64,000 nt of DNA from Shouchella oshimensis (GTDB taxonomy: Bacteria; Bacillota; Bacilli; Bacillales; Bacillaceae_D): NCBI RefSeq assembly GCF_002019765.1, contig NZ_KV917380.1, positions 3,645,836 through 3,709,835 on the forward strand, read 5' to 3'. Numbering within the stretch: position 1 is the stretch's first letter; every line of letters begins with the position of its first letter. The position numbers and the translations under genes are program-made. Positions 1-64,000 of this stretch are shown in pieces. The notes beneath the pieces were generated by a model. The model worked only from the letters and a program-made list of their open reading frames with translations. It was not told the DNA's origin and did no database searches.

Positions 1-173
1 GCTTCAAAGACAACGGTCACACTACCTGGAAGGGTCTGAATGTGATCGAATAGCTGTTGAAATCCTAGTTGATTATGAGCAATTTCTTCTTCGTACAAAC
101 ATCTTTGGTCTTGATAAATGACCGAGTAACTTTTCCCCATTGATACATCTAAAGCGACTACAAACTCCATCAT
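1..173 (-). CDS. IS110-family transposase, N-terminal fragment (runs off the left edge)
   Basis: The reverse strand reads an open frame from two adjacent ATG codons, at 173 and 170, to the window edge. The first residues include VVALDVSMGKSYSVIY and later TVVFEA. This is the typical beginning of the DEDD (RuvC-like) domain of IS110-family recombinases, with the first catalytic Asp in VALDVS. An AGAGG ribosome site lies about six bases upstream. Only about 57 of the roughly 400 residues usual for the family are inside the window, so intactness cannot be judged. IS110 enzymes move an element through a circular intermediate, guided by a bridge RNA encoded in the non-coding end of the element. 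The family call rests on motif recognition. Confidence 0.8.
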   Translation of the reverse strand, partial: MMEFVVALDVSMGKSYSVIYQDQRCLYEEEIAHNQLGFQQLFDHIQTLPGSVTVVFE

Positions 174-360
174 TGTTCCTCTTTTCATTTAGCATTGAAA
201 GGTCTTCACTTAATCATTCCGATTCTAATTTCCTCTACACGAGCTCAATGGCCCCAACATACTTAAACCTGATTCAGTAATGAAAGTGAAGAAGCTCGGT
301 TTTTAATACGGATTCTAGATCCTTGAGGCTTAGGTCGAGCTTTCTTTCACCTCTCACTAT
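174..360 (-). ncRNA. Candidate IS110 bridge RNA / left-end region
   Basis: This non-coding stretch lies directly upstream of the IS110 transposase start, where elements of the IS110 group carry their bridge RNA. On the minus strand it can form a stem between CGAGCT (revcomp of 293-298) and AGCTCG (revcomp of 240-245), enclosing a loop of about 47 nt. A small GGAT/ATCC hairpin lies near 309-321. No open frame is visible. The outer limit of the element is not determined; 360 is set by the terminator of the next gene. The position is seen in the sequence; the RNA function is inferred from the family. Confidence 0.45.
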
Positions 361-369
361 ACGCCTAAA

Positions 370-414
370 CGAAAAATAGTGGGTAAGATTCATCCGTCGA
401 TGATCTTACCCACT
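370..414 (-). terminator. Rho-independent terminator of the isochorismatase gene
   Basis: A 12-bp perfect stem (378-389 with 403-414) with a 13-nt loop is followed on the minus strand by ATTTTTC. It lies about 55 bases past the stop of the 469-1014 gene and separates it from the insertion element. Confidence 0.85.
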
Positions 415-468
415 AATCTTAGTATGTTTTTGTGCTAAGTCATGATGATAAAAATTACTTAGACTCTT

Positions 469-1014
469 CTAGGACATTAGTTCCTCAATGGACCGTGTAT
501 CTGCTTTAAGAATCTCCTCAAAATGAGTTAACGATTGTTGATATTCCTGTTCTGTAAAGGATGCAAAACCGTCTCTAGGAATAATTAAATGATAACCGAG
601 CATATACGCATCATTCGCAGTGAATTCAATACACATGTTTCCGACAACACCTGTTATAATAAGCGTTTTGGCTTCCATTCTTTTTAAAAGCATATCTAAA
701 GGTGTAGCAAAGAAACCGGAAAATTGAGGCTTAAGAACAGAATATTCATGCTCACTCGGCTTTAATAATGTTGCAATCGGCGAGCCAGGAAGTTCATTTT
801 CAACAATGTAATGATACAGTTGGGTGAATTCAGATTTCCAGTGCCCATAATTGTCATTTACATAGATAACAGGATAACCTTTTTCTTGCATGGTATTCTT
901 TAATTTGGCAACTTGTTGTGCACATGTATAAGACGCATCATAGAGCTTCTCAGCATCCTTAAAGTCAAAAGGATTAATTAAATCAACGATTAATAAAACC
1001 GTATGCTTATCCAC
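469..1014 (-). CDS. Isochorismatase-family cysteine hydrolase
   Basis: The 181-residue protein has the fold signature of the isochorismatase-like hydrolases. The likely catalytic triad is Asp11 (in LLIVDLINPF), Lys95 (VLKPQFSGF) and Cys128 (VVGNMCIEFT). Members cleave amides or vinyl ethers such as nicotinamide, isochorismate or ureidoacrylate; the substrate here cannot be told. I chose the GTG at 1014, preceded by AAAGGAAG nine bases upstream. The ATG at 1059 gives a longer frame but lies inside the terminator hairpin of the upstream gene, so it is unlikely to start translation. The gene sits alone between two terminators. Confidence 0.85.
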   Translation of the reverse strand: MDKHTVLLIVDLINPFDFKDAEKLYDASYTCAQQVAKLKNTMQEKGYPVIYVNDNYGHWKSEFTQLYHYIVENELPGSPIATLLKPSEHEYSVLKPQFSGFFATPLDMLLKRMEAKTLIITGVVGNMCIEFTANDAYMLGYHLIIPRDGFASFTEQEYQQSLTHFEEILKADTRSIEELMS

Positions 1015-1031
1015 CTCTACACACTTCCTTT

Positions 1032-1067
1032 GAAAAAATACGCGCATTCCTGTTGGCATGCGCGTAT
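1032..1067 (-). terminator. Terminator of the thiamine-binding-type gene
   Basis: A perfect 10-bp inverted repeat (1038-1047 with 1058-1067) is followed on the minus strand by TTTTTTC. It ends the transcript of the 1077-1352 gene and shows that the isochorismatase gene must start further downstream. Confidence 0.9.
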
Positions 1068-1076
1068 AACGAACGT

Positions 1077-1352
1077 TTATTTTTTATCTTCAAACGAAAC
1101 CCCATCTTTACGATAATGGATCTTTACGTGAGACAATAGTTCATCGGCCCCTGTTTGAATGGCTTCTTCTTGGATTGATTGAATTAGGCTCATAACCGAA
1201 TCTAAATCTCCTTCAACAACCGTTTCCAGTGGCCCTACTTCATATCTAAGACCAGATTTTTCGACCAACTGTAGCGAATGATCAATCATTCCTCCAGTAT
1301 GGTCTTCTTTAAGGTTCGGTAGAAGTTGAATACCTGCGAGTACTGTTGACAT
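1077..1352 (-). CDS. MTH1187/YqgV-type thiamine-binding protein
   Basis: A 91-residue protein of the UPF0045/MTH1187 family, a ferredoxin-like fold known to bind thiamine or related pyrimidines in the cytoplasm. The family pattern is visible in the N-terminal strand (AGIQLLPN), the central VGPLETVVEGDLD segment and the C-terminal VKIHYRKDG strand. Length is normal. A GGGAG site lies 11 bases upstream of the ATG. It is monocistronic, with its own terminator. Its exact ligand and role are not defined for most family members. Confidence 0.85.
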   Translation of the reverse strand: MSTVLAGIQLLPNLKEDHTGGMIDHSLQLVEKSGLRYEVGPLETVVEGDLDSVMSLIQSIQEEAIQTGADELLSHVKIHYRKDGVSFEDKK

Positions 1353-1486
1353 GTTTTCATCATCTCCCTTTTCTCGTCTATACTATTTCCATAACCGTTC
1401 TACAGACGATCAAAACATCTAGCAGGATTCATTCATCCTTTTATAGAAGAAACAGGACAAAGACGTTGGAAGGAAGAGATCCCCAT

Positions 1487-2044
1487 ATGACAAGAAACCA
1501 AAAAACAAAGATTGTTGTTGGTGCTGGTGAGTATCATAATAACCCCGGGTGGCTTCATCTACAAAAAGATGAGCTAAATCTGATAAAACGAGATGATTGG
1601 CTGACTCACTTTGAGCCATCGAGCCTTTCTATTATTTTAGCAGAACACGTCTGGGAACACCTTACCATTGAAGAAGGAATTCAAGCCGCCGCTCTTTGTT
1701 ATGAATTTTTAAAACCAGGAGGGTATGTTCGTTGTGCCGTACCTGACCGCTATTTCCCTAATGAAGCATACCAGACTGCTGTACAAATAGGTGGACCCGG
1801 CCCCTTAGATCATCCTGCTAGTAGCCATAAAGTCGTCCACACCTATCATACACTTTCTTCACTTTTTGAAACAGCTGGCTTTCGCATTTCATTGTTAGAA
1901 TACCATGATGAGAAGGGTCAGTTTCACCAGAACGACTGGCACAAAGAAGATGGGATGATCTATCGTTCTAAGCAATTTGACCATCGCAATGAAAGCGGGA
2001 CACTCCAATTCGTTTCTTTACTACTTGACGCGAGGAAACCGTGA
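1487..2044 (+). CDS. SAM-dependent methyltransferase-like protein
   Basis: The 185-residue product has the core of a class I methyltransferase. A short IVVGAG glycine motif near the N-terminus could bind SAM. Further motifs are ILAEHVWEHL, a post-I acidic segment, and FLKPGGYVRCAVPD, the usual strand-4/5 region after which the chain ends in a VSLLLDARKP strand. The ATG at 1487 follows GGAAGGAAGAG eight bases upstream, so I preferred it over an earlier in-frame ATG at 1346 that would overlap the divergent neighbour. The substrate is unknown. The stop lies one base before the convergent gerC stop. Confidence 0.8.
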   Translation: MTRNQKTKIVVGAGEYHNNPGWLHLQKDELNLIKRDDWLTHFEPSSLSIILAEHVWEHLTIEEGIQAAALCYEFLKPGGYVRCAVPDRYFPNEAYQTAVQIGGPGPLDHPASSHKVVHTYHTLSSLFETAGFRISLLEYHDEKGQFHQNDWHKEDGMIYRSKQFDHRNESGTLQFVSLLLDARKP

Positions 2045-2045
2045 A

Positions 2046-3164
2046 TTAATTGATAATACCATGGTAAACGACTTTTGTCTGAACCGAGACAGTGAGTGGG
2101 ATGTTGGCATAGTCTTCCTCCCAATTCATCGCTTCCCAATCTTTATAGTGATGTGCACGGATATGCTTGCCAATCCCATAATAATCGCAGTTTGCTTCTT
2201 GAATAATTCGTAGTACTTCTTCGCACTCGAATTGTAACTGTTTTTGTATTTCTTCGTTTAATTTTATAACGTTTTTCTCAATATACAGTGTATCTTTTGG
2301 GTACTCCACTACATTTAATAGTAAATCAAGATTAATGTGAGCAGAGAATTGTTTAGGAGCCTCTTTTTTTATTTTTAGTGTTCTATTTTTTTCTTCAACA
2401 TCAATCGTTACGTAATTATTGATTCGCCTTTCTTCATTGTCTGTTACACGTGTATTAAAACGTCGTGGTACCCTCCTGTCTATATCCATGAGCAATAACC
2501 GCAATGTTTGGTCAGCATTTATACTTCCGCTCATATGGTCGTTATCAAATAACGCTACTCCATCTAATGCAACATTCTCATGGTCAATAACATGCATTAG
2601 GGGTAAGACAAAGTCTGTTCCCTTATCAAACAGGGAGCTAAGCACGTCTTCCATCGATGCTTTTGGAATTGACTCCACTTCCTCTAACCCTAACAGCAAA
2701 TCCCCTAAATAATTACTAATTAGTGGCGTTTCGGCCACTTTCACATGCAATGCCCTCTTTGCATCACCCTCTACTACAGCTAAGCGTGCATTCGTTGTTG
2801 AAATAGGTGATCGGAAATGGACATCAAGCAACGAATAAATATTATCCTCGGCAAGCTCTTGACTTAAAAGTGTCACCCGGTTCTTGGAGGCATACAATTC
2901 CCCAGATACCTTTCGATCTAGATTCATTCGACTATCACGAGGTGTGTTTCCAACCGCAGAGATGATAGCTGGCTTTTGCGTGCTCACTTGTGCTCCACTT
3001 TCATTTGGTGCGCCACCAATTGTGACGATGGTTGTTTCAATTAAGCCTTCATCTGTCTTATCCAGCGCCTGTGAATAAATGAGATTAATGTCTTTCACAA
3101 GTCGCTCATCCCAGCACCCGGTCAATAAACATAGCGTTATCATTAATAGTATTTGTTTTTTCAT
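2046..3164 (-). CDS. Ger(x)C-family germinant receptor lipoprotein
   Basis: The 372-residue C subunit of a GerA-type spore germinant receptor. It begins with a lipoprotein signal ending in LLTGCW, with Cys17 as the lipidation site, and contains family segments such as VGNTPRDSRMNLDRKVSGEL and a C-terminal domain with repeated strands. It is expected on the outer face of the spore inner membrane, together with the A and B subunits. Its start overlaps the B-subunit stop by four bases, so the subunits are translationally coupled. It is the last gene of the operon, and no clear T-tailed terminator was seen before the convergent methyltransferase gene. Confidence 0.92.
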   Translation of the reverse strand: MKKQILLMITLCLLTGCWDERLVKDINLIYSQALDKTDEGLIETTIVTIGGAPNESGAQVSTQKPAIISAVGNTPRDSRMNLDRKVSGELYASKNRVTLLSQELAEDNIYSLLDVHFRSPISTTNARLAVVEGDAKRALHVKVAETPLISNYLGDLLLGLEEVESIPKASMEDVLSSLFDKGTDFVLPLMHVIDHENVALDGVALFDNDHMSGSINADQTLRLLLMDIDRRVPRRFNTRVTDNEERRINNYVTIDVEEKNRTLKIKKEAPKQFSAHINLDLLLNVVEYPKDTLYIEKNVIKLNEEIQKQLQFECEEVLRIIQEANCDYYGIGKHIRAHHYKDWEAMNWEEDYANIPLTVSVQTKVVYHGIIN

Positions 3165-4246
3165 AATGGCCGCTCCTTTTTTCTCACACTTGATAAAAGT
3201 ACTAATAAGACAGGGAGCAAAAAAGTTAAATATGCACTTGGCTTATTAATGTACGTGACCATTTGGCTAAATTCGTTAATAGAAGTAGGCAAAAATTCAA
3301 TGGTAAAGGTCATGATGAGAAGCGTGATGGCAATAAGTCGATAACGCGTTGTTTGCAGCAAATCCATCACCCCGATTGTACCGCAGTAAACAAAGATGAC
3401 GTACGTTGTAATAATACTAATAGACCAAAAGGAAAGAAAAATTAAATCTAGTCTTTCAATAATGGTTAGCGAGAACGATTTAATCATATACAAATAAGGC
3501 TCAGGTAGAAGTTTCATTTCCCCATGACTAAAAGTGAGAAATGAAGTGAGCAATACAATCGTATAGATAAGTGCTACCGTCCAATGGGCAGCCGATACTA
3601 TTTTAAACTTCTCCTTTGGCGTTCCTTTCACATGGGGGAAAACAACCGCCACCACAATAAAGCCGTTTATCGAGAACATGGAAGCAAGTACACCCTTTAA
3701 AATTGCTGAGAAATCAGCTACTCCTAGCGGCAATAGATTTAAATAATCCCCATAAATAAACGCATACCCGACCATAACTGGAATGGTGAGGACAATTGGT
3801 GCTGTCAGAACGAGCATACGGCCAATGGATTTAAGTGTTGAAAATAACATCGGTACACAAGCTAACAAAAAGAGAAACATAAAAACAGGTTCAGGGGTTT
3901 TGTTTAAAATCCAGATTGCTATAAGCTGCGTAAATCCTTTTAAGACGAGTCCTGCTATTAAGATAAAGTAGACGATGAATAACAGAACAATAAACTTCCC
4001 TATCCATTTCCCACAAACTTTTTCACAAACTTTAAAAAGCGAATCATGTGGATACCGTTTGTGTATGATATACAAGCAATAAAGAACTATTTGAACAATG
4101 ACACTTGCAAGTAATAAGGAAAGCCATCCGTCTGTCTTCGCAAACTGATAAATATGATTTGGTAGTGAAAAAAGACCAACACCAATTTGAGCGTGCATAA
4201 AAAACCAATAGAGTTGTGTCTTTCCTAGTATTGGGGCTTGCTCCAT
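3161..4246 (-). CDS. GerAB/YndE-family germinant receptor permease subunit
   Basis: The 361-residue B subunit of the receptor is a multi-spanning membrane protein of the spore permease family, related to amino acid transporters. Hydrophobic segments run through the whole chain, and the N-terminal QLYWFFMHAQIGVGLFSLPN is typical. In known receptors the B subunit contributes the germinant binding site; the ligand here cannot be predicted. The gene lies between the A subunit (15-bp gap) and the C subunit (4-bp overlap) in the usual A-B-C order. Confidence 0.92.
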   Translation of the reverse strand: MEQAPILGKTQLYWFFMHAQIGVGLFSLPNHIYQFAKTDGWLSLLLASVIVQIVLYCLYIIHKRYPHDSLFKVCEKVCGKWIGKFIVLLFIVYFILIAGLVLKGFTQLIAIWILNKTPEPVFMFLFLLACVPMLFSTLKSIGRMLVLTAPIVLTIPVMVGYAFIYGDYLNLLPLGVADFSAILKGVLASMFSINGFIVVAVVFPHVKGTPKEKFKIVSAAHWTVALIYTIVLLTSFLTFSHGEMKLLPEPYLYMIKSFSLTIIERLDLIFLSFWSISIITTYVIFVYCGTIGVMDLLQTTRYRLIAITLLIMTFTIEFLPTSINEFSQMVTYINKPSAYLTFLLPVLLVLLSSVRKKERPL

Positions 4247-4261
4247 AGTGAAAGTCCTTTC

Positions 4262-5692
4262 TTATTTTTTTTGATCTCCGTTTAAGGGATGGCTTGAAGC
4301 CGTATCCGTGTGACGTTGAATAAGCCAAACTGGGAAGCGCATAATGGCATCCTTAAGCCCTTTTCTATTAAAAGGCGCAATGGGGGTTAAATAAGGAGTA
4401 CCAAAAGATTCCAGTTTAATTAAATGCATTAAAATGGCAAAAAATGTTAAGACCACCCCAATTAACCCAAATGTCGCTGCCGAAATCATAAGCGGAAAAC
4501 GTGATAATCTTATGACTGAACTCATCTCTGGGCTCGGAATAACAAAGGAGGATATAGCTGTAACAGCCACTACGATAATCATGATATTTGATACTAACCC
4601 TGCATTAACCACGGCTTCACCAATAACTAACCCTCCAACAATTCCAATGGTTTGACCAATTGGGGCAGGAAGCCGTAATCCTGCTTCACGAATCAATTCA
4701 ATAGTAAACTCCATAATTAACGCCTCCACAAGGGGAGGATACGGAATGTTCTGTAGTGAACTTTTCACCGATATGATTAATGGTTGTGGAATAATTTCAA
4801 AGTGAAATGCCACAAGAGAAATATACAAAGAAGGAAGCAAAATCGAGATCAGTAAAGCAATCATTCTTACTAGCCTTAAAAAACTTCCTAAAACAAAATG
4901 GACATTGTAATCATCAACAGACTGCATAAAACTAAAAAACGATACAGGCAAAATTAATGCTGTCGGGTTTCCTTCAATTAATAAGACAATTCTACCCTCT
5001 GCCAGATTCCCAACCGTTGAATCAGGACGCTCTGTATACAGAATCTGCGGGAAAAACGTTTTCTTTGCTCCTTGCAATCGTTCATTTAGCGTTCCTGGCG
5101 AGCTAATCATATCTTGCTTTATATTGCTTAGCTTCTTTTTGATGTCTTTCACAATCGTTGGATCCGCTCTTCCTTCAATGTAAACCATTGCGACTTCTTT
5201 TTTTACCGATTGACCAACCACCTGGGTTTGAATAACAAGGTCTTCGATTCGTGCGGTTTTACGAATTAAGCTTAAATTGGTCGTCAAGTCTTCAATAAAT
5301 CCATCATGGGAACCTCGTAAAGCACGATCATTAATGGGCTCTTCAATGGATCGGTTCTGTGTAGTTGGTGTCTTCAGCGCAAGAAATTGAAAGGATGAAG
5401 AGCCAAATACAAGAATGGCGTGACCAGTCCAACATAGAGGCAAGCACGCTTCTGCTGAATGCAGCCTTTCCATAGATACGTTCACTTGACTTTCTATAGC
5501 TGAAAGAGAAAGCGCCTCTTTTTGCATAAATGATTGATACAAAACTTGCTCTAACCACTTTTCATCTACCATTGTATCTAAATAAATAAGGATTCCTTGC
5601 TCGCCTTGAATCGTCATCGGTCGTCTTACCACATCGCTTGAATGATGAAGCTCTTGCCGAAAGAAAGATTCGATTTCAGTTAACGTTTTCAT
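4262..5692 (-). CDS. GerAA-family germinant receptor A subunit
   Basis: The 476-residue A subunit has a soluble N-terminal half and a C-terminal membrane half with about five to six spanning segments. It contains family hallmarks such as VAMVYIEGRADPTIV, ILYTERPDSTVGNLAEGRIV and ALIMEFTIELIREAGLRLP. The GerA family proteins sense nutrients and start spore germination from the spore inner membrane. The ATG at 5692 follows GGAAGGG about eight bases upstream. A possible forespore promoter lies just upstream. It is the first gene of a three-gene operon of normal size and order. Confidence 0.93.
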   Translation of the reverse strand: MKTLTEIESFFRQELHHSSDVVRRPMTIQGEQGILIYLDTMVDEKWLEQVLYQSFMQKEALSLSAIESQVNVSMERLHSAEACLPLCWTGHAILVFGSSSFQFLALKTPTTQNRSIEEPINDRALRGSHDGFIEDLTTNLSLIRKTARIEDLVIQTQVVGQSVKKEVAMVYIEGRADPTIVKDIKKKLSNIKQDMISSPGTLNERLQGAKKTFFPQILYTERPDSTVGNLAEGRIVLLIEGNPTALILPVSFFSFMQSVDDYNVHFVLGSFLRLVRMIALLISILLPSLYISLVAFHFEIIPQPLIISVKSSLQNIPYPPLVEALIMEFTIELIREAGLRLPAPIGQTIGIVGGLVIGEAVVNAGLVSNIMIIVVAVTAISSFVIPSPEMSSVIRLSRFPLMISAATFGLIGVVLTFFAILMHLIKLESFGTPYLTPIAPFNRKGLKDAIMRFPVWLIQRHTDTASSHPLNGDQKK

Positions 5693-5717
5693 AAACAGTT
5701 CCCTTCCTTAGTACCGT

Positions 5718-5747
5718 TAATTTTCACAAAAAAGACCGTACTTATGC
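5718..5747 (-). promoter_or_regulatory. Possible sigma-G-type promoter of the ger operon
   Basis: On the minus strand GCATA (5743-5747) and AAAATTA (5718-5724) are 18 bases apart. This resembles the forespore sigma-G pattern, in which GerA-type operons are normally transcribed. The -10 element matches five of seven positions, so this is a weak call made mostly from context. Confidence 0.4.
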
Positions 5748-5775
5748 AGAAACTGCTTTTTTCGAATGAGGACAT

Positions 5776-5805
5776 AAAAAAACACACTACCGTATTGGTA
5801 ATGTG
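5776..5805 (-). terminator. Terminator of the EamA transporter gene
   Basis: A nine-bp stem with one wobble (5783-5791 with 5797-5805) and a 5-nt loop is followed on the minus strand by seven T. It lies about 55 bases past the stop of the 5859-6776 gene. Confidence 0.88.
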
Positions 5806-5858
5806 AATAGGTTTCGCTAATTTATAAATGCCTTACGCCTTCGTTTCACATAGAGTCA

Positions 5859-6776
5859 TTAAGCATGTTTGTTTCTTATTGAACCCCGCGCACTTTTAGG
5901 CTTCCTCTTTCGTTCTACGACTAAAACAGCCGCATAAAGCACAAAGAGTATCCCAACGATTTGCCAAAACGTTAACTCTTCTCCTAAAAAGAACAGACCC
6001 GTCATAACCGCTACAAGAGGTTCTACCGTTGCTAGAATGGATGCTCTACTTGCTTCTAAATGCTTCAAGCCAATGGTATAGAAAACATAACCAGCTACTG
6101 TTGAGATCAACGCTAGTAAGAAGGCGCTCATTAACACTTCCACATTTAAAAATAAGGACCCTTTTTGAATGGTATTGCTACTCAACACCATACATACACT
6201 TGCGTAAAAAAACACGTATGTTGTTATTGTCATAACGGAATATTTTCTAGTAACAGGCTTTGTCACAATACTAAACAGCGCATAAAAAAAACCAGACAAT
6301 AAGCCAAACCCTAATAGATGTAGCGAAACGTCTTGTTGACCAACTGGAAAGAAACCAACTACGAACGCACAACCGAGTACAGCTAATCCAAGAGCCATTA
6401 ATTTACGCAACGTCAATGGTTCCTTAAAAAAGAGACGCGATAAAAGTGTAACAAATACTGGCCCTGTATAAAGCAATGTTACGGCAACGGATAGACTTGA
6501 TTTAGAAAACACATCAAAATAGAAATAATTAAAAAACACGATACTAATGATACCAGCAGACGCAAAGAAGAAGTGATCTTTCCAATGAGCCTTTAGTTGC
6601 TCTCGATAAAAGGTCATCATTATACCGCTTAAGAGAACAAACGTACACACAACTCGTATCGTCACAACATCCCACGATGTAAATCCTGCCTTATATAAGG
6701 GAGCAATGAAAAGACCGATTAAGCCCCAACAAGCGGCTCCTAAAATGGTTGCACCATAGATGTAGCGTGAACGCAT
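5859..6776 (-). CDS. EamA/DMT-family transporter
   Basis: A 305-residue membrane protein with ten predicted helices built from two EamA repeats (roughly residues 5-140 and 150-290). The second repeat ends in ATVEPLVAVMTGLFFLGEELT, a very typical EamA signature. Such proteins usually export amino acids or other small metabolites; no substrate can be assigned. GGAGGG lies eight bases before the ATG. A basic tail, ERKRKPKSARGS, marks the cytoplasmic C-terminus. It is divergent from the riboswitch-controlled operon and has its own terminator. Confidence 0.9.
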   Translation of the reverse strand: MRSRYIYGATILGAACWGLIGLFIAPLYKAGFTSWDVVTIRVVCTFVLLSGIMMTFYREQLKAHWKDHFFFASAGIISIVFFNYFYFDVFSKSSLSVAVTLLYTGPVFVTLLSRLFFKEPLTLRKLMALGLAVLGCAFVVGFFPVGQQDVSLHLLGFGLLSGFFYALFSIVTKPVTRKYSVMTITTYVFFYASVCMVLSSNTIQKGSLFLNVEVLMSAFLLALISTVAGYVFYTIGLKHLEASRASILATVEPLVAVMTGLFFLGEELTFWQIVGILFVLYAAVLVVERKRKPKSARGSIRNKHA

Positions 6777-6958
6777 ATAAGCTTCCCTCCATTCTTTGTA
6801 GGTTTATTCTAGCATGCCTTTTTACGTCAGTTGCTTTTTTCCAGCTCTTCGCACGTACCTCCCTTTTTTGTTATGTAAATATTTTTTAAAGAATGTGTGG
6901 ATGATTTCGGCTATGTTTCTATTTACTGACGAGAAATGATGAGAAGTTGTGGATATCG

Positions 6959-6987
6959 TTGAAAACCTTAGAACAGGAAGCTATACT
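6959..6987 (+). promoter_or_regulatory. Sigma-A promoter of the riboswitch operon
   Basis: TTGAAA (6959-6964) and TATACT (6982-6987) are 17 bases apart, each matching five of six consensus bases. Transcription would start near 6994, about 20 bases before the aptamer. Confidence 0.75.
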
Positions 6988-7012
6988 TGGTGAAAATATC
7001 GAAAACGAAATC

Positions 7013-7131
7013 CCAAAGGGGAGTAGCATAATAGTAGCTGTCGTCATTACAGGAGAAATCCTCGGCACTACTGGCAACGTTATTGTTGCTTGCGAGACCT
7101 TTGTCCATTCTGGTGGGCAAAGGTCTTTTTT
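7013..7131 (+). promoter_or_regulatory. yybP-ykoY (Mn2+) riboswitch with terminator
   Basis: The aptamer shows the conserved AAAGGGGAGTAGC at its 5' side and a second loop motif GTCGTCATTACAGGA with TCCTCGGC opposite. A distal GCAAC/GTTGC hairpin follows, then a closing GCGAGACCTTTG. P1 pairs 7014-7019 with 7098-7103. The same 3' strand (7095-7103) can instead pair with 7118-7126 to form a terminator stem followed by TTTTTT (7126-7131). P1 and the terminator are therefore mutually exclusive, as in known Mn2+-activated riboswitches of this class. Expected behaviour is that Mn2+ binding stabilises P1 and lets transcription continue into the downstream genes. Confidence 0.92.
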
Positions 7132-7168
7132 GTTACCCTTTGCCGCCACCATTAAAGGAGAATACCAT

Positions 7169-7288
7169 ATGGGTAAATTGATGAAGCTTCTAAAATCACA
7201 AGCGGTACGGCAAGGAATAAAACAAGCTCAAAAGCACATTGTTCCACTTGTAAAAAAAGAACTTAAAAAACGAAAAGGGTTAAAGTAA
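7169..7288 (+). CDS. 39-residue basic peptide under Mn2+ riboswitch control
   Basis: A short gene starting at the ATG at 7169, with AAAGGAG eight bases upstream. The peptide begins MGKLMKLLKSQAVRQ and is very rich in lysine and arginine, ending KKELKKRKGLK. It looks amphipathic and helical, without a signal peptide. A longer frame from upstream would cross the riboswitch, so I reject that reading. It is the first gene after the terminator and lies two bases before the kinase-like gene, so both are probably co-transcribed and coupled. I do not recognise its family. Confidence 0.7.
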   Translation: MGKLMKLLKSQAVRQGIKQAQKHIVPLVKKELKKRKGLK

Positions 7289-7290
7289 GG

Positions 7291-7908
7291 ATGATGCCAA
7301 GTTCCATTACCTTATATGAAACATATGCCAAAACGATTGTCTTCCAAAAAAATAAGTCGAAGTATCATGTAAAGGCCCATCATCCAGACTTAACCATTTG
7401 CGGAATTGGAAGAAGCGCTACAGCCTTTAAACTAAAGGAAGAACCTCTTGTACTAAAGGTATTTTATCCGCCATACGAAACCATCGCAGAACAGGAACAA
7501 CACAATTATAGGAAGGTAAAAGAGAGCTCTTATTATCCAACACTTTATGAGAGTGGTTCAAATTATCTTGTCATTGACTATATTGATGGACGAACATTTT
7601 TTCAATGTCTAGAAGAAGGCATTCCCATTCTCCCTGATTATGTACATCAAGTCGATCAAGCTCTTTCTTATGCGAAGAGGCAAGGGCTGAATCCGTCCGA
7701 TATTCATCTCCACAATTTACTTGTGACAAAAGAGAATCGTGTTCATATTATCGATATTGCCCGCTTTTCCCAAACAAAACCTTGCTATCAGTGGAATGAT
7801 TTAAAGGCAGGCTATTACAAACACTATCATAGAGCGTACTTTCCAAGTAAAGTGCCTCGATGGATGATGAATCTAGTGGCATCTATTTATCGAGCTACAC
7901 AACAATAA
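7291..7908 (+). CDS. Small protein-kinase-like protein (YrzF type)
   Basis: A protein of about 205 residues with a minimal protein-kinase fold. It has a glycine-rich stretch GIGRSATAFKL and the ATP-binding lysine in PLVLKVFYPP. The catalytic loop reads NPSDIHLHNLLV with Asp and Asn kept, and the metal-binding Asp lies in IIDIARF (in place of DFG). This resembles the short Bacillus kinases of the YrzF type; the gene name is from memory and not certain. ATG codons stand at 7291 and 7294, right after the stop of the small basic peptide. Control by a Mn2+ riboswitch would link its activity to a metal that kinases can use. The cellular target is unknown. Confidence 0.8.
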   Translation: MMPSSITLYETYAKTIVFQKNKSKYHVKAHHPDLTICGIGRSATAFKLKEEPLVLKVFYPPYETIAEQEQHNYRKVKESSYYPTLYESGSNYLVIDYIDGRTFFQCLEEGIPILPDYVHQVDQALSYAKRQGLNPSDIHLHNLLVTKENRVHIIDIARFSQTKPCYQWNDLKAGYYKHYHRAYFPSKVPRWMMNLVASIYRATQQ

Positions 7909-7936
7909 AAAGGAGCTCTCTAATGCTCCTTTTTTT
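7907..7936 (+). terminator. Terminator of the kinase-like operon
   Basis: AAAGGAGC and GCTCCTTT pair around an 8-nt loop, followed by a run of T up to 7936. The stem begins at the stop codon itself. Confidence 0.88.
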
Positions 7937-7946
7937 ATATAGGTAA

Positions 7947-8351
7947 TTACTCGGTTTTCGGAGCCACTAGCTCTACCTTTATTCGATCTGGATCTTCAAA
8001 GTACACAGCGTAATGGTCACGCCCTCCTGAAAATGGATGTTTCGTTTCATAGAGTATAGGCACTTGCCTAGCTCTTAAACGATTAGTCATGTCATCTACA
8101 TGTGCTTTTGATGCTGCATGAAAGGCTAGATGATTTAAACCGACCTGTTTTCGATGATAGGGCGTATGGCGGTATTTCTCTTCAACCTGAACAAAAACGA
8201 TGTATGCCTCTCCTAGCTTCCAACTCTTCCCTTGTTCCCATTCTTGAAAAGCTTCATATCCTAATTCTTCTAACAACCAGCCCCAAAAAGTCACACTCTT
8301 AGGCAGGTCTGTAACGTATAGCTCTATATGATGAAGCAATCCAGTCTTCAC
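7947..8351 (-). CDS. VOC-family (glyoxalase/dioxygenase fold) protein
   Basis: A 134-residue single-domain member of the vicinal oxygen chelate superfamily. HHIELYVTDLPKS at the start and VYFEDPDRIKVELVAP at the end are the typical first and last motifs. His8 and the Glu of VELV are candidate metal ligands, with GLNHLAFHA in the middle. The reaction cannot be predicted. Its start overlaps the stop of the SnoaL-like gene by four bases, so the two form an operon. It is convergent with the kinase-like gene. Confidence 0.85.
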   Translation of the reverse strand: MKTGLLHHIELYVTDLPKSVTFWGWLLEELGYEAFQEWEQGKSWKLGEAYIVFVQVEEKYRHTPYHRKQVGLNHLAFHAASKAHVDDMTNRLRARQVPILYETKHPFSGGRDHYAVYFEDPDRIKVELVAPKTE

Positions 8352-8731
8352 TTTTTATCCCCCGCTACTTGGGGCACTGCACTCAAGTGCTCGTGAATCA
8401 GCTTCCACTCCCCCTTTTCCAAAACAAATGCATTTGTTGCTCGTCCTTTTCCTGATACAAATGTCCCATCTTGATAGCCTTGATAGGTATACGTATAGGT
8501 GCATAACGCAGCTTGTTCCGTTGTCATCATCCACTTCACTGTTGCTCCATACACTTCTTCTTTAATCTGTTCCCACGCTGACTCAAAGAACGCTTGTATG
8601 TCTTTTCGAGTAACGCAACTTCGATTCGTAAACCAAAAAACAGCTTCAGAATGTAACACTTTTTCTACTTCACTAAAACAATGTGTGTTTGTTGCCTTTA
8701 TGTAACGTTCTAATGCTTGCTCATAATGCAT
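8348..8731 (-). CDS. SnoaL/NTF2-like protein (DUF4440-type)
   Basis: A 127-residue protein with the NTF2-like cone fold pattern: an N-terminal helix (ALERYIKATNT), the EAVFWFTN and FFESAWEQI segments, and C-terminal strands ending with RATNAFVLEKGEWKLIHEHLS. That end is a common signature of ketosteroid-isomerase-like proteins of the DUF4440/SnoaL group. The function is unknown. It is coupled by a four-base overlap to the VOC protein, suggesting a shared small-molecule pathway. Confidence 0.8.
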   Translation of the reverse strand: MHYEQALERYIKATNTHCFSEVEKVLHSEAVFWFTNRSCVTRKDIQAFFESAWEQIKEEVYGATVKWMMTTEQAALCTYTYTYQGYQDGTFVSGKGRATNAFVLEKGEWKLIHEHLSAVPQVAGDKK

Positions 8732-8785
8732 GGGGCGCTCATCCTTTTTATGTATACATTATCACAGAACATACATTCCGTATAG

Positions 8786-8820
8786 ACAAAAAAACCAAGA
8801 GGGCTCTTTCCCATCTTGGT
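8786..8820 (-). terminator. Terminator of the dicarboxylate symporter gene
   Basis: ACCAAGA and TCTTGGT (8794-8800 with 8814-8820), with an inner GGG/CCC extension and one bulge, are followed on the minus strand by seven T. Confidence 0.9.
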
Positions 8821-8840
8821 CTACTACAGTACGACATATT

Positions 8841-10001
8841 CTATGCTGCATTCCTATCAGAATGATTCTGTTCTTTTCCATTCACAATAAGGGCAATAGC
8901 GCCATCACCTGTTACATTTGTCGCTGTCCCAAAACTATCCTGTGCAAGATACAAAGCAATCATTAGCGCAACAGCAGCTTCATTAAATCCTAACATGGAA
9001 GAAAGAATACCAACGGCCGCCATTACAGCTCCACCTGGTACACCAGGTGCGGCAATCATAATAATACCTAGCATAAGAATAACTGGAATCATTCCAACAA
9101 ACCCAGGGAACTCAAGACCTGGCATCATGTACATTACAGCTGTAGCAGCTGTTAGTATCGTGATCGTGCTCCCTGATAAATGAATATTGGCGCATAGCGG
9201 TACTACAAAATCAGCAATTGAGTCTTTAATTCGATTTTTCTTCACTGCGTTAACAGTTACAGGAATAGTCGCTGCACTACTCATTGTCCCAAGCGCTGTA
9301 ACGTAAGCGGGAACCATGTTTTTCATTAATCGAAAGGGATTTTCTTTATTTACAATTCCAGCAACTGTGTATTGAATAACTAACCAAATCAAATGCATAC
9401 TGACAGCAAGAGCAAGTACAACTCCAAACACTCCAAGTGTTTCAAAGACTGCTCCCTCGTACGCCATCTCTGCTAAAACACCCGCAATATAAAATGGTAG
9501 TAACGGGATAATGGTTTTTCGAATAATCATTTCAACCATGCTTTGCCCTTCATCAATGACGCGTTTAAAAGAAGTAGCTTCAGTAGCTGCGATACCTACT
9601 CCTAAAACAAACGCCAGAACTAAAGCCGTTAACACTCCAGCGATCGGCTCAATTTCAAATTCAATAAATCCACTTAACCCTTCTGGCGCTACCGCTTCTG
9701 ATCCTGAAAGCCCAATTAGGGGAAATACGAACATCGCTACAGACACTGCAAAGGCTCCAGCTAAAATTGTTGATAAATAAGCAATGCCAATTGTAGACCC
9801 AAGTAATTTCCCTCCCCCTTTACCGAGGTTCGCAATCCCAGCAGCAATAAAAAAGATAATAATAAGCGGGACCATAAAGAAAATAAAGCTGCCAATAATA
9901 TCACTGATCGTCACCATAAGTCGAGCAGTCCATTCATTTGCAACAAGTCCAATGATAATTCCTACAGCAATCCCTATTAACAAACGCAAAATTAACTTCA
10001 T
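8841..10001 (-). CDS. Dicarboxylate/amino acid:cation symporter (SDF family)
   Basis: A 386-residue member of the sodium/proton:dicarboxylate symporter family (DAACS). Visible hallmarks are the serine-rich hairpin TMSSAATIPVT, the second hairpin region APGVPGGAVM, and TATNVTGDGA near the end, where substrate and cation bind. The substrate is probably an acidic or small amino acid or dicarboxylate and is not resolvable by eye. The protein is slightly short for the family but has complete motifs. It is monocistronic with its own terminator. Confidence 0.9.
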   Translation of the reverse strand: MKLILRLLIGIAVGIIIGLVANEWTARLMVTISDIIGSFIFFMVPLIIIFFIAAGIANLGKGGGKLLGSTIGIAYLSTILAGAFAVSVAMFVFPLIGLSGSEAVAPEGLSGFIEFEIEPIAGVLTALVLAFVLGVGIAATEATSFKRVIDEGQSMVEMIIRKTIIPLLPFYIAGVLAEMAYEGAVFETLGVFGVVLALAVSMHLIWLVIQYTVAGIVNKENPFRLMKNMVPAYVTALGTMSSAATIPVTVNAVKKNRIKDSIADFVVPLCANIHLSGSTITILTAATAVMYMMPGLEFPGFVGMIPVILMLGIIMIAAPGVPGGAVMAAVGILSSMLGFNEAAVALMIALYLAQDSFGTATNVTGDGAIALIVNGKEQNHSDRNAA

Positions 10002-10074
10002 TCTCTCTCTCCCTCAACCATTCTGTATTTATACAAAGGATGTTTGTCATTATAGCACGGACATAACGGTAAAG

Positions 10075-10215
10075 CTATTGTCTTTTTTTGTTAATCTGTT
10101 GTTCTTCTTTCTTTTTTTGAACGATGAATATCTCTTGCCATAGTTCATCCTCATTGAGTGCTTCCAGTGTGGTGCTTAAAGCTTCGTCGAAAGGACAGCG
10201 CGACTCGTTATCCAC
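10075..10215 (-). CDS. Small 46-residue hypothetical protein overlapping its upstream gene
   Basis: An open frame of 46 codons starts at a GTG that overlaps the stop region of the 10208-10636 gene by eight bases, so it would be translationally coupled. The product is highly charged, with an acidic middle (LEALNEDELWQEI) and a basic tail (VQKKKEEQQ), and looks like one long helix. No family is recognised. A separate ribosome site is weak, and the call rests on the overlap and a coherent reading frame. Confidence 0.5.
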   Translation of the reverse strand: MDNESRCPFDEALSTTLEALNEDELWQEIFIVQKKKEEQQINKKRQ

Positions 10216-10636
10216 CTTTACTGATCTCTCTTTCTAGCTGAGTATAGTGACCAAGCCGTTCCTTCAAACACTGTTTTAAGCGTGAAGGTGTCCCACCAGT
10301 ATAGGCCATTCTTCCTTTATGCCAATAGAGCCAATTCATGTAGCTTCTTGTCACTTCAACGGGTTCCTCACTGACTTGAACCCCCTCTGTTTTTAAATAG
10401 CGTTTTATTTCATACAAATCTTTACTAATGACATTCATTATGCGTCGAAGCCAGCTATAGTATGAAGATCGTTGAACGAGGTTCTCATTTTCCTCTAAAC
10501 GGCATAGTTGTTTATGAAGGATTTCCTTCACCATTTTTGTGAATAAAAAAGTTCTTACAGTTAGCACAATTGAATCTTCTGTTTCCTTAGCAATCTCTAT
10601 ATCGAATAGATCTTTTTCACATGGTTGTTTTTTCAT
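10208..10636 (-). CDS. Conserved-looking hypothetical protein, 142 residues
   Basis: The ATG at 10636 has GGAGG eight bases upstream, which excludes the longer frame that begins at 10729. The product is mostly helical and charged, with a segment SYMNWLYWHKGRMAYTGGTPSRLKQCL near the end and no signal peptide or membrane span. I do not recognise the family. It precedes and overlaps the 46-residue frame, so they form a two-gene unit. Function unknown. Confidence 0.7.
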   Translation of the reverse strand: MKKQPCEKDLFDIEIAKETEDSIVLTVRTFLFTKMVKEILHKQLCRLEENENLVQRSSYYSWLRRIMNVISKDLYEIKRYLKTEGVQVSEEPVEVTRSYMNWLYWHKGRMAYTGGTPSRLKQCLKERLGHYTQLEREISKGG

Positions 10637-10779
10637 GACGATTCCTCCAGTTGTTAGTAGTATATACGAACGTACATTCTCTATACTAGAGGATAATGTT
10701 TCCATTTTCCTAGAGTGATGAAAGAACATTACATAAACAACGGATCTTTATTGGAAATCATGTAAAGTCAGAGAGGTTC

Positions 10780-10808
10780 TTGTATATTGCCCCTAAGATT
10801 GATACAAT
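10780..10808 (+). promoter_or_regulatory. Sigma-A promoter of the 57-residue gene
   Basis: TTGTAT (10780-10785) and TACAAT (10803-10808) are 17 bases apart. The element lies about 65 bases before the start of the small rightward gene. Confidence 0.65.
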
Positions 10809-10873
10809 GACAGCACTTTATTCATGATTAGACAGAAGTATGACAACTATCTATAGTTAAAGGAGCGATTCTT

Positions 10874-11047
10874 ATGGACAAAAAGAATATTCACTTTACT
10901 GAGATACCGAAATACGAAGTCGACTCAAAACGTAAAGATATACGAACATTATCAAAACAACAGTTGTACATCCAGTCGAAACTAATAGAAACAAAGCGAG
11001 TGATTTCTTGCGATGACAGAACGTTACGCATAATTGAATCACACTAA
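10874..11047 (+). CDS. Small hypothetical protein, 57 residues
   Basis: A 57-codon frame with a strong AAAGGAG site eight to nine bases before its ATG and a good promoter upstream. The protein is soluble and charged (MDKKNIHFTEIPKYEVD at the start), with a helical middle (LSKQQLYIQSKLIETKR). I do not recognise a family. The transcription and translation signals make it more convincing than an ordinary short frame. It is convergent with the following GNAT gene. Confidence 0.65.
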   Translation: MDKKNIHFTEIPKYEVDSKRKDIRTLSKQQLYIQSKLIETKRVISCDDRTLRIIESH

Positions 11048-11056
11048 TGTTTACAT

Positions 11057-11089
11057 AAAAAAACCACTCCTCTTTAAAAGAATCGTGGT
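11057..11089 (-). terminator. Terminator of the GNAT gene at 11108-11626
   Basis: ACCAC (11063-11067) pairs with GTGGT (11085-11089), with further partial pairing inside. The stem is followed on the minus strand by seven T. Confidence 0.75.
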
Positions 11090-11107
11090 CATCGTTTCAT
11101 ATAGCTT

Positions 11108-11626
11108 CTATTTGCTATTTCCATAAACCTCTGTGAAAATCCAATTTTTAAATAAATAAAATTGATTCTCATCCATCTCTCCTGGGTAAGCCATAACATT
11201 TAACGGTATAGGCTTACGGCCATCCGCTAACGCCGGTTGAATGTACCCATAGGAACTGAAATGAAACCCATTCCGCTCATAAAAAGCCACCCGCCGCTGC
11301 TTTAATTCATCATCTGGCGGCTCTACTTCAATAAAGACTCGCTTCTGAACCATTTTCAGTAATTCCTGTAGCAACGTTCCTCCTAAGCCACCATTTCGAT
11401 AGCGCTCTCTAACTGCAAAATGCTCTAAGAAAACAAACTCATCTGCTTCCCAGATTGCAAAAAAAGCAGCAATGGTTTGCTCCTGTTCAAAGACATATAC
11501 GCGATAGTTTTCCTGATCTACTAGCGCTAACTGTGCTTCATAAGGTCTAAACTCATCCACAGGAAAGCTTTCCAAAAACAGCTGATACAATTCGTCAAAT
11601 TGCTCCTTTTTAAGTACTCTTAACAT
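11108..11626 (-). CDS. GNAT-family N-acetyltransferase
   Basis: A protein of about 172 residues with a GNAT fold. The strand/helix around FVFLEHFAVRERYRNGGLGGTLLQELL carries the acetyl-CoA pyrophosphate loop (R-Y-R-N-G-G-L-G). The chain ends in VAFYERNGFHFSSYGYIQP, the usual motif B. The substrate is unknown. Starts at 11626 or 11635 both fit; a GAGG lies 12 or 3 bases upstream. A longer frame to 11731 would run into the structured leader and is not supported. The gene is preceded by a leader of about 170 nt with a clear promoter. Confidence 0.82.
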   Translation of the reverse strand: MLRVLKKEQFDELYQLFLESFPVDEFRPYEAQLALVDQENYRVYVFEQEQTIAAFFAIWEADEFVFLEHFAVRERYRNGGLGGTLLQELLKMVQKRVFIEVEPPDDELKQRRVAFYERNGFHFSSYGYIQPALADGRKPIPLNVMAYPGEMDENQFYLFKNWIFTEVYGNSK

Positions 11627-11694
11627 GATGTCCATGTACCTCAACCAACACAAGTATTTCGCACGCGTGAGCGAACGATTCCCTTTTATAGTAT

Positions 11695-11797
11695 AAAAAA
11701 AAGCGCCCTGTCGCAAATTCACCATGCTCAATCACCCGAAGAGTGCTGATGAGAGCCACTCTCCTCAGGCTTGAGACAAAAGGAACAAGGTCCCTCT
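11695..11797 (-). ncRNA. Structured 5' leader of the GNAT gene, class not recognised
   Basis: The transcript predicted from the upstream promoter can fold into a GGGAC/GTTCC hairpin. A larger nested stem follows (11727-11775), closed by CTCAA/TTGAG, with an inner GGAGAGTG/CACTCTTC helix. A run of eight T (11695-11702, read on the minus strand) comes shortly after. Known riboswitch signatures such as S-box, T-box, THF, TPP or guanidine motifs were not found. A cis-acting regulatory role is an inference. Confidence 0.4.
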
Positions 11798-11803
11798 TCT
11801 TCT

Positions 11804-11832
11804 ATTATAAGTGATTAACCGTTTTTTTGTAA
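11804..11832 (-). promoter_or_regulatory. Promoter of the GNAT leader
   Basis: On the minus strand a perfect TATAAT (11804-11809) lies 17 bases after TTACAA (11827-11832). The -35 box is poor but the spacing is ideal. Confidence 0.6.
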
Positions 11833-11902
11833 TGATATTTAAGTAAATTAAAAAACACTTAATATCACTTAAATACAATATTCACAGAAATACTTTCTGT
11901 TT

Positions 11903-11993
11903 TGTGGATAAATCTAGTGTTTTCCACATATTCATGTGGATGTATACGTTTAAATGTGGATAACATTACTATTTGCGGTCTATGTTATCCACA
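11903..11993. promoter_or_regulatory. DnaA-box cluster
   Basis: Within 91 bases there are three perfect DnaA boxes (TTATCCACA in either orientation) at 11903-11911, 11955-11963 and 11985-11993. Two near matches lie at 11920-11928 and 11935-11943. The last two perfect boxes form a 12-bp perfect inverted repeat separated by 21 bases. AT-rich sequence (11820-11880) lies next to the cluster. No dnaA, dnaN or other origin gene is nearby, so this looks like one of the chromosomal DnaA-box clusters that titrate or reload DnaA in Bacillus, or a DnaA-controlled regulatory site, rather than oriC. Confidence 0.8.
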
Positions 11994-12032
11994 AACTTTA
12001 AGTGATTTTGTGTAGGTTTCATTTAAAAGCCG

Positions 12033-12362
12033 TTACCCTACTCTTGTTCCATTTGCAACCGTGACTTCCGGTTGAATAAGCACTACATCTTCCTTATTCG
12101 GAACGGCTCCGAGCACAAGGATTTCTGATGTAAAACCTGCGATGTTCATTGATGGAAAATTCACCACCGCCAATACCTGCTTTCCTATTAGATCCGCTGC
12201 TTCATATCGCTTCGTTAGTTGTGCAGAGGATGCTTTTACACCTACATCCCCTAAGTCTACTTTCAATTTAATAGCGGGCTTTCTTGCTTCTGCAAAAAAC
12301 TCTGCATGAACAATGGTGCCTACACGAATATCTAGTTCTTTAAATGTATCAATTGTCGCCAT
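12033..12362 (-). CDS. csaA: CsaA, chaperone/tRNA-binding-domain protein
   Basis: A 109-residue protein made of a single EMAP/tRNA-binding OB fold. It begins IDTFKELDIRVGTIVHAE and continues through KLKVDLGDVGVKASSAQLT and VVNFPSMNIAGFTSEILVLG, the full CsaA pattern at full length. CsaA is known in Bacillus as a homodimeric export-related chaperone that can bind peptides of preproteins. GGAGG lies seven bases before the ATG. It is monocistronic; the DnaA-box cluster follows directly after its stop. Confidence 0.93.
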   Translation of the reverse strand: MATIDTFKELDIRVGTIVHAEFFAEARKPAIKLKVDLGDVGVKASSAQLTKRYEAADLIGKQVLAVVNFPSMNIAGFTSEILVLGAVPNKEDVVLIQPEVTVANGTRVG

Positions 12363-12587
12363 TATGATCCTCCTTCAACTAAATACATGTCATTTTATCA
12401 CAACAACAGAGATGACAATGGTGTATCAACCGTTAAACAACGATGACAATAATGACAAAAATCCCGTATGTACACCAAAAAACCTTTCATCTTTGTAACA
12501 AGTATGGTGATATACACTTACGTTATTTCCATAAATTTCATCATTTAGAAAAGTTGTTTAAAACTTTAAGAAGTATGTATGTTTATC

Positions 12588-12742
12588 TACCTTTTATCGA
12601 TTCATCGTGAAACGATTTATTAATCACTTTCCCAATATAAAAAGACTTATATGACGGCTTATTTAGTTCATTCTTCTTAATTATCCTTTCCTCCTTATTC
12701 AATAAATACCTTTTTATCGATTCATGTTTCCCAATAAAAAGG
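12588..12742 (+). repeat. Imperfect direct repeat and stem-loop in the subtilisin leader
   Basis: The stretch between csaA and the protease (12363-12799) contains a unit ACCTTTTATCGATTCAT...TTTCCCAATA.AAAAG twice. A longer copy lies at about 12588-12643, and a shortened copy at 12708-12742. The second copy also forms a nine-bp stem (CCTTTTTAT at 12709-12717 with ATAAAAAGG at 12734-12742) directly before an extra GGAGG. A 5' stem-loop in the aprE leader of B. subtilis is known to stabilise the mRNA, and this hairpin could play the same role. No convincing gene lies in the rest of the interval. Confidence 0.55.
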
Positions 12743-12799
12743 AGGTTCATTGCGTGCTATCGTAATGGACAACCCATTTTGAATAGGAGGCGTTACCGA

Positions 12800-13927
12800 A
12801 TGAAGAAAAGAACACACGTATTAATTGCAGGAACAGCAGTCGCAACCATTGCTTTAATAGGAACACCATCCATTTCAGAAGCAGCAGAGGAAAAAAAATC
12901 TTATTTAATTGGCTTTGATGAACCTCAGGAAGTGGAGCAATTTACAACAAATTTAGCAGAAGAGATTCGCACACAAGCAGATGATGCGATTGATGTAACG
13001 TACGAATTTAAGGAGATTCCTGTTCTTGCAGTAGAAATGACAGAAGAAGAGATGGCTGAACTCAAAAATGAAGAGAGTATTTCCTATATTGAAGAGGATC
13101 AAGAAGTGACAACGATGGCACAAAGCATTCCATGGGGAATCGAAAGAATTGGCACGCCAGCTGCACAGGCCTCAGGATTTACAGGCAGTGGTGTAAGTGT
13201 AGCAGTCCTTGATACAGGAATTGATCCACACTCTGACTTAAATATACAAGGTGGCGTTAGTTTTGTACCAGGCGAAAGTGGGTCAGATGATGGAAATGGA
13301 CACGGTACTCATGTAGCAGGTACGATTGCAGCGTTAGATAATGATCAAGGGGTATTGGGTGTTGCGCCAGACGTTGATCTTTTTGCAGTAAAAGTCTTAA
13401 GTGCTTCTGGATCAGGATCGATTAGTTCGATTGCGCAAGGGTTAGAGTGGACAGCAGAAAACAATATTGATGTAGCCAATCTAAGTTTAGGAAGCCCCTC
13501 TCCTAGTCAGACATTAGAGCAAGCGGTTAATGATGCCACAGATAGCGGTGTGCTTGTAGTAGCAGCAGCAGGGAATTCTGGGACAAGTTCATTAGGATAT
13601 CCAGCTCGTTATGATCATGCAATGGCTGTTGGCGCTACCGATGAGTCGGATAGTCTCGCTAGCTTCTCACAGTATGGAGAGGGACTCGATTTAGTCGCAC
13701 CTGGCGTTGGTGTAGAAAGTACGTACCCAGGTGGAGGTTATGACAGCTTAAGCGGAACATCTATGGCTGCTCCACATGTTGCAGGTGCCGCAGCACTCGT
13801 TAAGCAAAAAAATCCAAGCTGGACAAACGAACAAATACGAGGCCATTTAAACGATACAGCCAATGATCTTGGCGATTCGTTCCGCTTTGGTAGTGGCTTA
13901 CTGAATGTTGAAAATGCCGTTCAATAG
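12800..13927 (+). CDS. Secreted subtilisin (high-alkaline type, strongly acidic mature form)
   Basis: A 375-residue preproprotease. Residues 1-28 form a Sec signal peptide, about 29-106 the inhibitor propeptide, and the mature enzyme should start at Ala107 (AQSIPWGIERIG). Mature length is 269, as in the high-alkaline subtilisins of alkaliphilic bacilli. Catalytic residues are Asp138 (VAVLDTG), His168 (GNGHGTHVAG) and Ser321 (GTSMAAPHVAG). The ATG at 12800 has AGGAGG nine bases upstream. Unlike the well-known basic alkaline proteases, the mature part has about 30 acidic and only 7 basic residues by my count. Role: extracellular protein degradation. A strong terminator follows. Confidence 0.95.
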   Translation: MKKRTHVLIAGTAVATIALIGTPSISEAAEEKKSYLIGFDEPQEVEQFTTNLAEEIRTQADDAIDVTYEFKEIPVLAVEMTEEEMAELKNEESISYIEEDQEVTTMAQSIPWGIERIGTPAAQASGFTGSGVSVAVLDTGIDPHSDLNIQGGVSFVPGESGSDDGNGHGTHVAGTIAALDNDQGVLGVAPDVDLFAVKVLSASGSGSISSIAQGLEWTAENNIDVANLSLGSPSPSQTLEQAVNDATDSGVLVVAAAGNSGTSSLGYPARYDHAMAVGATDESDSLASFSQYGEGLDLVAPGVGVESTYPGGGYDSLSGTSMAAPHVAGAAALVKQKNPSWTNEQIRGHLNDTANDLGDSFRFGSGLLNVENAVQ

Positions 13928-13936
13928 AAGGACGTA

Positions 13937-13974
13937 TGCGCGTAGGGAATAGTATCTATTCCTGCGCGTTTTTT
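13937..13974 (+). terminator. Terminator of the subtilisin gene
   Basis: CGCG and GGAATA arms pair with TATTCC and CGCG in an interrupted stem, followed by TTTTTT. It begins about ten bases after the stop. Confidence 0.9.
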
Positions 13975-14029
13975 GTTTAAAAGAAGCATACATGGAAAAA
14001 CTAAGAGCACCCTATTGTAGAGGTGAATT

Positions 14030-14671
14030 ATGTATAACCATTTTGCTCTTTATCATTCCATTGAGGCGTTAGAGACGGTATTTGAACGACCCTTCCCTTC
14101 CATTAGTCAACCATGCCACGTTTCCCCTTCCCAAAAAATCTTGACAATCTCAGACAATAAAGAACAACAGGCATCCTACATGCGTTGGGGGCTCATCCCT
14201 TATTGGGCAAGGCACGAAGGAGTCGGGAACAAAATGGCTTATGCTCGGGCTGAAACAATTGAATTAAAAAGGAGTTTTAAATTCTTACTCCCAGAAAATC
14301 GTTGCATTATCCCTGCTAGTTGCTTTTATAAGTGGCGACAAACAAAAAATGGCACAAAGCAACCTTACAAAGTTGAACTTCATCACAACGAAGTCATGGC
14401 TTTTGCAGGCCTATGGGATACGTGGAAAAACCTAGAATTAAACCAAACCATTTACTCTTGCACGATTATTACGACTCGTACAAAAGGTTTACCATTCCAT
14501 CGCGCGCCAGTGTTATTAAAAGAAGGAAACCGCCAAGCATGGCTTGATTCTAGTATTACTAACCAACCTCAGCTAATGCGCTTACTACTACCAGCAGAAC
14601 AAAACTCCTTTACTTTACAAAACATAAATCATCAAAACAGCAAGGAGAGCGGACTTCTTTCAACGATTTAA
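14030..14671 (+). CDS. SRAP-family (YedK/HMCES) protein with catalytic residues replaced
   Basis: A 213-residue protein clearly of the SOS-response-associated peptidase family (MRWGLIPYWA, ARAETIELKRSFK, RCIIPASCFYKWR, FAGLWDTW). Active members start Met-Cys-Gly-Arg; after Met removal, Cys2 crosslinks to abasic sites in single-stranded DNA. Here the start is MYNHF, so Cys2 is Tyr. The conserved Asn before ARAE is Tyr71, and the Glu of FYEW is Lys101. His157 may remain. The frame is open throughout with a GAGGTG ribosome site, so it is a complete gene, but crosslinking and peptidase activity are not expected. It may still bind DNA, or it may be a decaying paralogue. Confidence 0.85.
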   Translation: MYNHFALYHSIEALETVFERPFPSISQPCHVSPSQKILTISDNKEQQASYMRWGLIPYWARHEGVGNKMAYARAETIELKRSFKFLLPENRCIIPASCFYKWRQTKNGTKQPYKVELHHNEVMAFAGLWDTWKNLELNQTIYSCTIITTRTKGLPFHRAPVLLKEGNRQAWLDSSITNQPQLMRLLLPAEQNSFTLQNINHQNSKESGLLSTI

Positions 14672-14868
14672 AACAGCTTTTTTTCGCTTATTGTTTGTTC
14701 TCCTAATCCCTTTTCATCTAAGCTAATCGGGAACAAAAACGTTTCCTTACATGCTTACTCTAAAAAACGTTTGACTCATTAATGTTTTTTCGATCATTTT
14801 CCTTGTTTACTTCTCTGATTGTCGGGGAATCTTAGCATTAAAAGCTACATTAATAGGAGTGAAAGAAC

Positions 14869-15981
14869 ATGAGTGAAAAAATATTTATCAGCCCTAGTAA
14901 GTATGTTCAAGGTCGTCATACTCTAGATAAAGCAGGAGAATATATTTCTCAGCTTGGAAAGAAAGCAATGATCATTGCAGACAAAAACGTATGGGAAATT
15001 GCAGGTAATCGCGTTTTAGGGAGCCTTAAAGAACATGATTTAGCTGTTACAGAAGTGACGTTCGAGGGTGAAGCTTCTGCGAAAGAAATTGAACGTATTA
15101 GCAAGGAAGCAAGTCGTAATAACATCGATATTATTGTAGGAGTCGGGGGCGGAAAAACCCTCGATACAGCAAAAGGTGTTCGTGATTCTTTAGAAGGTGC
15201 TGCCTGTGCAGTCATTCCGACAACGGCATCCACTGACGCACCAACCAGTGCTCTTTCTGTTATTTATTCAGATGAGGGTGTTTTCGAACGTTATCGTTTC
15301 TATAACAAAAACCCAGACCTTGTGTTGCTCGACACGGCGATCATTGCAGCAGCACCGCCTCATTTCCTTGCTGCCGGCATTGCAGATGCCTTAGCTACTT
15401 GGGTAGAAGCAAGAGCGAGCTTAGAAGCAAGAGGTACGACAATGGCAGGCGGACAAGCAACGATTGCCGGTAAAGCGATTGCTGAGAAGTGTGAGCAAAC
15501 CTTGTTTGAATATGGTTTACTCGCTTACGAGTCAAACAAACGCCAAGTGGTTTCGTATGCCCTTGAGCAAATTGTGGAAGCTAATACGTTGCTAAGTGGA
15601 CTTGGCTTTGAAAGTGCTGGACTAGCCCTTGCCCACGCTGTTCACAATGGCTTTACCGTATTAGATGGCGACATTCATAAAAAGAGTCATGGCGAAAAAG
15701 TTGCTTTTGGCATATTAACGCAGCTCGCTTATGAAGCTCGTGATAAAGAAGAAGTGAATCGCTATATCTCTCTTCTTCAACAACTAGAATTGCCTACGAC
15801 ATTTAAAGACCTTCACATTGAAGACATTGATCGCGAGCAGTTAAAGAAAGTAGCTGAAACCGCACTTCAAGAAGGAGAAAGCAGCCATAATATGCCAAGT
15901 GTCCCTAGCGTTGATGATGTTGTTGATGCTATGATCGCTGCCGATCAGTATTCCATTGCCTATCGTGAACATCGTTCATAA
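14869..15981 (+). CDS. gldA: Glycerol dehydrogenase
   Basis: A 370-residue iron/zinc alcohol dehydrogenase of the GldA type, oxidising glycerol to dihydroxyacetone with NAD+ in the cytoplasm. The NAD-binding region contains [15 protein letters not shown], followed by [17 protein letters not shown]. Metal ligands are seen in GIADALATW (Asp), [10 protein letters not shown] (His) and [11 protein letters not shown] (His). Length matches the family. AGGAGTG lies eight bases upstream of the ATG. It is monocistronic, with a strong terminator. The 197-bp interval before it holds no recognised element. Confidence 0.95.
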
Positions 15982-15987
15982 AGCGAC

Positions 15988-16037
15988 GCGCTACATCAGT
16001 TGTCTCATGCTAGACTTCTGATTGTAGCGCTTTTTTT
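15988..16037 (+). terminator. Terminator of gldA
   Basis: A 12-bp stem with one bulged base (15988-15999 with 16018-16030) and an 18-nt loop, followed by seven T. Confidence 0.92.
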
Positions 16038-16039
16038 GT

Positions 16040-16075
16040 AAAAAATACCCCTCTAACCTTTCGTTAAAGGGGTAT
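16040..16075 (-). terminator. Terminator of the ribose operon
   Basis: ATACCCCT and AGGGGTAT (16045-16052 with 16068-16075) are followed on the minus strand by six T, ten bases past the rbsB stop. Confidence 0.92.
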
Positions 16076-16084
16076 CCATTCATT

Positions 16085-17023
16085 TTATTGACGTATTAAC
16101 TCGAGCTCTACCGGGATAAACTCGTCAATTGCTTCCTCATTTAATACAGAGTACGCCGCTTGTACAGCTTCTTCACCAATTCGGATTGGCTGTTGAGCAA
16201 TGGTACCTGCAAGTCCACCCGTTTCCACAGAGGCAACTGCATCATCGGTTGCATCAAATCCAACAACAACAATATCATCTCGGCCAGCTGCTGAAATCGC
16301 TTCTAATGCGCCTAAAGCCATTTCATCATTATGAGCAAATACACCGACAATATCCGGGTTGCTTTGAAGAATATTTTCCATTACCGTTAACCCCTCTGCA
16401 CGATCAAAGTTTGCAGGTTGGCTTGTGACCACATCAAGTGATTCTTCGGCAATGTTGTGGAACCCTTCTCCTCGTTCACGAGCAGCAGAAGCACCTGGAA
16501 TTCCTTCTAGTTCAGCTACTTGTGCTCCTTCTCCTACAAGCTCAAGTAAATAGTCACCAGCCATCTCCCCACCAGCTATGTTATCAGAAGCAATGTGGGT
16601 CACAACCTCTCCACCTTCAGCAGCTCGGTCAACTGTAATGACTGGAATACCAGCATTGTTGGCTGATTGAACAGCAGCTGCTACCGCAGAAGAATCCGTT
16701 GGGTTAATGAGAATTAAATCAACACCACGCTGAATGAGGTCTTCTACATCATTCACTTGTTTTGAACTATCATCTTGTGCATCTACTGTTTCAATTTGAA
16801 TACCTAACTCTTCCGCCTTCTCAATAGCACCATCTTCTAATGTAACAAAGAACGGGTTGTTTAAAGTTGAAATCGACAAGCCAACAGTGAATTCGCCATT
16901 CTCCTCTCCTTCTCCAGTGCCATTGCTGTTATTCGCATCGTCTGATCCTGGTGAATCCATTGAACATGCTCCAAGAAATGCTGCTAAACCCATTGTTGCG
17001 ATTGTTAGACTTACTTTTTTCAT
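16085..17023 (-). CDS. rbsB: Ribose ABC transporter substrate-binding lipoprotein
   Basis: A 312-residue periplasmic-binding-type protein anchored by a lipid at the Cys in AAFLGACSM. The mature part after an acidic linker has the ribose-binding pattern: GLSISTLNNPFFVTLEDGA, VDLILINPTDSSAV, GVFAHNDEMALGALEAI and VVVGFDATDDAV. It captures D-ribose outside the membrane and delivers it to RbsC. It is the last gene of the rbsRKDACB operon, just before the terminator. Confidence 0.95.
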   Translation of the reverse strand: MKKVSLTIATMGLAAFLGACSMDSPGSDDANNSNGTGEGEENGEFTVGLSISTLNNPFFVTLEDGAIEKAEELGIQIETVDAQDDSSKQVNDVEDLIQRGVDLILINPTDSSAVAAAVQSANNAGIPVITVDRAAEGGEVVTHIASDNIAGGEMAGDYLLELVGEGAQVAELEGIPGASAARERGEGFHNIAEESLDVVTSQPANFDRAEGLTVMENILQSNPDIVGVFAHNDEMALGALEAISAAGRDDIVVVGFDATDDAVASVETGGLAGTIAQQPIRIGEEAVQAAYSVLNEEAIDEFIPVELELIRQ

Positions 17024-17045
17024 CCTAATCTCTCCCTTAGTTTAA

Positions 17046-17990
17046 TTAAGCTGTTTTTCTGCGGTCTAGTAAGACTGCGAGTAAAATGACACTTCCTTTT
17101 ACAACTTGTTGGAAAAACGAACTAACACCAAGTAAATTCAGCCCATTATTTAACACGCCAATAATGAGCGCACCAATCAGTGTACCAACAATCCAACCCC
17201 TTCCTCCTGTCAAGCTCGTACCACCTAACACAACAGCGGCAATAGCATCAAGTTCATACATCGTCCCTGCTGTAGGCTGTGCAGAATTTAAACGAGATGT
17301 TAATATCACCCCTGCAACCGCTGCCAAAAAACCGGTTAATGAGTACACATAAATTTTTATGCGATCCACTTTTATTCCTGACAAAATGGAAGCCTCTTCA
17401 TTTCCACCTACTGCATAAACTCTGCGACCGAATGTTGTTTTCTTCAGAATAAGATACAGAATAACAAAACTAATGAGCATGGTAATAGCAGGCATTGGAA
17501 TACCAAAAAAGTACCCACCACCAATCATTTGAAATAAGGTTGAATCTCCTAAACCAGAAACTGGACGACCATCTGTAAACATAAGTGTGGCGCCGCGATA
17601 AATAGTCATTGTAGCAAGTGTTGCAATAAAAGGCGCTACCTTTCCTTTTGCAATAATAATGCCGTTAATAGCACCGAGAATGGCACCTACTAGTAAACCT
17701 ACCAGGATGGCTAAAACTGGATCGACACCTGAAGCGAGCAAGGTCGCCGTTACCGCTCCGGAAAATGCAAGGATTGCACCTACAGATAAATCAATTCCTC
17801 CAGTTAAAATTACAAAGGTCATACCAAATGCAATCAAAGCATTTATAGACACTTGGCGTAACACGTTTAAGAGATTTGCAGTAGATAAAAAGCTTGGATT
17901 TAAGATACTAATAACAAGAATAATTAAAAACAAACCAATAAACGGCCCTAATGTTGCCGCAAGCGCTTTTGCTTTTTTATTGTCGAACAT
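17046..17990 (-). CDS. rbsC: Ribose ABC transporter permease
   Basis: A 314-residue membrane protein with eight to ten spans. The EAA-like segment and the motif [33 protein letters not shown] near the end are typical of RbsC/AraH permeases. The ATG at 17990 has GGAGGAG six bases upstream; the ATG at 18014 is less likely. The start overlaps the rbsA stop by 14 bases, so the genes are translationally coupled. It forms the membrane channel with RbsA. Confidence 0.95.
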
Positions 17991-19476
17991 GTTTTTCTCC
18001 TCCAGTGGCTTCATGCATAATGGCTTCTTCTGATAATTGGTCTCGGTGTAAAATGGTTAACATCTTTCCTTCAAACATGACACCAACACGGCTACTTAAC
18101 CCAATCACTTCTGGCAATTCAGAAGACACCATAATGATTGCGACACCTTGTTTTGCTAATTCATTCATAATGGTGTAAATTTCTTTTTTAGCCCCAACAT
18201 CAACACCTCGAGTTGGCTCGTCTAAAATAAGTACTTTTGGTTTAATCCCAAGCCACTTCGCGATTACCACTTTCTGCTGATTGCCTCCGCTTAGTGATTT
18301 CGCCTGCTGATGTGGTCCTGACGTACGTACACCAAGCTTCGTCACCAACGTCTCGTAAAGTTGTTGTTCCTTCGTACGTTGCATCATTCCCGATGTTGAA
18401 ACCGCATTCAAATTTGTCAGGCTAATGTTATCACGTATAGAGAAATCAACGATTAACCCTTTTGACTTTCGGTCTTCAGACACAAAGCCAATCCCTTTCT
18501 CAATCGCATCAATTGGCTTTTTAAATGAAACTGGTCTACCATCTAATTCCATTGAACCGCTGTCAATTCCCCGATAGCCAAAAAGACTTTCAACGACCTC
18601 TGAACGACCAGCCCCCATTAATCCTGCTATACCAAAAATCTCTCCGGCTCGTACTTCAAATGTAACGTTCTCAAATTCACCTTCACGAGAGATTCCCTTT
18701 ACTGCTAGCTTCACTTCTCCAGGCTGTAAATCATAGTCTGGAAAACGTCCACCGAGCTCTCGTCCCACCATTAAACGAACAATCTCATCGAAATCGGTTT
18801 CTTTGATGACTTTTGTGGCAACGTAATTCCCATCTCTTAAAACCGTAATACGCTGACAAAGGGCAAAAATTTCCTCCATTCGATGCGAAATATAAACAAA
18901 CGTTACACCTTTTTTCTGTAAGCCTCGAACGACCTCAAACAACGTATCAATTTCTCGGTCTGTTAACGCCGCTGTTGGTTCATCCATAATAATGACATCT
19001 GCTTCCGTCATGAGCGCTTTTGCAATCTCGATAATTTGTTGTTTACCGACTGACAAATTGCCTGCTCGTTCCGTTGCCTTTACACGTAACCCTAAATCAG
19101 CCAATTGTTGCTCCGCTAGCCGATTCATCTCCTTCGTTTTAAGCCAGCCTGTTTTCCCAACCGTTTGTTCATTACCTAAAAATAAATTTTCCGCCACTGT
19201 TAATTCAGGTAAGATATTTAATTCTTGGTGAATAACCGTAATCCCATCTTCTTCAGCATCCTTAGGGTGAGTATAAGAAACGTTTTTTCCTTTTACCATG
19301 ATATCTCCGCTATCCCTCGGATAAATGCCTGTTAGAATTTTCATCAGCGTTGATTTTCCAGCACCATTTTCACCCATTAAGGCATGAATCTCACCTTTTT
19401 CGAGTGTGAAAGAAACACCGTTTAACACTTGATTTCCATTAAATGCCTTGCTGATTTGATTCATTTCAACAATCAA
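17977..19476 (-). CDS. rbsA: Ribose ABC transporter ATP-binding protein (double domain)
   Basis: A 499-residue protein with two ABC domains. The first has Walker [10 protein letters not shown] and signature LSVGKQQ with DEPTAALTD. The second has a degenerate P-loop (GLMGAGRSE), signature LSGGNQQK and [10 protein letters not shown]. This is the usual RbsA organisation, with one canonical and one degenerate site. I start it at the TTG at 19476, preceded by AAGGGGGA six bases upstream, which gives an N-terminus like B. subtilis RbsA; the longer ATG frame overlaps rbsD more deeply. It drives ribose import. Confidence 0.95.
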
Positions 19477-19489
19477 AGGCTCGTCCCCC

Positions 19490-19876
19490 TTAGAATAAAA
19501 CGCCTGCGCGCAAGATAACGTTAGCAAATGGCGTTACTTCACCTGTTCGTATGACAGCTTTCGCTTTTGCTGTTTCTACTTTCAAATCTTGATGTGGTAA
19601 GAAATAAGTAGGAATACCTTTGCTTTCAATGGCTGTATAGATATGATTTTGGTCTTTTACTTCCTCAGCTGCTATCATAGCCTCAACCTCCATATCTTCA
19701 AGTACTTCCTCTAGCACGTCCGTGAAAGAAGGAAATCCTTTTCGTAACGATAAATCAATGCACTCTACTCCAGAAGGAATTGGCAGACCACAATCAGCAA
19801 TGACAATGTGATCCGTGTGACCAAGGGTCGCAAGAATACGAGCTATATCTCGATTTAAAATACCTGTCTTTTTCAT
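19490..19876 (-). CDS. rbsD: D-ribose pyranase
   Basis: A 128-residue protein beginning [34 protein letters not shown], the RbsD signature with the catalytic His20 region (GHTD). It interconverts the beta-pyranose and beta-furanose forms of ribose so that ribokinase can use it. It lies one base after rbsK and 13 bases before rbsA, consistent with the operon. Confidence 0.95.
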
Positions 19877-19877
19877 T

Positions 19878-20765
19878 CTAAAGCCCTCCAGCGTTAGTTA
19901 AGAATGTCTTTACTTGTTCATTTGATGGCATACCTGTTTGAGCTCCAAAAGCTTGAACAGACAAAGCAGCTGCAGCATTTGCAAACGTGATCGCCTCTTC
20001 TAGAGATTCCTTACGAGCGAGGGCAACGGCTAATGCCCCATTAAATGTATCGCCAGCTCCTGTCGTATCCACTACGGATGCTGTGTGACCTGGTACTCGC
20101 TTTCGTTCATCCCCCTCAAACCACTGCACACCATTTGCGCCTTGTGTGACAATGAGTTTTTGTTTCAACTCCTCATGAACAGTCGTAAAGAGTTCATTGT
20201 ATTCACTCTCATTCGGTGTTAAATAAGAAGCTCGTCTATAGGTTTCTATCGGAAGTGTCTGGGCAGGTGCTGGATTCAAAATAACAGGTACCCCTTCCTC
20301 ACTACATATTTTAACGGTGTAATCTACCGATTGAAGCGGGATTTCTAATTGAATGACGACCACATCGCTTTGAACAATGAGCTTTCGAAATGATTCAATA
20401 TAAGCGGAGTCAACGTGCTGATTCGCTCCTGGTGTAACAATGATTCGATTATCCCCTTCAGAAAGTAAGATGGTTGCTACACCTGAACTTTCATCTGTAA
20501 CCGGTTCCACACTGTCTATACGAACCCCTTCTTTTTCCAGGCCATTTAACAAAAGCTGACCAAACGGATCGTCACCTACTCGACCAATCATCGCTACATC
20601 TGCACCTAAACGTGCCGCCGCGACAGCCTGATTGGCTCCTTTTCCGCCGAATGCGGTTTGAAAGGTTTCTCCTAAAATTGTTTCCCCTTGATTCGGCACT
20701 TTAGACGTAGTCGTGACCATGTCCATATTAATACTTCCAATGACGGTTACTTTTGGCTTACGCAT
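19878..20765 (-). CDS. rbsK: Ribokinase
   Basis: A 295-residue PfkB-family sugar kinase that phosphorylates ribose to ribose 5-phosphate. N-terminal [28 protein letters not shown] and the C-terminal [18 protein letters not shown] (anion hole and catalytic Asp) are all present. The ATG at 20765 follows GAGGAAAAC; an ATG at 20819 would run back into rbsR. It is the second gene of the operon. Confidence 0.95.
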
Positions 20766-20775
20766 ATGGTTTTCC

Positions 20776-21747
20776 TCACTTTGTCGTTCCACGTATGTGC
20801 ATAATTGGTGGAAACACATACTGAAATGTTTTTATTGGCCTGTTTTCGATTTGATCAATTAATAAAGAAATGGCTTTTTCACCTATCTGATAAATCGGCT
20901 GCTTCACTGTCGTTAAAGAAGGACTCAGCATTTCGCCGAAGGAAATGCCATCAAACCCAATGATTTGCAAATCGTCTGGCACAACACGCTTCATTGTATA
21001 TGCCGCTTTCATCGCCCCTGCTGCAGCTACATCACTCGCTGCAAAAATACCATCAAGATCTGGATGTTGCTCTAGTAATTCTCGAACCATCTCTTCTGCT
21101 CTATAACTGTTAAAGCCTGTTTCAAGAACGGTGTGTCGCTTTCCAAACTGCTCAACAGTCTCTTTAAACCCTTGATATCGTTCATCTGCTGTCACTAAAC
21201 CAGTCTGACCCCGAAGATGCGCAATATGCCTACAACCTTTTTGAATTAAATATTCCGTTGCAAGTTTTGCGCCTTGTTTGTTTTCCACAGTTACAGTTGG
21301 AACATGCTCACTTATGAAACGGTCTAACGCCACAATTGGTACATTTAACGCTTTGTAATGCTCATAGCCTCCAACACCAGTGGCAACGATGATTCCATCT
21401 ACATATTTCCGTTCTAATGTATTTAAGTAATGTTTTTCTTTTTTTAGTTGGCTATCCGTATTGCATAATACGACAGTGTAACCAGCTTTTAAGGCTACAT
21501 CTTCAATCCCACGTGCAATCTCAGGAAAAAAGGGATTCGCGATATCAGGGATTAATAAACCAATCATTCTTGATTTCTTATCGTAAAGGGAGCGGGCAAC
21601 TGCACTTGGTCGATAGTTAAGATCCTTTATCGCTTTCTGTACTGCTGTTTCAGCTTCTTTACTCACATAACCTTTATTGTTTAGTACACGTGATACTGTA
21701 GCTACAGAAACTCTCGCATATTTTGCTACATCTTTAATTGTTGTCAT
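20776..21747 (-). CDS. rbsR: LacI-family repressor of the ribose operon
   Basis: A 323-residue transcription factor with a LacI helix-turn-helix at the N-terminus ([22 protein letters not shown]), a hinge helix around SAVARSL, and a sugar-binding-protein-like effector domain. It is the first gene of rbsRKDACB, and a perfect palindromic operator overlaps its own promoter region. Autoregulated repression relieved by ribose is expected from the family. Confidence 0.95.
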
Positions 21748-21763
21748 GTTTTACCCCTTAATG

Positions 21764-21810
21764 TGTAACCGGTTACAGATAGTATATGCCTACTCAAATT
21801 GATTTGTCAA
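21764..21810 (-). promoter_or_regulatory. rbs operon promoter and palindromic operator
   Basis: On the minus strand TTGACA (21805-21810) and TATACT (21781-21786) are 18 bases apart. The perfect palindrome TGTAACCGGTTACA (21764-21777) lies just after the -10 box, across the start point. The palindrome fits a LacI-family operator and also resembles a CcpA cre site, so RbsR, CcpA or both may act here. Confidence 0.85.
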
Positions 21811-21840
21811 TTTCTTAATTATGTAATTGTTATATCTTTT

Positions 21841-21885
21841 TATAAAAAAAGAGCGCTTCCTTCTTCTCAAAGAAAAACGCCCTTT
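21841..21885 (-). terminator. Terminator of the nucleotidyltransferase-like operon
   Basis: On the minus strand an interrupted stem AGGGCG...TTCTT / AAGAA...GCGCTCT, with a short TGAG loop, is followed by seven T. Confidence 0.8.
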
Positions 21886-22428
21886 TTATAGCCATTCTAT
21901 TATCCTTTGTTTCACTCCAAGTGCAAGTGGCTGCATGAGTGCATGTCGAAGCCTGTCCACTTGCTCTATTCCTTTAGCACGAAAATGAGCCTCTATCATC
22001 GACACCTTCTGTGCACGATTCGGCATTAACAGATAAAAAACGTACCAGTCTTCAAGTAACATATAAGGGATGTGTCCTTTATCAAAGGCGACTGCTGACG
22101 AGTCAAACGCAAAGCGATACACTCCTTCTTCATGTTCAATTGCAAAACCACCCATTATATCAAGTGAGACACCTGCTATGTTGAAGCATTTGTAGACCTC
22201 TGTTTGGAATGGTTTTTTATAATCGGCTTGTTCTTCATCGCCTAATTGAATCAACACATCGTGAGCACGTTTTACATCTACCAAATCAATAAAAAAATCA
22301 AGATCATTTACTTCTTTCGCGATAGCGTGATGAAATAGAAGTGTCGAGCCACCAATTCCAAATGACACTTCTTTTGACTGAAATGCGTTCACCAGTTTGA
22401 CAAGCACCTCGCTTTGATGCTGATTCAT
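21886..22428 (-). CDS. Nucleotidyltransferase-fold protein
   Basis: A 180-residue protein with a minimal nucleotidyltransferase signature: FGIGGSTLLFHH (Gly-Gly-Ser) followed by NDLDFFIDL (Asp-x-Asp-type metal site), and a third possible acidic residue in SLDIMGGF. This is the AbiEii/MNT-like group, where such domains act as antibiotic-modifying enzymes, tRNA-targeting toxins or AMPylating antitoxins; the function here is open. The SD AAAGAGGTGA overlaps the stop of the preceding 52-residue gene, eight bases away, so they are coupled. It is the last gene of a three-gene unit. Confidence 0.7.
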   Translation of the reverse strand: MNQHQSEVLVKLVNAFQSKEVSFGIGGSTLLFHHAIAKEVNDLDFFIDLVDVKRAHDVLIQLGDEEQADYKKPFQTEVYKCFNIAGVSLDIMGGFAIEHEEGVYRFAFDSSAVAFDKGHIPYMLLEDWYVFYLLMPNRAQKVSMIEAHFRAKGIEQVDRLRHALMQPLALGVKQRIIEWL

Positions 22429-22436
22429 CTAGTGTA

Positions 22437-22595
22437 TCACCTCTTTTTCGACAAATTTACTGCACGCCTTACTTCCCTTATCTCTTCATTAATTGTAGGA
22501 ATGAACATACAAGAAGGTTGGCATCTTTCTTTTTTTAGACGTTCAAGAAAAGCCAACTCTCGTTCGACCATTTCTATCTCATCTTTATCCAACAT
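22437..22595 (-). CDS. Small 52-residue protein coupled to the nucleotidyltransferase gene
   Basis: A 52-codon frame (MLDKDEIEMVERELAFLE at the start) with a GGGAAG sequence close upstream and its stop eight bases from the next ATG. The protein is helical and highly charged, acidic at the front and basic at the back (REVRRAVNLSKKR). It contains two cysteines near the middle (RCQPSCMF). No family recognised. The position between a membrane protein and a nucleotidyltransferase supports a real gene; it could be a partner of the latter. Confidence 0.55.
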   Translation of the reverse strand: MLDKDEIEMVERELAFLERLKKERCQPSCMFIPTINEEIREVRRAVNLSKKR

Positions 22596-22618
22596 ACTTC
22601 CCACACCTTTCCCTTATG

Positions 22619-22933
22619 TCATCGGAGCTCGTTTTTATTATTCGCTGATCGTTTGACTTTATATTGCTGTGTAAAAGCAAGCACGAGGATCATAATGGCA
22701 CTCGGTAAAAGAACGATTAAAAAACGAGCGCCGGTCATGCCAAGTCCCGTTTCATTTGCTTGTGCTTCCTCACCTAAAATAAACAATACGAATAGCAGAA
22801 AGGCTATAACCAGCTTACTTATACCGATCCAAACAATTTTTGTTGGCTGACGTCGAAAAAGAACCACGAGTATCCAACCTAGAACAGCTATTCCAATAGG
22901 AAGCAGCAAACTCATATTCATAAACAAATCCAC
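22619..22933 (-). CDS. Small membrane protein with three spans
   Basis: About 104 residues with three hydrophobic segments (LLLPIGIAVLGWILVVLF, KLVIAFLLFVLFIL and FLIVLLPSAIMILVLAF) and a basic C-terminal tail. The most likely start is a GTG at 22933 with GGAGG eight bases upstream; a GTG at 22942 is too close to that site. No function recognised. It is followed by the 52-residue and nucleotidyltransferase genes in the same direction, with short gaps. Confidence 0.65.
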   Translation of the reverse strand: MDLFMNMSLLLPIGIAVLGWILVVLFRRQPTKIVWIGISKLVIAFLLFVLFILGEEAQANETGLGMTGARFLIVLLPSAIMILVLAFTQQYKVKRSANNKNELR

Positions 22934-23092
22934 TTTTAACACCCTCCCCTTTTTTGCTACCCAAGATTCCGTAGATTGAATCCTCTAATTTACTTGTTTT
23001 ATTACCTACTGTATTGGGTTAATCGTAACGAATCTATGGAGGGAGGAGGTTTCCGAATCTAATAGAGCCGGATGGACTTCTCCTTTACATAT

Positions 23093-23683
23093 TTAAGCCA
23101 TTTTACGCATAGCGATCCCAACTACTAGGTTGTAAACAGCGTGTACAAGAATGGGGACGATAAGCGCACCTGTAATAATAAACAAATATGCAAGTAACAA
23201 GCCTACCAAGAAAATGATCCCATGAAGAATGGGCATGCCTTTGTATTGAGGGACATGGACGAGCATGAACAAAAACGCATTGACGATGAGTAGAATCCAA
23301 ATTGGTAGAATGTCCAGAAAGAGTCCAATGAGCACACCACGAAACAGAAATTCCTCCACAAGAGGCGCACCGATTACAACTGGTACAAATCCAACAGGCT
23401 TTGAAAGGATCGTACGTAATAAATCCGCTAACTCATTTTCTGGTAATGTTGTCTTCGTCCATTTCAACAAGTAAAGCGTTAAAAATCCAACCAAAAAACC
23501 AATTGTTACACCAGCCATTATTTGAAGTGGTAGAGAATACTTTTCGCTTATAAAAAGGGATTGGAGAAAGGGTAGCATTTCTCCAAAGCGAAAAATAAGA
23601 ACGATACCAAGTCCAATTAGAATTAACAAGAAAAACCCTTGCCAAATTGCCCATTGGAGCTGTTTTTCTTCATAGGTCAACAA
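23093..23683 (-). CDS. CPBP-family intramembrane metalloprotease
   Basis: A 196-residue membrane protein of the Abi/CAAX-protease-like (CPBP) family. The three motifs are present: EEFLFRG (two catalytic Glu and Arg), FMLVHVPQ (His) and HAVYN (His and Asn). Family members cleave prenylated or other membrane proteins, or serve in bacteriocin self-immunity; the substrate is unknown. About six hydrophobic spans. It is monocistronic. The intervals on both sides (22943-23092, 23684-23832) show no recognised element. Confidence 0.9.
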   Translation of the reverse strand: MLTYEEKQLQWAIWQGFFLLILIGLGIVLIFRFGEMLPFLQSLFISEKYSLPLQIMAGVTIGFLVGFLTLYLLKWTKTTLPENELADLLRTILSKPVGFVPVVIGAPLVEEFLFRGVLIGLFLDILPIWILLIVNAFLFMLVHVPQYKGMPILHGIIFLVGLLLAYLFIITGALIVPILVHAVYNLVVGIAMRKMA

Positions 23684-23832
23684 ACTCTCTCCTTTTTAAC
23701 TCGTACTATTTTCGCTATCGTATCGTATGTTCATCAGAAAAAACGCTTCGTAAGAAATTGTTTCTGAGCAACTTGTCCTGTTAATCATTACTGCTAATGA
23801 AGGTGTACCCGTTTCCTCGTAGAATCATGCTT

Positions 23833-24900
23833 TTATACAGATGGAGCGTTATACAATTCATCGATGATTGCAGTTGTTACCTCATCTGTTGAATGAGCGC
23901 CGCCAAGATCCGCGGTGACGATCCCTTTCCTTGTGACTCGTTCAATTGCATCCAATAAAAACGACCCTAGCTCCTCTTCACCAAAATGGTCCAGCATCAT
24001 TTTCGCAGTCCATATTTGACCAATTGGATTAGCTAATCCTTTCCCAACAATGTCTGGCGCAGAGCCATGAACTGGTTCAAACATTGATGGGTACTTTCCA
24101 TTTACATTGATATTTGCAGCTGGTGCAATGCCAATGCTCCCCATTATAGCAGCGCCGATATCTGTTAGGATATCTCCGAAAAGGTTCGAAGCAACAATGA
24201 CATCGAAGCTAGCTGGCTTTGTCACAAAGAAGGCGGCTAATGCGTCAATATGCTGAGATTCGGTTTTTATAGCAGGATAGCCTTCACTTACTTCTTTAAA
24301 TACTTGATCCCAGAACGGCATAGAGTGAACAATCCCGTTTGATTTCGTAGCACTTGTCACAAAACATTTTCGTTTTGCTGCCACTTCAAACGCATAACGC
24401 ATCACTCGTTCGGTGCCTCTTCTTGTAAATACAGCATTTTGAATGGCCACTTCATCTTCCTTGCTATGAATACGGCCCCCGACCGTGCTATATTCACCTT
24501 CACTGTTTTCACGAATCACAACTAGGTCAAAGTCTTTTGGGTTCTGTAATGGCGACTGAATCCCATCAAGTCGTTTTGCCGGTCTCATATTAATGACTTG
24601 TTCAAATTCACGCCGAATTTGAATAAGAAGCCCCCACAGAGAAATGTGATCTGGCACAAGATTTGGATCACCAACTGCCCCTAAAAAAATGGCATCAAAC
24701 GGTTTTAATTGCTCCAATCCATTTTCAGGCATCATAACACCGTGTTCTATGTAATACTGGCAACTCCATGGGAATGAATGAAATTGGAATGCTAGTCCTC
24801 CATGCACATCAGCAACCGCTTTCAAAACACGTTCAGCTTGAGGAACGACCTCTATTCCAATACCATCTCCAGGAATACTTGCAACTTCAAACTGTTTCAT
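23833..24900 (-). CDS. Tartrate/D-malate dehydrogenase family (YcsA/TtuC/DmlA type)
   Basis: A 355-residue beta-decarboxylating dehydrogenase related to isopropylmalate dehydrogenase. VASIPGDGIGIEVVPQAERVL at the start, DLVVIRENSEGEYS in the middle, ASNLFGDILTDIGAAIMGSIG with metal-binding Asp residues, and FEPVHGSAPDIVGKG near the end are visible. The ENSEGEYS loop and the R-E-F-E-Q-V-I-N-M-R-P region fit the tartrate/D-malate group rather than LeuB. It acts in the cytoplasm with NAD+ and Mn2+ or Mg2+. Single gene, no leu genes nearby. Confidence 0.88.
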   Translation of the reverse strand: MKQFEVASIPGDGIGIEVVPQAERVLKAVADVHGGLAFQFHSFPWSCQYYIEHGVMMPENGLEQLKPFDAIFLGAVGDPNLVPDHISLWGLLIQIRREFEQVINMRPAKRLDGIQSPLQNPKDFDLVVIRENSEGEYSTVGGRIHSKEDEVAIQNAVFTRRGTERVMRYAFEVAAKRKCFVTSATKSNGIVHSMPFWDQVFKEVSEGYPAIKTESQHIDALAAFFVTKPASFDVIVASNLFGDILTDIGAAIMGSIGIAPAANINVNGKYPSMFEPVHGSAPDIVGKGLANPIGQIWTAKMMLDHFGEEELGSFLLDAIERVTRKGIVTADLGGAHSTDEVTTAIIDELYNAPSV

Positions 24901-25003
24901 TTCGATTTCCTCCCTTATGTTCTAGTGTACCTTTTGACATAAATGTATCACTTTTGTCATGGAACGAATACCTCCTCCTGTGTAAACTGCTATTACAGAG
25001 TAC

Positions 25004-25438
25004 TCATAAAGCCTTCTGCAAAATAATCTTACCATCACCTGTTTGACTCTCTTCAACAGCCGTCACATTAAACCCAAAGCGAATATTTAGTAGCAACATC
25101 TTTCGCCAGCGATTCATCGTTTTTGTTTCAACTATTTTGTATCCTGCTTCCTTCGCTTTAGCATGTTGATTCCTCATTAATTGTAAGGCTACACCTTTTC
25201 CTTGAGAGGTTGACCGCACGCCACCTAACCAACTGTAAAACGTAGTCGGACTTTGCTCATAACCTATTTTAAAGCCTATTAACGTTCCGTTCTCATAAGC
25301 AAGTTGTACATCTACATTTGGTTTATCGGCCATACGTTCATTCAACTGACGGTCCTCGTTGAACACATCTCGATAGAGACCACAGATATCCTTTACGATT
25401 CGTTTACTTGGTATACCCTTCAACGACAAATAGTCCAT
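25004..25438 (-). CDS. GNAT-family N-acetyltransferase
   Basis: A 144-residue acetyltransferase with the acetyl-CoA loop in VRSTSQGKGVALQLMRNQHAKAKEAG and the following KTMNRWRKMLLLNIRFGFNV helix-strand motif. ATG at 25438 with an AAGGTG site six bases upstream; a GTG at 25447 is a weaker alternative. Substrate unknown. Divergent from the nitroreductase gene. Confidence 0.82.
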   Translation of the reverse strand: MDYLSLKGIPSKRIVKDICGLYRDVFNEDRQLNERMADKPNVDVQLAYENGTLIGFKIGYEQSPTTFYSWLGGVRSTSQGKGVALQLMRNQHAKAKEAGYKIVETKTMNRWRKMLLLNIRFGFNVTAVEESQTGDGKIILQKAL

Positions 25439-25598
25439 GACTAGCACCTTTTTCTTCTATAGTTTCATATTGGATACTTTCTTACATAAATGTGCGTACT
25501 TACATCTTTATGATCTTCTTTATATACTAACAAGAGTAATGAATAGAAAACAGCAAAATCGCTTAACCTTAAATGGAAAAGGAAAGGAGAGATTGATT

Positions 25599-26195
25599 GT
25601 GACAGATTTTTATAAAGCACTCGAAAATCGCCGCTCGTATCATGTCGTAGGAAAAGAAGAAATCGTCTCAAAAGACCGAGTGGAGGAAATTGTTAAACAT
25701 GCAGTAACATATGTACCCTCTGCATTTAATTCCCAATCCGCACGTGTACTTGTCCTTTTTGATAAAGAACACGATGCTTTTTGGGAGAAGACGACAGATA
25801 TTCTTAAAGACGTTGTAGGTGATGGGGACTTCTCATCTACACAAGCGAGAATGGATGGATTCAAAGGCGGTTATGGAACGATCTTATTTTTTGAAGATCA
25901 ACGTGTTGTTGAACAACTACAAGAATCATTTGCACTTTATGCAGACAACTTCCCGGTTTGGTCAGAACAGTCTTCAGGTATGCTTCAATATGCGATTTGG
26001 ACTGGACTTGAGATTGAAGGCCTAGGTGCGTCCTTACAACACTATAACCCACTTGTTGATGAAATGGTTGCTTCAACGTGGTCTATTCCAAAAGAATGGA
26101 AATTACGTGCACAGATGCCATTTGGCAAACCTGCACATACACCAGGTGAAAAAGACGTTGGTTCCATCGACGCTAGAGTAAAAATAGTAAAATAG
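25599..26195 (+). CDS. Nitroreductase-family oxidoreductase (Frm2/Hbn1-like)
   Basis: A protein of about 198 residues of the nitroreductase fold. FYKALENRRSYHVVGKE gives the FMN-binding arginine region, VPSAFNSQSARVLVLF follows, and the end KEWKLRAQMPFGKPAHTPGEK matches the short Frm2/Hbn1 group. FMN-dependent reduction with NAD(P)H is expected; the physiological substrate is not known. I start it at the GTG at 25599, nine bases after AAAGGAG; the TTG at 25593 is possible. An upstream in-frame ATG at 25437 lies before this ribosome site and is rejected. Confidence 0.85.
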   Translation: MTDFYKALENRRSYHVVGKEEIVSKDRVEEIVKHAVTYVPSAFNSQSARVLVLFDKEHDAFWEKTTDILKDVVGDGDFSSTQARMDGFKGGYGTILFFEDQRVVEQLQESFALYADNFPVWSEQSSGMLQYAIWTGLEIEGLGASLQHYNPLVDEMVASTWSIPKEWKLRAQMPFGKPAHTPGEKDVGSIDARVKIVK

Positions 26196-26211
26196 GCACT
26201 TCATAAAGATT

Positions 26212-26241
26212 GGATGCAGACAAACGTGTTGCATCCTTTTT
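26212..26241 (+). terminator. Terminator of the nitroreductase gene
   Basis: GGATGCA and TGCATCC (26212-26218 with 26230-26236), followed by five T. Confidence 0.88.
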
Positions 26242-26327
26242 CGTTTTGTTTGAGTTGATTTCGAAAAATGGCTTCACCCATTGCTAAGTCGCCACAACCG
26301 CCTCCAATCCTCATCCTCTAAAACCTG

Positions 26328-26366
26328 ACATAAAAATAAACCTTCAAATGAAATCATTTGAAGGTT
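26328..26366 (-). terminator. Terminator of the 57-residue leftward gene
   Basis: A perfect 28-base palindrome (26339-26366) forms a stem of about 12 bp. It is followed on the minus strand by TTATTTTTATG. Confidence 0.8.
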
Positions 26367-26403
26367 ATTACAGTCAGCCAACTGTATCTATCTATTTAAC
26401 AAT

Positions 26404-26577
26404 TTATCCACAACTTACAACTCGCCATTCATCGTTGTCTGCGATAATTAAGTCTAAATTTAATTTTTTTGCCAACAATTTTGCGGCAACAGGATCATTA
26501 AAGGTTTTATCCAAATGGCTGTTTGAGTCCTTGAAGGTCACCGTTACCCCATTGACAGTACGTTCTACTTTGTACAT
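26404..26577 (-). CDS. Small hypothetical protein, 57 residues
   Basis: A 57-codon frame beginning MYKVERTVNGVTVTFKDS and ending DNDEWRVVSCG. The pattern looks like a small beta-rich domain followed by a helix (VAAKLLAKKLNL). A GAGAGG site lies 12-13 bases before the ATG, slightly far. A convincing terminator lies 38 bases past the stop, which supports transcription in this direction over the opposite-strand frame. No family recognised. Confidence 0.6.
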   Translation of the reverse strand: MYKVERTVNGVTVTFKDSNSHLDKTFNDPVAAKLLAKKLNLDLIIADNDEWRVVSCG

Positions 26578-26812
26578 TAAGGGATCACACCTCTCAAATT
26601 TAGCCCGCTCTTAAGTGAAAACATGTTAATTATCTCATAGAATCCTTTAAATTGAAACAGTGTAAGGCTCCCTTATCCAGATTCACATATTTTCATATAA
26701 TCAGCTCTAAATGACTAAGGTATCCATTTTACGTATCGCACAAGCCTCTATTCAATAGCTGCTTTACATGTAGTTTTAAAAAAAGCGGTTTATAAATTGA
26801 TCAGACCGGGTA

Positions 26813-26842
26813 TTGATTGAAGTCATTGTTTTTTGTTATGCT
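26813..26842 (+). promoter_or_regulatory. Probable promoter of the 86-residue gene
   Basis: TTGATT (26813-26818) and TATGCT (26837-26842) are 18 bases apart, ending 23 bases before the ATG. The 290-bp stretch before the gene (26578-26865) shows nothing else recognisable. Confidence 0.5.
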
Positions 26843-26865
26843 TTTTAACTAAAGGGGGAATATAA

Positions 26866-27126
26866 ATGAATCATAGACAAAATCAAACTGCGTTTATGTT
26901 GATTAACAAGATTCAAAGCCATTTGCTTAAAAAACACCAAACATGCAAAGAACTGGATTTATCTTACGCCGATTTAATTTATTACGTTACATCGTCTTAT
27001 CCTGAATTAGAAAAGCCACTTCATCAAAGTATTTCCATACGTAATCGTGTGTTTCGCTCTGTATTAATCTCTTACAAGGAATTGCAAGCTGTGCGCCGAT
27101 TAGCAAAATCATTAAAAATATCATAA
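26866..27126 (+). CDS. Hypothetical protein, 86 residues
   Basis: A gene with a strong AAAGGGGG site seven bases before its ATG. The protein is basic and helical (LINKIQSHLLKKHQTCKELDLSYADLIYYV), ending SYKELQAVRRLAKSLKIS, with no signal peptide or membrane span. The spacing of helices could fit a small DNA- or RNA-binding fold, but I recognise no family. It stands alone. Confidence 0.65.
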   Translation: MNHRQNQTAFMLINKIQSHLLKKHQTCKELDLSYADLIYYVTSSYPELEKPLHQSISIRNRVFRSVLISYKELQAVRRLAKSLKIS

Positions 27127-27378
27127 TGTACTATGTCACTTTTTGAGAGCTGCATGACAGCTTATACCCTACTTACTTATTGATCGCAGATCGCACTTAA
27201 CGCGTGCCGCTCTCCAAACTTGACAGCTCTCTTCTCCCCTCTTCTGTTGTTTCTTCTCATCCATTGACATGACAAGATGTACGAAATGAGAGATGAGTAT
27301 GATGAAACAGCCTACATAGACACAGGGGAATGAAAAGCAAGAGAGCACCTTTTTTTGACTCAGGAAAAGAGGAAACGA

Positions 27379-27912
27379 ATGTATACAGATGAAGAGCTAA
27401 CCATACGTCCAATTCAGCAGAATGACTTAACGACACTATGGGAATTGATTTATAAAGAGACGAATCCGGAATGGAAACAATGGGATGCCCCCTACTTTCC
27501 TCATAGTCCGATTGCTTATGAAGCTTTTATGCAAAAAAGCGAAAACTGGGTAAACCAAGATGATCGTTGGGTAGTTACGGTGAATAACATGATCTGTGGA
27601 ACAGTCAGCTTTTACTATGAAGATGCACAAAAGATTTGGCTTGAAATGGGAATCATTTTTTACAAGGGAACGAACTGGGGTCATGGTTTAGGAACCCGTG
27701 CTTTAAAACTGTGGATGGACCATCTCTTCCAAACTACGGATCATGTTCGAGTGGGGTTAACGACTTGGTCTGGAAATAAACGAATGATTCGTGTAGCAGA
27801 GAAACTCGGCATGCAAATGGAAGGTCGTATTCGTAACGTTCGTTATTTTAATGGCCACTACTATGATTCCGTCCGCATGGGTATCTTAAGAGAAGAATGG
27901 AACGACCTTTAA
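27379..27912 (+). CDS. GNAT-family acetyltransferase (RimJ/RimL-like)
   Basis: A protein of 177 residues with the RimJ/RimL-type GNAT pattern: LTIRPIQQNDLTTLWELI at the start, GTNWGHGLGTRALKLWMDHLF as acetyl-CoA loop, and VRVGLTTWSGNKRMIRVAEKLGMQMEGRIRNVRYFNGHYYDSVRMGIL at the end. The ATG at 27379 has AGAGG six bases upstream; an in-frame TTG at 27355 has no such site. The substrate may be a protein N-terminus or small amine. A repeat element directly follows its stop. Confidence 0.85.
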   Translation: MYTDEELTIRPIQQNDLTTLWELIYKETNPEWKQWDAPYFPHSPIAYEAFMQKSENWVNQDDRWVVTVNNMICGTVSFYYEDAQKIWLEMGIIFYKGTNWGHGLGTRALKLWMDHLFQTTDHVRVGLTTWSGNKRMIRVAEKLGMQMEGRIRNVRYFNGHYYDSVRMGILREEWNDL

Positions 27913-27913
27913 A

Positions 27914-28168
27914 GAGGCTGGGACAAAAGTAGATAGACAGACCAAAACGACGAACATTCCTGAAAATAGGAACGTTCGTCGTTTGTTTTATATAAAAATG
28001 AGCGGAAGGAGAATCCAAAGACTCCTGGGGGATCAGCACGTGTCTGAAGACTCTGGAGTGGCGGTTTTCCACGGAGGAGGCTGAGGCCGTATCAACGGAA
28101 AGCAAAGGATTCTCCTGTAGCGGTGCTACTCAGCAATCAAATACTACTTTTCGTTATGTCCCAGCCTC
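27914..28168 (+). repeat. MITE-like element with GAGGCTGGGACA terminal inverted repeats
   Basis: A 255-bp element begins with GAGGCTGGGACA (27914-27925) and ends with its exact complement (28157-28168). Inside are a strong hairpin ACGACGAAC/GTTCGTCGT (27947-27955 with 27974-27982) and a second nested stem between GGAGAATCC and GGATTCTCC, around a GC-richer core. It has no coding potential. Elements with these ends are, from memory, scattered through many Bacillaceae genomes between genes. The base composition of the core differs from its surroundings. It lies between convergent-free genes and may also terminate transcription. Confidence 0.75.
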
Positions 28169-28242
28169 GTTTTTTAAATTGACCTTTTCTTGTTCACCTG
28201 ATACGGTAAACAGAATTGAAAAAAAGAAAGCCGGGCTTGAGC

Positions 28243-29361
28243 ATGACTCGAAAAATGATTACGCGAAAATCTCTAAAATGGATGATAGCGCTTGTTCTTC
28301 TAGCAGTCTCCTCCATTCTGTTTGTATGGAATAATTATTCTTTTTATGAAAGACCTATTGCGACGATAACCGATGTCACCAATTATGAAGAAGAGCATGT
28401 CATCGATCAATTCGGCAATGAAGATACGATTTATTCCCAGTCCATTAACGCAAAAATTCAAAATGGAGAGCATCAAGGGCAAACTATTACATTAACCAAC
28501 CACTATTCTGATTCAGGAGCCTACGACCAAGCATTTTCGGCTGGAGATGATGTCTTTATTTGGGTTGATTCGTTTGAAGATGAAGAGTTGACTGGTTCCA
28601 TTACCGATGTGAAACGCGATCATTACCTCGTTATGATCGCATGGCTGTTTTTATTTGTTCTCATGGCAGTTGGAAAACGACAAGGACTCTATTCGGCTCT
28701 ATCATTAGGTGTGAATGGGCTCATCTTATCATTCGCCCTAGACATCTATTTACAAGCATCTAACGATTGGTTGCTGGTCATTTGTGCAATTAGCTCCATC
28801 CTTTTCACAGTGATAACCTTACTACTTGTCAATGGAGCAAATGAAAAAACGTACACAGCAATCCTTTCAACGCTCATTGTCACTACGATTACAATGGCAT
28901 TAGCTTACGTCGTCTTAACTCAATTAAATAACAATGGTTTACGATTTGAAGAGATGCAGTTTTTAACGCGACCCTATCAAACTGTTTTTATGGCTGGAGT
29001 ATTAATTGGCATATTAGGGGCAGTGATGGATGTATCCATTACGATGTCTGCCTCTATTTTTGGCATGTACGAGGAAAACGAAGCCATTGAGGAATCCACA
29101 TTGAAAGCTTCAGGTTTGGAAGTAGGACGGGATGTCATGGGAGCAATGATTAACATTATGTTCTTTGCGTACATAAGTGGATCGATTCCAAGTATCCTTC
29201 TCTATTTTAAAAACCATTCACCTCTAGAATTTATCGTATCACTTAATTTATCGTTAGAACTAGCACGCGCATTAGTGGCAGGGATTGGCATTGTTCTAGC
29301 CATTCCTGTCGGTCTCTATTTGTCCCTCTATTTCGTCCGTAGAAGGAGGGCTAAAAATTGA
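28243..29361 (+). CDS. YibE/F-family membrane protein 1
   Basis: About 372 residues. An N-terminal membrane span is followed by an extracytoplasmic beta domain (residues about 30-125, with GQTITLTNHYSDSGAYDQAFSAGDDVFIWV) and then seven or eight spans of the YibE/F domain, containing AVMDVSITMSASIFGMY and GLEVGRDVMGAMINIMFFAYISG. Function of the family is unknown; transport has been proposed. The likely ATG is 28243 or 28255, as no strong ribosome site distinguishes them. Its stop overlaps the next start by four bases, so the two paralogues are coupled. Confidence 0.85.
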   Translation: MTRKMITRKSLKWMIALVLLAVSSILFVWNNYSFYERPIATITDVTNYEEEHVIDQFGNEDTIYSQSINAKIQNGEHQGQTITLTNHYSDSGAYDQAFSAGDDVFIWVDSFEDEELTGSITDVKRDHYLVMIAWLFLFVLMAVGKRQGLYSALSLGVNGLILSFALDIYLQASNDWLLVICAISSILFTVITLLLVNGANEKTYTAILSTLIVTTITMALAYVVLTQLNNNGLRFEEMQFLTRPYQTVFMAGVLIGILGAVMDVSITMSASIFGMYEENEAIEESTLKASGLEVGRDVMGAMINIMFFAYISGSIPSILLYFKNHSPLEFIVSLNLSLELARALVAGIGIVLAIPVGLYLSLYFVRRRRAKN

Positions 29362-30134
29362 ATGTTCTTACCGTCTTAACAGTACTTCTATTCATCCTCA
29401 TGCTTGTCGTTGGTGGTAAAAAAGGGGCACGTTCTTTTGCCGTCTTGTTCTTAAATTTTATCATTCTCTTCGGTGGTATTGTCTTTATGACAAATCCAGA
29501 GGCACAGCCATTGGTAATCACGTTTGTTGCTTGCACCTTAATTGCTGCTGCAACCCTATTTATTATTAATGAATGGAGCAGTAAATCCATTACAGCCTTT
29601 GTCTCTACAATGCTGACAATTGCCGTTCTGTTAGTCTTTATCTCTTTTGTAACGAATCACACAATGATACAAGGGTTTGGCGAGGAGGAAATTGAAGAGC
29701 TTGGGTCCTTTTCCATTCTAATTGGACTCGACTTCACACAAATTGCCGCTTCCGTCATTGTGATGAGCACAATTGGCGCTATTGCTGACACAGCAATCTC
29801 CATTACGTCTCCAATGCAGGAATTGTACAAGCAACATCGGGATGCGAACGTAAAACGTCTTTTTCTTTTCGGAATGAAAATTGGACGGGATATTTTAGGA
29901 ACGAATGCCAACACCTTATTCTTTGCGTTTTTCGGCGGGCAGCTCGCACTCTTAATTTGGTTTAAAGACTTATCCTATACACTAGGCGAAATGGTTAATG
30001 CGAAAGTGTTTGCAAACGAACTAATTACGATCTTCTGTGCCGGAATTGGGGTTGCTCTTATTATTCCGATTACAGCAATCCTGAGTGCCCTACACCTCGT
30101 TCATGAAAGCCGGAAAAAAGACCGCAATCCATAA
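29358..30134 (+). CDS. YibE/F-family membrane protein 2
   Basis: A 258-residue membrane protein containing only the YibE/F transmembrane domain. Signatures AIADTAISITSPMQELYKQ and MKIGRDILGTNANTLFFAFFGGQLALL parallel those of the upstream paralogue. Paired YibE/F genes are the usual arrangement in Firmicutes, and the two probably form one complex. The stop codon lies inside the loop of the downstream terminator hairpin. Confidence 0.88.
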   Translation: MNVLTVLTVLLFILMLVVGGKKGARSFAVLFLNFIILFGGIVFMTNPEAQPLVITFVACTLIAAATLFIINEWSSKSITAFVSTMLTIAVLLVFISFVTNHTMIQGFGEEEIEELGSFSILIGLDFTQIAASVIVMSTIGAIADTAISITSPMQELYKQHRDANVKRLFLFGMKIGRDILGTNANTLFFAFFGGQLALLIWFKDLSYTLGEMVNAKVFANELITIFCAGIGVALIIPITAILSALHLVHESRKKDRNP

Positions 30135-30145
30135 GGATTGCGGTC
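30114..30145. terminator. Bidirectional terminator between yibF-like and tcyP genes
   Basis: A perfect 11-bp stem (30120-30130 with 30135-30145) with a 4-nt loop. On the minus strand it is followed by TTTTTT (terminating tcyP). On the plus strand the tail is the weaker TTAGTCTTT. The TAA of the rightward gene occupies the loop. Confidence 0.85.
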
Positions 30146-30152
30146 TTAGTCT

Positions 30153-31550
30153 TTAGCTTGCTTCTTCAGATACATCAATGCGAAGGGAATCATCTTTATA
30201 ATCATCCACATTCAAATCTTTTTTCACTTTTGAAGTAAAGATACCGGAAATCATACTTCCTGATACGTTTACGGCTGTACGTCCCATATCAATTAACGGT
30301 TCAATTGAAATTAACAAACCAGCTAACGCAATTGGTAAGTCCATAGCGGCAAGTACAAGAATTGCTGCAAAGGTTGCTCCGCCACCTACACCAGCGACAC
30401 CAAACGAACTAATAGCAATCACAACAAGTAGCATCGCTATAAAACCAGGTTCAAACGGGTTTTGTCCTACTGTCGGTGCAATCATAAACGCAAGCATAGC
30501 TGGATAAACGCCAGCACAACCGTTTTGACCAATTGATAAACCAAATGATCCTGCAAAATTCGCCGTTCCTTCTGGTACGCCTAATTTCTTTTGTGTTTGA
30601 ATATTCATTGGTAAAGCAGCTGCGCTTGTTCGTGACGTAAACGCAAACGCCAACACTGGAAATGCCTTCTTCAAATACTGCACAGGGCTTAATCCCATAA
30701 ATAGTAAAATGAGTAAATGCACAAGGAAAACAGCGGCTAATGCAACATAGGAAGCAATCACAAACGTTCCTAATGTCATAACAGCACCTAAATCACTTTG
30801 CGCTACAGTAGATGTCATAATGGCGAGTACCCCATATGGTGTTAAGCGTAAAATAAGTGTCACAACACGCATCACAACGGAGAATATTGCACCAATAATT
30901 TTTTCAAACATCTCAGCAGCTTGCGGTTCTTTACGACGAACACCTAAGTAAGCAACACCTAAAAATGCTGCAAAGATTACCACACCTAATGTTGACGTTG
31001 GTCTCGCTCCTGTTAAATCAGCAAATGGGTTTGTCGGGATAAGCTGAACAATTTGCTGAGGAATGGTTGTGCTTTCCATCGTGTCATAACGCTCTTCCAT
31101 TGACAGACCCCGCTCTTGCTCAGCGGAACCTACCTGAATATCGTCTGCACTTAGATTAAACACGGAAGCAGACGTAAATCCAATTGCACCTGCAATAATA
31201 GTCGTTACAACGAGCATCCCTATCACAAGTCCACTAATCTTGCCTACCTCTTTTGCAGCTTTTATCCGTGTAAAGGCAGATAATATAGCCACAAAAATAA
31301 GCGGCATCATAATCATTTGTAAAAAGCGAACATAACCTGTTCCAACAATGCCTATCCAATCCATTGCATTGACGATAACGTTTGATTCTGGATCAAAGAA
31401 AAATTGAAAAATAAAGCCAAGCGCAATACCTGCTCCTAAAGCGGTTAATACGCGTACTGAAAACGATAAATGCTTTCGTTGCATCCAAAATAGGATTGCA
31501 GCGACGATTACAACTGATGCTACAACCGCAATCGTTAAACCAACATCCAT
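30153..31550 (-). CDS. tcyP: L-cystine:cation symporter TcyP
   Basis: A 465-residue member of the dicarboxylate/amino acid:cation symporter family, with the length and N-terminal hydrophobic segment of Bacillus TcyP (sodium-coupled cystine uptake). Typical segments are RFLQMIMMPLIFVAILSAFTRI, AFTSRTSAAALPMNIQTQ, SFGLSIGQNGCAGVYPAMLAFMIAP and GVGGGATFAAILVLAAMDLP. It is a single gene with its own promoter. Control by the cysteine repressor CymR is known in B. subtilis but no clear box was seen here. Confidence 0.93.
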   Translation of the reverse strand: MDVGLTIAVVASVVIVAAILFWMQRKHLSFSVRVLTALGAGIALGFIFQFFFDPESNVIVNAMDWIGIVGTGYVRFLQMIMMPLIFVAILSAFTRIKAAKEVGKISGLVIGMLVVTTIIAGAIGFTSASVFNLSADDIQVGSAEQERGLSMEERYDTMESTTIPQQIVQLIPTNPFADLTGARPTSTLGVVIFAAFLGVAYLGVRRKEPQAAEMFEKIIGAIFSVVMRVVTLILRLTPYGVLAIMTSTVAQSDLGAVMTLGTFVIASYVALAAVFLVHLLILLFMGLSPVQYLKKAFPVLAFAFTSRTSAAALPMNIQTQKKLGVPEGTANFAGSFGLSIGQNGCAGVYPAMLAFMIAPTVGQNPFEPGFIAMLLVVIAISSFGVAGVGGGATFAAILVLAAMDLPIALAGLLISIEPLIDMGRTAVNVSGSMISGIFTSKVKKDLNVDDYKDDSLRIDVSEEAS

Positions 31551-31599
31551 CCATAACCCTCCCTATACTGTTAAAAACGTTGCTTTTTTTCTACCACTT

Positions 31600-31628
31600 A
31601 CTTTATTCCTTTAAATCCGATTAGTCAA
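31600..31628 (-). promoter_or_regulatory. Sigma-A promoter of tcyP
   Basis: On the minus strand TTGACT (31623-31628) and TAAAGT (31600-31605) are 17 bases apart, about 50 bases before the tcyP start. Confidence 0.65.
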
Positions 31629-31781
31629 CTAGACATTCTTCATTTAGACTAATTTTTTTTATTTAGGCTACAGAGTATTATTTTACCAGTTACAAAACTA
31701 GAGGTCTATTCCTATTAAACAATGGACAAATCCGTTTGAATAGCCTAGCAATGTATTCCTATATGATGTCTATGCAAATAA

Positions 31782-31812
31782 CAAAAAATCCGAACCGAAA
31801 GATGGTTCGAAT
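31782..31812 (-). terminator. Terminator of the copper operon
   Basis: CGAACC (31791-31796) and GGTTCG (31804-31809) pair around a short loop, followed on the minus strand by GATTTTTTG, just past the copZ stop. Confidence 0.85.
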
Positions 31813-31828
31813 GTTTTGCTTCTATTTT

Positions 31829-32035
31829 TTACTGGATATCGTAACCAAGGTCTTCTATTGTTAGTTTGAGCATTCCTTTGTTTACTTGATCGCTATCAAA
31901 CGTAATCGTAACACGTCCTTCGTCTAGCTTTACATTCACCTCGTCAACGCCATCCATGTTGCCAACGCCAGTTTCTATGCTTGAGACGCAATGTCCACAA
32001 GACATGCCACTTACCTTTAAGTCAATTGTTTTCAT
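31829..32035 (-). CDS. copZ: Copper chaperone CopZ
   Basis: A 68-residue single heavy-metal-associated domain with the GMSCGHCVSS metal motif. It carries Cu(I) in the cytoplasm and delivers it to the CopA ATPase. It is the last gene of a copA-X-copZ operon with a terminator right after it. Length and motif are standard; the GH between the cysteines fits the chaperone rather than the pump's N-terminal domains (which have AA). Confidence 0.95.
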   Translation of the reverse strand: MKTIDLKVSGMSCGHCVSSIETGVGNMDGVDEVNVKLDEGRVTITFDSDQVNKGMLKLTIEDLGYDIQ

Positions 32036-32071
32036 TTATTGTTCCTCCATTCTTTTTCTTTGGTCTATTCC

Positions 32072-32893
32072 TTAGTTGACTTCAATTACAAAAGGAAAGG
32101 CAATAACTCCTTCATCGCGATACTGAAACTCTGCCCATAGCTTATAAGTGCCCGACTGAGTAAAATGAGCATCGAAGCGGGTCTCGTCATTGCTAGCTGG
32201 ATGAACGTGAATAAACGTTTCAACAGCTTCATCTAAAATGACGACATGGCCAAGTGCCCCTAAATAAGGCTCAGGCGTTTCATCGTATAGGTCAAATACC
32301 AGTTGGACGGGTTCATCAACTGTGGCTTCAACCGTTTCTAGCGTGACCGTTTTTCCGTCAATTTCTTTTGTCCAAACCTTATCTTCTTCTAACTGTGTTT
32401 TCGTCGTTGGTGCTTCGCCTACTTTGATAGCGTTTGCCGAAGGAGTATACATTTTTCCTTTCGGTGACACATCAACAAAAATCTGATACTCTCCGTCAGC
32501 AAGAGATTGGTTGATAACAAACACCCCTTCACCTTGCTTTTCTGGGTGCAGATGCAAATACTGCTTCAAGTCATTGGACACCACGATCACATGCATTTCT
32601 TTTTCATGAGAGATGTCTAAATCAGGTATATTCCCCTCATCATCTTCAAGCTGGATCATTAATTGATCCTCTTGGTACATGACATGTGTTATGACTTGTG
32701 ATTTACCCGTTCCATGATTTTCATGTTGATTGTGTCCACTGTGATCCACGTCAGACTCTTCTACAAACTCTTCACTGTGCTCTTCGTGAATCATGTTATT
32801 TTGGAAAATGTTTTCACCAGTAATAAACCCGTACATTCCCATAACCAATAGAAGATAAACGATTCCAATAAGTACCCACGTCTTAGTTTGCAC
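32072..32893 (-). CDS. Membrane-anchored histidine-rich protein of the copper operon
   Basis: About 273 residues. An N-terminal span (WVLIGIVYLLLVMGMYGF) anchors a large extracytoplasmic part that starts with a His/Glu/Asp-rich linker (DVDHSGHNQHENHGTG). It then has two similar beta domains, each with a His-containing motif (LHLHPEKQ and IHVHPASN). These could bind copper outside the membrane. I chose the GTG at 32893, eight bases after AAGG and overlapping the copA stop by 11 bases. It lies between copA and copZ, so a copper-handling role follows from context only. I do not know a gene name. Confidence 0.7.
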   Translation of the reverse strand: MQTKTWVLIGIVYLLLVMGMYGFITGENIFQNNMIHEEHSEEFVEESDVDHSGHNQHENHGTGKSQVITHVMYQEDQLMIQLEDDEGNIPDLDISHEKEMHVIVVSNDLKQYLHLHPEKQGEGVFVINQSLADGEYQIFVDVSPKGKMYTPSANAIKVGEAPTTKTQLEEDKVWTKEIDGKTVTLETVEATVDEPVQLVFDLYDETPEPYLGALGHVVILDEAVETFIHVHPASNDETRFDAHFTQSGTYKLWAEFQYRDEGVIAFPFVIEVN

Positions 32894-35315
32894 GAGAGTC
32901 ACCTTCTTTCTTAAAACGCATTCGTTGTAGACGTAGCGCATTTAAGATGACCGAAACCGAGCTAAATGCCATCGCTGCTCCAGCTACCCAAGGTGCTAGT
33001 AACCCTGCAGCAGCAATCGGGATACCTGCTGAATTGTAAACAAAGGCAAAGAATAAATTTTGTTTAATATTTCGCATCGTTTTCTCACTAAGCTGAATAC
33101 TATCAGCGACGCTTTGTAAATCACCTCGCATTAACGTAACATCTGCTGCTTCAATAGCTACATCTGTCCCAGTCCCAATCGCCATTCCAACGTCTGCTAC
33201 AGCCAATGCAGGTGCATCATTCATGCCATCTCCAACCATAGCCACTTTCTTACCTTCTAGCTGAAGCTTTTTTATTTCATCTGCTTTTTGCTCTGGAACG
33301 ACTTCTGCGATGACACGGTCAATCCCCACTTGATGCCCAATGGCCGACGCTGTTTTTTCGTTATCACCAGTTAGCATAATGACCTCTAGCCCAAGAGACT
33401 TCATCCGCGCTATCGCTGCTTTGGACGTATCTTTAACCGTATCAGAGACAGCGATAAGTCCTGCTACCTCATGATCAATCGCGATTATCATCGCTGTTTT
33501 CCCGTCTGTTTCGAGAGTTGCCATCTTTTCTTCAATCGCTTTACTATTCACTTGGTGCTGTTTCATTAACTTTCTTGTTCCAATAGAGAGGTTCTTACCA
33601 TTCACTTGTGCCTTTACCCCATATCCAGGCAAAGCCGTGAACTGTTCAGGCTCTGGAATAGGAATGCCTTGCTTCTTGATGCCGTCAACAATCGCGTGTG
33701 CAAGTGGGTGCTCAGAATGTTTTTCAGCTGCGCCTACAAGTGCTAATACGTCTTGTTCCATTCCCTTTACAATGTGTACATCCGTTAATTCTGGCTCTCC
33801 TTTTGTCACTGTCCCTGTTTTATCAAGTACAACCGTTTCAATATTCCGCGTATGCTCTAAATGTTCGCCGCCTTTAAAAAGAACACCCATTTCCGCTGCT
33901 CTTCCTGATCCTGCCATAATAGACGTTGGCGTTGCGAGTCCGAGAGCACACGGACAAGCGATTACAAGTACCGTAATGAGCGGTACGAGAGCTGAACGCA
34001 CATCTCCTGGCTCGATTAGGAAATACCATGCAAGAAAAGAACCTACTGCAATAAGCACGACAATTGGCACAAACACGCCTGACACACGGTCGGCAACGCG
34101 CTGAATATCAGCTTTACTACCTTGCGCCTCCTCAACTACTTTTACAATTTGCGCGAGAGCCGTATCTTTTCCTACTTTCGTTGCGTTCACGGTAAGCGTT
34201 CCATTTTTGTTGATTGTTCCGCCAATCACAACATCCTTTGGCTTTTTATCAACAGGGATACTCTCTCCAGTAATCATTGACTCATCAAGAGCAGACATTC
34301 CTTTTACAATTTCTCCATCTACTGGTATTTTTTCACCAGGACGGACAATGAACGTGTCACCAACCACAACAGCTTCTACAGGTACTTCCACTTCTTCGCC
34401 ATCACGCACAATACGGGCAGTCTTCGCTTGCATATCAAGTAATTTTTCAATTGCCTTCCCTGTTCGACCTTTTGCACGTACTTCAAATAACTTTCCTAAA
34501 ATAACGAGGGTAATAATGACTGCAGCTGCTTCAAAGTAAAGCTCTGGCATCCCTACTTGACCAGCCATATGCCACTCGTATCCTAAGAAAAGACTATAGA
34601 AGAAAGCAACAGTCGTGCCAAGCGCAATTAACACATCCATATTAGCACTCTTGCTTCTAAGCGCTTTATAAGCTCCCTTATAAAACTGTGCTCCAGCAAT
34701 AAATTGGACAGGCGTGGCAAGAGCAAGCTGCACCCATGGATTCATAAACATGTCAGGTATATAGAGAAAGGACGTCCATTCAAAATGTGTTACCATTGTC
34801 CACAAAAGCGGCGCCGATAATAGTGCCGCAAAGATAAATTTCCCAGTTTGGTTCCGAATGTCTCTATCGCGGTAGTCAGTTATTTCTTCATTTGATTCTT
34901 GTTCGTTTAACGTATAGCCAATTTTTTTTACTGCTTCTTTTAAGTCAACTGGCGAGACTTGACTTGAATTGTATTCTACTGTGACATTCTCAACGGCAAA
35001 ATTGACACTCGCGCTGGAAACACCGTCTGTTCGTGATAGCTTCTTTTCAATGCGATTGGCACACGCTGCACACGTCATGCCAGTAATAGCAAAAACCACT
35101 TTTTCCTTACGAACGTTGTATCCTAAATGTTCAATTTTTTCTTCAAATACCTGTGGGGTTATTTTATCTGAGTCGTAGCGTATCTTTGCTTTTTCTGTCC
35201 CAAAGTTAACATTTGCCTCATCAATGCCATCCAGTCGGGTCAATCCTTTTTCAATGCGATTCGCACACGCTGCACATGTCATACCCTCTATTGGTAAATA
35301 GACTTCTTTTTCCAC
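32883..35315 (-). CDS. copA: Cu(I)-exporting P1B-type ATPase
   Basis: An 810-residue copper ATPase. Two N-terminal metal-binding domains carry GMTCAAC (Cys14/17 and Cys82/85). A membrane CPC motif (IACPCALG, near residue 453), the phosphorylation site DKTGT (near 498), HP in SEHPLAHAI and MVGDGMNDAPAL complete the family set. It pumps Cu(I) out of the cell and is first in the operon. A CsoR-type operator sits in the promoter. No csoR gene is in the window. Confidence 0.97.
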   Translation of the reverse strand: MEKEVYLPIEGMTCAACANRIEKGLTRLDGIDEANVNFGTEKAKIRYDSDKITPQVFEEKIEHLGYNVRKEKVVFAITGMTCAACANRIEKKLSRTDGVSSASVNFAVENVTVEYNSSQVSPVDLKEAVKKIGYTLNEQESNEEITDYRDRDIRNQTGKFIFAALLSAPLLWTMVTHFEWTSFLYIPDMFMNPWVQLALATPVQFIAGAQFYKGAYKALRSKSANMDVLIALGTTVAFFYSLFLGYEWHMAGQVGMPELYFEAAAVIITLVILGKLFEVRAKGRTGKAIEKLLDMQAKTARIVRDGEEVEVPVEAVVVGDTFIVRPGEKIPVDGEIVKGMSALDESMITGESIPVDKKPKDVVIGGTINKNGTLTVNATKVGKDTALAQIVKVVEEAQGSKADIQRVADRVSGVFVPIVVLIAVGSFLAWYFLIEPGDVRSALVPLITVLVIACPCALGLATPTSIMAGSGRAAEMGVLFKGGEHLEHTRNIETVVLDKTGTVTKGEPELTDVHIVKGMEQDVLALVGAAEKHSEHPLAHAIVDGIKKQGIPIPEPEQFTALPGYGVKAQVNGKNLSIGTRKLMKQHQVNSKAIEEKMATLETDGKTAMIIAIDHEVAGLIAVSDTVKDTSKAAIARMKSLGLEVIMLTGDNEKTASAIGHQVGIDRVIAEVVPEQKADEIKKLQLEGKKVAMVGDGMNDAPALAVADVGMAIGTGTDVAIEAADVTLMRGDLQSVADSIQLSEKTMRNIKQNLFFAFVYNSAGIPIAAAGLLAPWVAGAAMAFSSVSVILNALRLQRMRFKKEGDSRAN

Positions 35316-35413
35316 AATTATTCTGCCTCCTTCTTCACTAGAGCTGTATTAATCATCCGTTCTTATCATGTTAAAATGAATACGGTAGGATAGGCATGTT
35401 TTATCACGCATTA

Positions 35414-35442
35414 ATCATACCATACCCCCCTAAGGTATACAA
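35414..35442 (-). promoter_or_regulatory. copA promoter with CsoR-like operator in the spacer
   Basis: On the minus strand TTGTAT (35437-35442) and TATGAT (35414-35419) are 17 bases apart. Between and across them lies TATACCTTAGGGGGGTATGG, the GC-centred pseudo-palindrome (TACC...GGTA) typical of CsoR sites in front of copper operons. Repression by apo-CsoR and release by Cu(I) is inferred from the family. Confidence 0.75.
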
Positions 35443-35506
35443 GTTACTTGATTCAAAAATTATTAAGCTCATAAAAGGAAGAAAAAGAAGGAGGCAAATC
35501 AAAACG

Positions 35507-35905
35507 ATGACACTTGAAGAACAACTTTTTGATGCAGCAGCAACCCTTATTTATGACCGTTATCCTACTGGCTGGGGAGGTGCCGCCGCTCTTGCATTAG
35601 ACAATGGAACAATCTTAACTAGCGTAGCACCAGAAGTCGTCGTTGCTTCAACTGAACTATGTATGGAAACTGGCGCTATACTAGAAGCTCATAAACTAAA
35701 TCGGCCAGTGACCCACTCTCTTTGTCTTGTGCGAGAAGATGAACATTCTCCCCTTACGATTTTATCTCCTTGTGGTGTATGTCAAGAACGGCTATTTTAT
35801 TGGGGCTATAAGGTGAAAGCCGCTGTATCCAATCAAGAACAAGCATTGATATTTAAAACATTGAGAGAGCTTCAACCTTACCATTGGCATGCGGCATTTG
35901 AGTGA
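35507..35905 (+). CDS. Cytidine deaminase-family protein
   Basis: A 132-residue zinc-dependent deaminase. The zinc and proton-shuttle motif appears as ELCMETGAILEA (Cys and Glu), and the second motif as SPCGVCQERL (PCxxC), so all three cysteine ligands and the catalytic Glu are present. The sequence is closer to the small blasticidin-S/cytidine deaminase group than to classical Cdd. ATG at 35507 with AAGGAGG ten bases upstream; an earlier in-frame ATG has no ribosome site and would run through the copA promoter. Substrate probably a cytosine nucleoside. Confidence 0.85.
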   Translation: MTLEEQLFDAAATLIYDRYPTGWGGAAALALDNGTILTSVAPEVVVASTELCMETGAILEAHKLNRPVTHSLCLVREDEHSPLTILSPCGVCQERLFYWGYKVKAAVSNQEQALIFKTLRELQPYHWHAAFE

Positions 35906-35913
35906 ATCGGAAA

Positions 35914-35946
35914 GCAAAAAAAAAAGACTGATATCCATTCAGTCTC
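35914..35946 (-). terminator. Terminator of the comQXPA operon
   Basis: GACTGA (35926-35931) and TCAGTC (35939-35944) pair around a short loop, followed on the minus strand by ten T. It lies just past the comA stop and is convergent with the deaminase gene. Confidence 0.88.
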
Positions 35947-35969
35947 CAATCAACATTCATGTATGGGCA

Positions 35970-36629
35970 TCATACGCTCTGTCTACTTAATGATCGAACT
36001 AAAATCTCAGGTACTATTCTTAATTCAACAGCCCTCTCCATAGCTTGACGCCTTGTAGAGGCGCCCACTTTTTTGTAAATGCTTGTCAATTCTCTTTCAA
36101 TCGACCGTTGACTTAAAAAGAACGTCTCTGCCAATTCAAGGTTTGTTTTTTCTTTCATCATTTCTACTAAAATATCATACTCTCGATTCGTTAATGTCTT
36201 ATCCTCTACGCTTTGCCTATCGTTTAATTTCAATTCCACATTTTTCAGAATTTCAATCGGAATGACCGCTTGGTTGTGTAAGGCTGCTTTTACAGCCGTG
36301 CGAATTTGTTCTTCTGTACAACTTTTGCTAATCAGACCATCTGCACCATTCTGCACGCAAATGTTAAAATGAGATTCCACGTCTAGACCAGTAAACATAA
36401 TTATTTTTGTTTTAGGGAACCGTTTTTTCACAATCGAAATCCATTCTAACCCATTCTTTCCTGGCAAATGCATGTCCATTAAGATTAAATCAAATTCTAC
36501 ACGAAGCGCTTCTTGAATCTCTTGTTCTTTACACGCTAAGTGAATGCTAAATGCTGGAAATGATGACAACATTTCTTTTGTTCCTAACCCAACTGATTTA
36601 TGGTCATCTACAATCAGTAACCTCGTCAC
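35970..36629 (-). CDS. comA: ComA-type response regulator
   Basis: A 219-residue NarL/LuxR-family response regulator. The receiver domain holds the acidic pair in LLIVDDHKS, the phosphorylation Asp in LILMDMHLPG, and the switch Thr in IIMFTG. The C-terminal helix-turn-helix reads LTNREYDILVEMMKEKTNLELAETFFLSQRSIERELTSIYKKVG, close to the ComA pattern. In Bacillus, phosphorylated ComA activates surfactin synthesis and competence genes. It is the last gene of the comQ-comX-comP-comA locus, 45 bases after comP. The name is assigned from similarity plus locus order. Confidence 0.88.
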   Translation of the reverse strand: MTRLLIVDDHKSVGLGTKEMLSSFPAFSIHLACKEQEIQEALRVEFDLILMDMHLPGKNGLEWISIVKKRFPKTKIIMFTGLDVESHFNICVQNGADGLISKSCTEEQIRTAVKAALHNQAVIPIEILKNVELKLNDRQSVEDKTLTNREYDILVEMMKEKTNLELAETFFLSQRSIERELTSIYKKVGASTRRQAMERAVELRIVPEILVRSLSRQSV

Positions 36630-36674
36630 TTAAGCACCCCTTTATGAGAATTCAATCTTGAACGAGCTCGATTT

Positions 36675-38888
36675 TCACGAATCAATTAAGTGTAGCGGTA
36701 GGTAGATTTGGACATCTAATCCCATTCCATCTTTGTTGTGAAATAAACATTCTCCTTGTGAAGCAAGCACTCTTTTTTGGATACCGAACATCCCTAAATT
36801 CTGATTATTTTCTTTAGAAATTCGTTTTTTCATGCCAATGCCATCATCATTGTATTGAATTAATAAATAGTCCACTTGCTTTTCAATATTTAATGTTATT
36901 TTGCTCCCATTGGAATGTTTAATTCCGTTGTTTATTAATTCTTGGGAAATTCGAAAGATATTCGTTTGTAAATCACTAGTCAATTCCTCGTTTATTAAAT
37001 AGGAAAAATGAATATGAAAATCAGACCTGACTATTTTCATATCAACAAATTCTTGTAACCGTTGTTTCAACGTTTTCGTCATACTATCTAAAGGCTGAAT
37101 CTCTTCCAACGTTTCCCTTGTTATTAAAATTAAGTCTCTAGCATTCTCTTCTATTTGTTGAATCTTCAATTGAAACGCCTCTTCATGATCCGGTTTCAAC
37201 TGATTTCTGTACACCTCAATTTGCCGAGCATGTAAGATTAAATCCTGGAGTACGGTATCGTGAATATCTAACGCCAAGTGTAGTCGTTCTCTTTCAGACC
37301 ACTTAAAGAAAAGTGCCGATACCCATTTGTTTTCTTCTTGATTCCCTTCTAATACCTTTAATTCCTCTATTACTTCATCCATTTGACGCAGGTTTTCGAA
37401 TTTCATTGAGATGTAAGAAGAGACGATAAATAGCCAGTCTCGCTGATGGGCATTAAGCCATTTCAGCTTTCTTAAATTCCCATGTAAGACGTACTTCTTA
37501 TTCCCATCTTCTACAATAAACCACGACACTTTTCCCTTAACTGGATCAAAAACGTTCTTATGGAATTTACTATATGTTCGAATTTCAGCCTGTTTTAACC
37601 CTAATACAGCGGTTGCTTCATTTTTTAATATTTTCATAATGTGGTCTTTTTCTTTTTCTTGTTTAAGCAGCTCGCTAAACTTCGTTAAACTTTCATGATA
37701 ATACGAACGGACAGAAGGAATCCGTATACGTAGCTTTCTATCAAGAATATCTTTCGAAAAAAAGGTTAACAAACCGAGTAAGATATACACATAAAATAAA
37801 TGCACTAGCATAAATTCATATTCTCTAGCGTTAACAAACACTAAGAATATACCAACACTTAATAATGACGGGATAATACTTAATAAAAAGAAATAAAAGG
37901 ATCGGTATAGCGAAAAGTATTTAATAAAAAAAGTATCTGTTGCTAGTAAATAGACGACAATGAGCGGAATGATAATAATGAACAAAATAGCTACTTCAGC
38001 TTCTAGAGACCAATTTGAATTCACTAGTTCTGGTAAAAGTGTTAAGAACGTAAAAGGCCCCACAGCAAGAAGAAGCGAGACGAATAGTGTCGTTATATAA
38101 GGGCGTGTTTTCTTTAAGAATAATCCATGAATGAACGTTCCAATCAGACATGTAATGAGAAATAAAAAACTACTACCAAAAATGAGTCCAACATGTTCAT
38201 TCTCCTCAGAATAAAGATTTATTCCAACGAGCACGATTGTTAAGAGTGTGTACACCCAATTGTATCTACGAAAAGTCGTACTATCTGAATGGGTTTTAAT
38301 TTTGATGTACGCAATTTTGAAATACAAATAGGGCAAAAAGAGCATTGAAATGGTAATCACATATTGTGAAAGAATAAATTGTTTCGAACTTAGCATACCT
38401 GAGACCATACTTAACGATAAAATAGCTAGAAATAGAACTGGATAAAAAAATCGGTTATGTGTAAATGCTCGTATACCAACGAGTAGTAAACTTACGATCG
38501 TAAACATAAAAAATATAATGGGCATCAAAACAAATGAAAACAGTTGCCCCATTAGTTCATTTGAATGTTGAAACGCAATGATCTTCTTGCCACCATTGCG
38601 CTCAATTTCAATTTGATTTACTTGTTCTAAACGACCGTTATCGGCAAGAACTTCTGAGATTTTTCCAATCTCGTTGTCAACGGCTAGTACTCGATCTCCA
38701 AGCTTCACCCCTGCATAGTAAGCGGCGCCCGACGGAACAAGATTTGTTACTTCGTAATGGCCGTTTACTTCGGATAAAGACAACCCTACATAAACTGTTT
38801 TAATATTTAAATAGTTGAAATAAATCGTGATACTAAATATAAATGCAATACAGATAAATGCTAAGAGTCGCTTAGTATTTCCAAGCAT
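36675..38888 (-). CDS. comP: ComP-type membrane sensor histidine kinase
   Basis: A 737-residue pheromone sensor. An N-terminal span is followed by an extracytoplasmic PDZ-like loop (about residues 30-90, VTNLVPSGAAYYAGVKLGDRVLAVDN). Eight or more membrane spans follow to about residue 385, then a GAF-like linker. The HisKA_3 helix has the phospho-His in LALDIHDTVLQDLI, and the ATPase domain shows QELINNGIKHSNG and YNDDGIGMKKR. This is the ComP architecture at nearly its usual length. The ATG at 38888 lies inside comX, 17 bases before the comX stop. Confidence 0.92.
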   Translation of the reverse strand: MLGNTKRLLAFICIAFIFSITIYFNYLNIKTVYVGLSLSEVNGHYEVTNLVPSGAAYYAGVKLGDRVLAVDNEIGKISEVLADNGRLEQVNQIEIERNGGKKIIAFQHSNELMGQLFSFVLMPIIFFMFTIVSLLLVGIRAFTHNRFFYPVLFLAILSLSMVSGMLSSKQFILSQYVITISMLFLPYLYFKIAYIKIKTHSDSTTFRRYNWVYTLLTIVLVGINLYSEENEHVGLIFGSSFLFLITCLIGTFIHGLFLKKTRPYITTLFVSLLLAVGPFTFLTLLPELVNSNWSLEAEVAILFIIIIPLIVVYLLATDTFFIKYFSLYRSFYFFLLSIIPSLLSVGIFLVFVNAREYEFMLVHLFYVYILLGLLTFFSKDILDRKLRIRIPSVRSYYHESLTKFSELLKQEKEKDHIMKILKNEATAVLGLKQAEIRTYSKFHKNVFDPVKGKVSWFIVEDGNKKYVLHGNLRKLKWLNAHQRDWLFIVSSYISMKFENLRQMDEVIEELKVLEGNQEENKWVSALFFKWSERERLHLALDIHDTVLQDLILHARQIEVYRNQLKPDHEEAFQLKIQQIEENARDLILITRETLEEIQPLDSMTKTLKQRLQEFVDMKIVRSDFHIHFSYLINEELTSDLQTNIFRISQELINNGIKHSNGSKITLNIEKQVDYLLIQYNDDGIGMKKRISKENNQNLGMFGIQKRVLASQGECLFHNKDGMGLDVQIYLPLHLIDS

Positions 38889-39042
38889 TCACAACAACTT
38901 TCTTTAAGTCTATTCCATTTGTAAACGTCTCTCTCAACAATTCATTTGCCTCTACTCCAATGTTAGTAAACACTAGCTCACCTTTACTCATTTTTTCAGC
39001 CACCTCTGGGTTCGTAGCAATATAACGAATAATTGTGTCCAT
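38872..39042 (-). CDS. comX: ComX pheromone precursor
   Basis: A 56-residue frame starting MDTIIRYIATNPEVAEKM, the ComX-type N-terminus, and ending VVVNAWKY. Trp54 is third from the C-terminus, exactly where the isoprenylated Trp lies in the B. subtilis 168 pheromone (W-G-D ending). GAGGAGG lies eight bases before the ATG. The gene starts one base after the comQ stop and overlaps comP by 17 bases, the classic gene order. ComQ would prenylate Trp54, and a C-terminal fragment would be released. The exact cleavage site is unknown. ComX sequences are hypervariable, so this C-terminus probably defines its own specificity group. Confidence 0.9.
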   Translation of the reverse strand: MDTIIRYIATNPEVAEKMSKGELVFTNIGVEANELLRETFTNGIDLKKVVVNAWKY

Positions 39043-39043
39043 T

Positions 39044-39949
39044 TTATTTCCTCCTCTTTATAAATGGGTATAATTGAGATTTATTCTTTAAAAAGATACT
39101 ATTTTCTATCATGCGTAAACATTGTTTCTCATAATACAACAAGTAATACTGACAATAAGATAAGACACCGCTTCTTTGAATTTCCTGATGAACCCTATCT
39201 TCGTTTTCTTTTAAATCATCGTATGTTAATTGACCTTGATAATATTTAGTCACCAACAAGTTAGGATCTCCTAATGAAAAAAGAACGGGTAAAGAATGAC
39301 GACGATTTCGGATATCTTCTCCAAGAGTTAAAAAATCGTCCACATCATTTAACATTTGATTATAAATCCCCAAATTAGTCGATAATGTGCTCGCTTCATT
39401 CCATAAAGCCTTATCCACTGGTTCTGTCGCCACCGTGAGCAGCATGTCCGTCGCCAACTTAAAAAACGTCCCTGCTTTTTCTTTAACCATCGTTAGGTAT
39501 TGCTCTGTTGTTTCGGACACATTCGTTAGATCACGCTGTTGTCCTACAAATGCTGACATCATGTTTTGCGTTACTGTTCGTTGAAGTTGTTCTTTCACCT
39601 TTAACGGTAAAGGACGTTCTTGAATGGTATGGATACAAAAAACGAGAATAAATACAGCTTCATTTAATTGCTCTCCACCGTCCATTTCTTTGGCTCCATC
39701 TTGAAAATCATCTAGGATGTCAGCTACGTGAACAATTAGATCAAGAATGACACCTAATTCCTTTGAGTGTTCATTTTCAAAGTTAAGGGCGTTTTGATAA
39801 CTGTTCATCCAATTGCTAAATAAGAAATCTCGATTAAGTGCAGTGTCTAAAATCGATTTCAGATTAAACACTTCTGAAAACCATTCACTATCTTGTTTCG
39901 TATTTTCGAATTTTCCTAGAAGTCTCCTTTCCAAAGAAAGTGTATCCAA
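39044..39949 (-). CDS. comQ: ComQ isoprenyl transferase
   Basis: A 301-residue polyprenyl-synthase-fold enzyme. The first aspartate-rich motif is DDFQD at residues 80-84 (ADILDDFQDGA), and a second acidic motif NDVDDFL lies near 200. ComQ attaches a farnesyl or geranyl group to the tryptophan of ComX. Start is a TTG at 39949 with GAGGTGG about five bases upstream. It is the first gene of the locus. Sequence identity with other ComQ proteins is usually low, so the call rests on motifs and gene order. Confidence 0.9.
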   Translation of the reverse strand: MDTLSLERRLLGKFENTKQDSEWFSEVFNLKSILDTALNRDFLFSNWMNSYQNALNFENEHSKELGVILDLIVHVADILDDFQDGAKEMDGGEQLNEAVFILVFCIHTIQERPLPLKVKEQLQRTVTQNMMSAFVGQQRDLTNVSETTEQYLTMVKEKAGTFFKLATDMLLTVATEPVDKALWNEASTLSTNLGIYNQMLNDVDDFLTLGEDIRNRRHSLPVLFSLGDPNLLVTKYYQGQLTYDDLKENEDRVHQEIQRSGVLSYCQYYLLYYEKQCLRMIENSIFLKNKSQLYPFIKRRK

Positions 39950-39980
39950 ATAACCACCTCTTTTTTACTATATGCTCATA

Positions 39981-40009
39981 AGTCTATAAAAGATTTCTCA
40001 TTTACGCAA
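39981..40009 (-). promoter_or_regulatory. Possible comQ promoter
   Basis: On the minus strand TTGCGT (40004-40009) and TAGACT (39981-39986) are 17 bases apart, about 30 bases before the comQ start. Both boxes are only partial matches. Confidence 0.4.
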
Positions 40010-40092
40010 ATTTTCTTTTCATTTAAAAAGTAAAGGACAACATGAACAGATATTGATAACTACTGCCCTATCAACAATAATTGGACGTAAAG

Positions 40093-40125
40093 AAAAACAC
40101 CGCCATCTTTTTGCGGTGTCTTTTT
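40093..40125. terminator. Bidirectional terminator between divergent comQ and sfp genes
   Basis: ACACCGC (40097-40103) pairs with GCGGTGT (40113-40119). It is followed by CTTTTT on the plus strand and TTTTT on the minus strand. No gene ends here on either strand, so it may be an attenuator, an insulator, or the end of an unseen short RNA. Confidence 0.75.
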
Positions 40126-40189
40126 ACCCTCTCTTACTTATAATTAATATATTTATACCACGTCTATACAACGATATGGAGGGGTCTTC

Positions 40190-40891
40190 GTGCAAGGTTA
40201 TGCATTTTATCTAAGTGAACCAACTGATACTAGCGAGTTTGATGCACTACTTCCATTTATATCGATTCATCGTCAAGAGCTTATCAATCGCTTACGCTAT
40301 CAAAATGACAAAATTAGGTCTTTAGTAGGTGATGCGTTAACGAGACTAGCGATTATGAAAGAAATTGGGCTACGAAATCGTGACATTAACTTTCATTATT
40401 TAAAAGATCAAAAGCCCACTCTCATCCATAACGCTTCCTTTCATTTTAGCGTATCTCATTCAGGGAACTGGATCATTTGTTGTACAGATTCTCAACCAAT
40501 CGGTGTAGATATTGAAAAAATACAACGCACGGATCTTTCTTCTTTATCAAGCCGTATTTACAACAATCAAGAACAAGCTACAGCGTTGACGTTATCGCCT
40601 TCAAGGCAATTAGCGTACTTTTATGAACGCTGGACATTGAAAGAAAGTTTACTTAAGTCTACAGGATTTGGTTTACGTTATCCGTTAAATCAATTACAGA
40701 TCGAGTCTGACGATCCAAATTATGCTGTTTTATCCAGTCACTTTCAAAACCAACGTTATTTTTTCGTTCCCTATACATTGGACAAGGCCTATCAACTTGC
40801 TATTTGCACATTAAAACAACCATTTAACGATGTATTTCGAATAGTAAGTCTAAAAGAGTTGCATCATACGCTCGCGTGTTATTCTTCATAA
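40190..40891 (+). CDS. sfp: Sfp-type 4'-phosphopantetheinyl transferase
   Basis: A 233-residue enzyme that converts apo carrier proteins of PKS and NRPS to the active form, using coenzyme A. Motifs are FHFSVSHSGNW (P1b), GVDIEKI with Mg2+-binding Asp107 and Glu109, and FYERWTLKESLLKSTGFGL with Trp148, Lys151, Glu152 and Lys156. Length matches Sfp rather than AcpS. Start is a GTG with GGAGGGG five bases upstream. It lies between comQXPA and the PKS/NRPS genes and would activate their four carrier domains. Confidence 0.93.
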   Translation: MQGYAFYLSEPTDTSEFDALLPFISIHRQELINRLRYQNDKIRSLVGDALTRLAIMKEIGLRNRDINFHYLKDQKPTLIHNASFHFSVSHSGNWIICCTDSQPIGVDIEKIQRTDLSSLSSRIYNNQEQATALTLSPSRQLAYFYERWTLKESLLKSTGFGLRYPLNQLQIESDDPNYAVLSSHFQNQRYFFVPYTLDKAYQLAICTLKQPFNDVFRIVSLKELHHTLACYSS

Positions 40892-41262
40892 AATGTCGGC
40901 TCAAAGCCTCTTTTTAGACAAGCCTCTTGTGGCTTATGAACGGCAATTGCTCTATCTGAAACAGCACGAAAGTCAAATCGTTGATTAAAAAACTCAAATG
41001 AAATCATTCCCGTGGTGCAGTTTAAGAGAATATCAACCGAGTATCCACGTCCGACAATGCCTTCATTGGTTTGATCTAATTCATCAAAATTGATAGGATC
41101 ACCAGTGAAATTTTCATAAGGTGGCTCATACCCACCACTTGTTTCGTCAAAAGCTCGGAGATCAGCAACTAATCCTCCGATAAACATGAGGATAGACACC
41201 AAACCAAAAGTAGCTAAAACATACAAAATGCCTTTCTTAACTTTCCTGAAACGTTGGTTCAT
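40879..41262 (-). CDS. Hypothetical membrane-anchored protein, 127 residues
   Basis: A short basic N-terminus and one span (GILYVLATFGLVSILMFIGGLVA) precede an extracytoplasmic part of about 90 residues with two cysteines (LNCTTG and EACLKRG) that might form a disulphide. I recognise no family. It converges with and overlaps the end of sfp by 13 bases, and is divergent from the acyltransferase-like gene. A role in the biosynthetic region cannot be shown. Confidence 0.65.
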   Translation of the reverse strand: MNQRFRKVKKGILYVLATFGLVSILMFIGGLVADLRAFDETSGGYEPPYENFTGDPINFDELDQTNEGIVGRGYSVDILLNCTTGMISFEFFNQRFDFRAVSDRAIAVHKPQEACLKRGFEPTFYEE

Positions 41263-41314
41263 TTTCTCTTCTCCTTCTGTCTAACCTTTTCTTAATCGCA
41301 TCGGAGGTACACAT

Positions 41315-42283
41315 ATGAAAAATAAAACTGTTTTTTTATTTCCTGGTCAAGGTTCTCAATATCCACAAATGGCCAAGTCACTCTTTTTAAATGATCCTTA
41401 TTTTGCTGATACATTTACACTGTTGGATCGCTACGTCAGTGATATAGCCGGACTGTCCATTGTCGACTTACTCTATCGCTCAGAGAACTCATTTCATACA
41501 AATCGTCTGCTCCATACTCATCTAGCCATCTATATGGTACAAGTTTCGTTAAGTCAATCTCTCATTCAGCATGGCGTGCGGCCAGATAAAGTAATTGGTA
41601 CAAGTCTCGGAGAGTTTGCAGCAGCTACAACAGCAGGTATACTCCCATTTCGAGAAGCTATTGAAAGTCTCTATCAACAAGCAACCATTATAGAAGCTCG
41701 CAGTATACCCGGTGCAATGCTTGCTGTTTTAGCTCCTCCCTCGACTTTTTATGAAACGTCTCTCAACAATGTATTCCGGCACTGTAACTTAGCAGGTATA
41801 CACTATCATTCAAATTTTCTGTTATCTATGCCGATAACAGAACGACAAACCGTTCTTCGAGCATTAAGCAACTTAAACATTCCTTGTTTCCCCTTACCTG
41901 TGGAATACCCTTTTCATTCAAGCTACATGGAGCCATTGAAAGACGCTTTCCTTTCCGTATTCAATGCCATGAGATTGCATAAAGGTCACACAGATTATAT
42001 TCCGAGCTCCTCTTTATTTCCAGGTATAGCCGTGACCCGACCAGATTTTTGGAGAACCATTAGAGAGCCCATATTCTTTGAAGAAACCATACACAGACTA
42101 ACAGAAGAACATCAAAAATGGATCTTCGTTGACATCGGTCCCTCTCAAACACTTGTCAATTTTGTCAAACAAATCTTGCCAGCACACAAAGAGACATATG
42201 GTATTTTAACGCCATCTCAACAAGATATGACTAAATTCAATCAACTGGTTTCCCTTTATGCCAATAGCGACTGCTTTTTATAG
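41315..42283 (+). CDS. Discrete acyltransferase-fold protein, probable acyl hydrolase (PksD/PedC-like)
   Basis: A 322-residue stand-alone AT-fold protein. It opens FLFPGQGSQYPQMA, has the nucleophile Ser97 in GTSLGEF and the catalytic His201 in YPFHSSYM, spaced exactly as in FabD. The Arg that binds the malonyl carboxylate (25 residues after the Ser in malonyl transferases) is replaced by Gln122. Loss of this Arg is typical of the proofreading acyl hydrolases of PKS systems, which remove stalled chains from carrier proteins. I therefore favour a hydrolase over a malonyl transferase. Its end overlaps the convergent response regulator by 28 bases. The ATG has GGAGG six bases upstream. Confidence 0.8.
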   Translation: MKNKTVFLFPGQGSQYPQMAKSLFLNDPYFADTFTLLDRYVSDIAGLSIVDLLYRSENSFHTNRLLHTHLAIYMVQVSLSQSLIQHGVRPDKVIGTSLGEFAAATTAGILPFREAIESLYQQATIIEARSIPGAMLAVLAPPSTFYETSLNNVFRHCNLAGIHYHSNFLLSMPITERQTVLRALSNLNIPCFPLPVEYPFHSSYMEPLKDAFLSVFNAMRLHKGHTDYIPSSSLFPGIAVTRPDFWRTIREPIFFEETIHRLTEEHQKWIFVDIGPSQTLVNFVKQILPAHKETYGILTPSQQDMTKFNQLVSLYANSDCFL

Positions 42284-42960
42284 CGATAACCTACACCCCA
42301 TACCGTTTCGATGCTATCAAATTCGATTCCGTTTACAGACAATTTGTCGCGAATTTTTTTAATGTGTACCGTTACCGTTGTATGATCACTCGCAGGATCC
42401 ATCCCCCAAATTCGTTCATATAAATGTTCTTTCGTAAAGACCTGACCTGGATGAAGAGCAAGGAACGCGAGCAACTCAAATTCCCTTGCTCTGAGTTGAA
42501 TTTCTACTCCATCTAATTGAATGCTCCTAGCTGTGTGATCAATACATAAACGTCCAATCGTCGTCAATTCTGTTGGCTGTTCATGTAAAGACACAAGACG
42601 CTCATAGCGTGCTAGATGGGATTTTACTCTTGCCACTAGCTGATTTGGATTAAAAGGTTTAAAGATATAATCATCAGCACCCAAGCCCAATCCTCGGATT
42701 AAATCGATCTCTTCGACGCGAGCCGTTACCATCAGAATAGGTACTTCTTTCACTTCTCGAATTTTTTTACAGACAGCAAACCCATCTAAACCAGGGAGCA
42801 TAACATCTAATACAATTAGATCAAAGTCACTTGTAAGTGCCCGTTCAAGACCTTCGTGGCCATTATGCTTAATTTCTGCTTCAAAACCATTAATTTCGAG
42901 ATAGTCTTTCTGCAGCTCTGATATCGTTTTCTCGTCTTCAACAATTAAAATCCTCTTCAT
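42256..42960 (-). CDS. OmpR-family response regulator
   Basis: About 234 residues. The receiver domain has ILIVEDEK, the phosphorylation Asp in LIVLDVMLPGLDG, Thr in ILMVTAR and Lys in DDYIFKPF. The C-terminal winged helix contains LRAREFELLAFLALHPGQVFTKEHLYERIWG and VTVHIKKIRDKL. The ATG at 42960 follows GAGAGGTG. It overlaps the end of the sensor kinase by 23 bases and comes after it, the reverse of the usual order. Likely target: the upstream MMPL gene or other genes of this region. Confidence 0.9.
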   Translation of the reverse strand: MKRILIVEDEKTISELQKDYLEINGFEAEIKHNGHEGLERALTSDFDLIVLDVMLPGLDGFAVCKKIREVKEVPILMVTARVEEIDLIRGLGLGADDYIFKPFNPNQLVARVKSHLARYERLVSLHEQPTELTTIGRLCIDHTARSIQLDGVEIQLRAREFELLAFLALHPGQVFTKEHLYERIWGMDPASDHTTVTVHIKKIRDKLSVNGIEFDSIETVWGVGYRYKKQSLLA

Positions 42961-44443
42961 CTTTTTCACCTCTCTTGTTTTCATCGACTATTGGCAAAGT
43001 GAACTGAATGGTAGTACCTTCGTTAACCTTACTTGTAATTTCCACCATTCCTTCATGAGCTTCAACGATTTGCTTGACAATGGCTAATCCAATGCCACTT
43101 CCTCCTTGATCTGTCCCTCGAGAAGCCTCCGCCCTATAAAATCGATCAAACACGTAAGGTAAAGCCTTTTCTTCAATGCCTTGACCATTATCTGTAATAG
43201 AGATACATACAACTTGCCCTCTTTCACTTGCATGTACGTGTATTCTTTTTTCATCTTGATTCATAAATTTAACGCTATTGGCTAAAAGATTAGCAAACAC
43301 TTTATAAAGTTGAGCTCGGTCAGCTAAAACAAGGGTTTCTGGATGAATGCTTACATTTGATTCAATCTCAACCTCATCGTATTCCAATTGAAATGCTTCA
43401 ATAATATCTCTTAGATAAGGTCGAAGATTTACACACTCAAAATGAAATGGAATGCTATTTAAATCTAGTTTTGAAAAGAGCAAAAGTTCATCAATTAATT
43501 GATCCATTTCTGAGGCTTTTGTGTGGATAATTTGAATATATTTATCCAATTTATTCTGATCCCTTGCAACACCATCGATGATTCCCTGAATATGCCCCTT
43601 AATTGAGGTAATCGGTGTCTTCAAATCATGCGAGATATTGTTGATTAATTCTTTTCGGTTTTCGTCATACTTTTCTTGAAGCGCCACAGATTGCTTTAAT
43701 TGCAGCCTCATTTCTTCAAAGGCACCTGCCAAATCACCAATTTCATCATTTCGCACAATACCAGTTTGTTCATTTAAGTTCCCGCTGGCAATCTCTCCTG
43801 CAGAACGGTGTAATCTTTTTAACGGCTGTATAAGATGCTTTGATATGACATACGTAATTACACCATTTGTCAAAATAAAGGCAACAATAAATCCAGTAAT
43901 AACAAGCGGAATGATGTTGGTTAGAAAGTCACTTACAGGTTCAACATCCAATGTAAAGAAGAGTGATCCATCGTCGCCATCAGGGAAACGAAAATCGGTT
44001 CCTGTATAGAGCCAATACTGACCGTCTTCACCTATTTGACCTTGATGATTCACATATGGATCAGACTCGCTTAACTGGTGCGCCGGTAAATAAGAGTAAA
44101 AAGTAGACGTATCTGCTTGCTGTCCATTTGTGAGCGTATCCCCTTTTCGAACGAAGATAGCGATTTGCCGATGTCCTAACAGATTCTCATACCGTGAAAC
44201 GATCGACTCATCTAATAGCTCATCTGGGCTCGAAATAGCGACTTGTTTTAACTCCGTAATGGCGGCTAATTCTTCATAAAAGAATGCTTCAACCGTCCGG
44301 TCATCTACTTGATAAAATTCTTTCATTTCTTCTATATTATTTAAAAATAGATGAAAAAGAAGATGAAGAAAGAGAATGAAAAGGCCAATGGGAATAATGG
44401 TCATTAATACATATGAAAGAATCAACTTTACTCGTATTGACAT
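42938..44443 (-). CDS. Sensor histidine kinase
   Basis: A 501-residue two-span sensor kinase. Span 1 is near residues 8-32, and a sensing domain of about 150 residues outside the membrane follows. Span 2 is near 182-204, with HAMP (KHLIQPLKRLHRSAGEIASGNL) after it. HisKA has the phospho-His in NNISHDLKTPITSIKGH, and the HATPase domain has FANLLANSVKFMNQ, ITDNGQGIEE and GIGLAIVKQIVEAHEG. The signal is unknown. It lies between the MMPL transporter and the regulator, in one direction. Confidence 0.92.
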   Translation of the reverse strand: MSIRVKLILSYVLMTIIPIGLFILFLHLLFHLFLNNIEEMKEFYQVDDRTVEAFFYEELAAITELKQVAISSPDELLDESIVSRYENLLGHRQIAIFVRKGDTLTNGQQADTSTFYSYLPAHQLSESDPYVNHQGQIGEDGQYWLYTGTDFRFPDGDDGSLFFTLDVEPVSDFLTNIIPLVITGFIVAFILTNGVITYVISKHLIQPLKRLHRSAGEIASGNLNEQTGIVRNDEIGDLAGAFEEMRLQLKQSVALQEKYDENRKELINNISHDLKTPITSIKGHIQGIIDGVARDQNKLDKYIQIIHTKASEMDQLIDELLLFSKLDLNSIPFHFECVNLRPYLRDIIEAFQLEYDEVEIESNVSIHPETLVLADRAQLYKVFANLLANSVKFMNQDEKRIHVHASERGQVVCISITDNGQGIEEKALPYVFDRFYRAEASRGTDQGGSGIGLAIVKQIVEAHEGMVEITSKVNEGTTIQFTLPIVDENKRGEKDEEDFNC

Positions 44444-44509
44444 CTTTTCTCTCCTTCCTCTGTCTGCTTTTTCATTATAATCGATCTCTTACTCTAAAAA
44501 AACGAAATG

Positions 44510-46792
44510 CTAACTAATCGAGCGTTGTTTCTCTAGGTTTGTTTTCCGTGAGGAGCGCTTAAACGGCAACCACCAGTTCCAATCACCTAAAAGCTTCATT
44601 GTTGCTGGGACTAAAAACAGTCGCACGACCGTTGCATCAAGAGCAATGGCAAGAGCCATTCCAAACCCTAGTTGCTGCATAGGGAGTACGCCAGCAAACG
44701 CAAATGATCCAAAAACAGCTACCATAATTAACGCTGCTCCAGATATCATAGGCGCTGTCTTTTCTAACCCTAGCGCCACGCTTTCCTCATTCGATACACC
44801 TTTCATATATTCTTCTTGTACACGACTCAACAAGAACACTTCGTAATCCGTACTTAAACTGAATAGGAGGCCTAGTAACAAAATCGGGATAAAACTTTGG
44901 ATAAAACCAAACTCACCGAAACCGAATATTTCCGATCCCCATCCCCATTGGAACACTGCGACAAGTACACCATACGTAGCACCGAGGGAGAGAATATTCA
45001 TGATAATCGCTTTAAGCGGTAATAGTACGCTTTTAAACGTGATGACCAGTACAATAAATAGAAGCGCTAAGGTAAAGGCTAATACGCCTAGCAAGCTATC
45101 ATTTAACGATTGACTAGTGTCTAGTCCTTCTGCCGTCTCTCCACCTACGAGAACGGTCCACCCGTCCTGAGAAGAATGAGTCGAACGAATTTCTTTTACA
45201 ATCCCTCGGTTCGCTTCACTAGAAGAGTAATCATTTGAGATGACATCAAAGATGACTACATTCTTCTCTTCTCCAAGATTTCGATTTAGCATCATCCATT
45301 CACCTGTGGAAAGAAGATCTTGGTTATCTGTTAGAATGTCGCTTATAGAATCCATGGTCATATCTGGGAAAAATGAGAAGAGTGAATTCACTTCTTCAAC
45401 ATTCGCTATACCTTCTAACTCTTCCTGTAATGATTGAAGATTCGTAAGTGATGCTTCATCGGTTAATTCTCCCTCTTCTGTCGATACAACGACTTGAATA
45501 GGGGCGGAATAACCAACACCAAATCCATCTTCCAAATCATTTATACCACTACGAACTTGCGTATCTTCTGGCAGCATGCGTGAATCCGGCGTTGAAACTT
45601 CGAGTTCAAGTGCAGGCCAAGCAAGTAAAAGAAGAAAGAAAACAGAACCTGCAAAATAAAGAATTGGTCGCTTCATTACTTTATGAGCAAGTTTATACCA
45701 TGTACCTTGCTGATTTGGAACTGTACGGAGCGACATAAAAGGAACTCTTAGTGCATTAATCTTTGGCCCTACTATTGCTAAAAACGCAGGCAGTAATGAT
45801 AAACTAGTAAGCATTAAAAAGAACACAACAACGATGACACCTAAAGCGATGGAACGGACAGCAGCTATATCAACGAATAAGATGGCAGACATGGAACCAA
45901 TAATCGTTAAAGCAGAGAACAAAATAGCGTGACCAGCTGTACCCATCGTCTCTGCGACTGCATCAAGATGGTTGCCACTCGTTTTCTCTAACTGCTCTCG
46001 ATAACGTTTGACAAAGATGAGAGCAAAATCAATCCCTACACCTATCCCTAACATTAATGCTGCATCTAACACAAAGATGGATAATTCAATTCCCTGAGCG
46101 AAAAAGTAAAGGACACCTAATGAAGCGATGATTGAAAACCCAGATAAAAGCAAAGGTGTTAAGGAAGATACAACAGAACGAAACACGAATAATAAAACGA
46201 TAATAATAATAGGCAAAGCGTATAAGTGTGCTTTCTCAAGTCCTTCTTGACTCAATTGGTTCATTTCACCCCAAAAAGCGGGGGCTCCTAAAACCGTCGC
46301 TTGAAAGCCATCTTGATCAATCGCTTCTGTTAGACGCTCTTGAATGTCAGGTAATACCTTTTGAGCAAACCCTTCATCAACGTTCATTTCAACAAACCCA
46401 ATACTTGTATGACGTTGGTCAGAAACAAATTGATCTTTTATACGCTCTTCCGCATTAACCCACGTATAAACACTTTCTATCTCTTCTTCATCTGATAACG
46501 ATGCTGACGCTTGCTCTAATGCTTCTGTAAATTCTGTAGAACCAACTTCATACGTATCGTGACTCATTACGAACGTTAACGATGTGGCATTCCTAGATTC
46601 AAACTCTTCTGAAACAAGTTCGTATGCTTGATTTGACCCCGATCCAGGAACACCCCAGCCCCCTCCAGTCAAATACCCACCTACTTGAGTAGCATAATAA
46701 CCGCCAAATACAATCAAGACGATCCAGACACCAACAACACCCCACCTATATGTGGCCATCCATTTACCAATTTTCTTTAAACCACGTTCCAT
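44510..46792 (-). CDS. MMPL/RND-family transporter
   Basis: About 760 residues with two repeats, each with a membrane helix, a large extracytoplasmic domain (about residues 40-180 and 400-560) and five more helices. Proton-relay-type segments LMLGIGVGIDFALIFVKRYREQL and LLFSLSTDYEVFLLSRVQEEY are typical of MMPL proteins, which export lipids, siderophores or peptides. ATG at 46792 follows AGGAGG. It could export the product of the adjacent PKS/NRPS line or protect against envelope stress through the coupled two-component system; both are inference. Confidence 0.9.
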   Translation of the reverse strand: MERGLKKIGKWMATYRWGVVGVWIVLIVFGGYYATQVGGYLTGGGWGVPGSGSNQAYELVSEEFESRNATSLTFVMSHDTYEVGSTEFTEALEQASASLSDEEEIESVYTWVNAEERIKDQFVSDQRHTSIGFVEMNVDEGFAQKVLPDIQERLTEAIDQDGFQATVLGAPAFWGEMNQLSQEGLEKAHLYALPIIIIVLLFVFRSVVSSLTPLLLSGFSIIASLGVLYFFAQGIELSIFVLDAALMLGIGVGIDFALIFVKRYREQLEKTSGNHLDAVAETMGTAGHAILFSALTIIGSMSAILFVDIAAVRSIALGVIVVVFFLMLTSLSLLPAFLAIVGPKINALRVPFMSLRTVPNQQGTWYKLAHKVMKRPILYFAGSVFFLLLLAWPALELEVSTPDSRMLPEDTQVRSGINDLEDGFGVGYSAPIQVVVSTEEGELTDEASLTNLQSLQEELEGIANVEEVNSLFSFFPDMTMDSISDILTDNQDLLSTGEWMMLNRNLGEEKNVVIFDVISNDYSSSEANRGIVKEIRSTHSSQDGWTVLVGGETAEGLDTSQSLNDSLLGVLAFTLALLFIVLVITFKSVLLPLKAIIMNILSLGATYGVLVAVFQWGWGSEIFGFGEFGFIQSFIPILLLGLLFSLSTDYEVFLLSRVQEEYMKGVSNEESVALGLEKTAPMISGAALIMVAVFGSFAFAGVLPMQQLGFGMALAIALDATVVRLFLVPATMKLLGDWNWWLPFKRSSRKTNLEKQRSIS

Positions 46793-46900
46793 CCTGTACA
46801 CTTCCTCCTTTAGCTTCCCTTTTCTATTTTTTTATTGTAGTCGCAACTTCTAATCATTCTGTGAAATAAATCTTATCTTTTTCTTAACTATAGTGAAAAA

Positions 46901-48058
46901 TTAAATGAATTTTCGAACGGTTTTACTTTTACGAATAAAATGTGTAAAAGCAAAACTAATCAATACGGAAACCACACATTCTATTAAGAAGCGCACATAG
47001 ATCGGCTCAGAAAGATCTCGAAAAAAATATTGAACAAACACAACAATAGGCACATGGAATAAATAAACGCCGTATGTATTTTGCGAAAATTGACGGAACC
47101 CTTTATAAAGGTACCGACTTCCTTCTCTAAATAAAACAATCAATCCAATACCTAGCGATACCGTCATGAAACAATCCCATAGCGTCCATAGAAATGTATT
47201 TAAGCCAAATTCACCACTGGCAAGAAAAAACGGAATGTATTCATAGCCAAATAATGTTGTCAGTAAAAGTATGAAACCGAACCCAAGCCAAACCATCCCT
47301 CTTCTTATAGGAAAAGTTGTGAGCCAGTCCGTTCTATAGAGCAGCACGCCAAGTATGACAAACAGAGCATATTTTGGAACATTGGCATACTCCATTTGAA
47401 TGGCACCTAAAAATCCATTCCAATAATCTAATGGAAATTTTGTTCTCATGGCAAACGTAATCGTAGTCAACACTAGGATAAACGCGACAATCTTTACATT
47501 TGAGGGACGCCCTAAAAATTTGTGCTCTTTTTTTCTAACCAATAGCCTGATGAGGGTATAAATGCTTGCATAAATAAGTAAATGTTGTAAAAACCACAAG
47601 TGAGCGACTTTTAAATCGGGCCAAATGTCGAGCCAGCGATCATGGCAGGCATTAGCATCACCACCAATACCAAAGAACATATTCCATGTGTAACTGTATA
47701 GTGTCGTATATCCACAGTCTCTAAATTGTAAATGGTAAAAAAAATGAAGTGGAATAATCAGTAGAAAAACACCTGCGATAAACGGCACACCAACGCGAAT
47801 GAGCTTTCCTTTCATAAATTTTTTTGCCCCTTTTTTATCAAACGATGCTGGGAAGAAATAAGCAGAAAGTAAGAAAAAAAGAGCCATGGCAATAGGGTTT
47901 ATAATTTGGTAATAAACGAGTAGCCAGTCGTCTTCTGGCAATGATTTATAAAACCACCAAATACCTGGAGCATAGGCAAGCGCAACATGGACCGTAACGA
48001 TAAAGATAGCCATGAATACTTTTAAAAAATCTAAATAATCCAGTCTATTTTTGTCCAA
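46901..48058 (-). CDS. Acyltransferase 3 family membrane protein
   Basis: A 385-residue integral membrane acyltransferase of the OafA/AT3 type, with about ten spans. The catalytic His is expected in IVTVHVALAYAP near the N-terminus, and a further motif is LFFLLSAYFFP. Start is a TTG at 48058 with GGAGG seven bases upstream. Members transfer acyl groups to sugars, peptides or lipids at the membrane. It follows the PKS gene by 62 bases in the same direction, so it may acylate or tailor the product; a hairpin lies in the gap. Confidence 0.85.
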   Translation of the reverse strand: MDKNRLDYLDFLKVFMAIFIVTVHVALAYAPGIWWFYKSLPEDDWLLVYYQIINPIAMALFFLLSAYFFPASFDKKGAKKFMKGKLIRVGVPFIAGVFLLIIPLHFFYHLQFRDCGYTTLYSYTWNMFFGIGGDANACHDRWLDIWPDLKVAHLWFLQHLLIYASIYTLIRLLVRKKEHKFLGRPSNVKIVAFILVLTTITFAMRTKFPLDYWNGFLGAIQMEYANVPKYALFVILGVLLYRTDWLTTFPIRRGMVWLGFGFILLLTTLFGYEYIPFFLASGEFGLNTFLWTLWDCFMTVSLGIGLIVLFREGSRYLYKGFRQFSQNTYGVYLFHVPIVVFVQYFFRDLSEPIYVRFLIECVVSVLISFAFTHFIRKSKTVRKFI

Positions 48059-48079
48059 AAAGAAACCTCCATAATAGTA

Positions 48080-48106
48080 GGAAGAGAGTGTACGGTACTC
48101 TCTTCC
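48080..48106 (-). other. Intercistronic hairpin between PKS and acyltransferase genes
   Basis: A perfect 10-bp inverted repeat GGAAGAGAGT/ACTCTCTTCC (48080-48089 with 48097-48106) with a 7-nt loop. No T-run follows on the minus strand, so it looks more like an mRNA stability or processing element than a true terminator. Confidence 0.6.
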
Positions 48107-48120
48107 TTACTCAATTCAAA

Positions 48121-51100
48121 TTATTCTTTACCAAATAGAGACCCTGATAAGAGTTGTAACTCTTCGTTTAACTCCTCCACAGAGAAACCTTTCTTTGTAT
48201 CCCTCGACTCAGAAATAGTATGAATGCGATCTTGACGCCATTCTTTTGGCTTGCTTAACCCTGTTGCGATCCGATAAGTCGAGCGTTCAAATGGATAGGT
48301 TGGAAGCGGGATATGCTTGCTACCTGCTCCTGCTACTTTTGACAATGTTAGTGGAACTCCCTTCACCACTAATGATCCGATTAAAGCAAGTAAGGTATCT
48401 AGCGTACATTCATGATTGTTCATTGCTTCTCCCAAAACACCATTCGTCATAGAAAACCAGTTTTCTTTCTGAGTAAACAACTTCGGTTTAGCTATATCCA
48501 TTGCCATTAGCATTTCAGAAGCTGTAAGCGTTTTGGCATCTCCTAAACTTGTAAATAACGGTGCTTGCCAGCCATTGCCATTCTCAAAAAACACACTTGT
48601 CTCGGCGACAATATGCCTATCATGAAAGATAGAAAAAACGTGATCTACCGCGTGTTTATTCTTTAGCAACAACCCTGTTAATAGCCCGTTTTCGCTTGAA
48701 TGTAATGCCTCTACATCAAGCCCTAACCGTTTTAACTGGCAACATAGCGCATATTCCACAGCAACGGATCTCCACTGCATGAATTCATGTTCACTTAATG
48801 AATGAACAATAGCGTTCATACAGTGTTGATAATCCTCCTCAAACTCCGGGAACCGATTTGAAACTTGTTCTATCGTTCGATTATTCATAGACGGTTTACC
48901 ATTTAACACAAGCTGAATGGTCACTTGTTTATTCGGGTTTGACTTCCCATACACCAGTTCATTCGACTCTAATCCGAGGGATAGTGCCTGAAGCACCTGA
49001 CTAGCATGCTGTTTTGAATGTATGATTGTAGCGACTTTATGCGTTAACGCCTTTTGTCCTGTATTTAGTGAAAAACAAAAGTCAGCTAGCGTTACATCGT
49101 TCTCAGTTACATACTGATTAAGGTCAGAGGCTATCTTTTTCAATGTCGCCTTGCTTTTCCCATTAATCACCATTAATTGTGGTCCATCTGTTAATGGTTT
49201 GTTCACACCAATCTCAGGCATTGAAGGTGCGCCCTCAAGGATAATGTGTGCATTTGTTCCGCCAAAACCGAATGCGTTAATACCCGCTCTTAAAGGATGT
49301 TGATCTGTAGGCAACCAAGATTGGGACTTATTCACAACATAAAACGGTGTCTTCTCAAATGGAATGTTCTGATTGGCTTCCTCAAAATTTAAGGTTGGAG
49401 GCAATTGCTGGTTACTTATGGATAAAGCAACCTTTATTAAACTCGATAAACCAGATGCCGCCAACATATGGCCAACGGTTGGTTTTACTGAACCAATCCC
49501 ACAAAAATCAGTTTTATCTGTGAAGTGCCTGAATGCTTGAGTTAAACCTTCAATTTCAATAGGGTCGCCTAATGGCGTACCAGTCCCATGTGCTTCAATA
49601 TAAGAGACAGTCTCAGGATTAATACCTGAGGTTTGATAGGCAGCACGAACCGCCTCAGCCTGACCTTGGGGTCTCGGTGCAGTAATCCCTTGCGATCGAC
49701 CATCGTTATTTATTGCTGATCCTTTAATAACCGCATAAATATGATCATTGTCATGTATTGCCTTATTCACAGGCTTTAAGAGTACCGCACTACATCCTTC
49801 TGACAAGACCATACCATCTGCATCTTTATCAAATGGACGACACACTCCATTTGGTGATAAAGCAGAAACTCGACTTAAACTCGCAAATGGTGTTGGAGAT
49901 AAGTTCAAATTAACGCCTCCAACCAATGCCATTTCCACTTGACCAGTACGGAGCGCATCACAGGCTTGATGAACAGCGACTAATGAAGAAGAACAAGCAG
50001 TATTAATGACCATACTTGGACCAGTCAGATTGAATAAATGATTTACCCTAGCAGCTACTTCATTTAATCCATTTCCTGCTACAGCATCCGGTACAAGCTT
50101 ACCCGGTGCCAGTACGTGAGAAATGGTTTCCATGAGATCGTTTTTACTAGTTTCGTCCATGATTGAAAAAACAGGATGATTGGTTAACTGCTGTTCCAGA
50201 ACTTTGAAGGAACGATATCCAATAAAGTGCTCCATATATGTGTTTTGTTCGCACCCAACATATACCCCTACATTTGTTGATCTCTCTGAACTTCCATATC
50301 CTGCTTGTTGCATTGCTTCCCACGCTACTTCAAGAAATAGTCTTTGTTGAGGATCGGTTGCTTCTGCCTCGCTTGGTGACATTCCAAAAAAGGAAGGGTC
50401 AAAATCATAAGGCTGTTCAATAAATCCTCCGCGGTTACTATAACTGCTATGCAAGGATTCCCGATCCGAACTCACGTGGTCTTCTTTCGACCAACGATCT
50501 GCTGGCGTATCTTTAATGACAGACCTTCCGCTCGTTAATAAATTCCAATACTCGTCTGTAGTACTAGCGCCAGGAAATCTGAGACCTACTCCGATGATGG
50601 CTATATCTGAATCACTATGCGCAGGGTTTGAGAACTCTTTTTCTTTCTCCTGTATAAATGACGCTTGTCCAACGTCTTCTAAATACTTACTTAATTCATA
50701 GGGTGTCTGGTATTCAAACAGAAGCGTTGGGTTTAATTCCAATTTTAACGATTGTGCAATTTGATCAAGTACCGTAACCGCTCGTATAGAATCAATGCCT
50801 AATTCTTCAAAATTTCGGTTTGTCTCAAGTTCATCAACAGGACATTGTAATTGATCAGCAGTAATTTGATAGACTAGGTTTCGAATGGCCCCTTTTTCTA
50901 ACGTTACGTTCTGTTGTTTTTGAGAGCGATTCGCTTTTTCAATGGGCTCCCGCTTCATTGTCGAAGAAGGCATTCGATTCGTTTTTTCTTTTAGCACATG
51001 TAATACTGGCTCTCCATTGGCGTTTAGTGCTTGAAAGAAAACTTTAGAGCCCAATGATGACGAAACAGATTCCAACCCTTGCGTTTTCTTAATAAACGTC

Positions 51101-54100
51101 GACAAGGAACGAACAGAACGGGCAATGCCTTCTTTTTCCCATAAGGAATAATTGATCGCTATTGTTTTTCCAGGAGCTTCTTTTATCGTTGTTCTATAAT
51201 AACTATACTGATCAAGAAAGGCATTTGCGGCTGCATAGTCTCCAAGACCCGCTGACCATATTTTTTTAGATGCAGAAATGGATGAGAGCATCACAAAAAA
51301 TTTAAGGGAATCGTTTCTCGTTAATTCATCTAACACCCGTGTCCCGTTTATTTTTGGATTTAAAACAGCTTCTACACTCTCTTGATCACGTTTCATTAGA
51401 GACTTCGTTGTCTCAGGACTAAGAAGCCCAGCTCCATGAATAACACCATCAACACGTCCATATAACGTTCTCACTTCTGTTAACACACGGTCCATTTCTT
51501 GACGATTGCCAACATCAACTGCAAAGTAAGACACTCGCGAACCTAGCGACTTCAACCTAGAAAAGAGCTGTCGTTTGTACTCACTCTCCTCTAGAGGTGT
51601 TAATCCAGTTATAACTAAGTTGATTGGCGCTTTAGACGCCAACTCTAAAGCTATCTCACTTCCGATGCTTCCTGCACCGCCTGTGAAAACATACGTATCG
51701 TTTTCTTCAATGTTTATTTCATCTTCAAATGACATCTGCCTATTTTGTGTTAAAGCACGTACGTAACGTTTGCCCTTCCGAATAAGTGCCACTCCCTCTT
51801 CAGGCGGAAATCGCTTTAACTCCTCTTCAATTACAACTCCACAATCATCTTCTTCTACATCTATCGTAGACGCATAGACATGCGCTTCCGTGTCTAATAC
51901 ATTGGCAAACGTCGCATCCAGAGCTTGATAAGGGTTCTGCACACTATCTGTTTTCATTAATGGGTGCAACTGCTTCGTCACAACCAATATGCGCATTTGA
52001 TTCATGCTTTGCATGGATGTAAAAGAAGCAAGTGTCAAAAAGTCTTTCCAACTTTCTATATACTTTTCGTCACCCACTTTTTGACTTCCATAACTTAAAA
52101 AGACAACATTCTTAATATCAGAAGGCAAAACTGATTTTAAGTGTTCCCACTCAGATGCCTTAGATGGATTGACAGTAAAACAATAAGAGTCCTTTTGATT
52201 GAACGTTGAGCCATTCTCGACACGGTAGATAAGATCCTCACCTGTCTCCCTTAAATAATTGGCTATCGATTGTCCCCTATGACAATCGGATTCACTACTA
52301 ACAACTAAAGTCACTCCATTTCTATCCGGTTGATACGCTTTTCCTAGATCCTCCACCCACTGCCACTCATGAAACCATCGTAATAGTTGAGCTTTACTGT
52401 AATCTCCGAAAGAAGGCGAGAAGGTTGATCGTTCAAATGGATATAAAGGTAGTTGAATTTTTTTAAAGGACAGATCTTTATAAAGGGCGGACCAATCGAA
52501 CGCTATACCTCTTTCAAATAAGAAGCCTAAAGCTTCTGTGAAAAATTCCAGCTCTGACTTTTTCTTATTGATTAATGAGCAAACCTCAGGCTTTTTACCA
52601 CTTGTACTGACAGCGTTAGCCATTGCTGCAAGAAGATAATCAGGACCAGCCTCCAGAAATAGATTAGCTCCTTTTGCGATTGCGAACTCGACACTCTGGT
52701 CAAACTTTACTGAAGACGTAATGTGTTCAATCCAGTAAGCTGCATTCATTGGGCTATCCATATATTCGGCTGTAACATTAGAGATAATAGGAATCGATGG
52801 TTTTGAAAAGGATATTTTATCGAGTTCCCTCTTAAATTCTTCTAACATTGGTTTCATTAAAGGTGTATGAAACGCTTGTGAAACGTTTAATTTTTTGAAA
52901 GCGACTCCTTTTTGATTGATAAATTGTAAAAATTGGTTCAACGCTTCCTCACTACCAGATACAGCTTGGTGGGTCACGTTATACCCTGCAATCCATACCT
53001 TATCTTGAAAGTGTTCGAGTAATTCTTCGAGACTATCTTTTGAAGTAAACACTGCAGCCATAGCACCTGAAGAGCTTAATTCGTTCATTAACCTCCCTCT
53101 TAGCGCTACACATTTCGCAGCATCCTCTAATGTCACAACACCCGCCAACGTTGCAGCTACCCATTCACCTACGCTATGACCAATCATTGATGTAGGCTTT
53201 ACTCCCAGTTCAAGTAAGAGTCGACCAAGAGCATAATCCATTGCAAAAACAACAGGCTGCGTGATATCCGTTCTAGATAGTTCCGTTTGATTTGCGTGTT
53301 CGCTGAAAAGCAATTCAGTAATGGACTGAGTTAAATAAGGCCTAAATGCTTCAGAACAGTCATCGAAATACTGTTTAAAGATGGGAACATATTTATACAA
53401 CTGCTGACCCATTCCAACATACTGAGACCCTTGACCGGTAAACATGAATACAATGTTTCGATTTCCTTTTTTCTTGGTTATCTTTTTGCTTGTAAATGTC
53501 GAGAGCTTTAGCTTCAAATCTTCTACATTTTTACTTGAAAAACTTATACGATAATCCCATTGAGTTTTTGCATTTTCAGTACGAGCAACATCTCCAACAT
53601 TCGGGTTATGGCGGTTTAAATAAGTTGATAACTGTTTTATTTTCTCCGTTAAAGCGTCTTCAGTATGGGCACTAAGACAAATGGAATGTACTGGTAGATC
53701 CTCTTCCTTAAAGGAAGTTACAACCGATTGATTAGGTGATTCCTCTAGGATCATGTGACAGTTTGTCCCACCAAAACCAAACGAATTAATGGCTCCACGT
53801 CTTAATCCTTCAGGTTTTTCCCAAACTTCCGACTTTTTCGGAATATAAAATGGTGTTTGATCTAAGTGAAGCATCGGATTCTCATTATGAACATTAATTT
53901 GCGGAACCAACGTTTGCTTCTCTAAAGAAAGCACCATTTTTATGAAACTTGCAATTCCAGCAGAGCTAAGCAAGTGCCCAATATTTGCTTTCACCGATCC
54001 TAAAGCAATAGATTGACGATCTACATCGTACCGTTGAAACGCACGCTCTAATGCTCGTACTTCACTTGGATCACCGATCGGAGTTCCAGTTCCATGTGCT

Positions 54101-57100
54101 TCCATGTATTGGATCGTCGTTGGAGAAATCGCACTTTGTTCATATGTGGATTGAACCACTTCCCTTTGACCATCAGGATTAGGTGCCATCACACCAATAG
54201 AATGACCATCGTTGTTAATAGCGCTTGCTTTAATTACGGCTTGGATATGGTCTCCATCTTTAATCGCTTGGTGAACAGGTTTTAAAAGAACAAGACCCGC
54301 CCCTTCTCCTGGTACAAATCCATCTGCCTTTTCATCAAATACATTCGACGTTCCTTTCTCAGATAAAGCTCCTGCTTGGTTAAACAAACGATAAGGAGTT
54401 GCTGTCAGCAACAAGTGAATACCGCCGGCAATGGCCATCTTTATGTTGCCTTTAGCTAGTTCTTCACAAGCCATATGAAGGGAGACGAGTGATGAAGAAC
54501 AAGCGGTATCAATGACCATACTTGGCCCTTTTAAGTTAAATGTTTGAGAAGATCTAGCAGCAATCATATTAAGGATGTTATCTACTAACACATTAGGATG
54601 ATCCCCTACCTCACCAAATGACGTAGTCCATTCTTGAAGCAATTGTTCTTGCTGTTCAGAACTCAAAGCATTGAAACTATCAAACGCTTTAAATCGCTTT
54701 TGATTCATGGCACTTAAATGTTGTTCATAGTACGCGTTCACTCCAGCGCCAATATACATGCCGATCTTTTCCCCATTTACGGCTTCTTTGGAATATCCAG
54801 CTCGTTCAAATACTTCATAAGAAAGCTCCAAAATCAACCGTTGTTGCGGATCCATAATGACGGCTTCTTCTTCAGAAATACCAAATGCGGCAGGATCAAA
54901 ATCGAAAGGCTTCTGCAAAAAAGCTCCCTTCGGTTTATACTCACTTTCACTCTTCATTTGGTGATGAAAAGACGCATTTGTGCCAAAGCGTTCCATCGGT
55001 ATATCATTTATACTATCTTTTCCATTTATCAAATTTTCCCAAAACGCTTCTGGAGACGATGCATCAGGAAAACGGCAAGCCATTGCTATAACAGCAATAT
55101 CTTCTTCGTTATATTCCGTCTCGCTTGCATCCTCTACTTCCATGCTTGCTGCCACTTCGTCTTCAACGTTCGAGTGATAAATGAAATCAAACAAATACTG
55201 ATACATTTCAGAAACGGTTCGGCATCGTATGAGCATGTCATGGGTTAATGAAACATTCAATTCTTCCTCTAACATGCCTAAAACTTGAAACGCTTTTAAA
55301 GACGAACCACCTAACGTAAGAAAAGAAACGTCTTCTGGAACCTGATCAATTGGAAGGTTTAATACTTCCGCCCAACTCTGTTTAAGCGCACTCATCGTCT
55401 TTGTTTCAAGTGATACATCTTCATCCATTACCTCTTCTTTTTCTGAGATCATCCACTTGTTTAACTCTTCTGCAGTCAATGAATCACTTAAAATGCCGTT
55501 TTGAAAATCTTTTATTAACTCGAATCGCTGTACCTTTCCGCTTGTTGTTTTAGGAATACTGTTAATCATAATGACATAATGAATGGGTAATCCTGTCGTT
55601 TCACGAATATGAGAAAGCATTCCTTGGTAAAATTGTTTCTGCTCTGATTCCTTGACACGAAGCGTAGAAAAAACAGCTACTTTTTCGGTTCCTTCTTGCT
55701 CGTCTTGCCAACCACAAACCGCCACTTTTCCAGGCTTCACACCTTCTAGCTCCTCGATCTTTGTTTCAATATCATGAGCGTAATAGTTTTGTCCATTACA
55801 GAAAATAATGTCTTTTATACGACCGATGACAGTTAAACGACCGTTATCTAAAAAACCAGTATCTCCTGTTCTAAACCATCCATCTTGGAAAGCTTTCTCG
55901 TTCGCATCTTCATTATTGACATATCCACTTGTTAGGTTAGGTCCTCGTAGCTGAATCTCACCGATTGTTCGTTCTACAACGATTTCACCCGTCTCTCCCA
56001 CAATACGTACATCCATCCCATTAATAGGGAAGCCTTCATCAGCTAGATGTACTGCATCCTTATGATCCCATTCTAATTCTTGAACCGATTGCGAGAGATT
56101 CAATGTGTGCCTATTAATGGCATGTATTTTTGGCTCACTTCCACATGGAGGAAAGCATGCAGCTACACAAGCTTCAGCCATTCCATAAACCGGAAACATC
56201 GCACTTCGTTTTAGTCCATACGGTTCTAATTTCTTAACGAATGCTTCCATAACGGAAACAGCAATAGGTTCTGCCCCATTAAAAATTAAGCGTAGGGAAT
56301 GAAGATTTAATTTCTTCAACTTCTCTTCTCTTGCTCGAGCAAGGAGTAATCGGTATCCAAAATTAGGGCAGCCAGTTAACGTAATGTTATGTTTCGTAAT
56401 CAGTTCTAACCAAAGAATCGGCTTCTTTACAAATTTAACTGGGGACATATTGTATTGCTGAATTTGCATCGCCATCATGGAGAGATGGAACCCAATTAAA
56501 CCCATATCATGATGATAAGGCATCCAACTTAGGGAGCGATCCATGTCTGTAAATTGTGCAGCATCTACAATGGAATCAATATTTGCCAATAAATTTTTAT
56601 GACTTAATAAAACGCCTTTTGGAAGACTTGTGCTACCGGAGCTAAATTGAATAAATGCGGCATCTAGAACGTCCACCTTAGCTAGTTCACCGTACTGGTT
56701 TTCATGGTCTAACTGAATGGCTTCCACCCAATTCATATTAGCGCCTAGCAGCTCATTAATTGAACTTTGAGCTGCTCTTTCATCTGATAAAATAACGGGT
56801 TCACCTAAAACCGTCCAAATGCTCTTCACTTTTTCTAGCGCTGCCGATTGCGTTTTAAACGATTGGGGATAGGAAAGTGGAGCCGGGATAATACCACCTA
56901 AAATACAAGCCCAAAATGTCTTCAAGAACTCTTTATTGTCTTCAAGAATGACCATTACTGAATCTCCTGCTTGCACACCTATCTGTTGCAATCCGTATAA
57001 ACGTTTCTTCGCTGCTAAGAATAACTCCTCATAAGAAACAAATGTTTCTGATTCATCATTCTCAATGAACGTAACTCCTCGATCTTTTCTTTGTGCAGCT

Positions 57101-57207
57101 TCAGACAATAATTGTCCGATAGAAGATTTGACTTGAAAGCGGGTACTTATTTGGTTCCCTTTAGAGATAGCAAGAGGACCTGTCGATGATTCATTCCTAT
57201 TAACCAC
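48121..57207 (-). CDS. Modular PKS: FAAL-ACP-KS-AT-KR-ACP-KS-(decayed AT)
   Basis: A 3028-residue synthase. Domains by rough residue: fatty-acyl-AMP ligase 20-590 (FSSGSTSLPKGVLLSHKN, GRIKDIIFCNGQNYY); ACP 600-675 (LGGSSLKAF, Ser near 635); KS 698-1150 (DTACSSS with Cys903, EAHGTGT, NIGHLLS); AT 1248-1540 (MIGHSVGEW, LRGRLM with the malonyl Arg, QAFHTP, malonyl-like); KR 1830-2050 (TGGAGSIG, YAAANAF); ACP 2105-2180 (GIDSIRA); KS 2200-2650 (NTACSSS, EAHGTGT, TVGHMLA). The last 370 residues look like an AT whose GQGSQ and GHSxG motifs are gone, ending YPFERSTYR. No terminal ACP and no thioesterase. Start is a GTG at 57207 overlapping the MFS stop by eight bases. It should load a fatty acid and extend it. 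Confidence 0.93.
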   Translation of the reverse strand: MVNRNESSTGPLAISKGNQISTRFQVKSSIGQLLSEAAQRKDRGVTFIENDESETFVSYEELFLAAKKRLYGLQQIGVQAGDSVMVILEDNKEFLKTFWACILGGIIPAPLSYPQSFKTQSAALEKVKSIWTVLGEPVILSDERAAQSSINELLGANMNWVEAIQLDHENQYGELAKVDVLDAAFIQFSSGSTSLPKGVLLSHKNLLANIDSIVDAAQFTDMDRSLSWMPYHHDMGLIGFHLSMMAMQIQQYNMSPVKFVKKPILWLELITKHNITLTGCPNFGYRLLLARAREEKLKKLNLHSLRLIFNGAEPIAVSVMEAFVKKLEPYGLKRSAMFPVYGMAEACVAACFPPCGSEPKIHAINRHTLNLSQSVQELEWDHKDAVHLADEGFPINGMDVRIVGETGEIVVERTIGEIQLRGPNLTSGYVNNEDANEKAFQDGWFRTGDTGFLDNGRLTVIGRIKDIIFCNGQNYYAHDIETKIEELEGVKPGKVAVCGWQDEQEGTEKVAVFSTLRVKESEQKQFYQGMLSHIRETTGLPIHYVIMINSIPKTTSGKVQRFELIKDFQNGILSDSLTAEELNKWMISEKEEVMDEDVSLETKTMSALKQSWAEVLNLPIDQVPEDVSFLTLGGSSLKAFQVLGMLEEELNVSLTHDMLIRCRTVSEMYQYLFDFIYHSNVEDEVAASMEVEDASETEYNEEDIAVIAMACRFPDASSPEAFWENLINGKDSINDIPMERFGTNASFHHQMKSESEYKPKGAFLQKPFDFDPAAFGISEEEAVIMDPQQRLILELSYEVFERAGYSKEAVNGEKIGMYIGAGVNAYYEQHLSAMNQKRFKAFDSFNALSSEQQEQLLQEWTTSFGEVGDHPNVLVDNILNMIAARSSQTFNLKGPSMVIDTACSSSLVSLHMACEELAKGNIKMAIAGGIHLLLTATPYRLFNQAGALSEKGTSNVFDEKADGFVPGEGAGLVLLKPVHQAIKDGDHIQAVIKASAINNDGHSIGVMAPNPDGQREVVQSTYEQSAISPTTIQYMEAHGTGTPIGDPSEVRALERAFQRYDVDRQSIALGSVKANIGHLLSSAGIASFIKMVLSLEKQTLVPQINVHNENPMLHLDQTPFYIPKKSEVWEKPEGLRRGAINSFGFGGTNCHMILEESPNQSVVTSFKEEDLPVHSICLSAHTEDALTEKIKQLSTYLNRHNPNVGDVARTENAKTQWDYRISFSSKNVEDLKLKLSTFTSKKITKKKGNRNIVFMFTGQGSQYVGMGQQLYKYVPIFKQYFDDCSEAFRPYLTQSITELLFSEHANQTELSRTDITQPVVFAMDYALGRLLLELGVKPTSMIGHSVGEWVAATLAGVVTLEDAAKCVALRGRLMNELSSSGAMAAVFTSKDSLEELLEHFQDKVWIAGYNVTHQAVSGSEEALNQFLQFINQKGVAFKKLNVSQAFHTPLMKPMLEEFKRELDKISFSKPSIPIISNVTAEYMDSPMNAAYWIEHITSSVKFDQSVEFAIAKGANLFLEAGPDYLLAAMANAVSTSGKKPEVCSLINKKKSELEFFTEALGFLFERGIAFDWSALYKDLSFKKIQLPLYPFERSTFSPSFGDYSKAQLLRWFHEWQWVEDLGKAYQPDRNGVTLVVSSESDCHRGQSIANYLRETGEDLIYRVENGSTFNQKDSYCFTVNPSKASEWEHLKSVLPSDIKNVVFLSYGSQKVGDEKYIESWKDFLTLASFTSMQSMNQMRILVVTKQLHPLMKTDSVQNPYQALDATFANVLDTEAHVYASTIDVEEDDCGVVIEEELKRFPPEEGVALIRKGKRYVRALTQNRQMSFEDEINIEENDTYVFTGGAGSIGSEIALELASKAPINLVITGLTPLEESEYKRQLFSRLKSLGSRVSYFAVDVGNRQEMDRVLTEVRTLYGRVDGVIHGAGLLSPETTKSLMKRDQESVEAVLNPKINGTRVLDELTRNDSLKFFVMLSSISASKKIWSAGLGDYAAANAFLDQYSYYRTTIKEAPGKTIAINYSLWEKEGIARSVRSLSTFIKKTQGLESVSSSLGSKVFFQALNANGEPVLHVLKEKTNRMPSSTMKREPIEKANRSQKQQNVTLEKGAIRNLVYQITADQLQCPVDELETNRNFEELGIDSIRAVTVLDQIAQSLKLELNPTLLFEYQTPYELSKYLEDVGQASFIQEKEKEFSNPAHSDSDIAIIGVGLRFPGASTTDEYWNLLTSGRSVIKDTPADRWSKEDHVSSDRESLHSSYSNRGGFIEQPYDFDPSFFGMSPSEAEATDPQQRLFLEVAWEAMQQAGYGSSERSTNVGVYVGCEQNTYMEHFIGYRSFKVLEQQLTNHPVFSIMDETSKNDLMETISHVLAPGKLVPDAVAGNGLNEVAARVNHLFNLTGPSMVINTACSSSLVAVHQACDALRTGQVEMALVGGVNLNLSPTPFASLSRVSALSPNGVCRPFDKDADGMVLSEGCSAVLLKPVNKAIHDNDHIYAVIKGSAINNDGRSQGITAPRPQGQAEAVRAAYQTSGINPETVSYIEAHGTGTPLGDPIEIEGLTQAFRHFTDKTDFCGIGSVKPTVGHMLAASGLSSLIKVALSISNQQLPPTLNFEEANQNIPFEKTPFYVVNKSQSWLPTDQHPLRAGINAFGFGGTNAHIILEGAPSMPEIGVNKPLTDGPQLMVINGKSKATLKKIASDLNQYVTENDVTLADFCFSLNTGQKALTHKVATIIHSKQHASQVLQALSLGLESNELVYGKSNPNKQVTIQLVLNGKPSMNNRTIEQVSNRFPEFEEDYQHCMNAIVHSLSEHEFMQWRSVAVEYALCCQLKRLGLDVEALHSSENGLLTGLLLKNKHAVDHVFSIFHDRHIVAETSVFFENGNGWQAPLFTSLGDAKTLTASEMLMAMDIAKPKLFTQKENWFSMTNGVLGEAMNNHECTLDTLLALIGSLVVKGVPLTLSKVAGAGSKHIPLPTYPFERSTYRIATGLSKPKEWRQDRIHTISESRDTKKGFSVEELNEELQLLSGSLFGKE

Positions 57208-58369
57208 TTAAATTCCCCCGATCGAACTTTTTTTTGTGCTTCTCTCTGACTAACTGCAACCCCACGAATAGGAGTAACGATAAAAAGAATACTAAAGTCA
57301 GACTAAATATGTGTTGAATTCCCAAGCTAGCAATCACCAATGCCGATAGAATTGGGCCTGCTGCCGAGCCCGCTGCATACGTAAACGTAAAGAGCGCTGT
57401 ACCAGATGGAAGTTCTTCTTGAGTTAAATCTTGAACGGTAAGGGCTAATGTGAGTGGATAAAATGGTCCTACAACAAACCCTGTTATAAAAGAAAATAGA
57501 AGCATGGTTTGATAGTGGTCAATTGCCACCACACCTGCTAAGGACAAAATAGACACGGCTATAACGACTACAAAACATTTTTTCCGGCCTACACGATCGG
57601 CCAAATACGTTATAGGAAGGGTGCCAATCACACATCCCACTATAAATGCGCCTACCGCTATACCAACTTCCGCAACACCCACACCTCTCATAAGTAAGAA
57701 CATTGGGAATAGCGCGATGACTGTTGTTTCTGCAAAACCATACACAAATGCTCCATACAACGGAACTGGTACTTTATTTATTGTTTTATGTTTTGGATAA
57801 CGCGCAATGATTAAGCGACCTTTTAATTTCCGGTTCACAATAAAGCAACAAACAATCAATACAGCTGCTCCAATATAAAAAGGTAACATTGGTGAAAGTA
57901 CATAGCCTTTCGGACCAGTAATGGAGCTAACTGCAAAGCCTAGAGCGAAAAAAAGTGAATATAAACCACTTACTTTTGCACGATCCACTTCTTTTGAAAA
58001 AACGTGCATGGCTGTTTGAATACCTACAAGATTAAAGCTAATGCCTGTTCCCATAGCAAGCATTAAAAGCAACCACAGTATCGGACTTGTTGTATGCGGA
58101 AATGCAATAGCGCTAATAGCTGTAATAAACAAGCCCATCACGACCATAACCGAAAAATCATTCCCCCTCATTTTCCGGTCAATATAGACAGATCCAACAG
58201 CTAAAGCAATAAAGAAGGCAGAAGAGATGGTTCCAATCCAAAGGCTGTCTAGCTCAAGGGTTGTCATATGAGTTGTAGCAATGGGGATAAACATCCCCAT
58301 TGCTGTTCCTACTAGAAGCGCTACAACATAGATAAACGTTAATTTCAGTTCCTTTTTATCTGAACTCAT
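57200..58369 (-). CDS. MFS transporter of the PKS/NRPS operon
   Basis: A 389-residue major facilitator protein with twelve predicted spans. The loop motif ADRVGRKKC between helices 8 and 9 and GFVVGPFYPLTLALTVQ are family features. Its ATG overlaps the NRPS stop (ATGA), and its stop overlaps the PKS start by eight bases, so it is translated as part of the operon. Export of the cluster product is the natural inference. Confidence 0.9.
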   Translation of the reverse strand: MSSDKKELKLTFIYVVALLVGTAMGMFIPIATTHMTTLELDSLWIGTISSAFFIALAVGSVYIDRKMRGNDFSVMVVMGLFITAISAIAFPHTTSPILWLLLMLAMGTGISFNLVGIQTAMHVFSKEVDRAKVSGLYSLFFALGFAVSSITGPKGYVLSPMLPFYIGAAVLIVCCFIVNRKLKGRLIIARYPKHKTINKVPVPLYGAFVYGFAETTVIALFPMFLLMRGVGVAEVGIAVGAFIVGCVIGTLPITYLADRVGRKKCFVVVIAVSILSLAGVVAIDHYQTMLLFSFITGFVVGPFYPLTLALTVQDLTQEELPSGTALFTFTYAAGSAAGPILSALVIASLGIQHIFSLTLVFFLSLLLFVGLQLVREKHKKKFDRGNLSG

Positions 58370-61300
58370 CCTTGCATTGGCTCCTTACGATTTAGCATAG
58401 CTTGAATCATAGGGATTTGTTTGGAACCAAACCAGTTCATATCTTGCTTACCGTAGACTTTGATTTCTTCCCCTGTAATTCCGTTGGATCGCTCTGAAGA
58501 AAGGAATTGGACGACCTCTGCGACTTGCGAGGTAGGGATAGCATCTTTCCTCATTGCTGCTGGCGTCATATCTGTATCAACAAAGGCTGGACATACTGCA
58601 TTCACTTGAATACCACTTGCTTTAACCTCTTCTGCCAGTGACCTTGTCAAACCTAGCACACCATGTTTAGAGGCTGCATATGCGGTCATAAGAGGATAAC
58701 CAATGAGCGATGAATCAGAACCAAGGTTAATAATTTTGCCGTATGCCTGCTCTTTCATATACGGAAGAGCTGCAACACTCATCGTATAGGTACCAATTAA
58801 GTTAACCTGAATAATATTCAGCCAATCCTCGTGTGGAATCTGTTCCATCAATCCCATTTTCGTGATACCAGCGTTGTTTACTAACACATCAATTTGCCCA
58901 TAGCGTTCTACAATCTCTTTCATGAGTTGGGTTGCGTGAGCCATTTTTGTGACATCCACTTCATAAGAAGCTGGGTTCCCACCATAGACTTTCAAATCGT
59001 TTACTGTGCGCTTTAATTGAGGCTGATTTCTCGATGCAATAATAATTTGAGCCCCCGCAGCAGCCATGCGTTCTGCAATTGCTTTTCCAATGCCAGTGCC
59101 ACCACCAGTTATTAATACAACCTTATTTTCCATTTCCTTACTCATTAATTGAATGGTATTTCCTTGGTTGGTAGGGCTTTGATCTAAGCTATCCATTAAG
59201 TCTTCCAACCTATCCATATAAGCACGCCCATAGGTTTCAATCGTGTTCTCATCGTACAGATTCTTTGAATACTCTATTTCAAGCTTTAATTCTCCTGATT
59301 CTACAAAGAAGAAAAATTCTAACATACATGTTCTGTTTTGAGTGGCAGAAGAAAATCGTTGATCCATTTGGGTAGGATCCATTTCAAATATGGATAAAGC
59401 ACCAACATCACGATTTCCTAAATAATTCGCTCGAATACTAGTTAAATGGACATCAGGATAAGTAGATTTAGGTAACTGTTCAGCGATTAAATCGTAGCTC
59501 ACACCAGTTAATGGAACTTGTTCTAATTCGTCCTTCACTAGTTGAATACGTCTCTCCCAACTGTCGCCTTTCCCTATTTGCAAAGGTAACGGGAAGTTAA
59601 CCGCAAAATTCCCAGCTGTATTCATAAAAGTCTTTCCATTCCCAAAATCTCTGCCATGCACCCGATGACTTACCGTAATCACGCTTTCGCCTGTAACATC
59701 TTTTAACATTTGATAGAGAGGAGCAACCAACAATGGATACATTTTTGTTTTGTACGTTTTCTTTGCCTTCCCCATTAATTGTTTAGTTTGTTCTTTCGAT
59801 ACGACAAATTGCTTGATTCGAGCCGAACCTTCATCGTTTGTACCCTCTTTATCCGGAGGTAAAGAAAAACATCCGTTTTGACGGCTTTGAATCAGTTTTT
59901 CTTTCCAGTAGTGCTCGTACTCTTCCTTATGTTCACGCTTCATCTCGTCCAAAAATTGAAGAAAGTCTTGATACGATGCTTCTTTTTCTGGGATAACAGC
60001 TCCTGTTAACAATTGACTATAGAGCAACCACATTTCTTTGAACAATAGTTGGTTTGTAATGACGTCTGAGATCATATGGTGACCAATAAAAGCCATATGA
60101 TAACGCTCTGACTGATTCTTAATGACCACAACTTTCCATAGTGGCCATTGCTGAATGGAAAGTTCCTTAATAGATTGTTGGATTTTCTCACTCATAATTG
60201 GTTTAACAGACTCGTCAGATAAGCCTGTTAGATCAAGAAAATCGCACCCTATCTCAAGAGGTTCATTCAAAATTTGTTGCTTCCATTCTCCACTATCTTT
60301 ACTAAAAACAGTGCGTAAAGCTTCATTTTGGTTTGTTAACTGACGTAATGCTTGATTAAAAACATCTCTGTCGAGTTCTCGTTTGTACACAAACTGTGTG
60401 TAACCAGTCCAAGCATAAGGAAAATCAAAATAGTCGATAAGCCATTTTTGCGCAGGCATTAACGGCAAGTGAATAAGGTCGGTTTTTAGTTTTCCTCGAT
60501 CCATTTTTCCATTTGTATTTTTAGGCAAACGATCTCGCCAAATAAACCGGTGTGGAAGCATGTAATCTGGCAGTGTCTCTTTTAAAGAATTAATCATCTG
60601 TCTATGTTCTTTTTCATTTCCAACTACGTATGCGATGAGTTTAATATGCTCAGTTTGTGTTTCATTTGCTAGAACCGCTGATTCCATGACATTCGGTAAG
60701 GCATTCAGGTGGGCTTCAATCTCGCCTAATTCGACTCGGTAACCCCTTATTTTAATTTGTGAATCCGTTCGTCCATGGTAATCAATTTGTCCATCCTCAC
60801 GCCAGCTACCTAAATCACCTGTACGATAAAGCATGTCCCCTGAGCGTGTGGAAAATGGGTTAGGAATAAATCGCTCGTCTGTCTGTTCTGGATTATTAAT
60901 ATAACCTTTCGCTACCTGGATACCACCAATATAGAGTTCACCAATACGACCAGTTGCTACGTGTTGTCGTTGTTCATCCAAAATATACACATCTACGCCA
61001 TCAATCGGCTCTCCTATTGGAATTGCTCTTTCCTCTTTATCATAAGAAGTTGGAATAATATGGCACGTTACGTCAATAGATGCTTCGGTGGGACCATACA
61101 AATTAGCTAATCCGATCTTTCCTCCGTACACACCTTGCCATTTCTGAATAACAGGTAGAGGTAAGGCTTCTCCACTAAAAAGTAGCCATCGTAACTGTTT
61201 AAATTCATATTCCTCACTTTGGATTGCATTAATAAATTCTGAAAACATGGATGGTACAAAATGCAAGACGTTAATCTGTTCCTTCGTTATCCAATCGGCA

Positions 61301-63951
61301 AATTCCCATGGGTTCCTAACAATATCCCGCTCAACCGGACAAATCGTTCCCCCATACATGATTGGCCAGAATAACTCCCAAACAGACACATCAAAACAAC
61401 ATGATGTCTTCTGAGCGACTCGCTCACCACTTTGAAGCTGGAACACAGATTGATGCCATTTAATTCGGTTCATAAACCCTTCATGACTTAACATAACGCC
61501 TTTAGGTTTTCCTGTTGATCCAGATGTAAAGATAACTGCCATTACATCCTCACCACTCACGGGAACATCCAATGCTTCTCTGGAAAAAGTAGTCCAGTTC
61601 GTTTCATCAATGTCCACTTCACAAACGTTCTTTCCTTCGTTAAAAAGATGTCCGTTTCCTGATTTTTCAGTTATGACTACTTCAATAGCGGACTGACTGA
61701 TGATTTGTTCAATACGCTCTTTAGGATAAGCAGGATCGATCGGTACATATGCTGCTCCTGTCTTTAACACAGCCAACATAGCTAAATTCATATTTATTCC
61801 AGGTCCTACCATCACACCTACCCGATGACCTTTTGTAATGGAACGTTCGTTAAACAAATAGTGAGCCAATTGATTTGAACTTTCATTAAGGTATTGATAA
61901 GTAAAAAGCTTTTGATGATGAGCCACTGCAATAGCTGCCGGTGTCTTTTGACTCTGTTCTACAAACAAATGGAACGGAACCGCATCGTCTTTTTTATGGC
62001 TGCTCTTTCCATCTATCACTTGTACAATTTGATCCATTGTTCGTGCTTGAAATAATAATTTCCGATCAATCTGTTGAAAGGTTTGTTGCAATGTCATAAT
62101 GAGGCGGATACGTTCCAAAGAATCTAAGCCAAGGTCAAATTCTAAATCTAGGTGTAAGTCACTTTGATGGAGTTTTCGGTTAAGAATTCCTTCTAGCTTT
62201 TCAAGAACAAGCGTCACGTTTTCCGATGATAATGATTGAGGCTGAACATTCTCTGTCTGAAATGAATCCTCCTTTACACTCATGTTGCCGATTGACTTCA
62301 ACTGCTCAAGGAAATGGTCCATATGCTGTTCTATATAAGTTGAGCTAAAAAATCCACTATCATAATTCGCTGTAAAAACTAATTCCCCATTGAATTTCTC
62401 AACAACAAGATCAATGGCAGCAGGATTTGTGCACGTGTAGGCCTCATAGTCTTCAATGGATAATTCTCCATAGGTTTCTTTAAAATTCGTTTCTCCTACG
62501 TAAGATAAATATAAATTTGATTTCAAGCTTGAACGAACAAAGGCTTTTGTCTGTTCAGTCAATTCACCATTCATTAAACGAATGTCATCTTTAGCCATTT
62601 GTGCGGCTGTTAAAGCCTGTGCTCGGTCAATACCGTTCGTTAAAGCAAAAAGTAGTTCTTGTTGGATGTGTTGTACGGTTACATGTAGCGGTTCATTAAT
62701 AGCATTTTCTTGAAAAGTAAACGCAATATTTTGGGCAAATGTGCCGAACAAATGTGAAGCATCAATGTGAGGGTATGTCTTTCCACCTGTAGGGATATTA
62801 ATGGACACATTCCCTTTTTCAGATGATAACTGTTGGATCGTTTTTAAATAAGTCGCTAAAATAACTTCAAATAAAGTTGCGTTCAGTTGCTTCGATTGTT
62901 TCATTAAGAGGTGACTAGCGGGTAAGTTTAGTTTTCTTTTCATTACGTTTGTCTTTATATGGCTTTGTTCTTGAACATACAGTCGACTTTCCTCTTGTTC
63001 AAGTGGATTAAATACGTATTTTGCTCTTCCTTGCTTCTTTAGGAATGTTTTTAACTGATCGATTTCTATTTGCTCATTCCACTTGTTTAAGCTGTGAACA
63101 ACTTCATTATACTGATTGACCGTGATGACTTGGTCTTCATTTTCAATAAAGACACCAGCATCATGTTCCTCGTAGATTTCCAATAGCTCCTTAAGAAACA
63201 TTTGATTACTTAAGCCGTCTGAGATGACATGTACAATATGAAGCACGATGGTAAATTGCTGATTGCCTGTTTGTATGACCTTCAATCCGTGCAATGGCCA
63301 TATGGTCAAATCGACGGATGTATTTAAATAGCGTTCATACAATTGATGAAGCCATTGTTCCTTCCCTTTTTCGCTTAACTGTTGAATATCTTCAATCATT
63401 AATTCAGGAGGGGTACAATTAGAGACCGTACTCATCTCCATATTTTCAAAGCTACTTCCTGGTTTATTCATCTTAAACACTGCTTGAAGAGGCGGATAAC
63501 GCTTAATTAAAGCGGCCCAAGAAGACCAAAGCCGACCTAGATCCAACTGGCCGTTCATGGTAACGCTCGAACAGATAGATAAAGTCGAAACGGCTTGTTG
63601 TGAAATAAAAAATGGGTATTGGGCATTAGCAATGGTAATGGTTTGTTCAATTCCTACGTCTTGGAAGCTAGATTCTGCTTCTTCAGTATTTCGAAAAATG
63701 GTAACGATATCCTCTACAGTATCGAGCATAAGTAAGGTATCAAAAGGGTGATTCTTCTCAAATGTCATCAGCTGATCATCAGGTAATAGTGTCATTAATT
63801 CATTCATTAACGTAACCATTTTAATCGAGTCTAACCCCAAATCTGCTTCTAGGTACATATCCATTTCAAGATCTTCGACAACGTGTCCAGTTATTTTGGC
63901 TATTTTTTCGATCACAAGATTTGACTGTGATTGTATCTGCTTCGTGGTCAA
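58366..63951 (-). CDS. Hybrid NRPS: ACP-C-PCP-A(Ser)-C-SDR
   Basis: An 1861-residue protein with an unusual domain order. ACP 8-90 (GLDSIKM, Ser42); condensation-type domain 100-545 (VHVISDG); PCP 575-650 (GLDSLER, Ser611); adenylation domain 665-1155 (FTSGSTGKPKGVMLSHEG, NLYGPTEASID, YRTGDLG, NTNGKMDRGKL); second condensation-type domain 1160-1590 (GHHMISDV, the final Gly of the motif is Val); short-chain reductase 1605-1861 (ITGGGTGIGKA, YAASKHG). The A-domain pocket residues read D-V-W-H-L-S-L-I-D-K, the serine code. The N-terminal ACP would complete the KS-only last module of the PKS. No thioesterase. Start is a TTG at 63951 with GGAGGG six bases upstream. Confidence 0.92.
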   Translation of the reverse strand: MTTKQIQSQSNLVIEKIAKITGHVVEDLEMDMYLEADLGLDSIKMVTLMNELMTLLPDDQLMTFEKNHPFDTLLMLDTVEDIVTIFRNTEEAESSFQDVGIEQTITIANAQYPFFISQQAVSTLSICSSVTMNGQLDLGRLWSSWAALIKRYPPLQAVFKMNKPGSSFENMEMSTVSNCTPPELMIEDIQQLSEKGKEQWLHQLYERYLNTSVDLTIWPLHGLKVIQTGNQQFTIVLHIVHVISDGLSNQMFLKELLEIYEEHDAGVFIENEDQVITVNQYNEVVHSLNKWNEQIEIDQLKTFLKKQGRAKYVFNPLEQEESRLYVQEQSHIKTNVMKRKLNLPASHLLMKQSKQLNATLFEVILATYLKTIQQLSSEKGNVSINIPTGGKTYPHIDASHLFGTFAQNIAFTFQENAINEPLHVTVQHIQQELLFALTNGIDRAQALTAAQMAKDDIRLMNGELTEQTKAFVRSSLKSNLYLSYVGETNFKETYGELSIEDYEAYTCTNPAAIDLVVEKFNGELVFTANYDSGFFSSTYIEQHMDHFLEQLKSIGNMSVKEDSFQTENVQPQSLSSENVTLVLEKLEGILNRKLHQSDLHLDLEFDLGLDSLERIRLIMTLQQTFQQIDRKLLFQARTMDQIVQVIDGKSSHKKDDAVPFHLFVEQSQKTPAAIAVAHHQKLFTYQYLNESSNQLAHYLFNERSITKGHRVGVMVGPGINMNLAMLAVLKTGAAYVPIDPAYPKERIEQIISQSAIEVVITEKSGNGHLFNEGKNVCEVDIDETNWTTFSREALDVPVSGEDVMAVIFTSGSTGKPKGVMLSHEGFMNRIKWHQSVFQLQSGERVAQKTSCCFDVSVWELFWPIMYGGTICPVERDIVRNPWEFADWITKEQINVLHFVPSMFSEFINAIQSEEYEFKQLRWLLFSGEALPLPVIQKWQGVYGGKIGLANLYGPTEASIDVTCHIIPTSYDKEERAIPIGEPIDGVDVYILDEQRQHVATGRIGELYIGGIQVAKGYINNPEQTDERFIPNPFSTRSGDMLYRTGDLGSWREDGQIDYHGRTDSQIKIRGYRVELGEIEAHLNALPNVMESAVLANETQTEHIKLIAYVVGNEKEHRQMINSLKETLPDYMLPHRFIWRDRLPKNTNGKMDRGKLKTDLIHLPLMPAQKWLIDYFDFPYAWTGYTQFVYKRELDRDVFNQALRQLTNQNEALRTVFSKDSGEWKQQILNEPLEIGCDFLDLTGLSDESVKPIMSEKIQQSIKELSIQQWPLWKVVVIKNQSERYHMAFIGHHMISDVITNQLLFKEMWLLYSQLLTGAVIPEKEASYQDFLQFLDEMKREHKEEYEHYWKEKLIQSRQNGCFSLPPDKEGTNDEGSARIKQFVVSKEQTKQLMGKAKKTYKTKMYPLLVAPLYQMLKDVTGESVITVSHRVHGRDFGNGKTFMNTAGNFAVNFPLPLQIGKGDSWERRIQLVKDELEQVPLTGVSYDLIAEQLPKSTYPDVHLTSIRANYLGNRDVGALSIFEMDPTQMDQRFSSATQNRTCMLEFFFFVESGELKLEIEYSKNLYDENTIETYGRAYMDRLEDLMDSLDQSPTNQGNTIQLMSKEMENKVVLITGGGTGIGKAIAERMAAAGAQIIIASRNQPQLKRTVNDLKVYGGNPASYEVDVTKMAHATQLMKEIVERYGQIDVLVNNAGITKMGLMEQIPHEDWLNIIQVNLIGTYTMSVAALPYMKEQAYGKIINLGSDSSLIGYPLMTAYAASKHGVLGLTRSLAEEVKASGIQVNAVCPAFVDTDMTPAAMRKDAIPTSQVAEVVQFLSSERSNGITGEEIKVYGKQDMNWFGSKQIPMIQAMLNRKEPMQG

Positions 63952-64000
63952 AACATTCCCTCCTTCGTTATCTTAAGGATGAGCATACCGTTTTTATGTT

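Follow-up and report, generated by a model that had tools for sequence, protein, structure and literature searches.

What does the hybrid polyketide synthase-nonribosomal peptide synthetase (PKS-NRPS) operon of Shouchella oshimensis make, and how is the product released from the enzymes? The operon was examined in a window, the whole stretch of DNA that was analysed (64,000 nucleotides), which covers positions 3645836-3709835 in a single-contig genome of 4.06 Mb. Four genes with intact open reading frames are present on the minus strand, in the order that had been predicted from the sequence. They encode an NRPS (58366-63951; 1861 amino acids; ACP-C1-PCP-A-C2-SDR), an MFS exporter (57200-58369), a PKS (48121-57207; 3028 amino acids; FAAL-ACP-KS1-AT1-KR-ACP-KS2-AT remnant), and a membrane acyltransferase, Acyl_transf_3 (46901-48058). 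The gene upstream of the NRPS, which we take to resemble a germination-receptor gene, is divergent. Thus, the NRPS is the first gene, and the operon ends within the window on that side. The genes had also been described as overlapping, and this applies to the NRPS and MFS genes (4 nt) and to the MFS and PKS genes (8 nt). It does not apply to the acyltransferase gene, which starts 62 nt after the PKS, with a hairpin in the gap, and is absent at that place in related operons. Its membership in the operon is uncertain. The hairpin, found by eye at 48080-48106, has perfectly paired 10-bp arms (GGAAGAGAGT/ACTCTCTTCC) around a 7-nt loop and no T run; it may set the fourth gene apart or attenuate its expression. 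No step in GC content was seen at the operon. A PF00109 search found no other type I PKS in the host genome; of its seven matches, two were in the PKS of the window, one was in a 419-amino-acid frame taken for FabF, and the remaining four, all short and partial, fell in frames of 372-399 amino acids.

The domain string of the PKS, FAAL-ACP-KS1-AT1-KR-ACP-KS2, was read from Pfam matches and motifs, and its domains, like those of the NRPS below, lie on the minus strand. Fatty acid activation by a FAAL domain, one extension by a KR-bearing module, and a second KS had all been claimed, and domains for each are present. The FAAL loading domain (55477-57132) was identified by Pfam and has matches in the PDB and NCBIfam. 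The NCBIfam fatty acyl-AMP ligase models match it below their cut-offs, as they do the loading domain of BamA that was scanned alongside. Its PDB matches are, in order, McyG, an "amino acid adenylation domain-containing protein", and then FAALs. It is possible that the starter is something other than a plain fatty acid. AT1 (52540-53451), with GHSVGE and AFHT motifs, is the sole intact AT in the operon, the KR of module 1 (51136-51696) was placed by Pfam and alignment, and KS2 (49381-50610) has an intact Cys-His-His triad. This triad is present in KS1 and KS2 of all 13 aligned PKSs, and so is GHSxGE in AT1; these 13 PKSs also share one domain order. The earlier reading missed a second AT, which is a remnant that has lost its catalytic serine. 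The KS2 linker and AT remnant (48124-49374) lack the serine of GHSxGE. In 13 of 13 PKSs, and in a further 10-row alignment, what follows KS2 aligns with ATs but lacks the active serine. Its place is taken by Glu in the window and by Gly in the 12 Paenibacillus rows. A fold model of the remnant had a mean pLDDT of 45 and was left unused. Since the remnant has no active serine, the malonate for module 2 would have to be supplied in trans by AT1 or another enzyme. The last PKS module is also without a KR. With its FAAL-ACP start, KS domains that carry Cys-His-His, and the C, A, and carrier domains of the NRPS, the line is a FAAL-loaded hybrid type I PKS-NRPS.

The NRPS begins with an ACP (63694-63930; LGLDSIKM), the presumed acceptor for PKS module 2. 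This carrier had been claimed, and the conserved GLDSIKM motif together with a profile match to the PCP of the NRPS (probability 94.6, 39 columns) speaks for it. Pfam lists the second carrier of the NRPS and does not list the N-terminal ACP separately; the carrier motif is found in two copies in 13 of 14 Paenibacillus NRPS rows. Next is C1 (62290-63624; VHVISDGLSNQ), a condensation domain predicted to couple the polyketide to serine. The PCP (62017-62208; LGLDSL) is found between C1 and the adenylation domain (60505-61962). A carrier motif precedes the A domain in each of 16 NRPS homologues, and none follows it within 110 residues. For 15 A-domain ends in reference NRPSs, a carrier was found after A in 12 (the pattern missed three) and before A in none. 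The domain order and active sites are kept in all 16 aligned NRPSs, and the SDR in 15.

The specificity code of the A domain was placed by hand, with positions that follow what we take to be the usual numbering. It is DVWHLSLIDK in the window, DIWHISLIDK in Paenibacillus, and DVWHASLIDK in the more distant locus L026 described below. DVWHLSLIDK appears as the L-Ser code in PMC10634486 and PMC11566119, one of which also warns that such code predictions can err. The code supports a serine-specific A domain, in agreement with the serine activation that had been claimed. The closest A-domain structure is the second adenylation domain of linear gramicidin synthetase subunit A, presumably a glycine module, and the window code differs from the glycine code. 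At the C-terminus is a FabG-like SDR (58456-59124; YAASK) with its catalytic residues present. It is of the classical FabG type with Tyr kept, unlike R*. There was no match to a thioester-reductase family in the NRPS or PKS, and none to a thioesterase family in the window NRPS or PKS, the NRPS of the related locus L029, or the terminal protein of L026. The order PCP before A, the absence of a thioesterase, and the character of the domain between A and SDR all went unnoticed in the original prediction.

That domain, C2 (59128-60468), is the second of two C-superfamily domains in the NRPS and is the candidate release or cyclising domain. It is most like an epimerization (E) domain. Its PDB sequence matches are headed by E domains, with names that are in part our own attribution, and the top 12 hits by fold are all E domains or E-containing proteins, among them TycA, which we take to hold an E domain. 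The fold class of C2 was the sole use made of a C2-SDR model with a mean pLDDT of 61, which was fair for the core of C2 and the first part of the SDR and poor for the last part of the SDR. In a 39-row tree, C1 and C2 each form a single clade (100/100 and 100/99), and C2 joins the E domains (94/97, slightly below the firm-support mark of the program). The reference E domains in the tree were labelled by our own reading of motif and position before a C domain. One reference, L087_0_1100, had been labelled C beforehand, groups in the E clade, and lacks EGHGRE; the other four of the five reference domains in the clade have that motif. C2 keeps HHxxSD (HHMISDV in the window). In place of EGHGRE it has SHRxHGR in 15 of 16 sequences (SHRVHGRD in the window) and SHKLNAR in the remaining one, so that the glutamate is replaced by R or K in all 16. 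This glutamate is catalytic in epimerization domains. Model TIGR01720 matches C2 with 57.4 bits, under its cut-off of 74.2, and C2 follows A, not PCP. C2 therefore has the sequence and fold class of an epimerization domain and its HHxxxD motif, and has neither the glutamate nor the position after a PCP. As the glutamate of EGHGRE is gone, C2 should not be classed as a working epimerase.

The operon had been regarded as an isolated case, and related operons are in fact present in Paenibacillus. The first homologues were found in Paenibacillus forsythiae, P. zanthoxyli, and P. rhizophilus, along with one contig filed in two proteobacterial MAGs. When 100 genomes of the Paenibacillus rhizophilus genus were searched with C2, 16 proved to carry the operon. 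Beyond the host, samples of 397 genomes of the host order (limit 1e-30) and 398 of the phylum (1e-45) yielded no member of the C2 family, and 300 genomes sampled from the order of the L026 host (1e-30) gave the starting genome only. Four other hits in the host-order search, with 24-26% identity, were taken as ordinary NRPS C or E domains and set aside. In plasmids, two tblastn searches with C2 gave less than 27% identity for all matches listed (9 of 9 in one, and the 60 listed out of 164 in the other). The full-length NRPS was also searched against 39 relatives, and the best of the matches listed covered single domains.

Neighbourhoods were fetched for 14 of the 16 Paenibacillus loci; the other two (L025, with no intact MFS gene, and L028) are on short contigs. 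The MFS gene is located between the NRPS and PKS genes in these operons as well, and export by the MFS protein, which had been proposed, is consistent with an exporter gene that is conserved in related operons. The NRPS, MFS, and PKS genes are all intact in 12 of 14 loci, and in these 12 no further ORF of at least 100 amino acids was found between operon genes. In L073/L074 (G500) the PKS falls into two separate frames, and the NRPS and PKS are broken and the MFS was not found in L079 (G462). Either decay or sequencing error could explain the broken frames. An Acg-family flavoprotein gene follows the PKS in 14 of 14 loci, in the place occupied by the membrane acyltransferase in the window. The host genome had no match to the Acg flavoprotein at E 1e-3 and has the Acyl_transf_3 gene instead. 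A PPTase follows the operon in three of 14 loci, and the family assignment was tested for one of these Paenibacillus genes.

A more distant relative is L026, the proteobacterial MAG contig JAGKXB010000026.1, where a C-PCP-A-C2 block without an SDR ends a trans-AT PKS. C2 is therefore present in both lineages and the SDR in only one. The L026 line resembles that of the window in its KS-ACP-C-PCP-A-C2 order with a Ser-like code, in its last PKS module without a KR, and in the MFS, Acg-like flavoprotein, and acyl hydrolase genes nearby. It differs in that the SDR is absent, the upstream modules are trans-AT, and no FAAL was seen on the fetched stretch. A LolA-like/DUF1329 protein, the MFS, and the Acg-like flavoprotein adjoin the trans-AT line at 18149-22671, and an acyl-hydrolase-like gene is beside it. 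In both lineages, then, C2 has Acg-like genes nearby. L026 and L027 have the same contig size (30,154 bp) and match, and are filed as Oxalobacteraceae and Cellvibrionaceae MAGs. With one contig in MAGs of different families, one binning is probably wrong, which leaves the host of L026 unsure.

Two genes on the opposite strand of the window probably serve the PKS. A stand-alone PksD-type acyl hydrolase (41315-42283, plus strand) and a phosphopantetheinyl transferase (40190-40891, plus strand), which probably activates the carriers, are found approximately 4.6 and 6.0 kb past the acyltransferase gene. Acyl hydrolases are recognized by the loss of the His before the Ser and by replacement of the Arg, usually by Gln, and those of this type act on short-chain thioesters, as described in PMC11775670. 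The protein encoded at 41315-42283 has GTSLGE, a GxSLGE motif without the preceding His, and Gln at the AT Arg position. Its best PDB match is PksD (E 1e-47), with the next at 2.5e-23. Hence, it was rejected as a malonyl supplier for KS2. It is like PksD of bacillaene in sequence, and differs in that it adjoins a PKS with its own cis AT. The window PKS, with which it probably works, is the sole type I PKS found in the genome. In Paenibacillus, an acyl-hydrolase-like match above 100 bits was found in two of ten genomes searched, so the gene is no core part of the system. A polyprenyl synthetase match is present near the PPTase, at 39044-39949. An MMPL transporter and then a histidine kinase and response regulator are found on one strand at 42256-46801, and look like a self-contained pump and sensor unit. 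The MMPL protein had been proposed as an exporter. This is unlikely, since it is grouped with the two-component system and is probably outside of the cluster.

The product is very probably built on an acyl-polyketide-serine backbone. From the domain order, active-site residues, serine code, and their conservation, as they are read in the sequence, we infer the following substrates and order of transfer. The FAAL-ACP would load a fatty acid, and KS1-AT1-KR-ACP2 would extend it once with malonate and reduce it to a beta-hydroxyacyl chain. KS2 would extend it without reduction, with malonyl supplied in trans as the local AT is dead, and pass it to the NRPS ACP. C1, A, and PCP would then couple the 3-oxo-5-hydroxyacyl chain to serine. 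The path that had been proposed, from fatty acid through FAAL, extension, KS2, and ACP to serine, fits this domain anatomy; it did not foresee the PCP before A or the extra C2.

Because the last PKS module has no KR, the serine amide is expected to bear a beta-keto group, which is the substrate for a Dieckmann closure. A beta-ketoacyl group joined to one amino acid is what a tetramate needs, and the missing KR points to it for this predicted chain. Without a KR in the last module and without a thioesterase, release by a Dieckmann closure on C2 is favoured. C2, which has kept the base His and lost the Glu, would deprotonate the active methylene and close the chain onto the serine thioester, and a 3-acyl-5-hydroxymethyl tetramic acid would leave without a thioesterase. 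The MFS protein would export it. Tailoring would fall to the SDR together with the acyltransferase in S. oshimensis or, in Paenibacillus, with the Acg flavoprotein. We tentatively prefer a serine-derived 3-acyl tetramic acid released in this manner by C2. Cyclisation by C2 fits L026, where the SDR is absent. The grouping of C2 with epimerases counts against it, as another C2 activity is possible. Elsewhere, tetramic acids are described as released by R or R* domains, thioesterases, and free cyclases (PMC8949500, PMC10161427). In mutanocyclin, lactam closure also occurs. It is conceivable, if doubtful, that C-PCP-A-C2, with or without the SDR, is a new terminal module, common to the cis-AT lines of Paenibacillus and the host and to the trans-AT line of L026, in which an epimerase-derived C2 is now a Dieckmann cyclase that makes serine-derived lipid tetramates without a thioesterase, R*, or a free cyclase.

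A conserved FabG-like SDR also speaks against the ring, since it could reduce the 3-keto group and thus prevent Dieckmann closure. With its complete catalytic residues in 15 of 16 NRPSs, the SDR could stand in for the KR that is missing from the second PKS module. The product would then be a linear lipid: the SDR would act on the 3-keto group while the chain is on the ACP or PCP of the NRPS, and hydrolysis would free a 3,5-dihydroxyacyl-serine, which would then perhaps be O-acylated and exported. Hydrolysis could be carried out by C2 with water, by an acyl hydrolase, or by a housekeeping thioesterase; the PksD-like acyl hydrolase is nearby, and elsewhere in the host genome a single PF00975 match exceeds the cut-off of that family. 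We consider this outcome unlikely. L026 has the same block without an SDR, and this also weakens the case for the reduction by the fused SDR that had been predicted. Among the ten Paenibacillus genomes searched, strong acyl hydrolase matches are limited to the two mentioned above, and such enzymes are described for short-chain thioesters (PMC11775670).

C2 could instead act on serine itself and remove its alpha proton to yield D-serine, or dehydroalanine through loss of the hydroxyl, with release by another route. It acts beside the serine module, and its tree position (94/97), its 12 best fold matches, and the TIGR01720 match below cut-off all lean toward E domains; L087_0_1100 in addition indicates that EGHGRE is not universal in that clade. 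This is nevertheless rather improbable, given that R or K takes the place of the Glu in every one of the 16 sequences, that the other four of five E-clade references keep EGHGRE, and that no other release domain is present. Reductive release, in which the terminal SDR would turn the seryl thioester into an aldehyde or alcohol, would agree with a C-terminal SDR and an absent thioesterase, and is very unlikely because the SDR is of the classical FabG type, no thioester-reductase family matched, and L026 has no SDR. Membership in the iturin/mycosubtilin lipopeptide family is hardly credible, since, although PKS residues 21-1258 are 34% identical to BamA 3-1186, no aminotransferase family or multi-module peptide synthetase was found by Pfam in the five proteins of the operon region, and a gene content with a single serine module in a different gene order already contradicts it.

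The iturin-family synthetases (bacillomycin D BamA-D, mycosubtilin) do have the FAAL-ACP-KS start in common with this operon and a related KS/ACP region. After this start they have an aminotransferase and go on to a seven-residue peptide. They also have a malonyl-CoA transacylase gene, whereas the operon here has a KR and a single serine module, and its end is unusual. For that end, the nearest kin of C2 by sequence, tree, and fold are the NRPS epimerization domains (TycA, TycB3, GrsA, BamB/BamC), which share HHxxxD. C2 differs from them in the change of Glu to R or K, in following A and not PCP, and in having no later peptide module. By description, the operon is also like epifadin EfiE of Staphylococcus epidermidis and malonomycin, where a polyketide and one last amino acid end in a terminal condensation-like domain (PMC11310079). 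There the C-terminal condensation-like domain of EfiE is taken as support for a tetramic acid, and such a domain is proposed to form the ring in malonomycin and a fungal product. Epifadin differs in its aspartate for serine, its trans-AT polyene, and its N-terminal peptide (PMC11310079), and its cluster has a thioesterase gene, unlike the PKS and NRPS of the window. Bacillus and Niallia plasmid hits were rejected as epifadin relatives: two proved to be NRPS genes like those for bacillomycin, another was a stretch either unrelated or without annotation, and a further one was a cluster that contains FkbH. On the Niallia taxi megaplasmid (L094), a cluster that is unannotated in its record reads by eye as FAAL-ACP, discrete AT, KS-ACP-C...FkbH-like...reductase. 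SolG of solanimycin was likewise set aside; its A domain matched and C2 did so weakly, and SolG is C-A-P. Searches of the open-access literature turned up no characterised pathway of this layout, and among the best 25 of 336 NCBIfam matches for the NRPS, no pathway-specific model attained its cut-off. Both results agree with the original prediction that none had been characterised.

The operon is of the PKS-NRPS kind, and its end is the part that most deserves attention. In one Paenibacillus genus, 16 of the 100 genomes searched carry it, and the papers searched name no product for it, so a single isolation would name a metabolite of many species. The order of PCP before A, kept in two lineages, bears on which arrangements of NRPS domains are possible. 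The end of the operon is a test case for a change of chemistry in the C-superfamily, with the same fold and one catalytic residue lost. With this residue gone, a domain derived from epimerases may instead close a ring and release the product.
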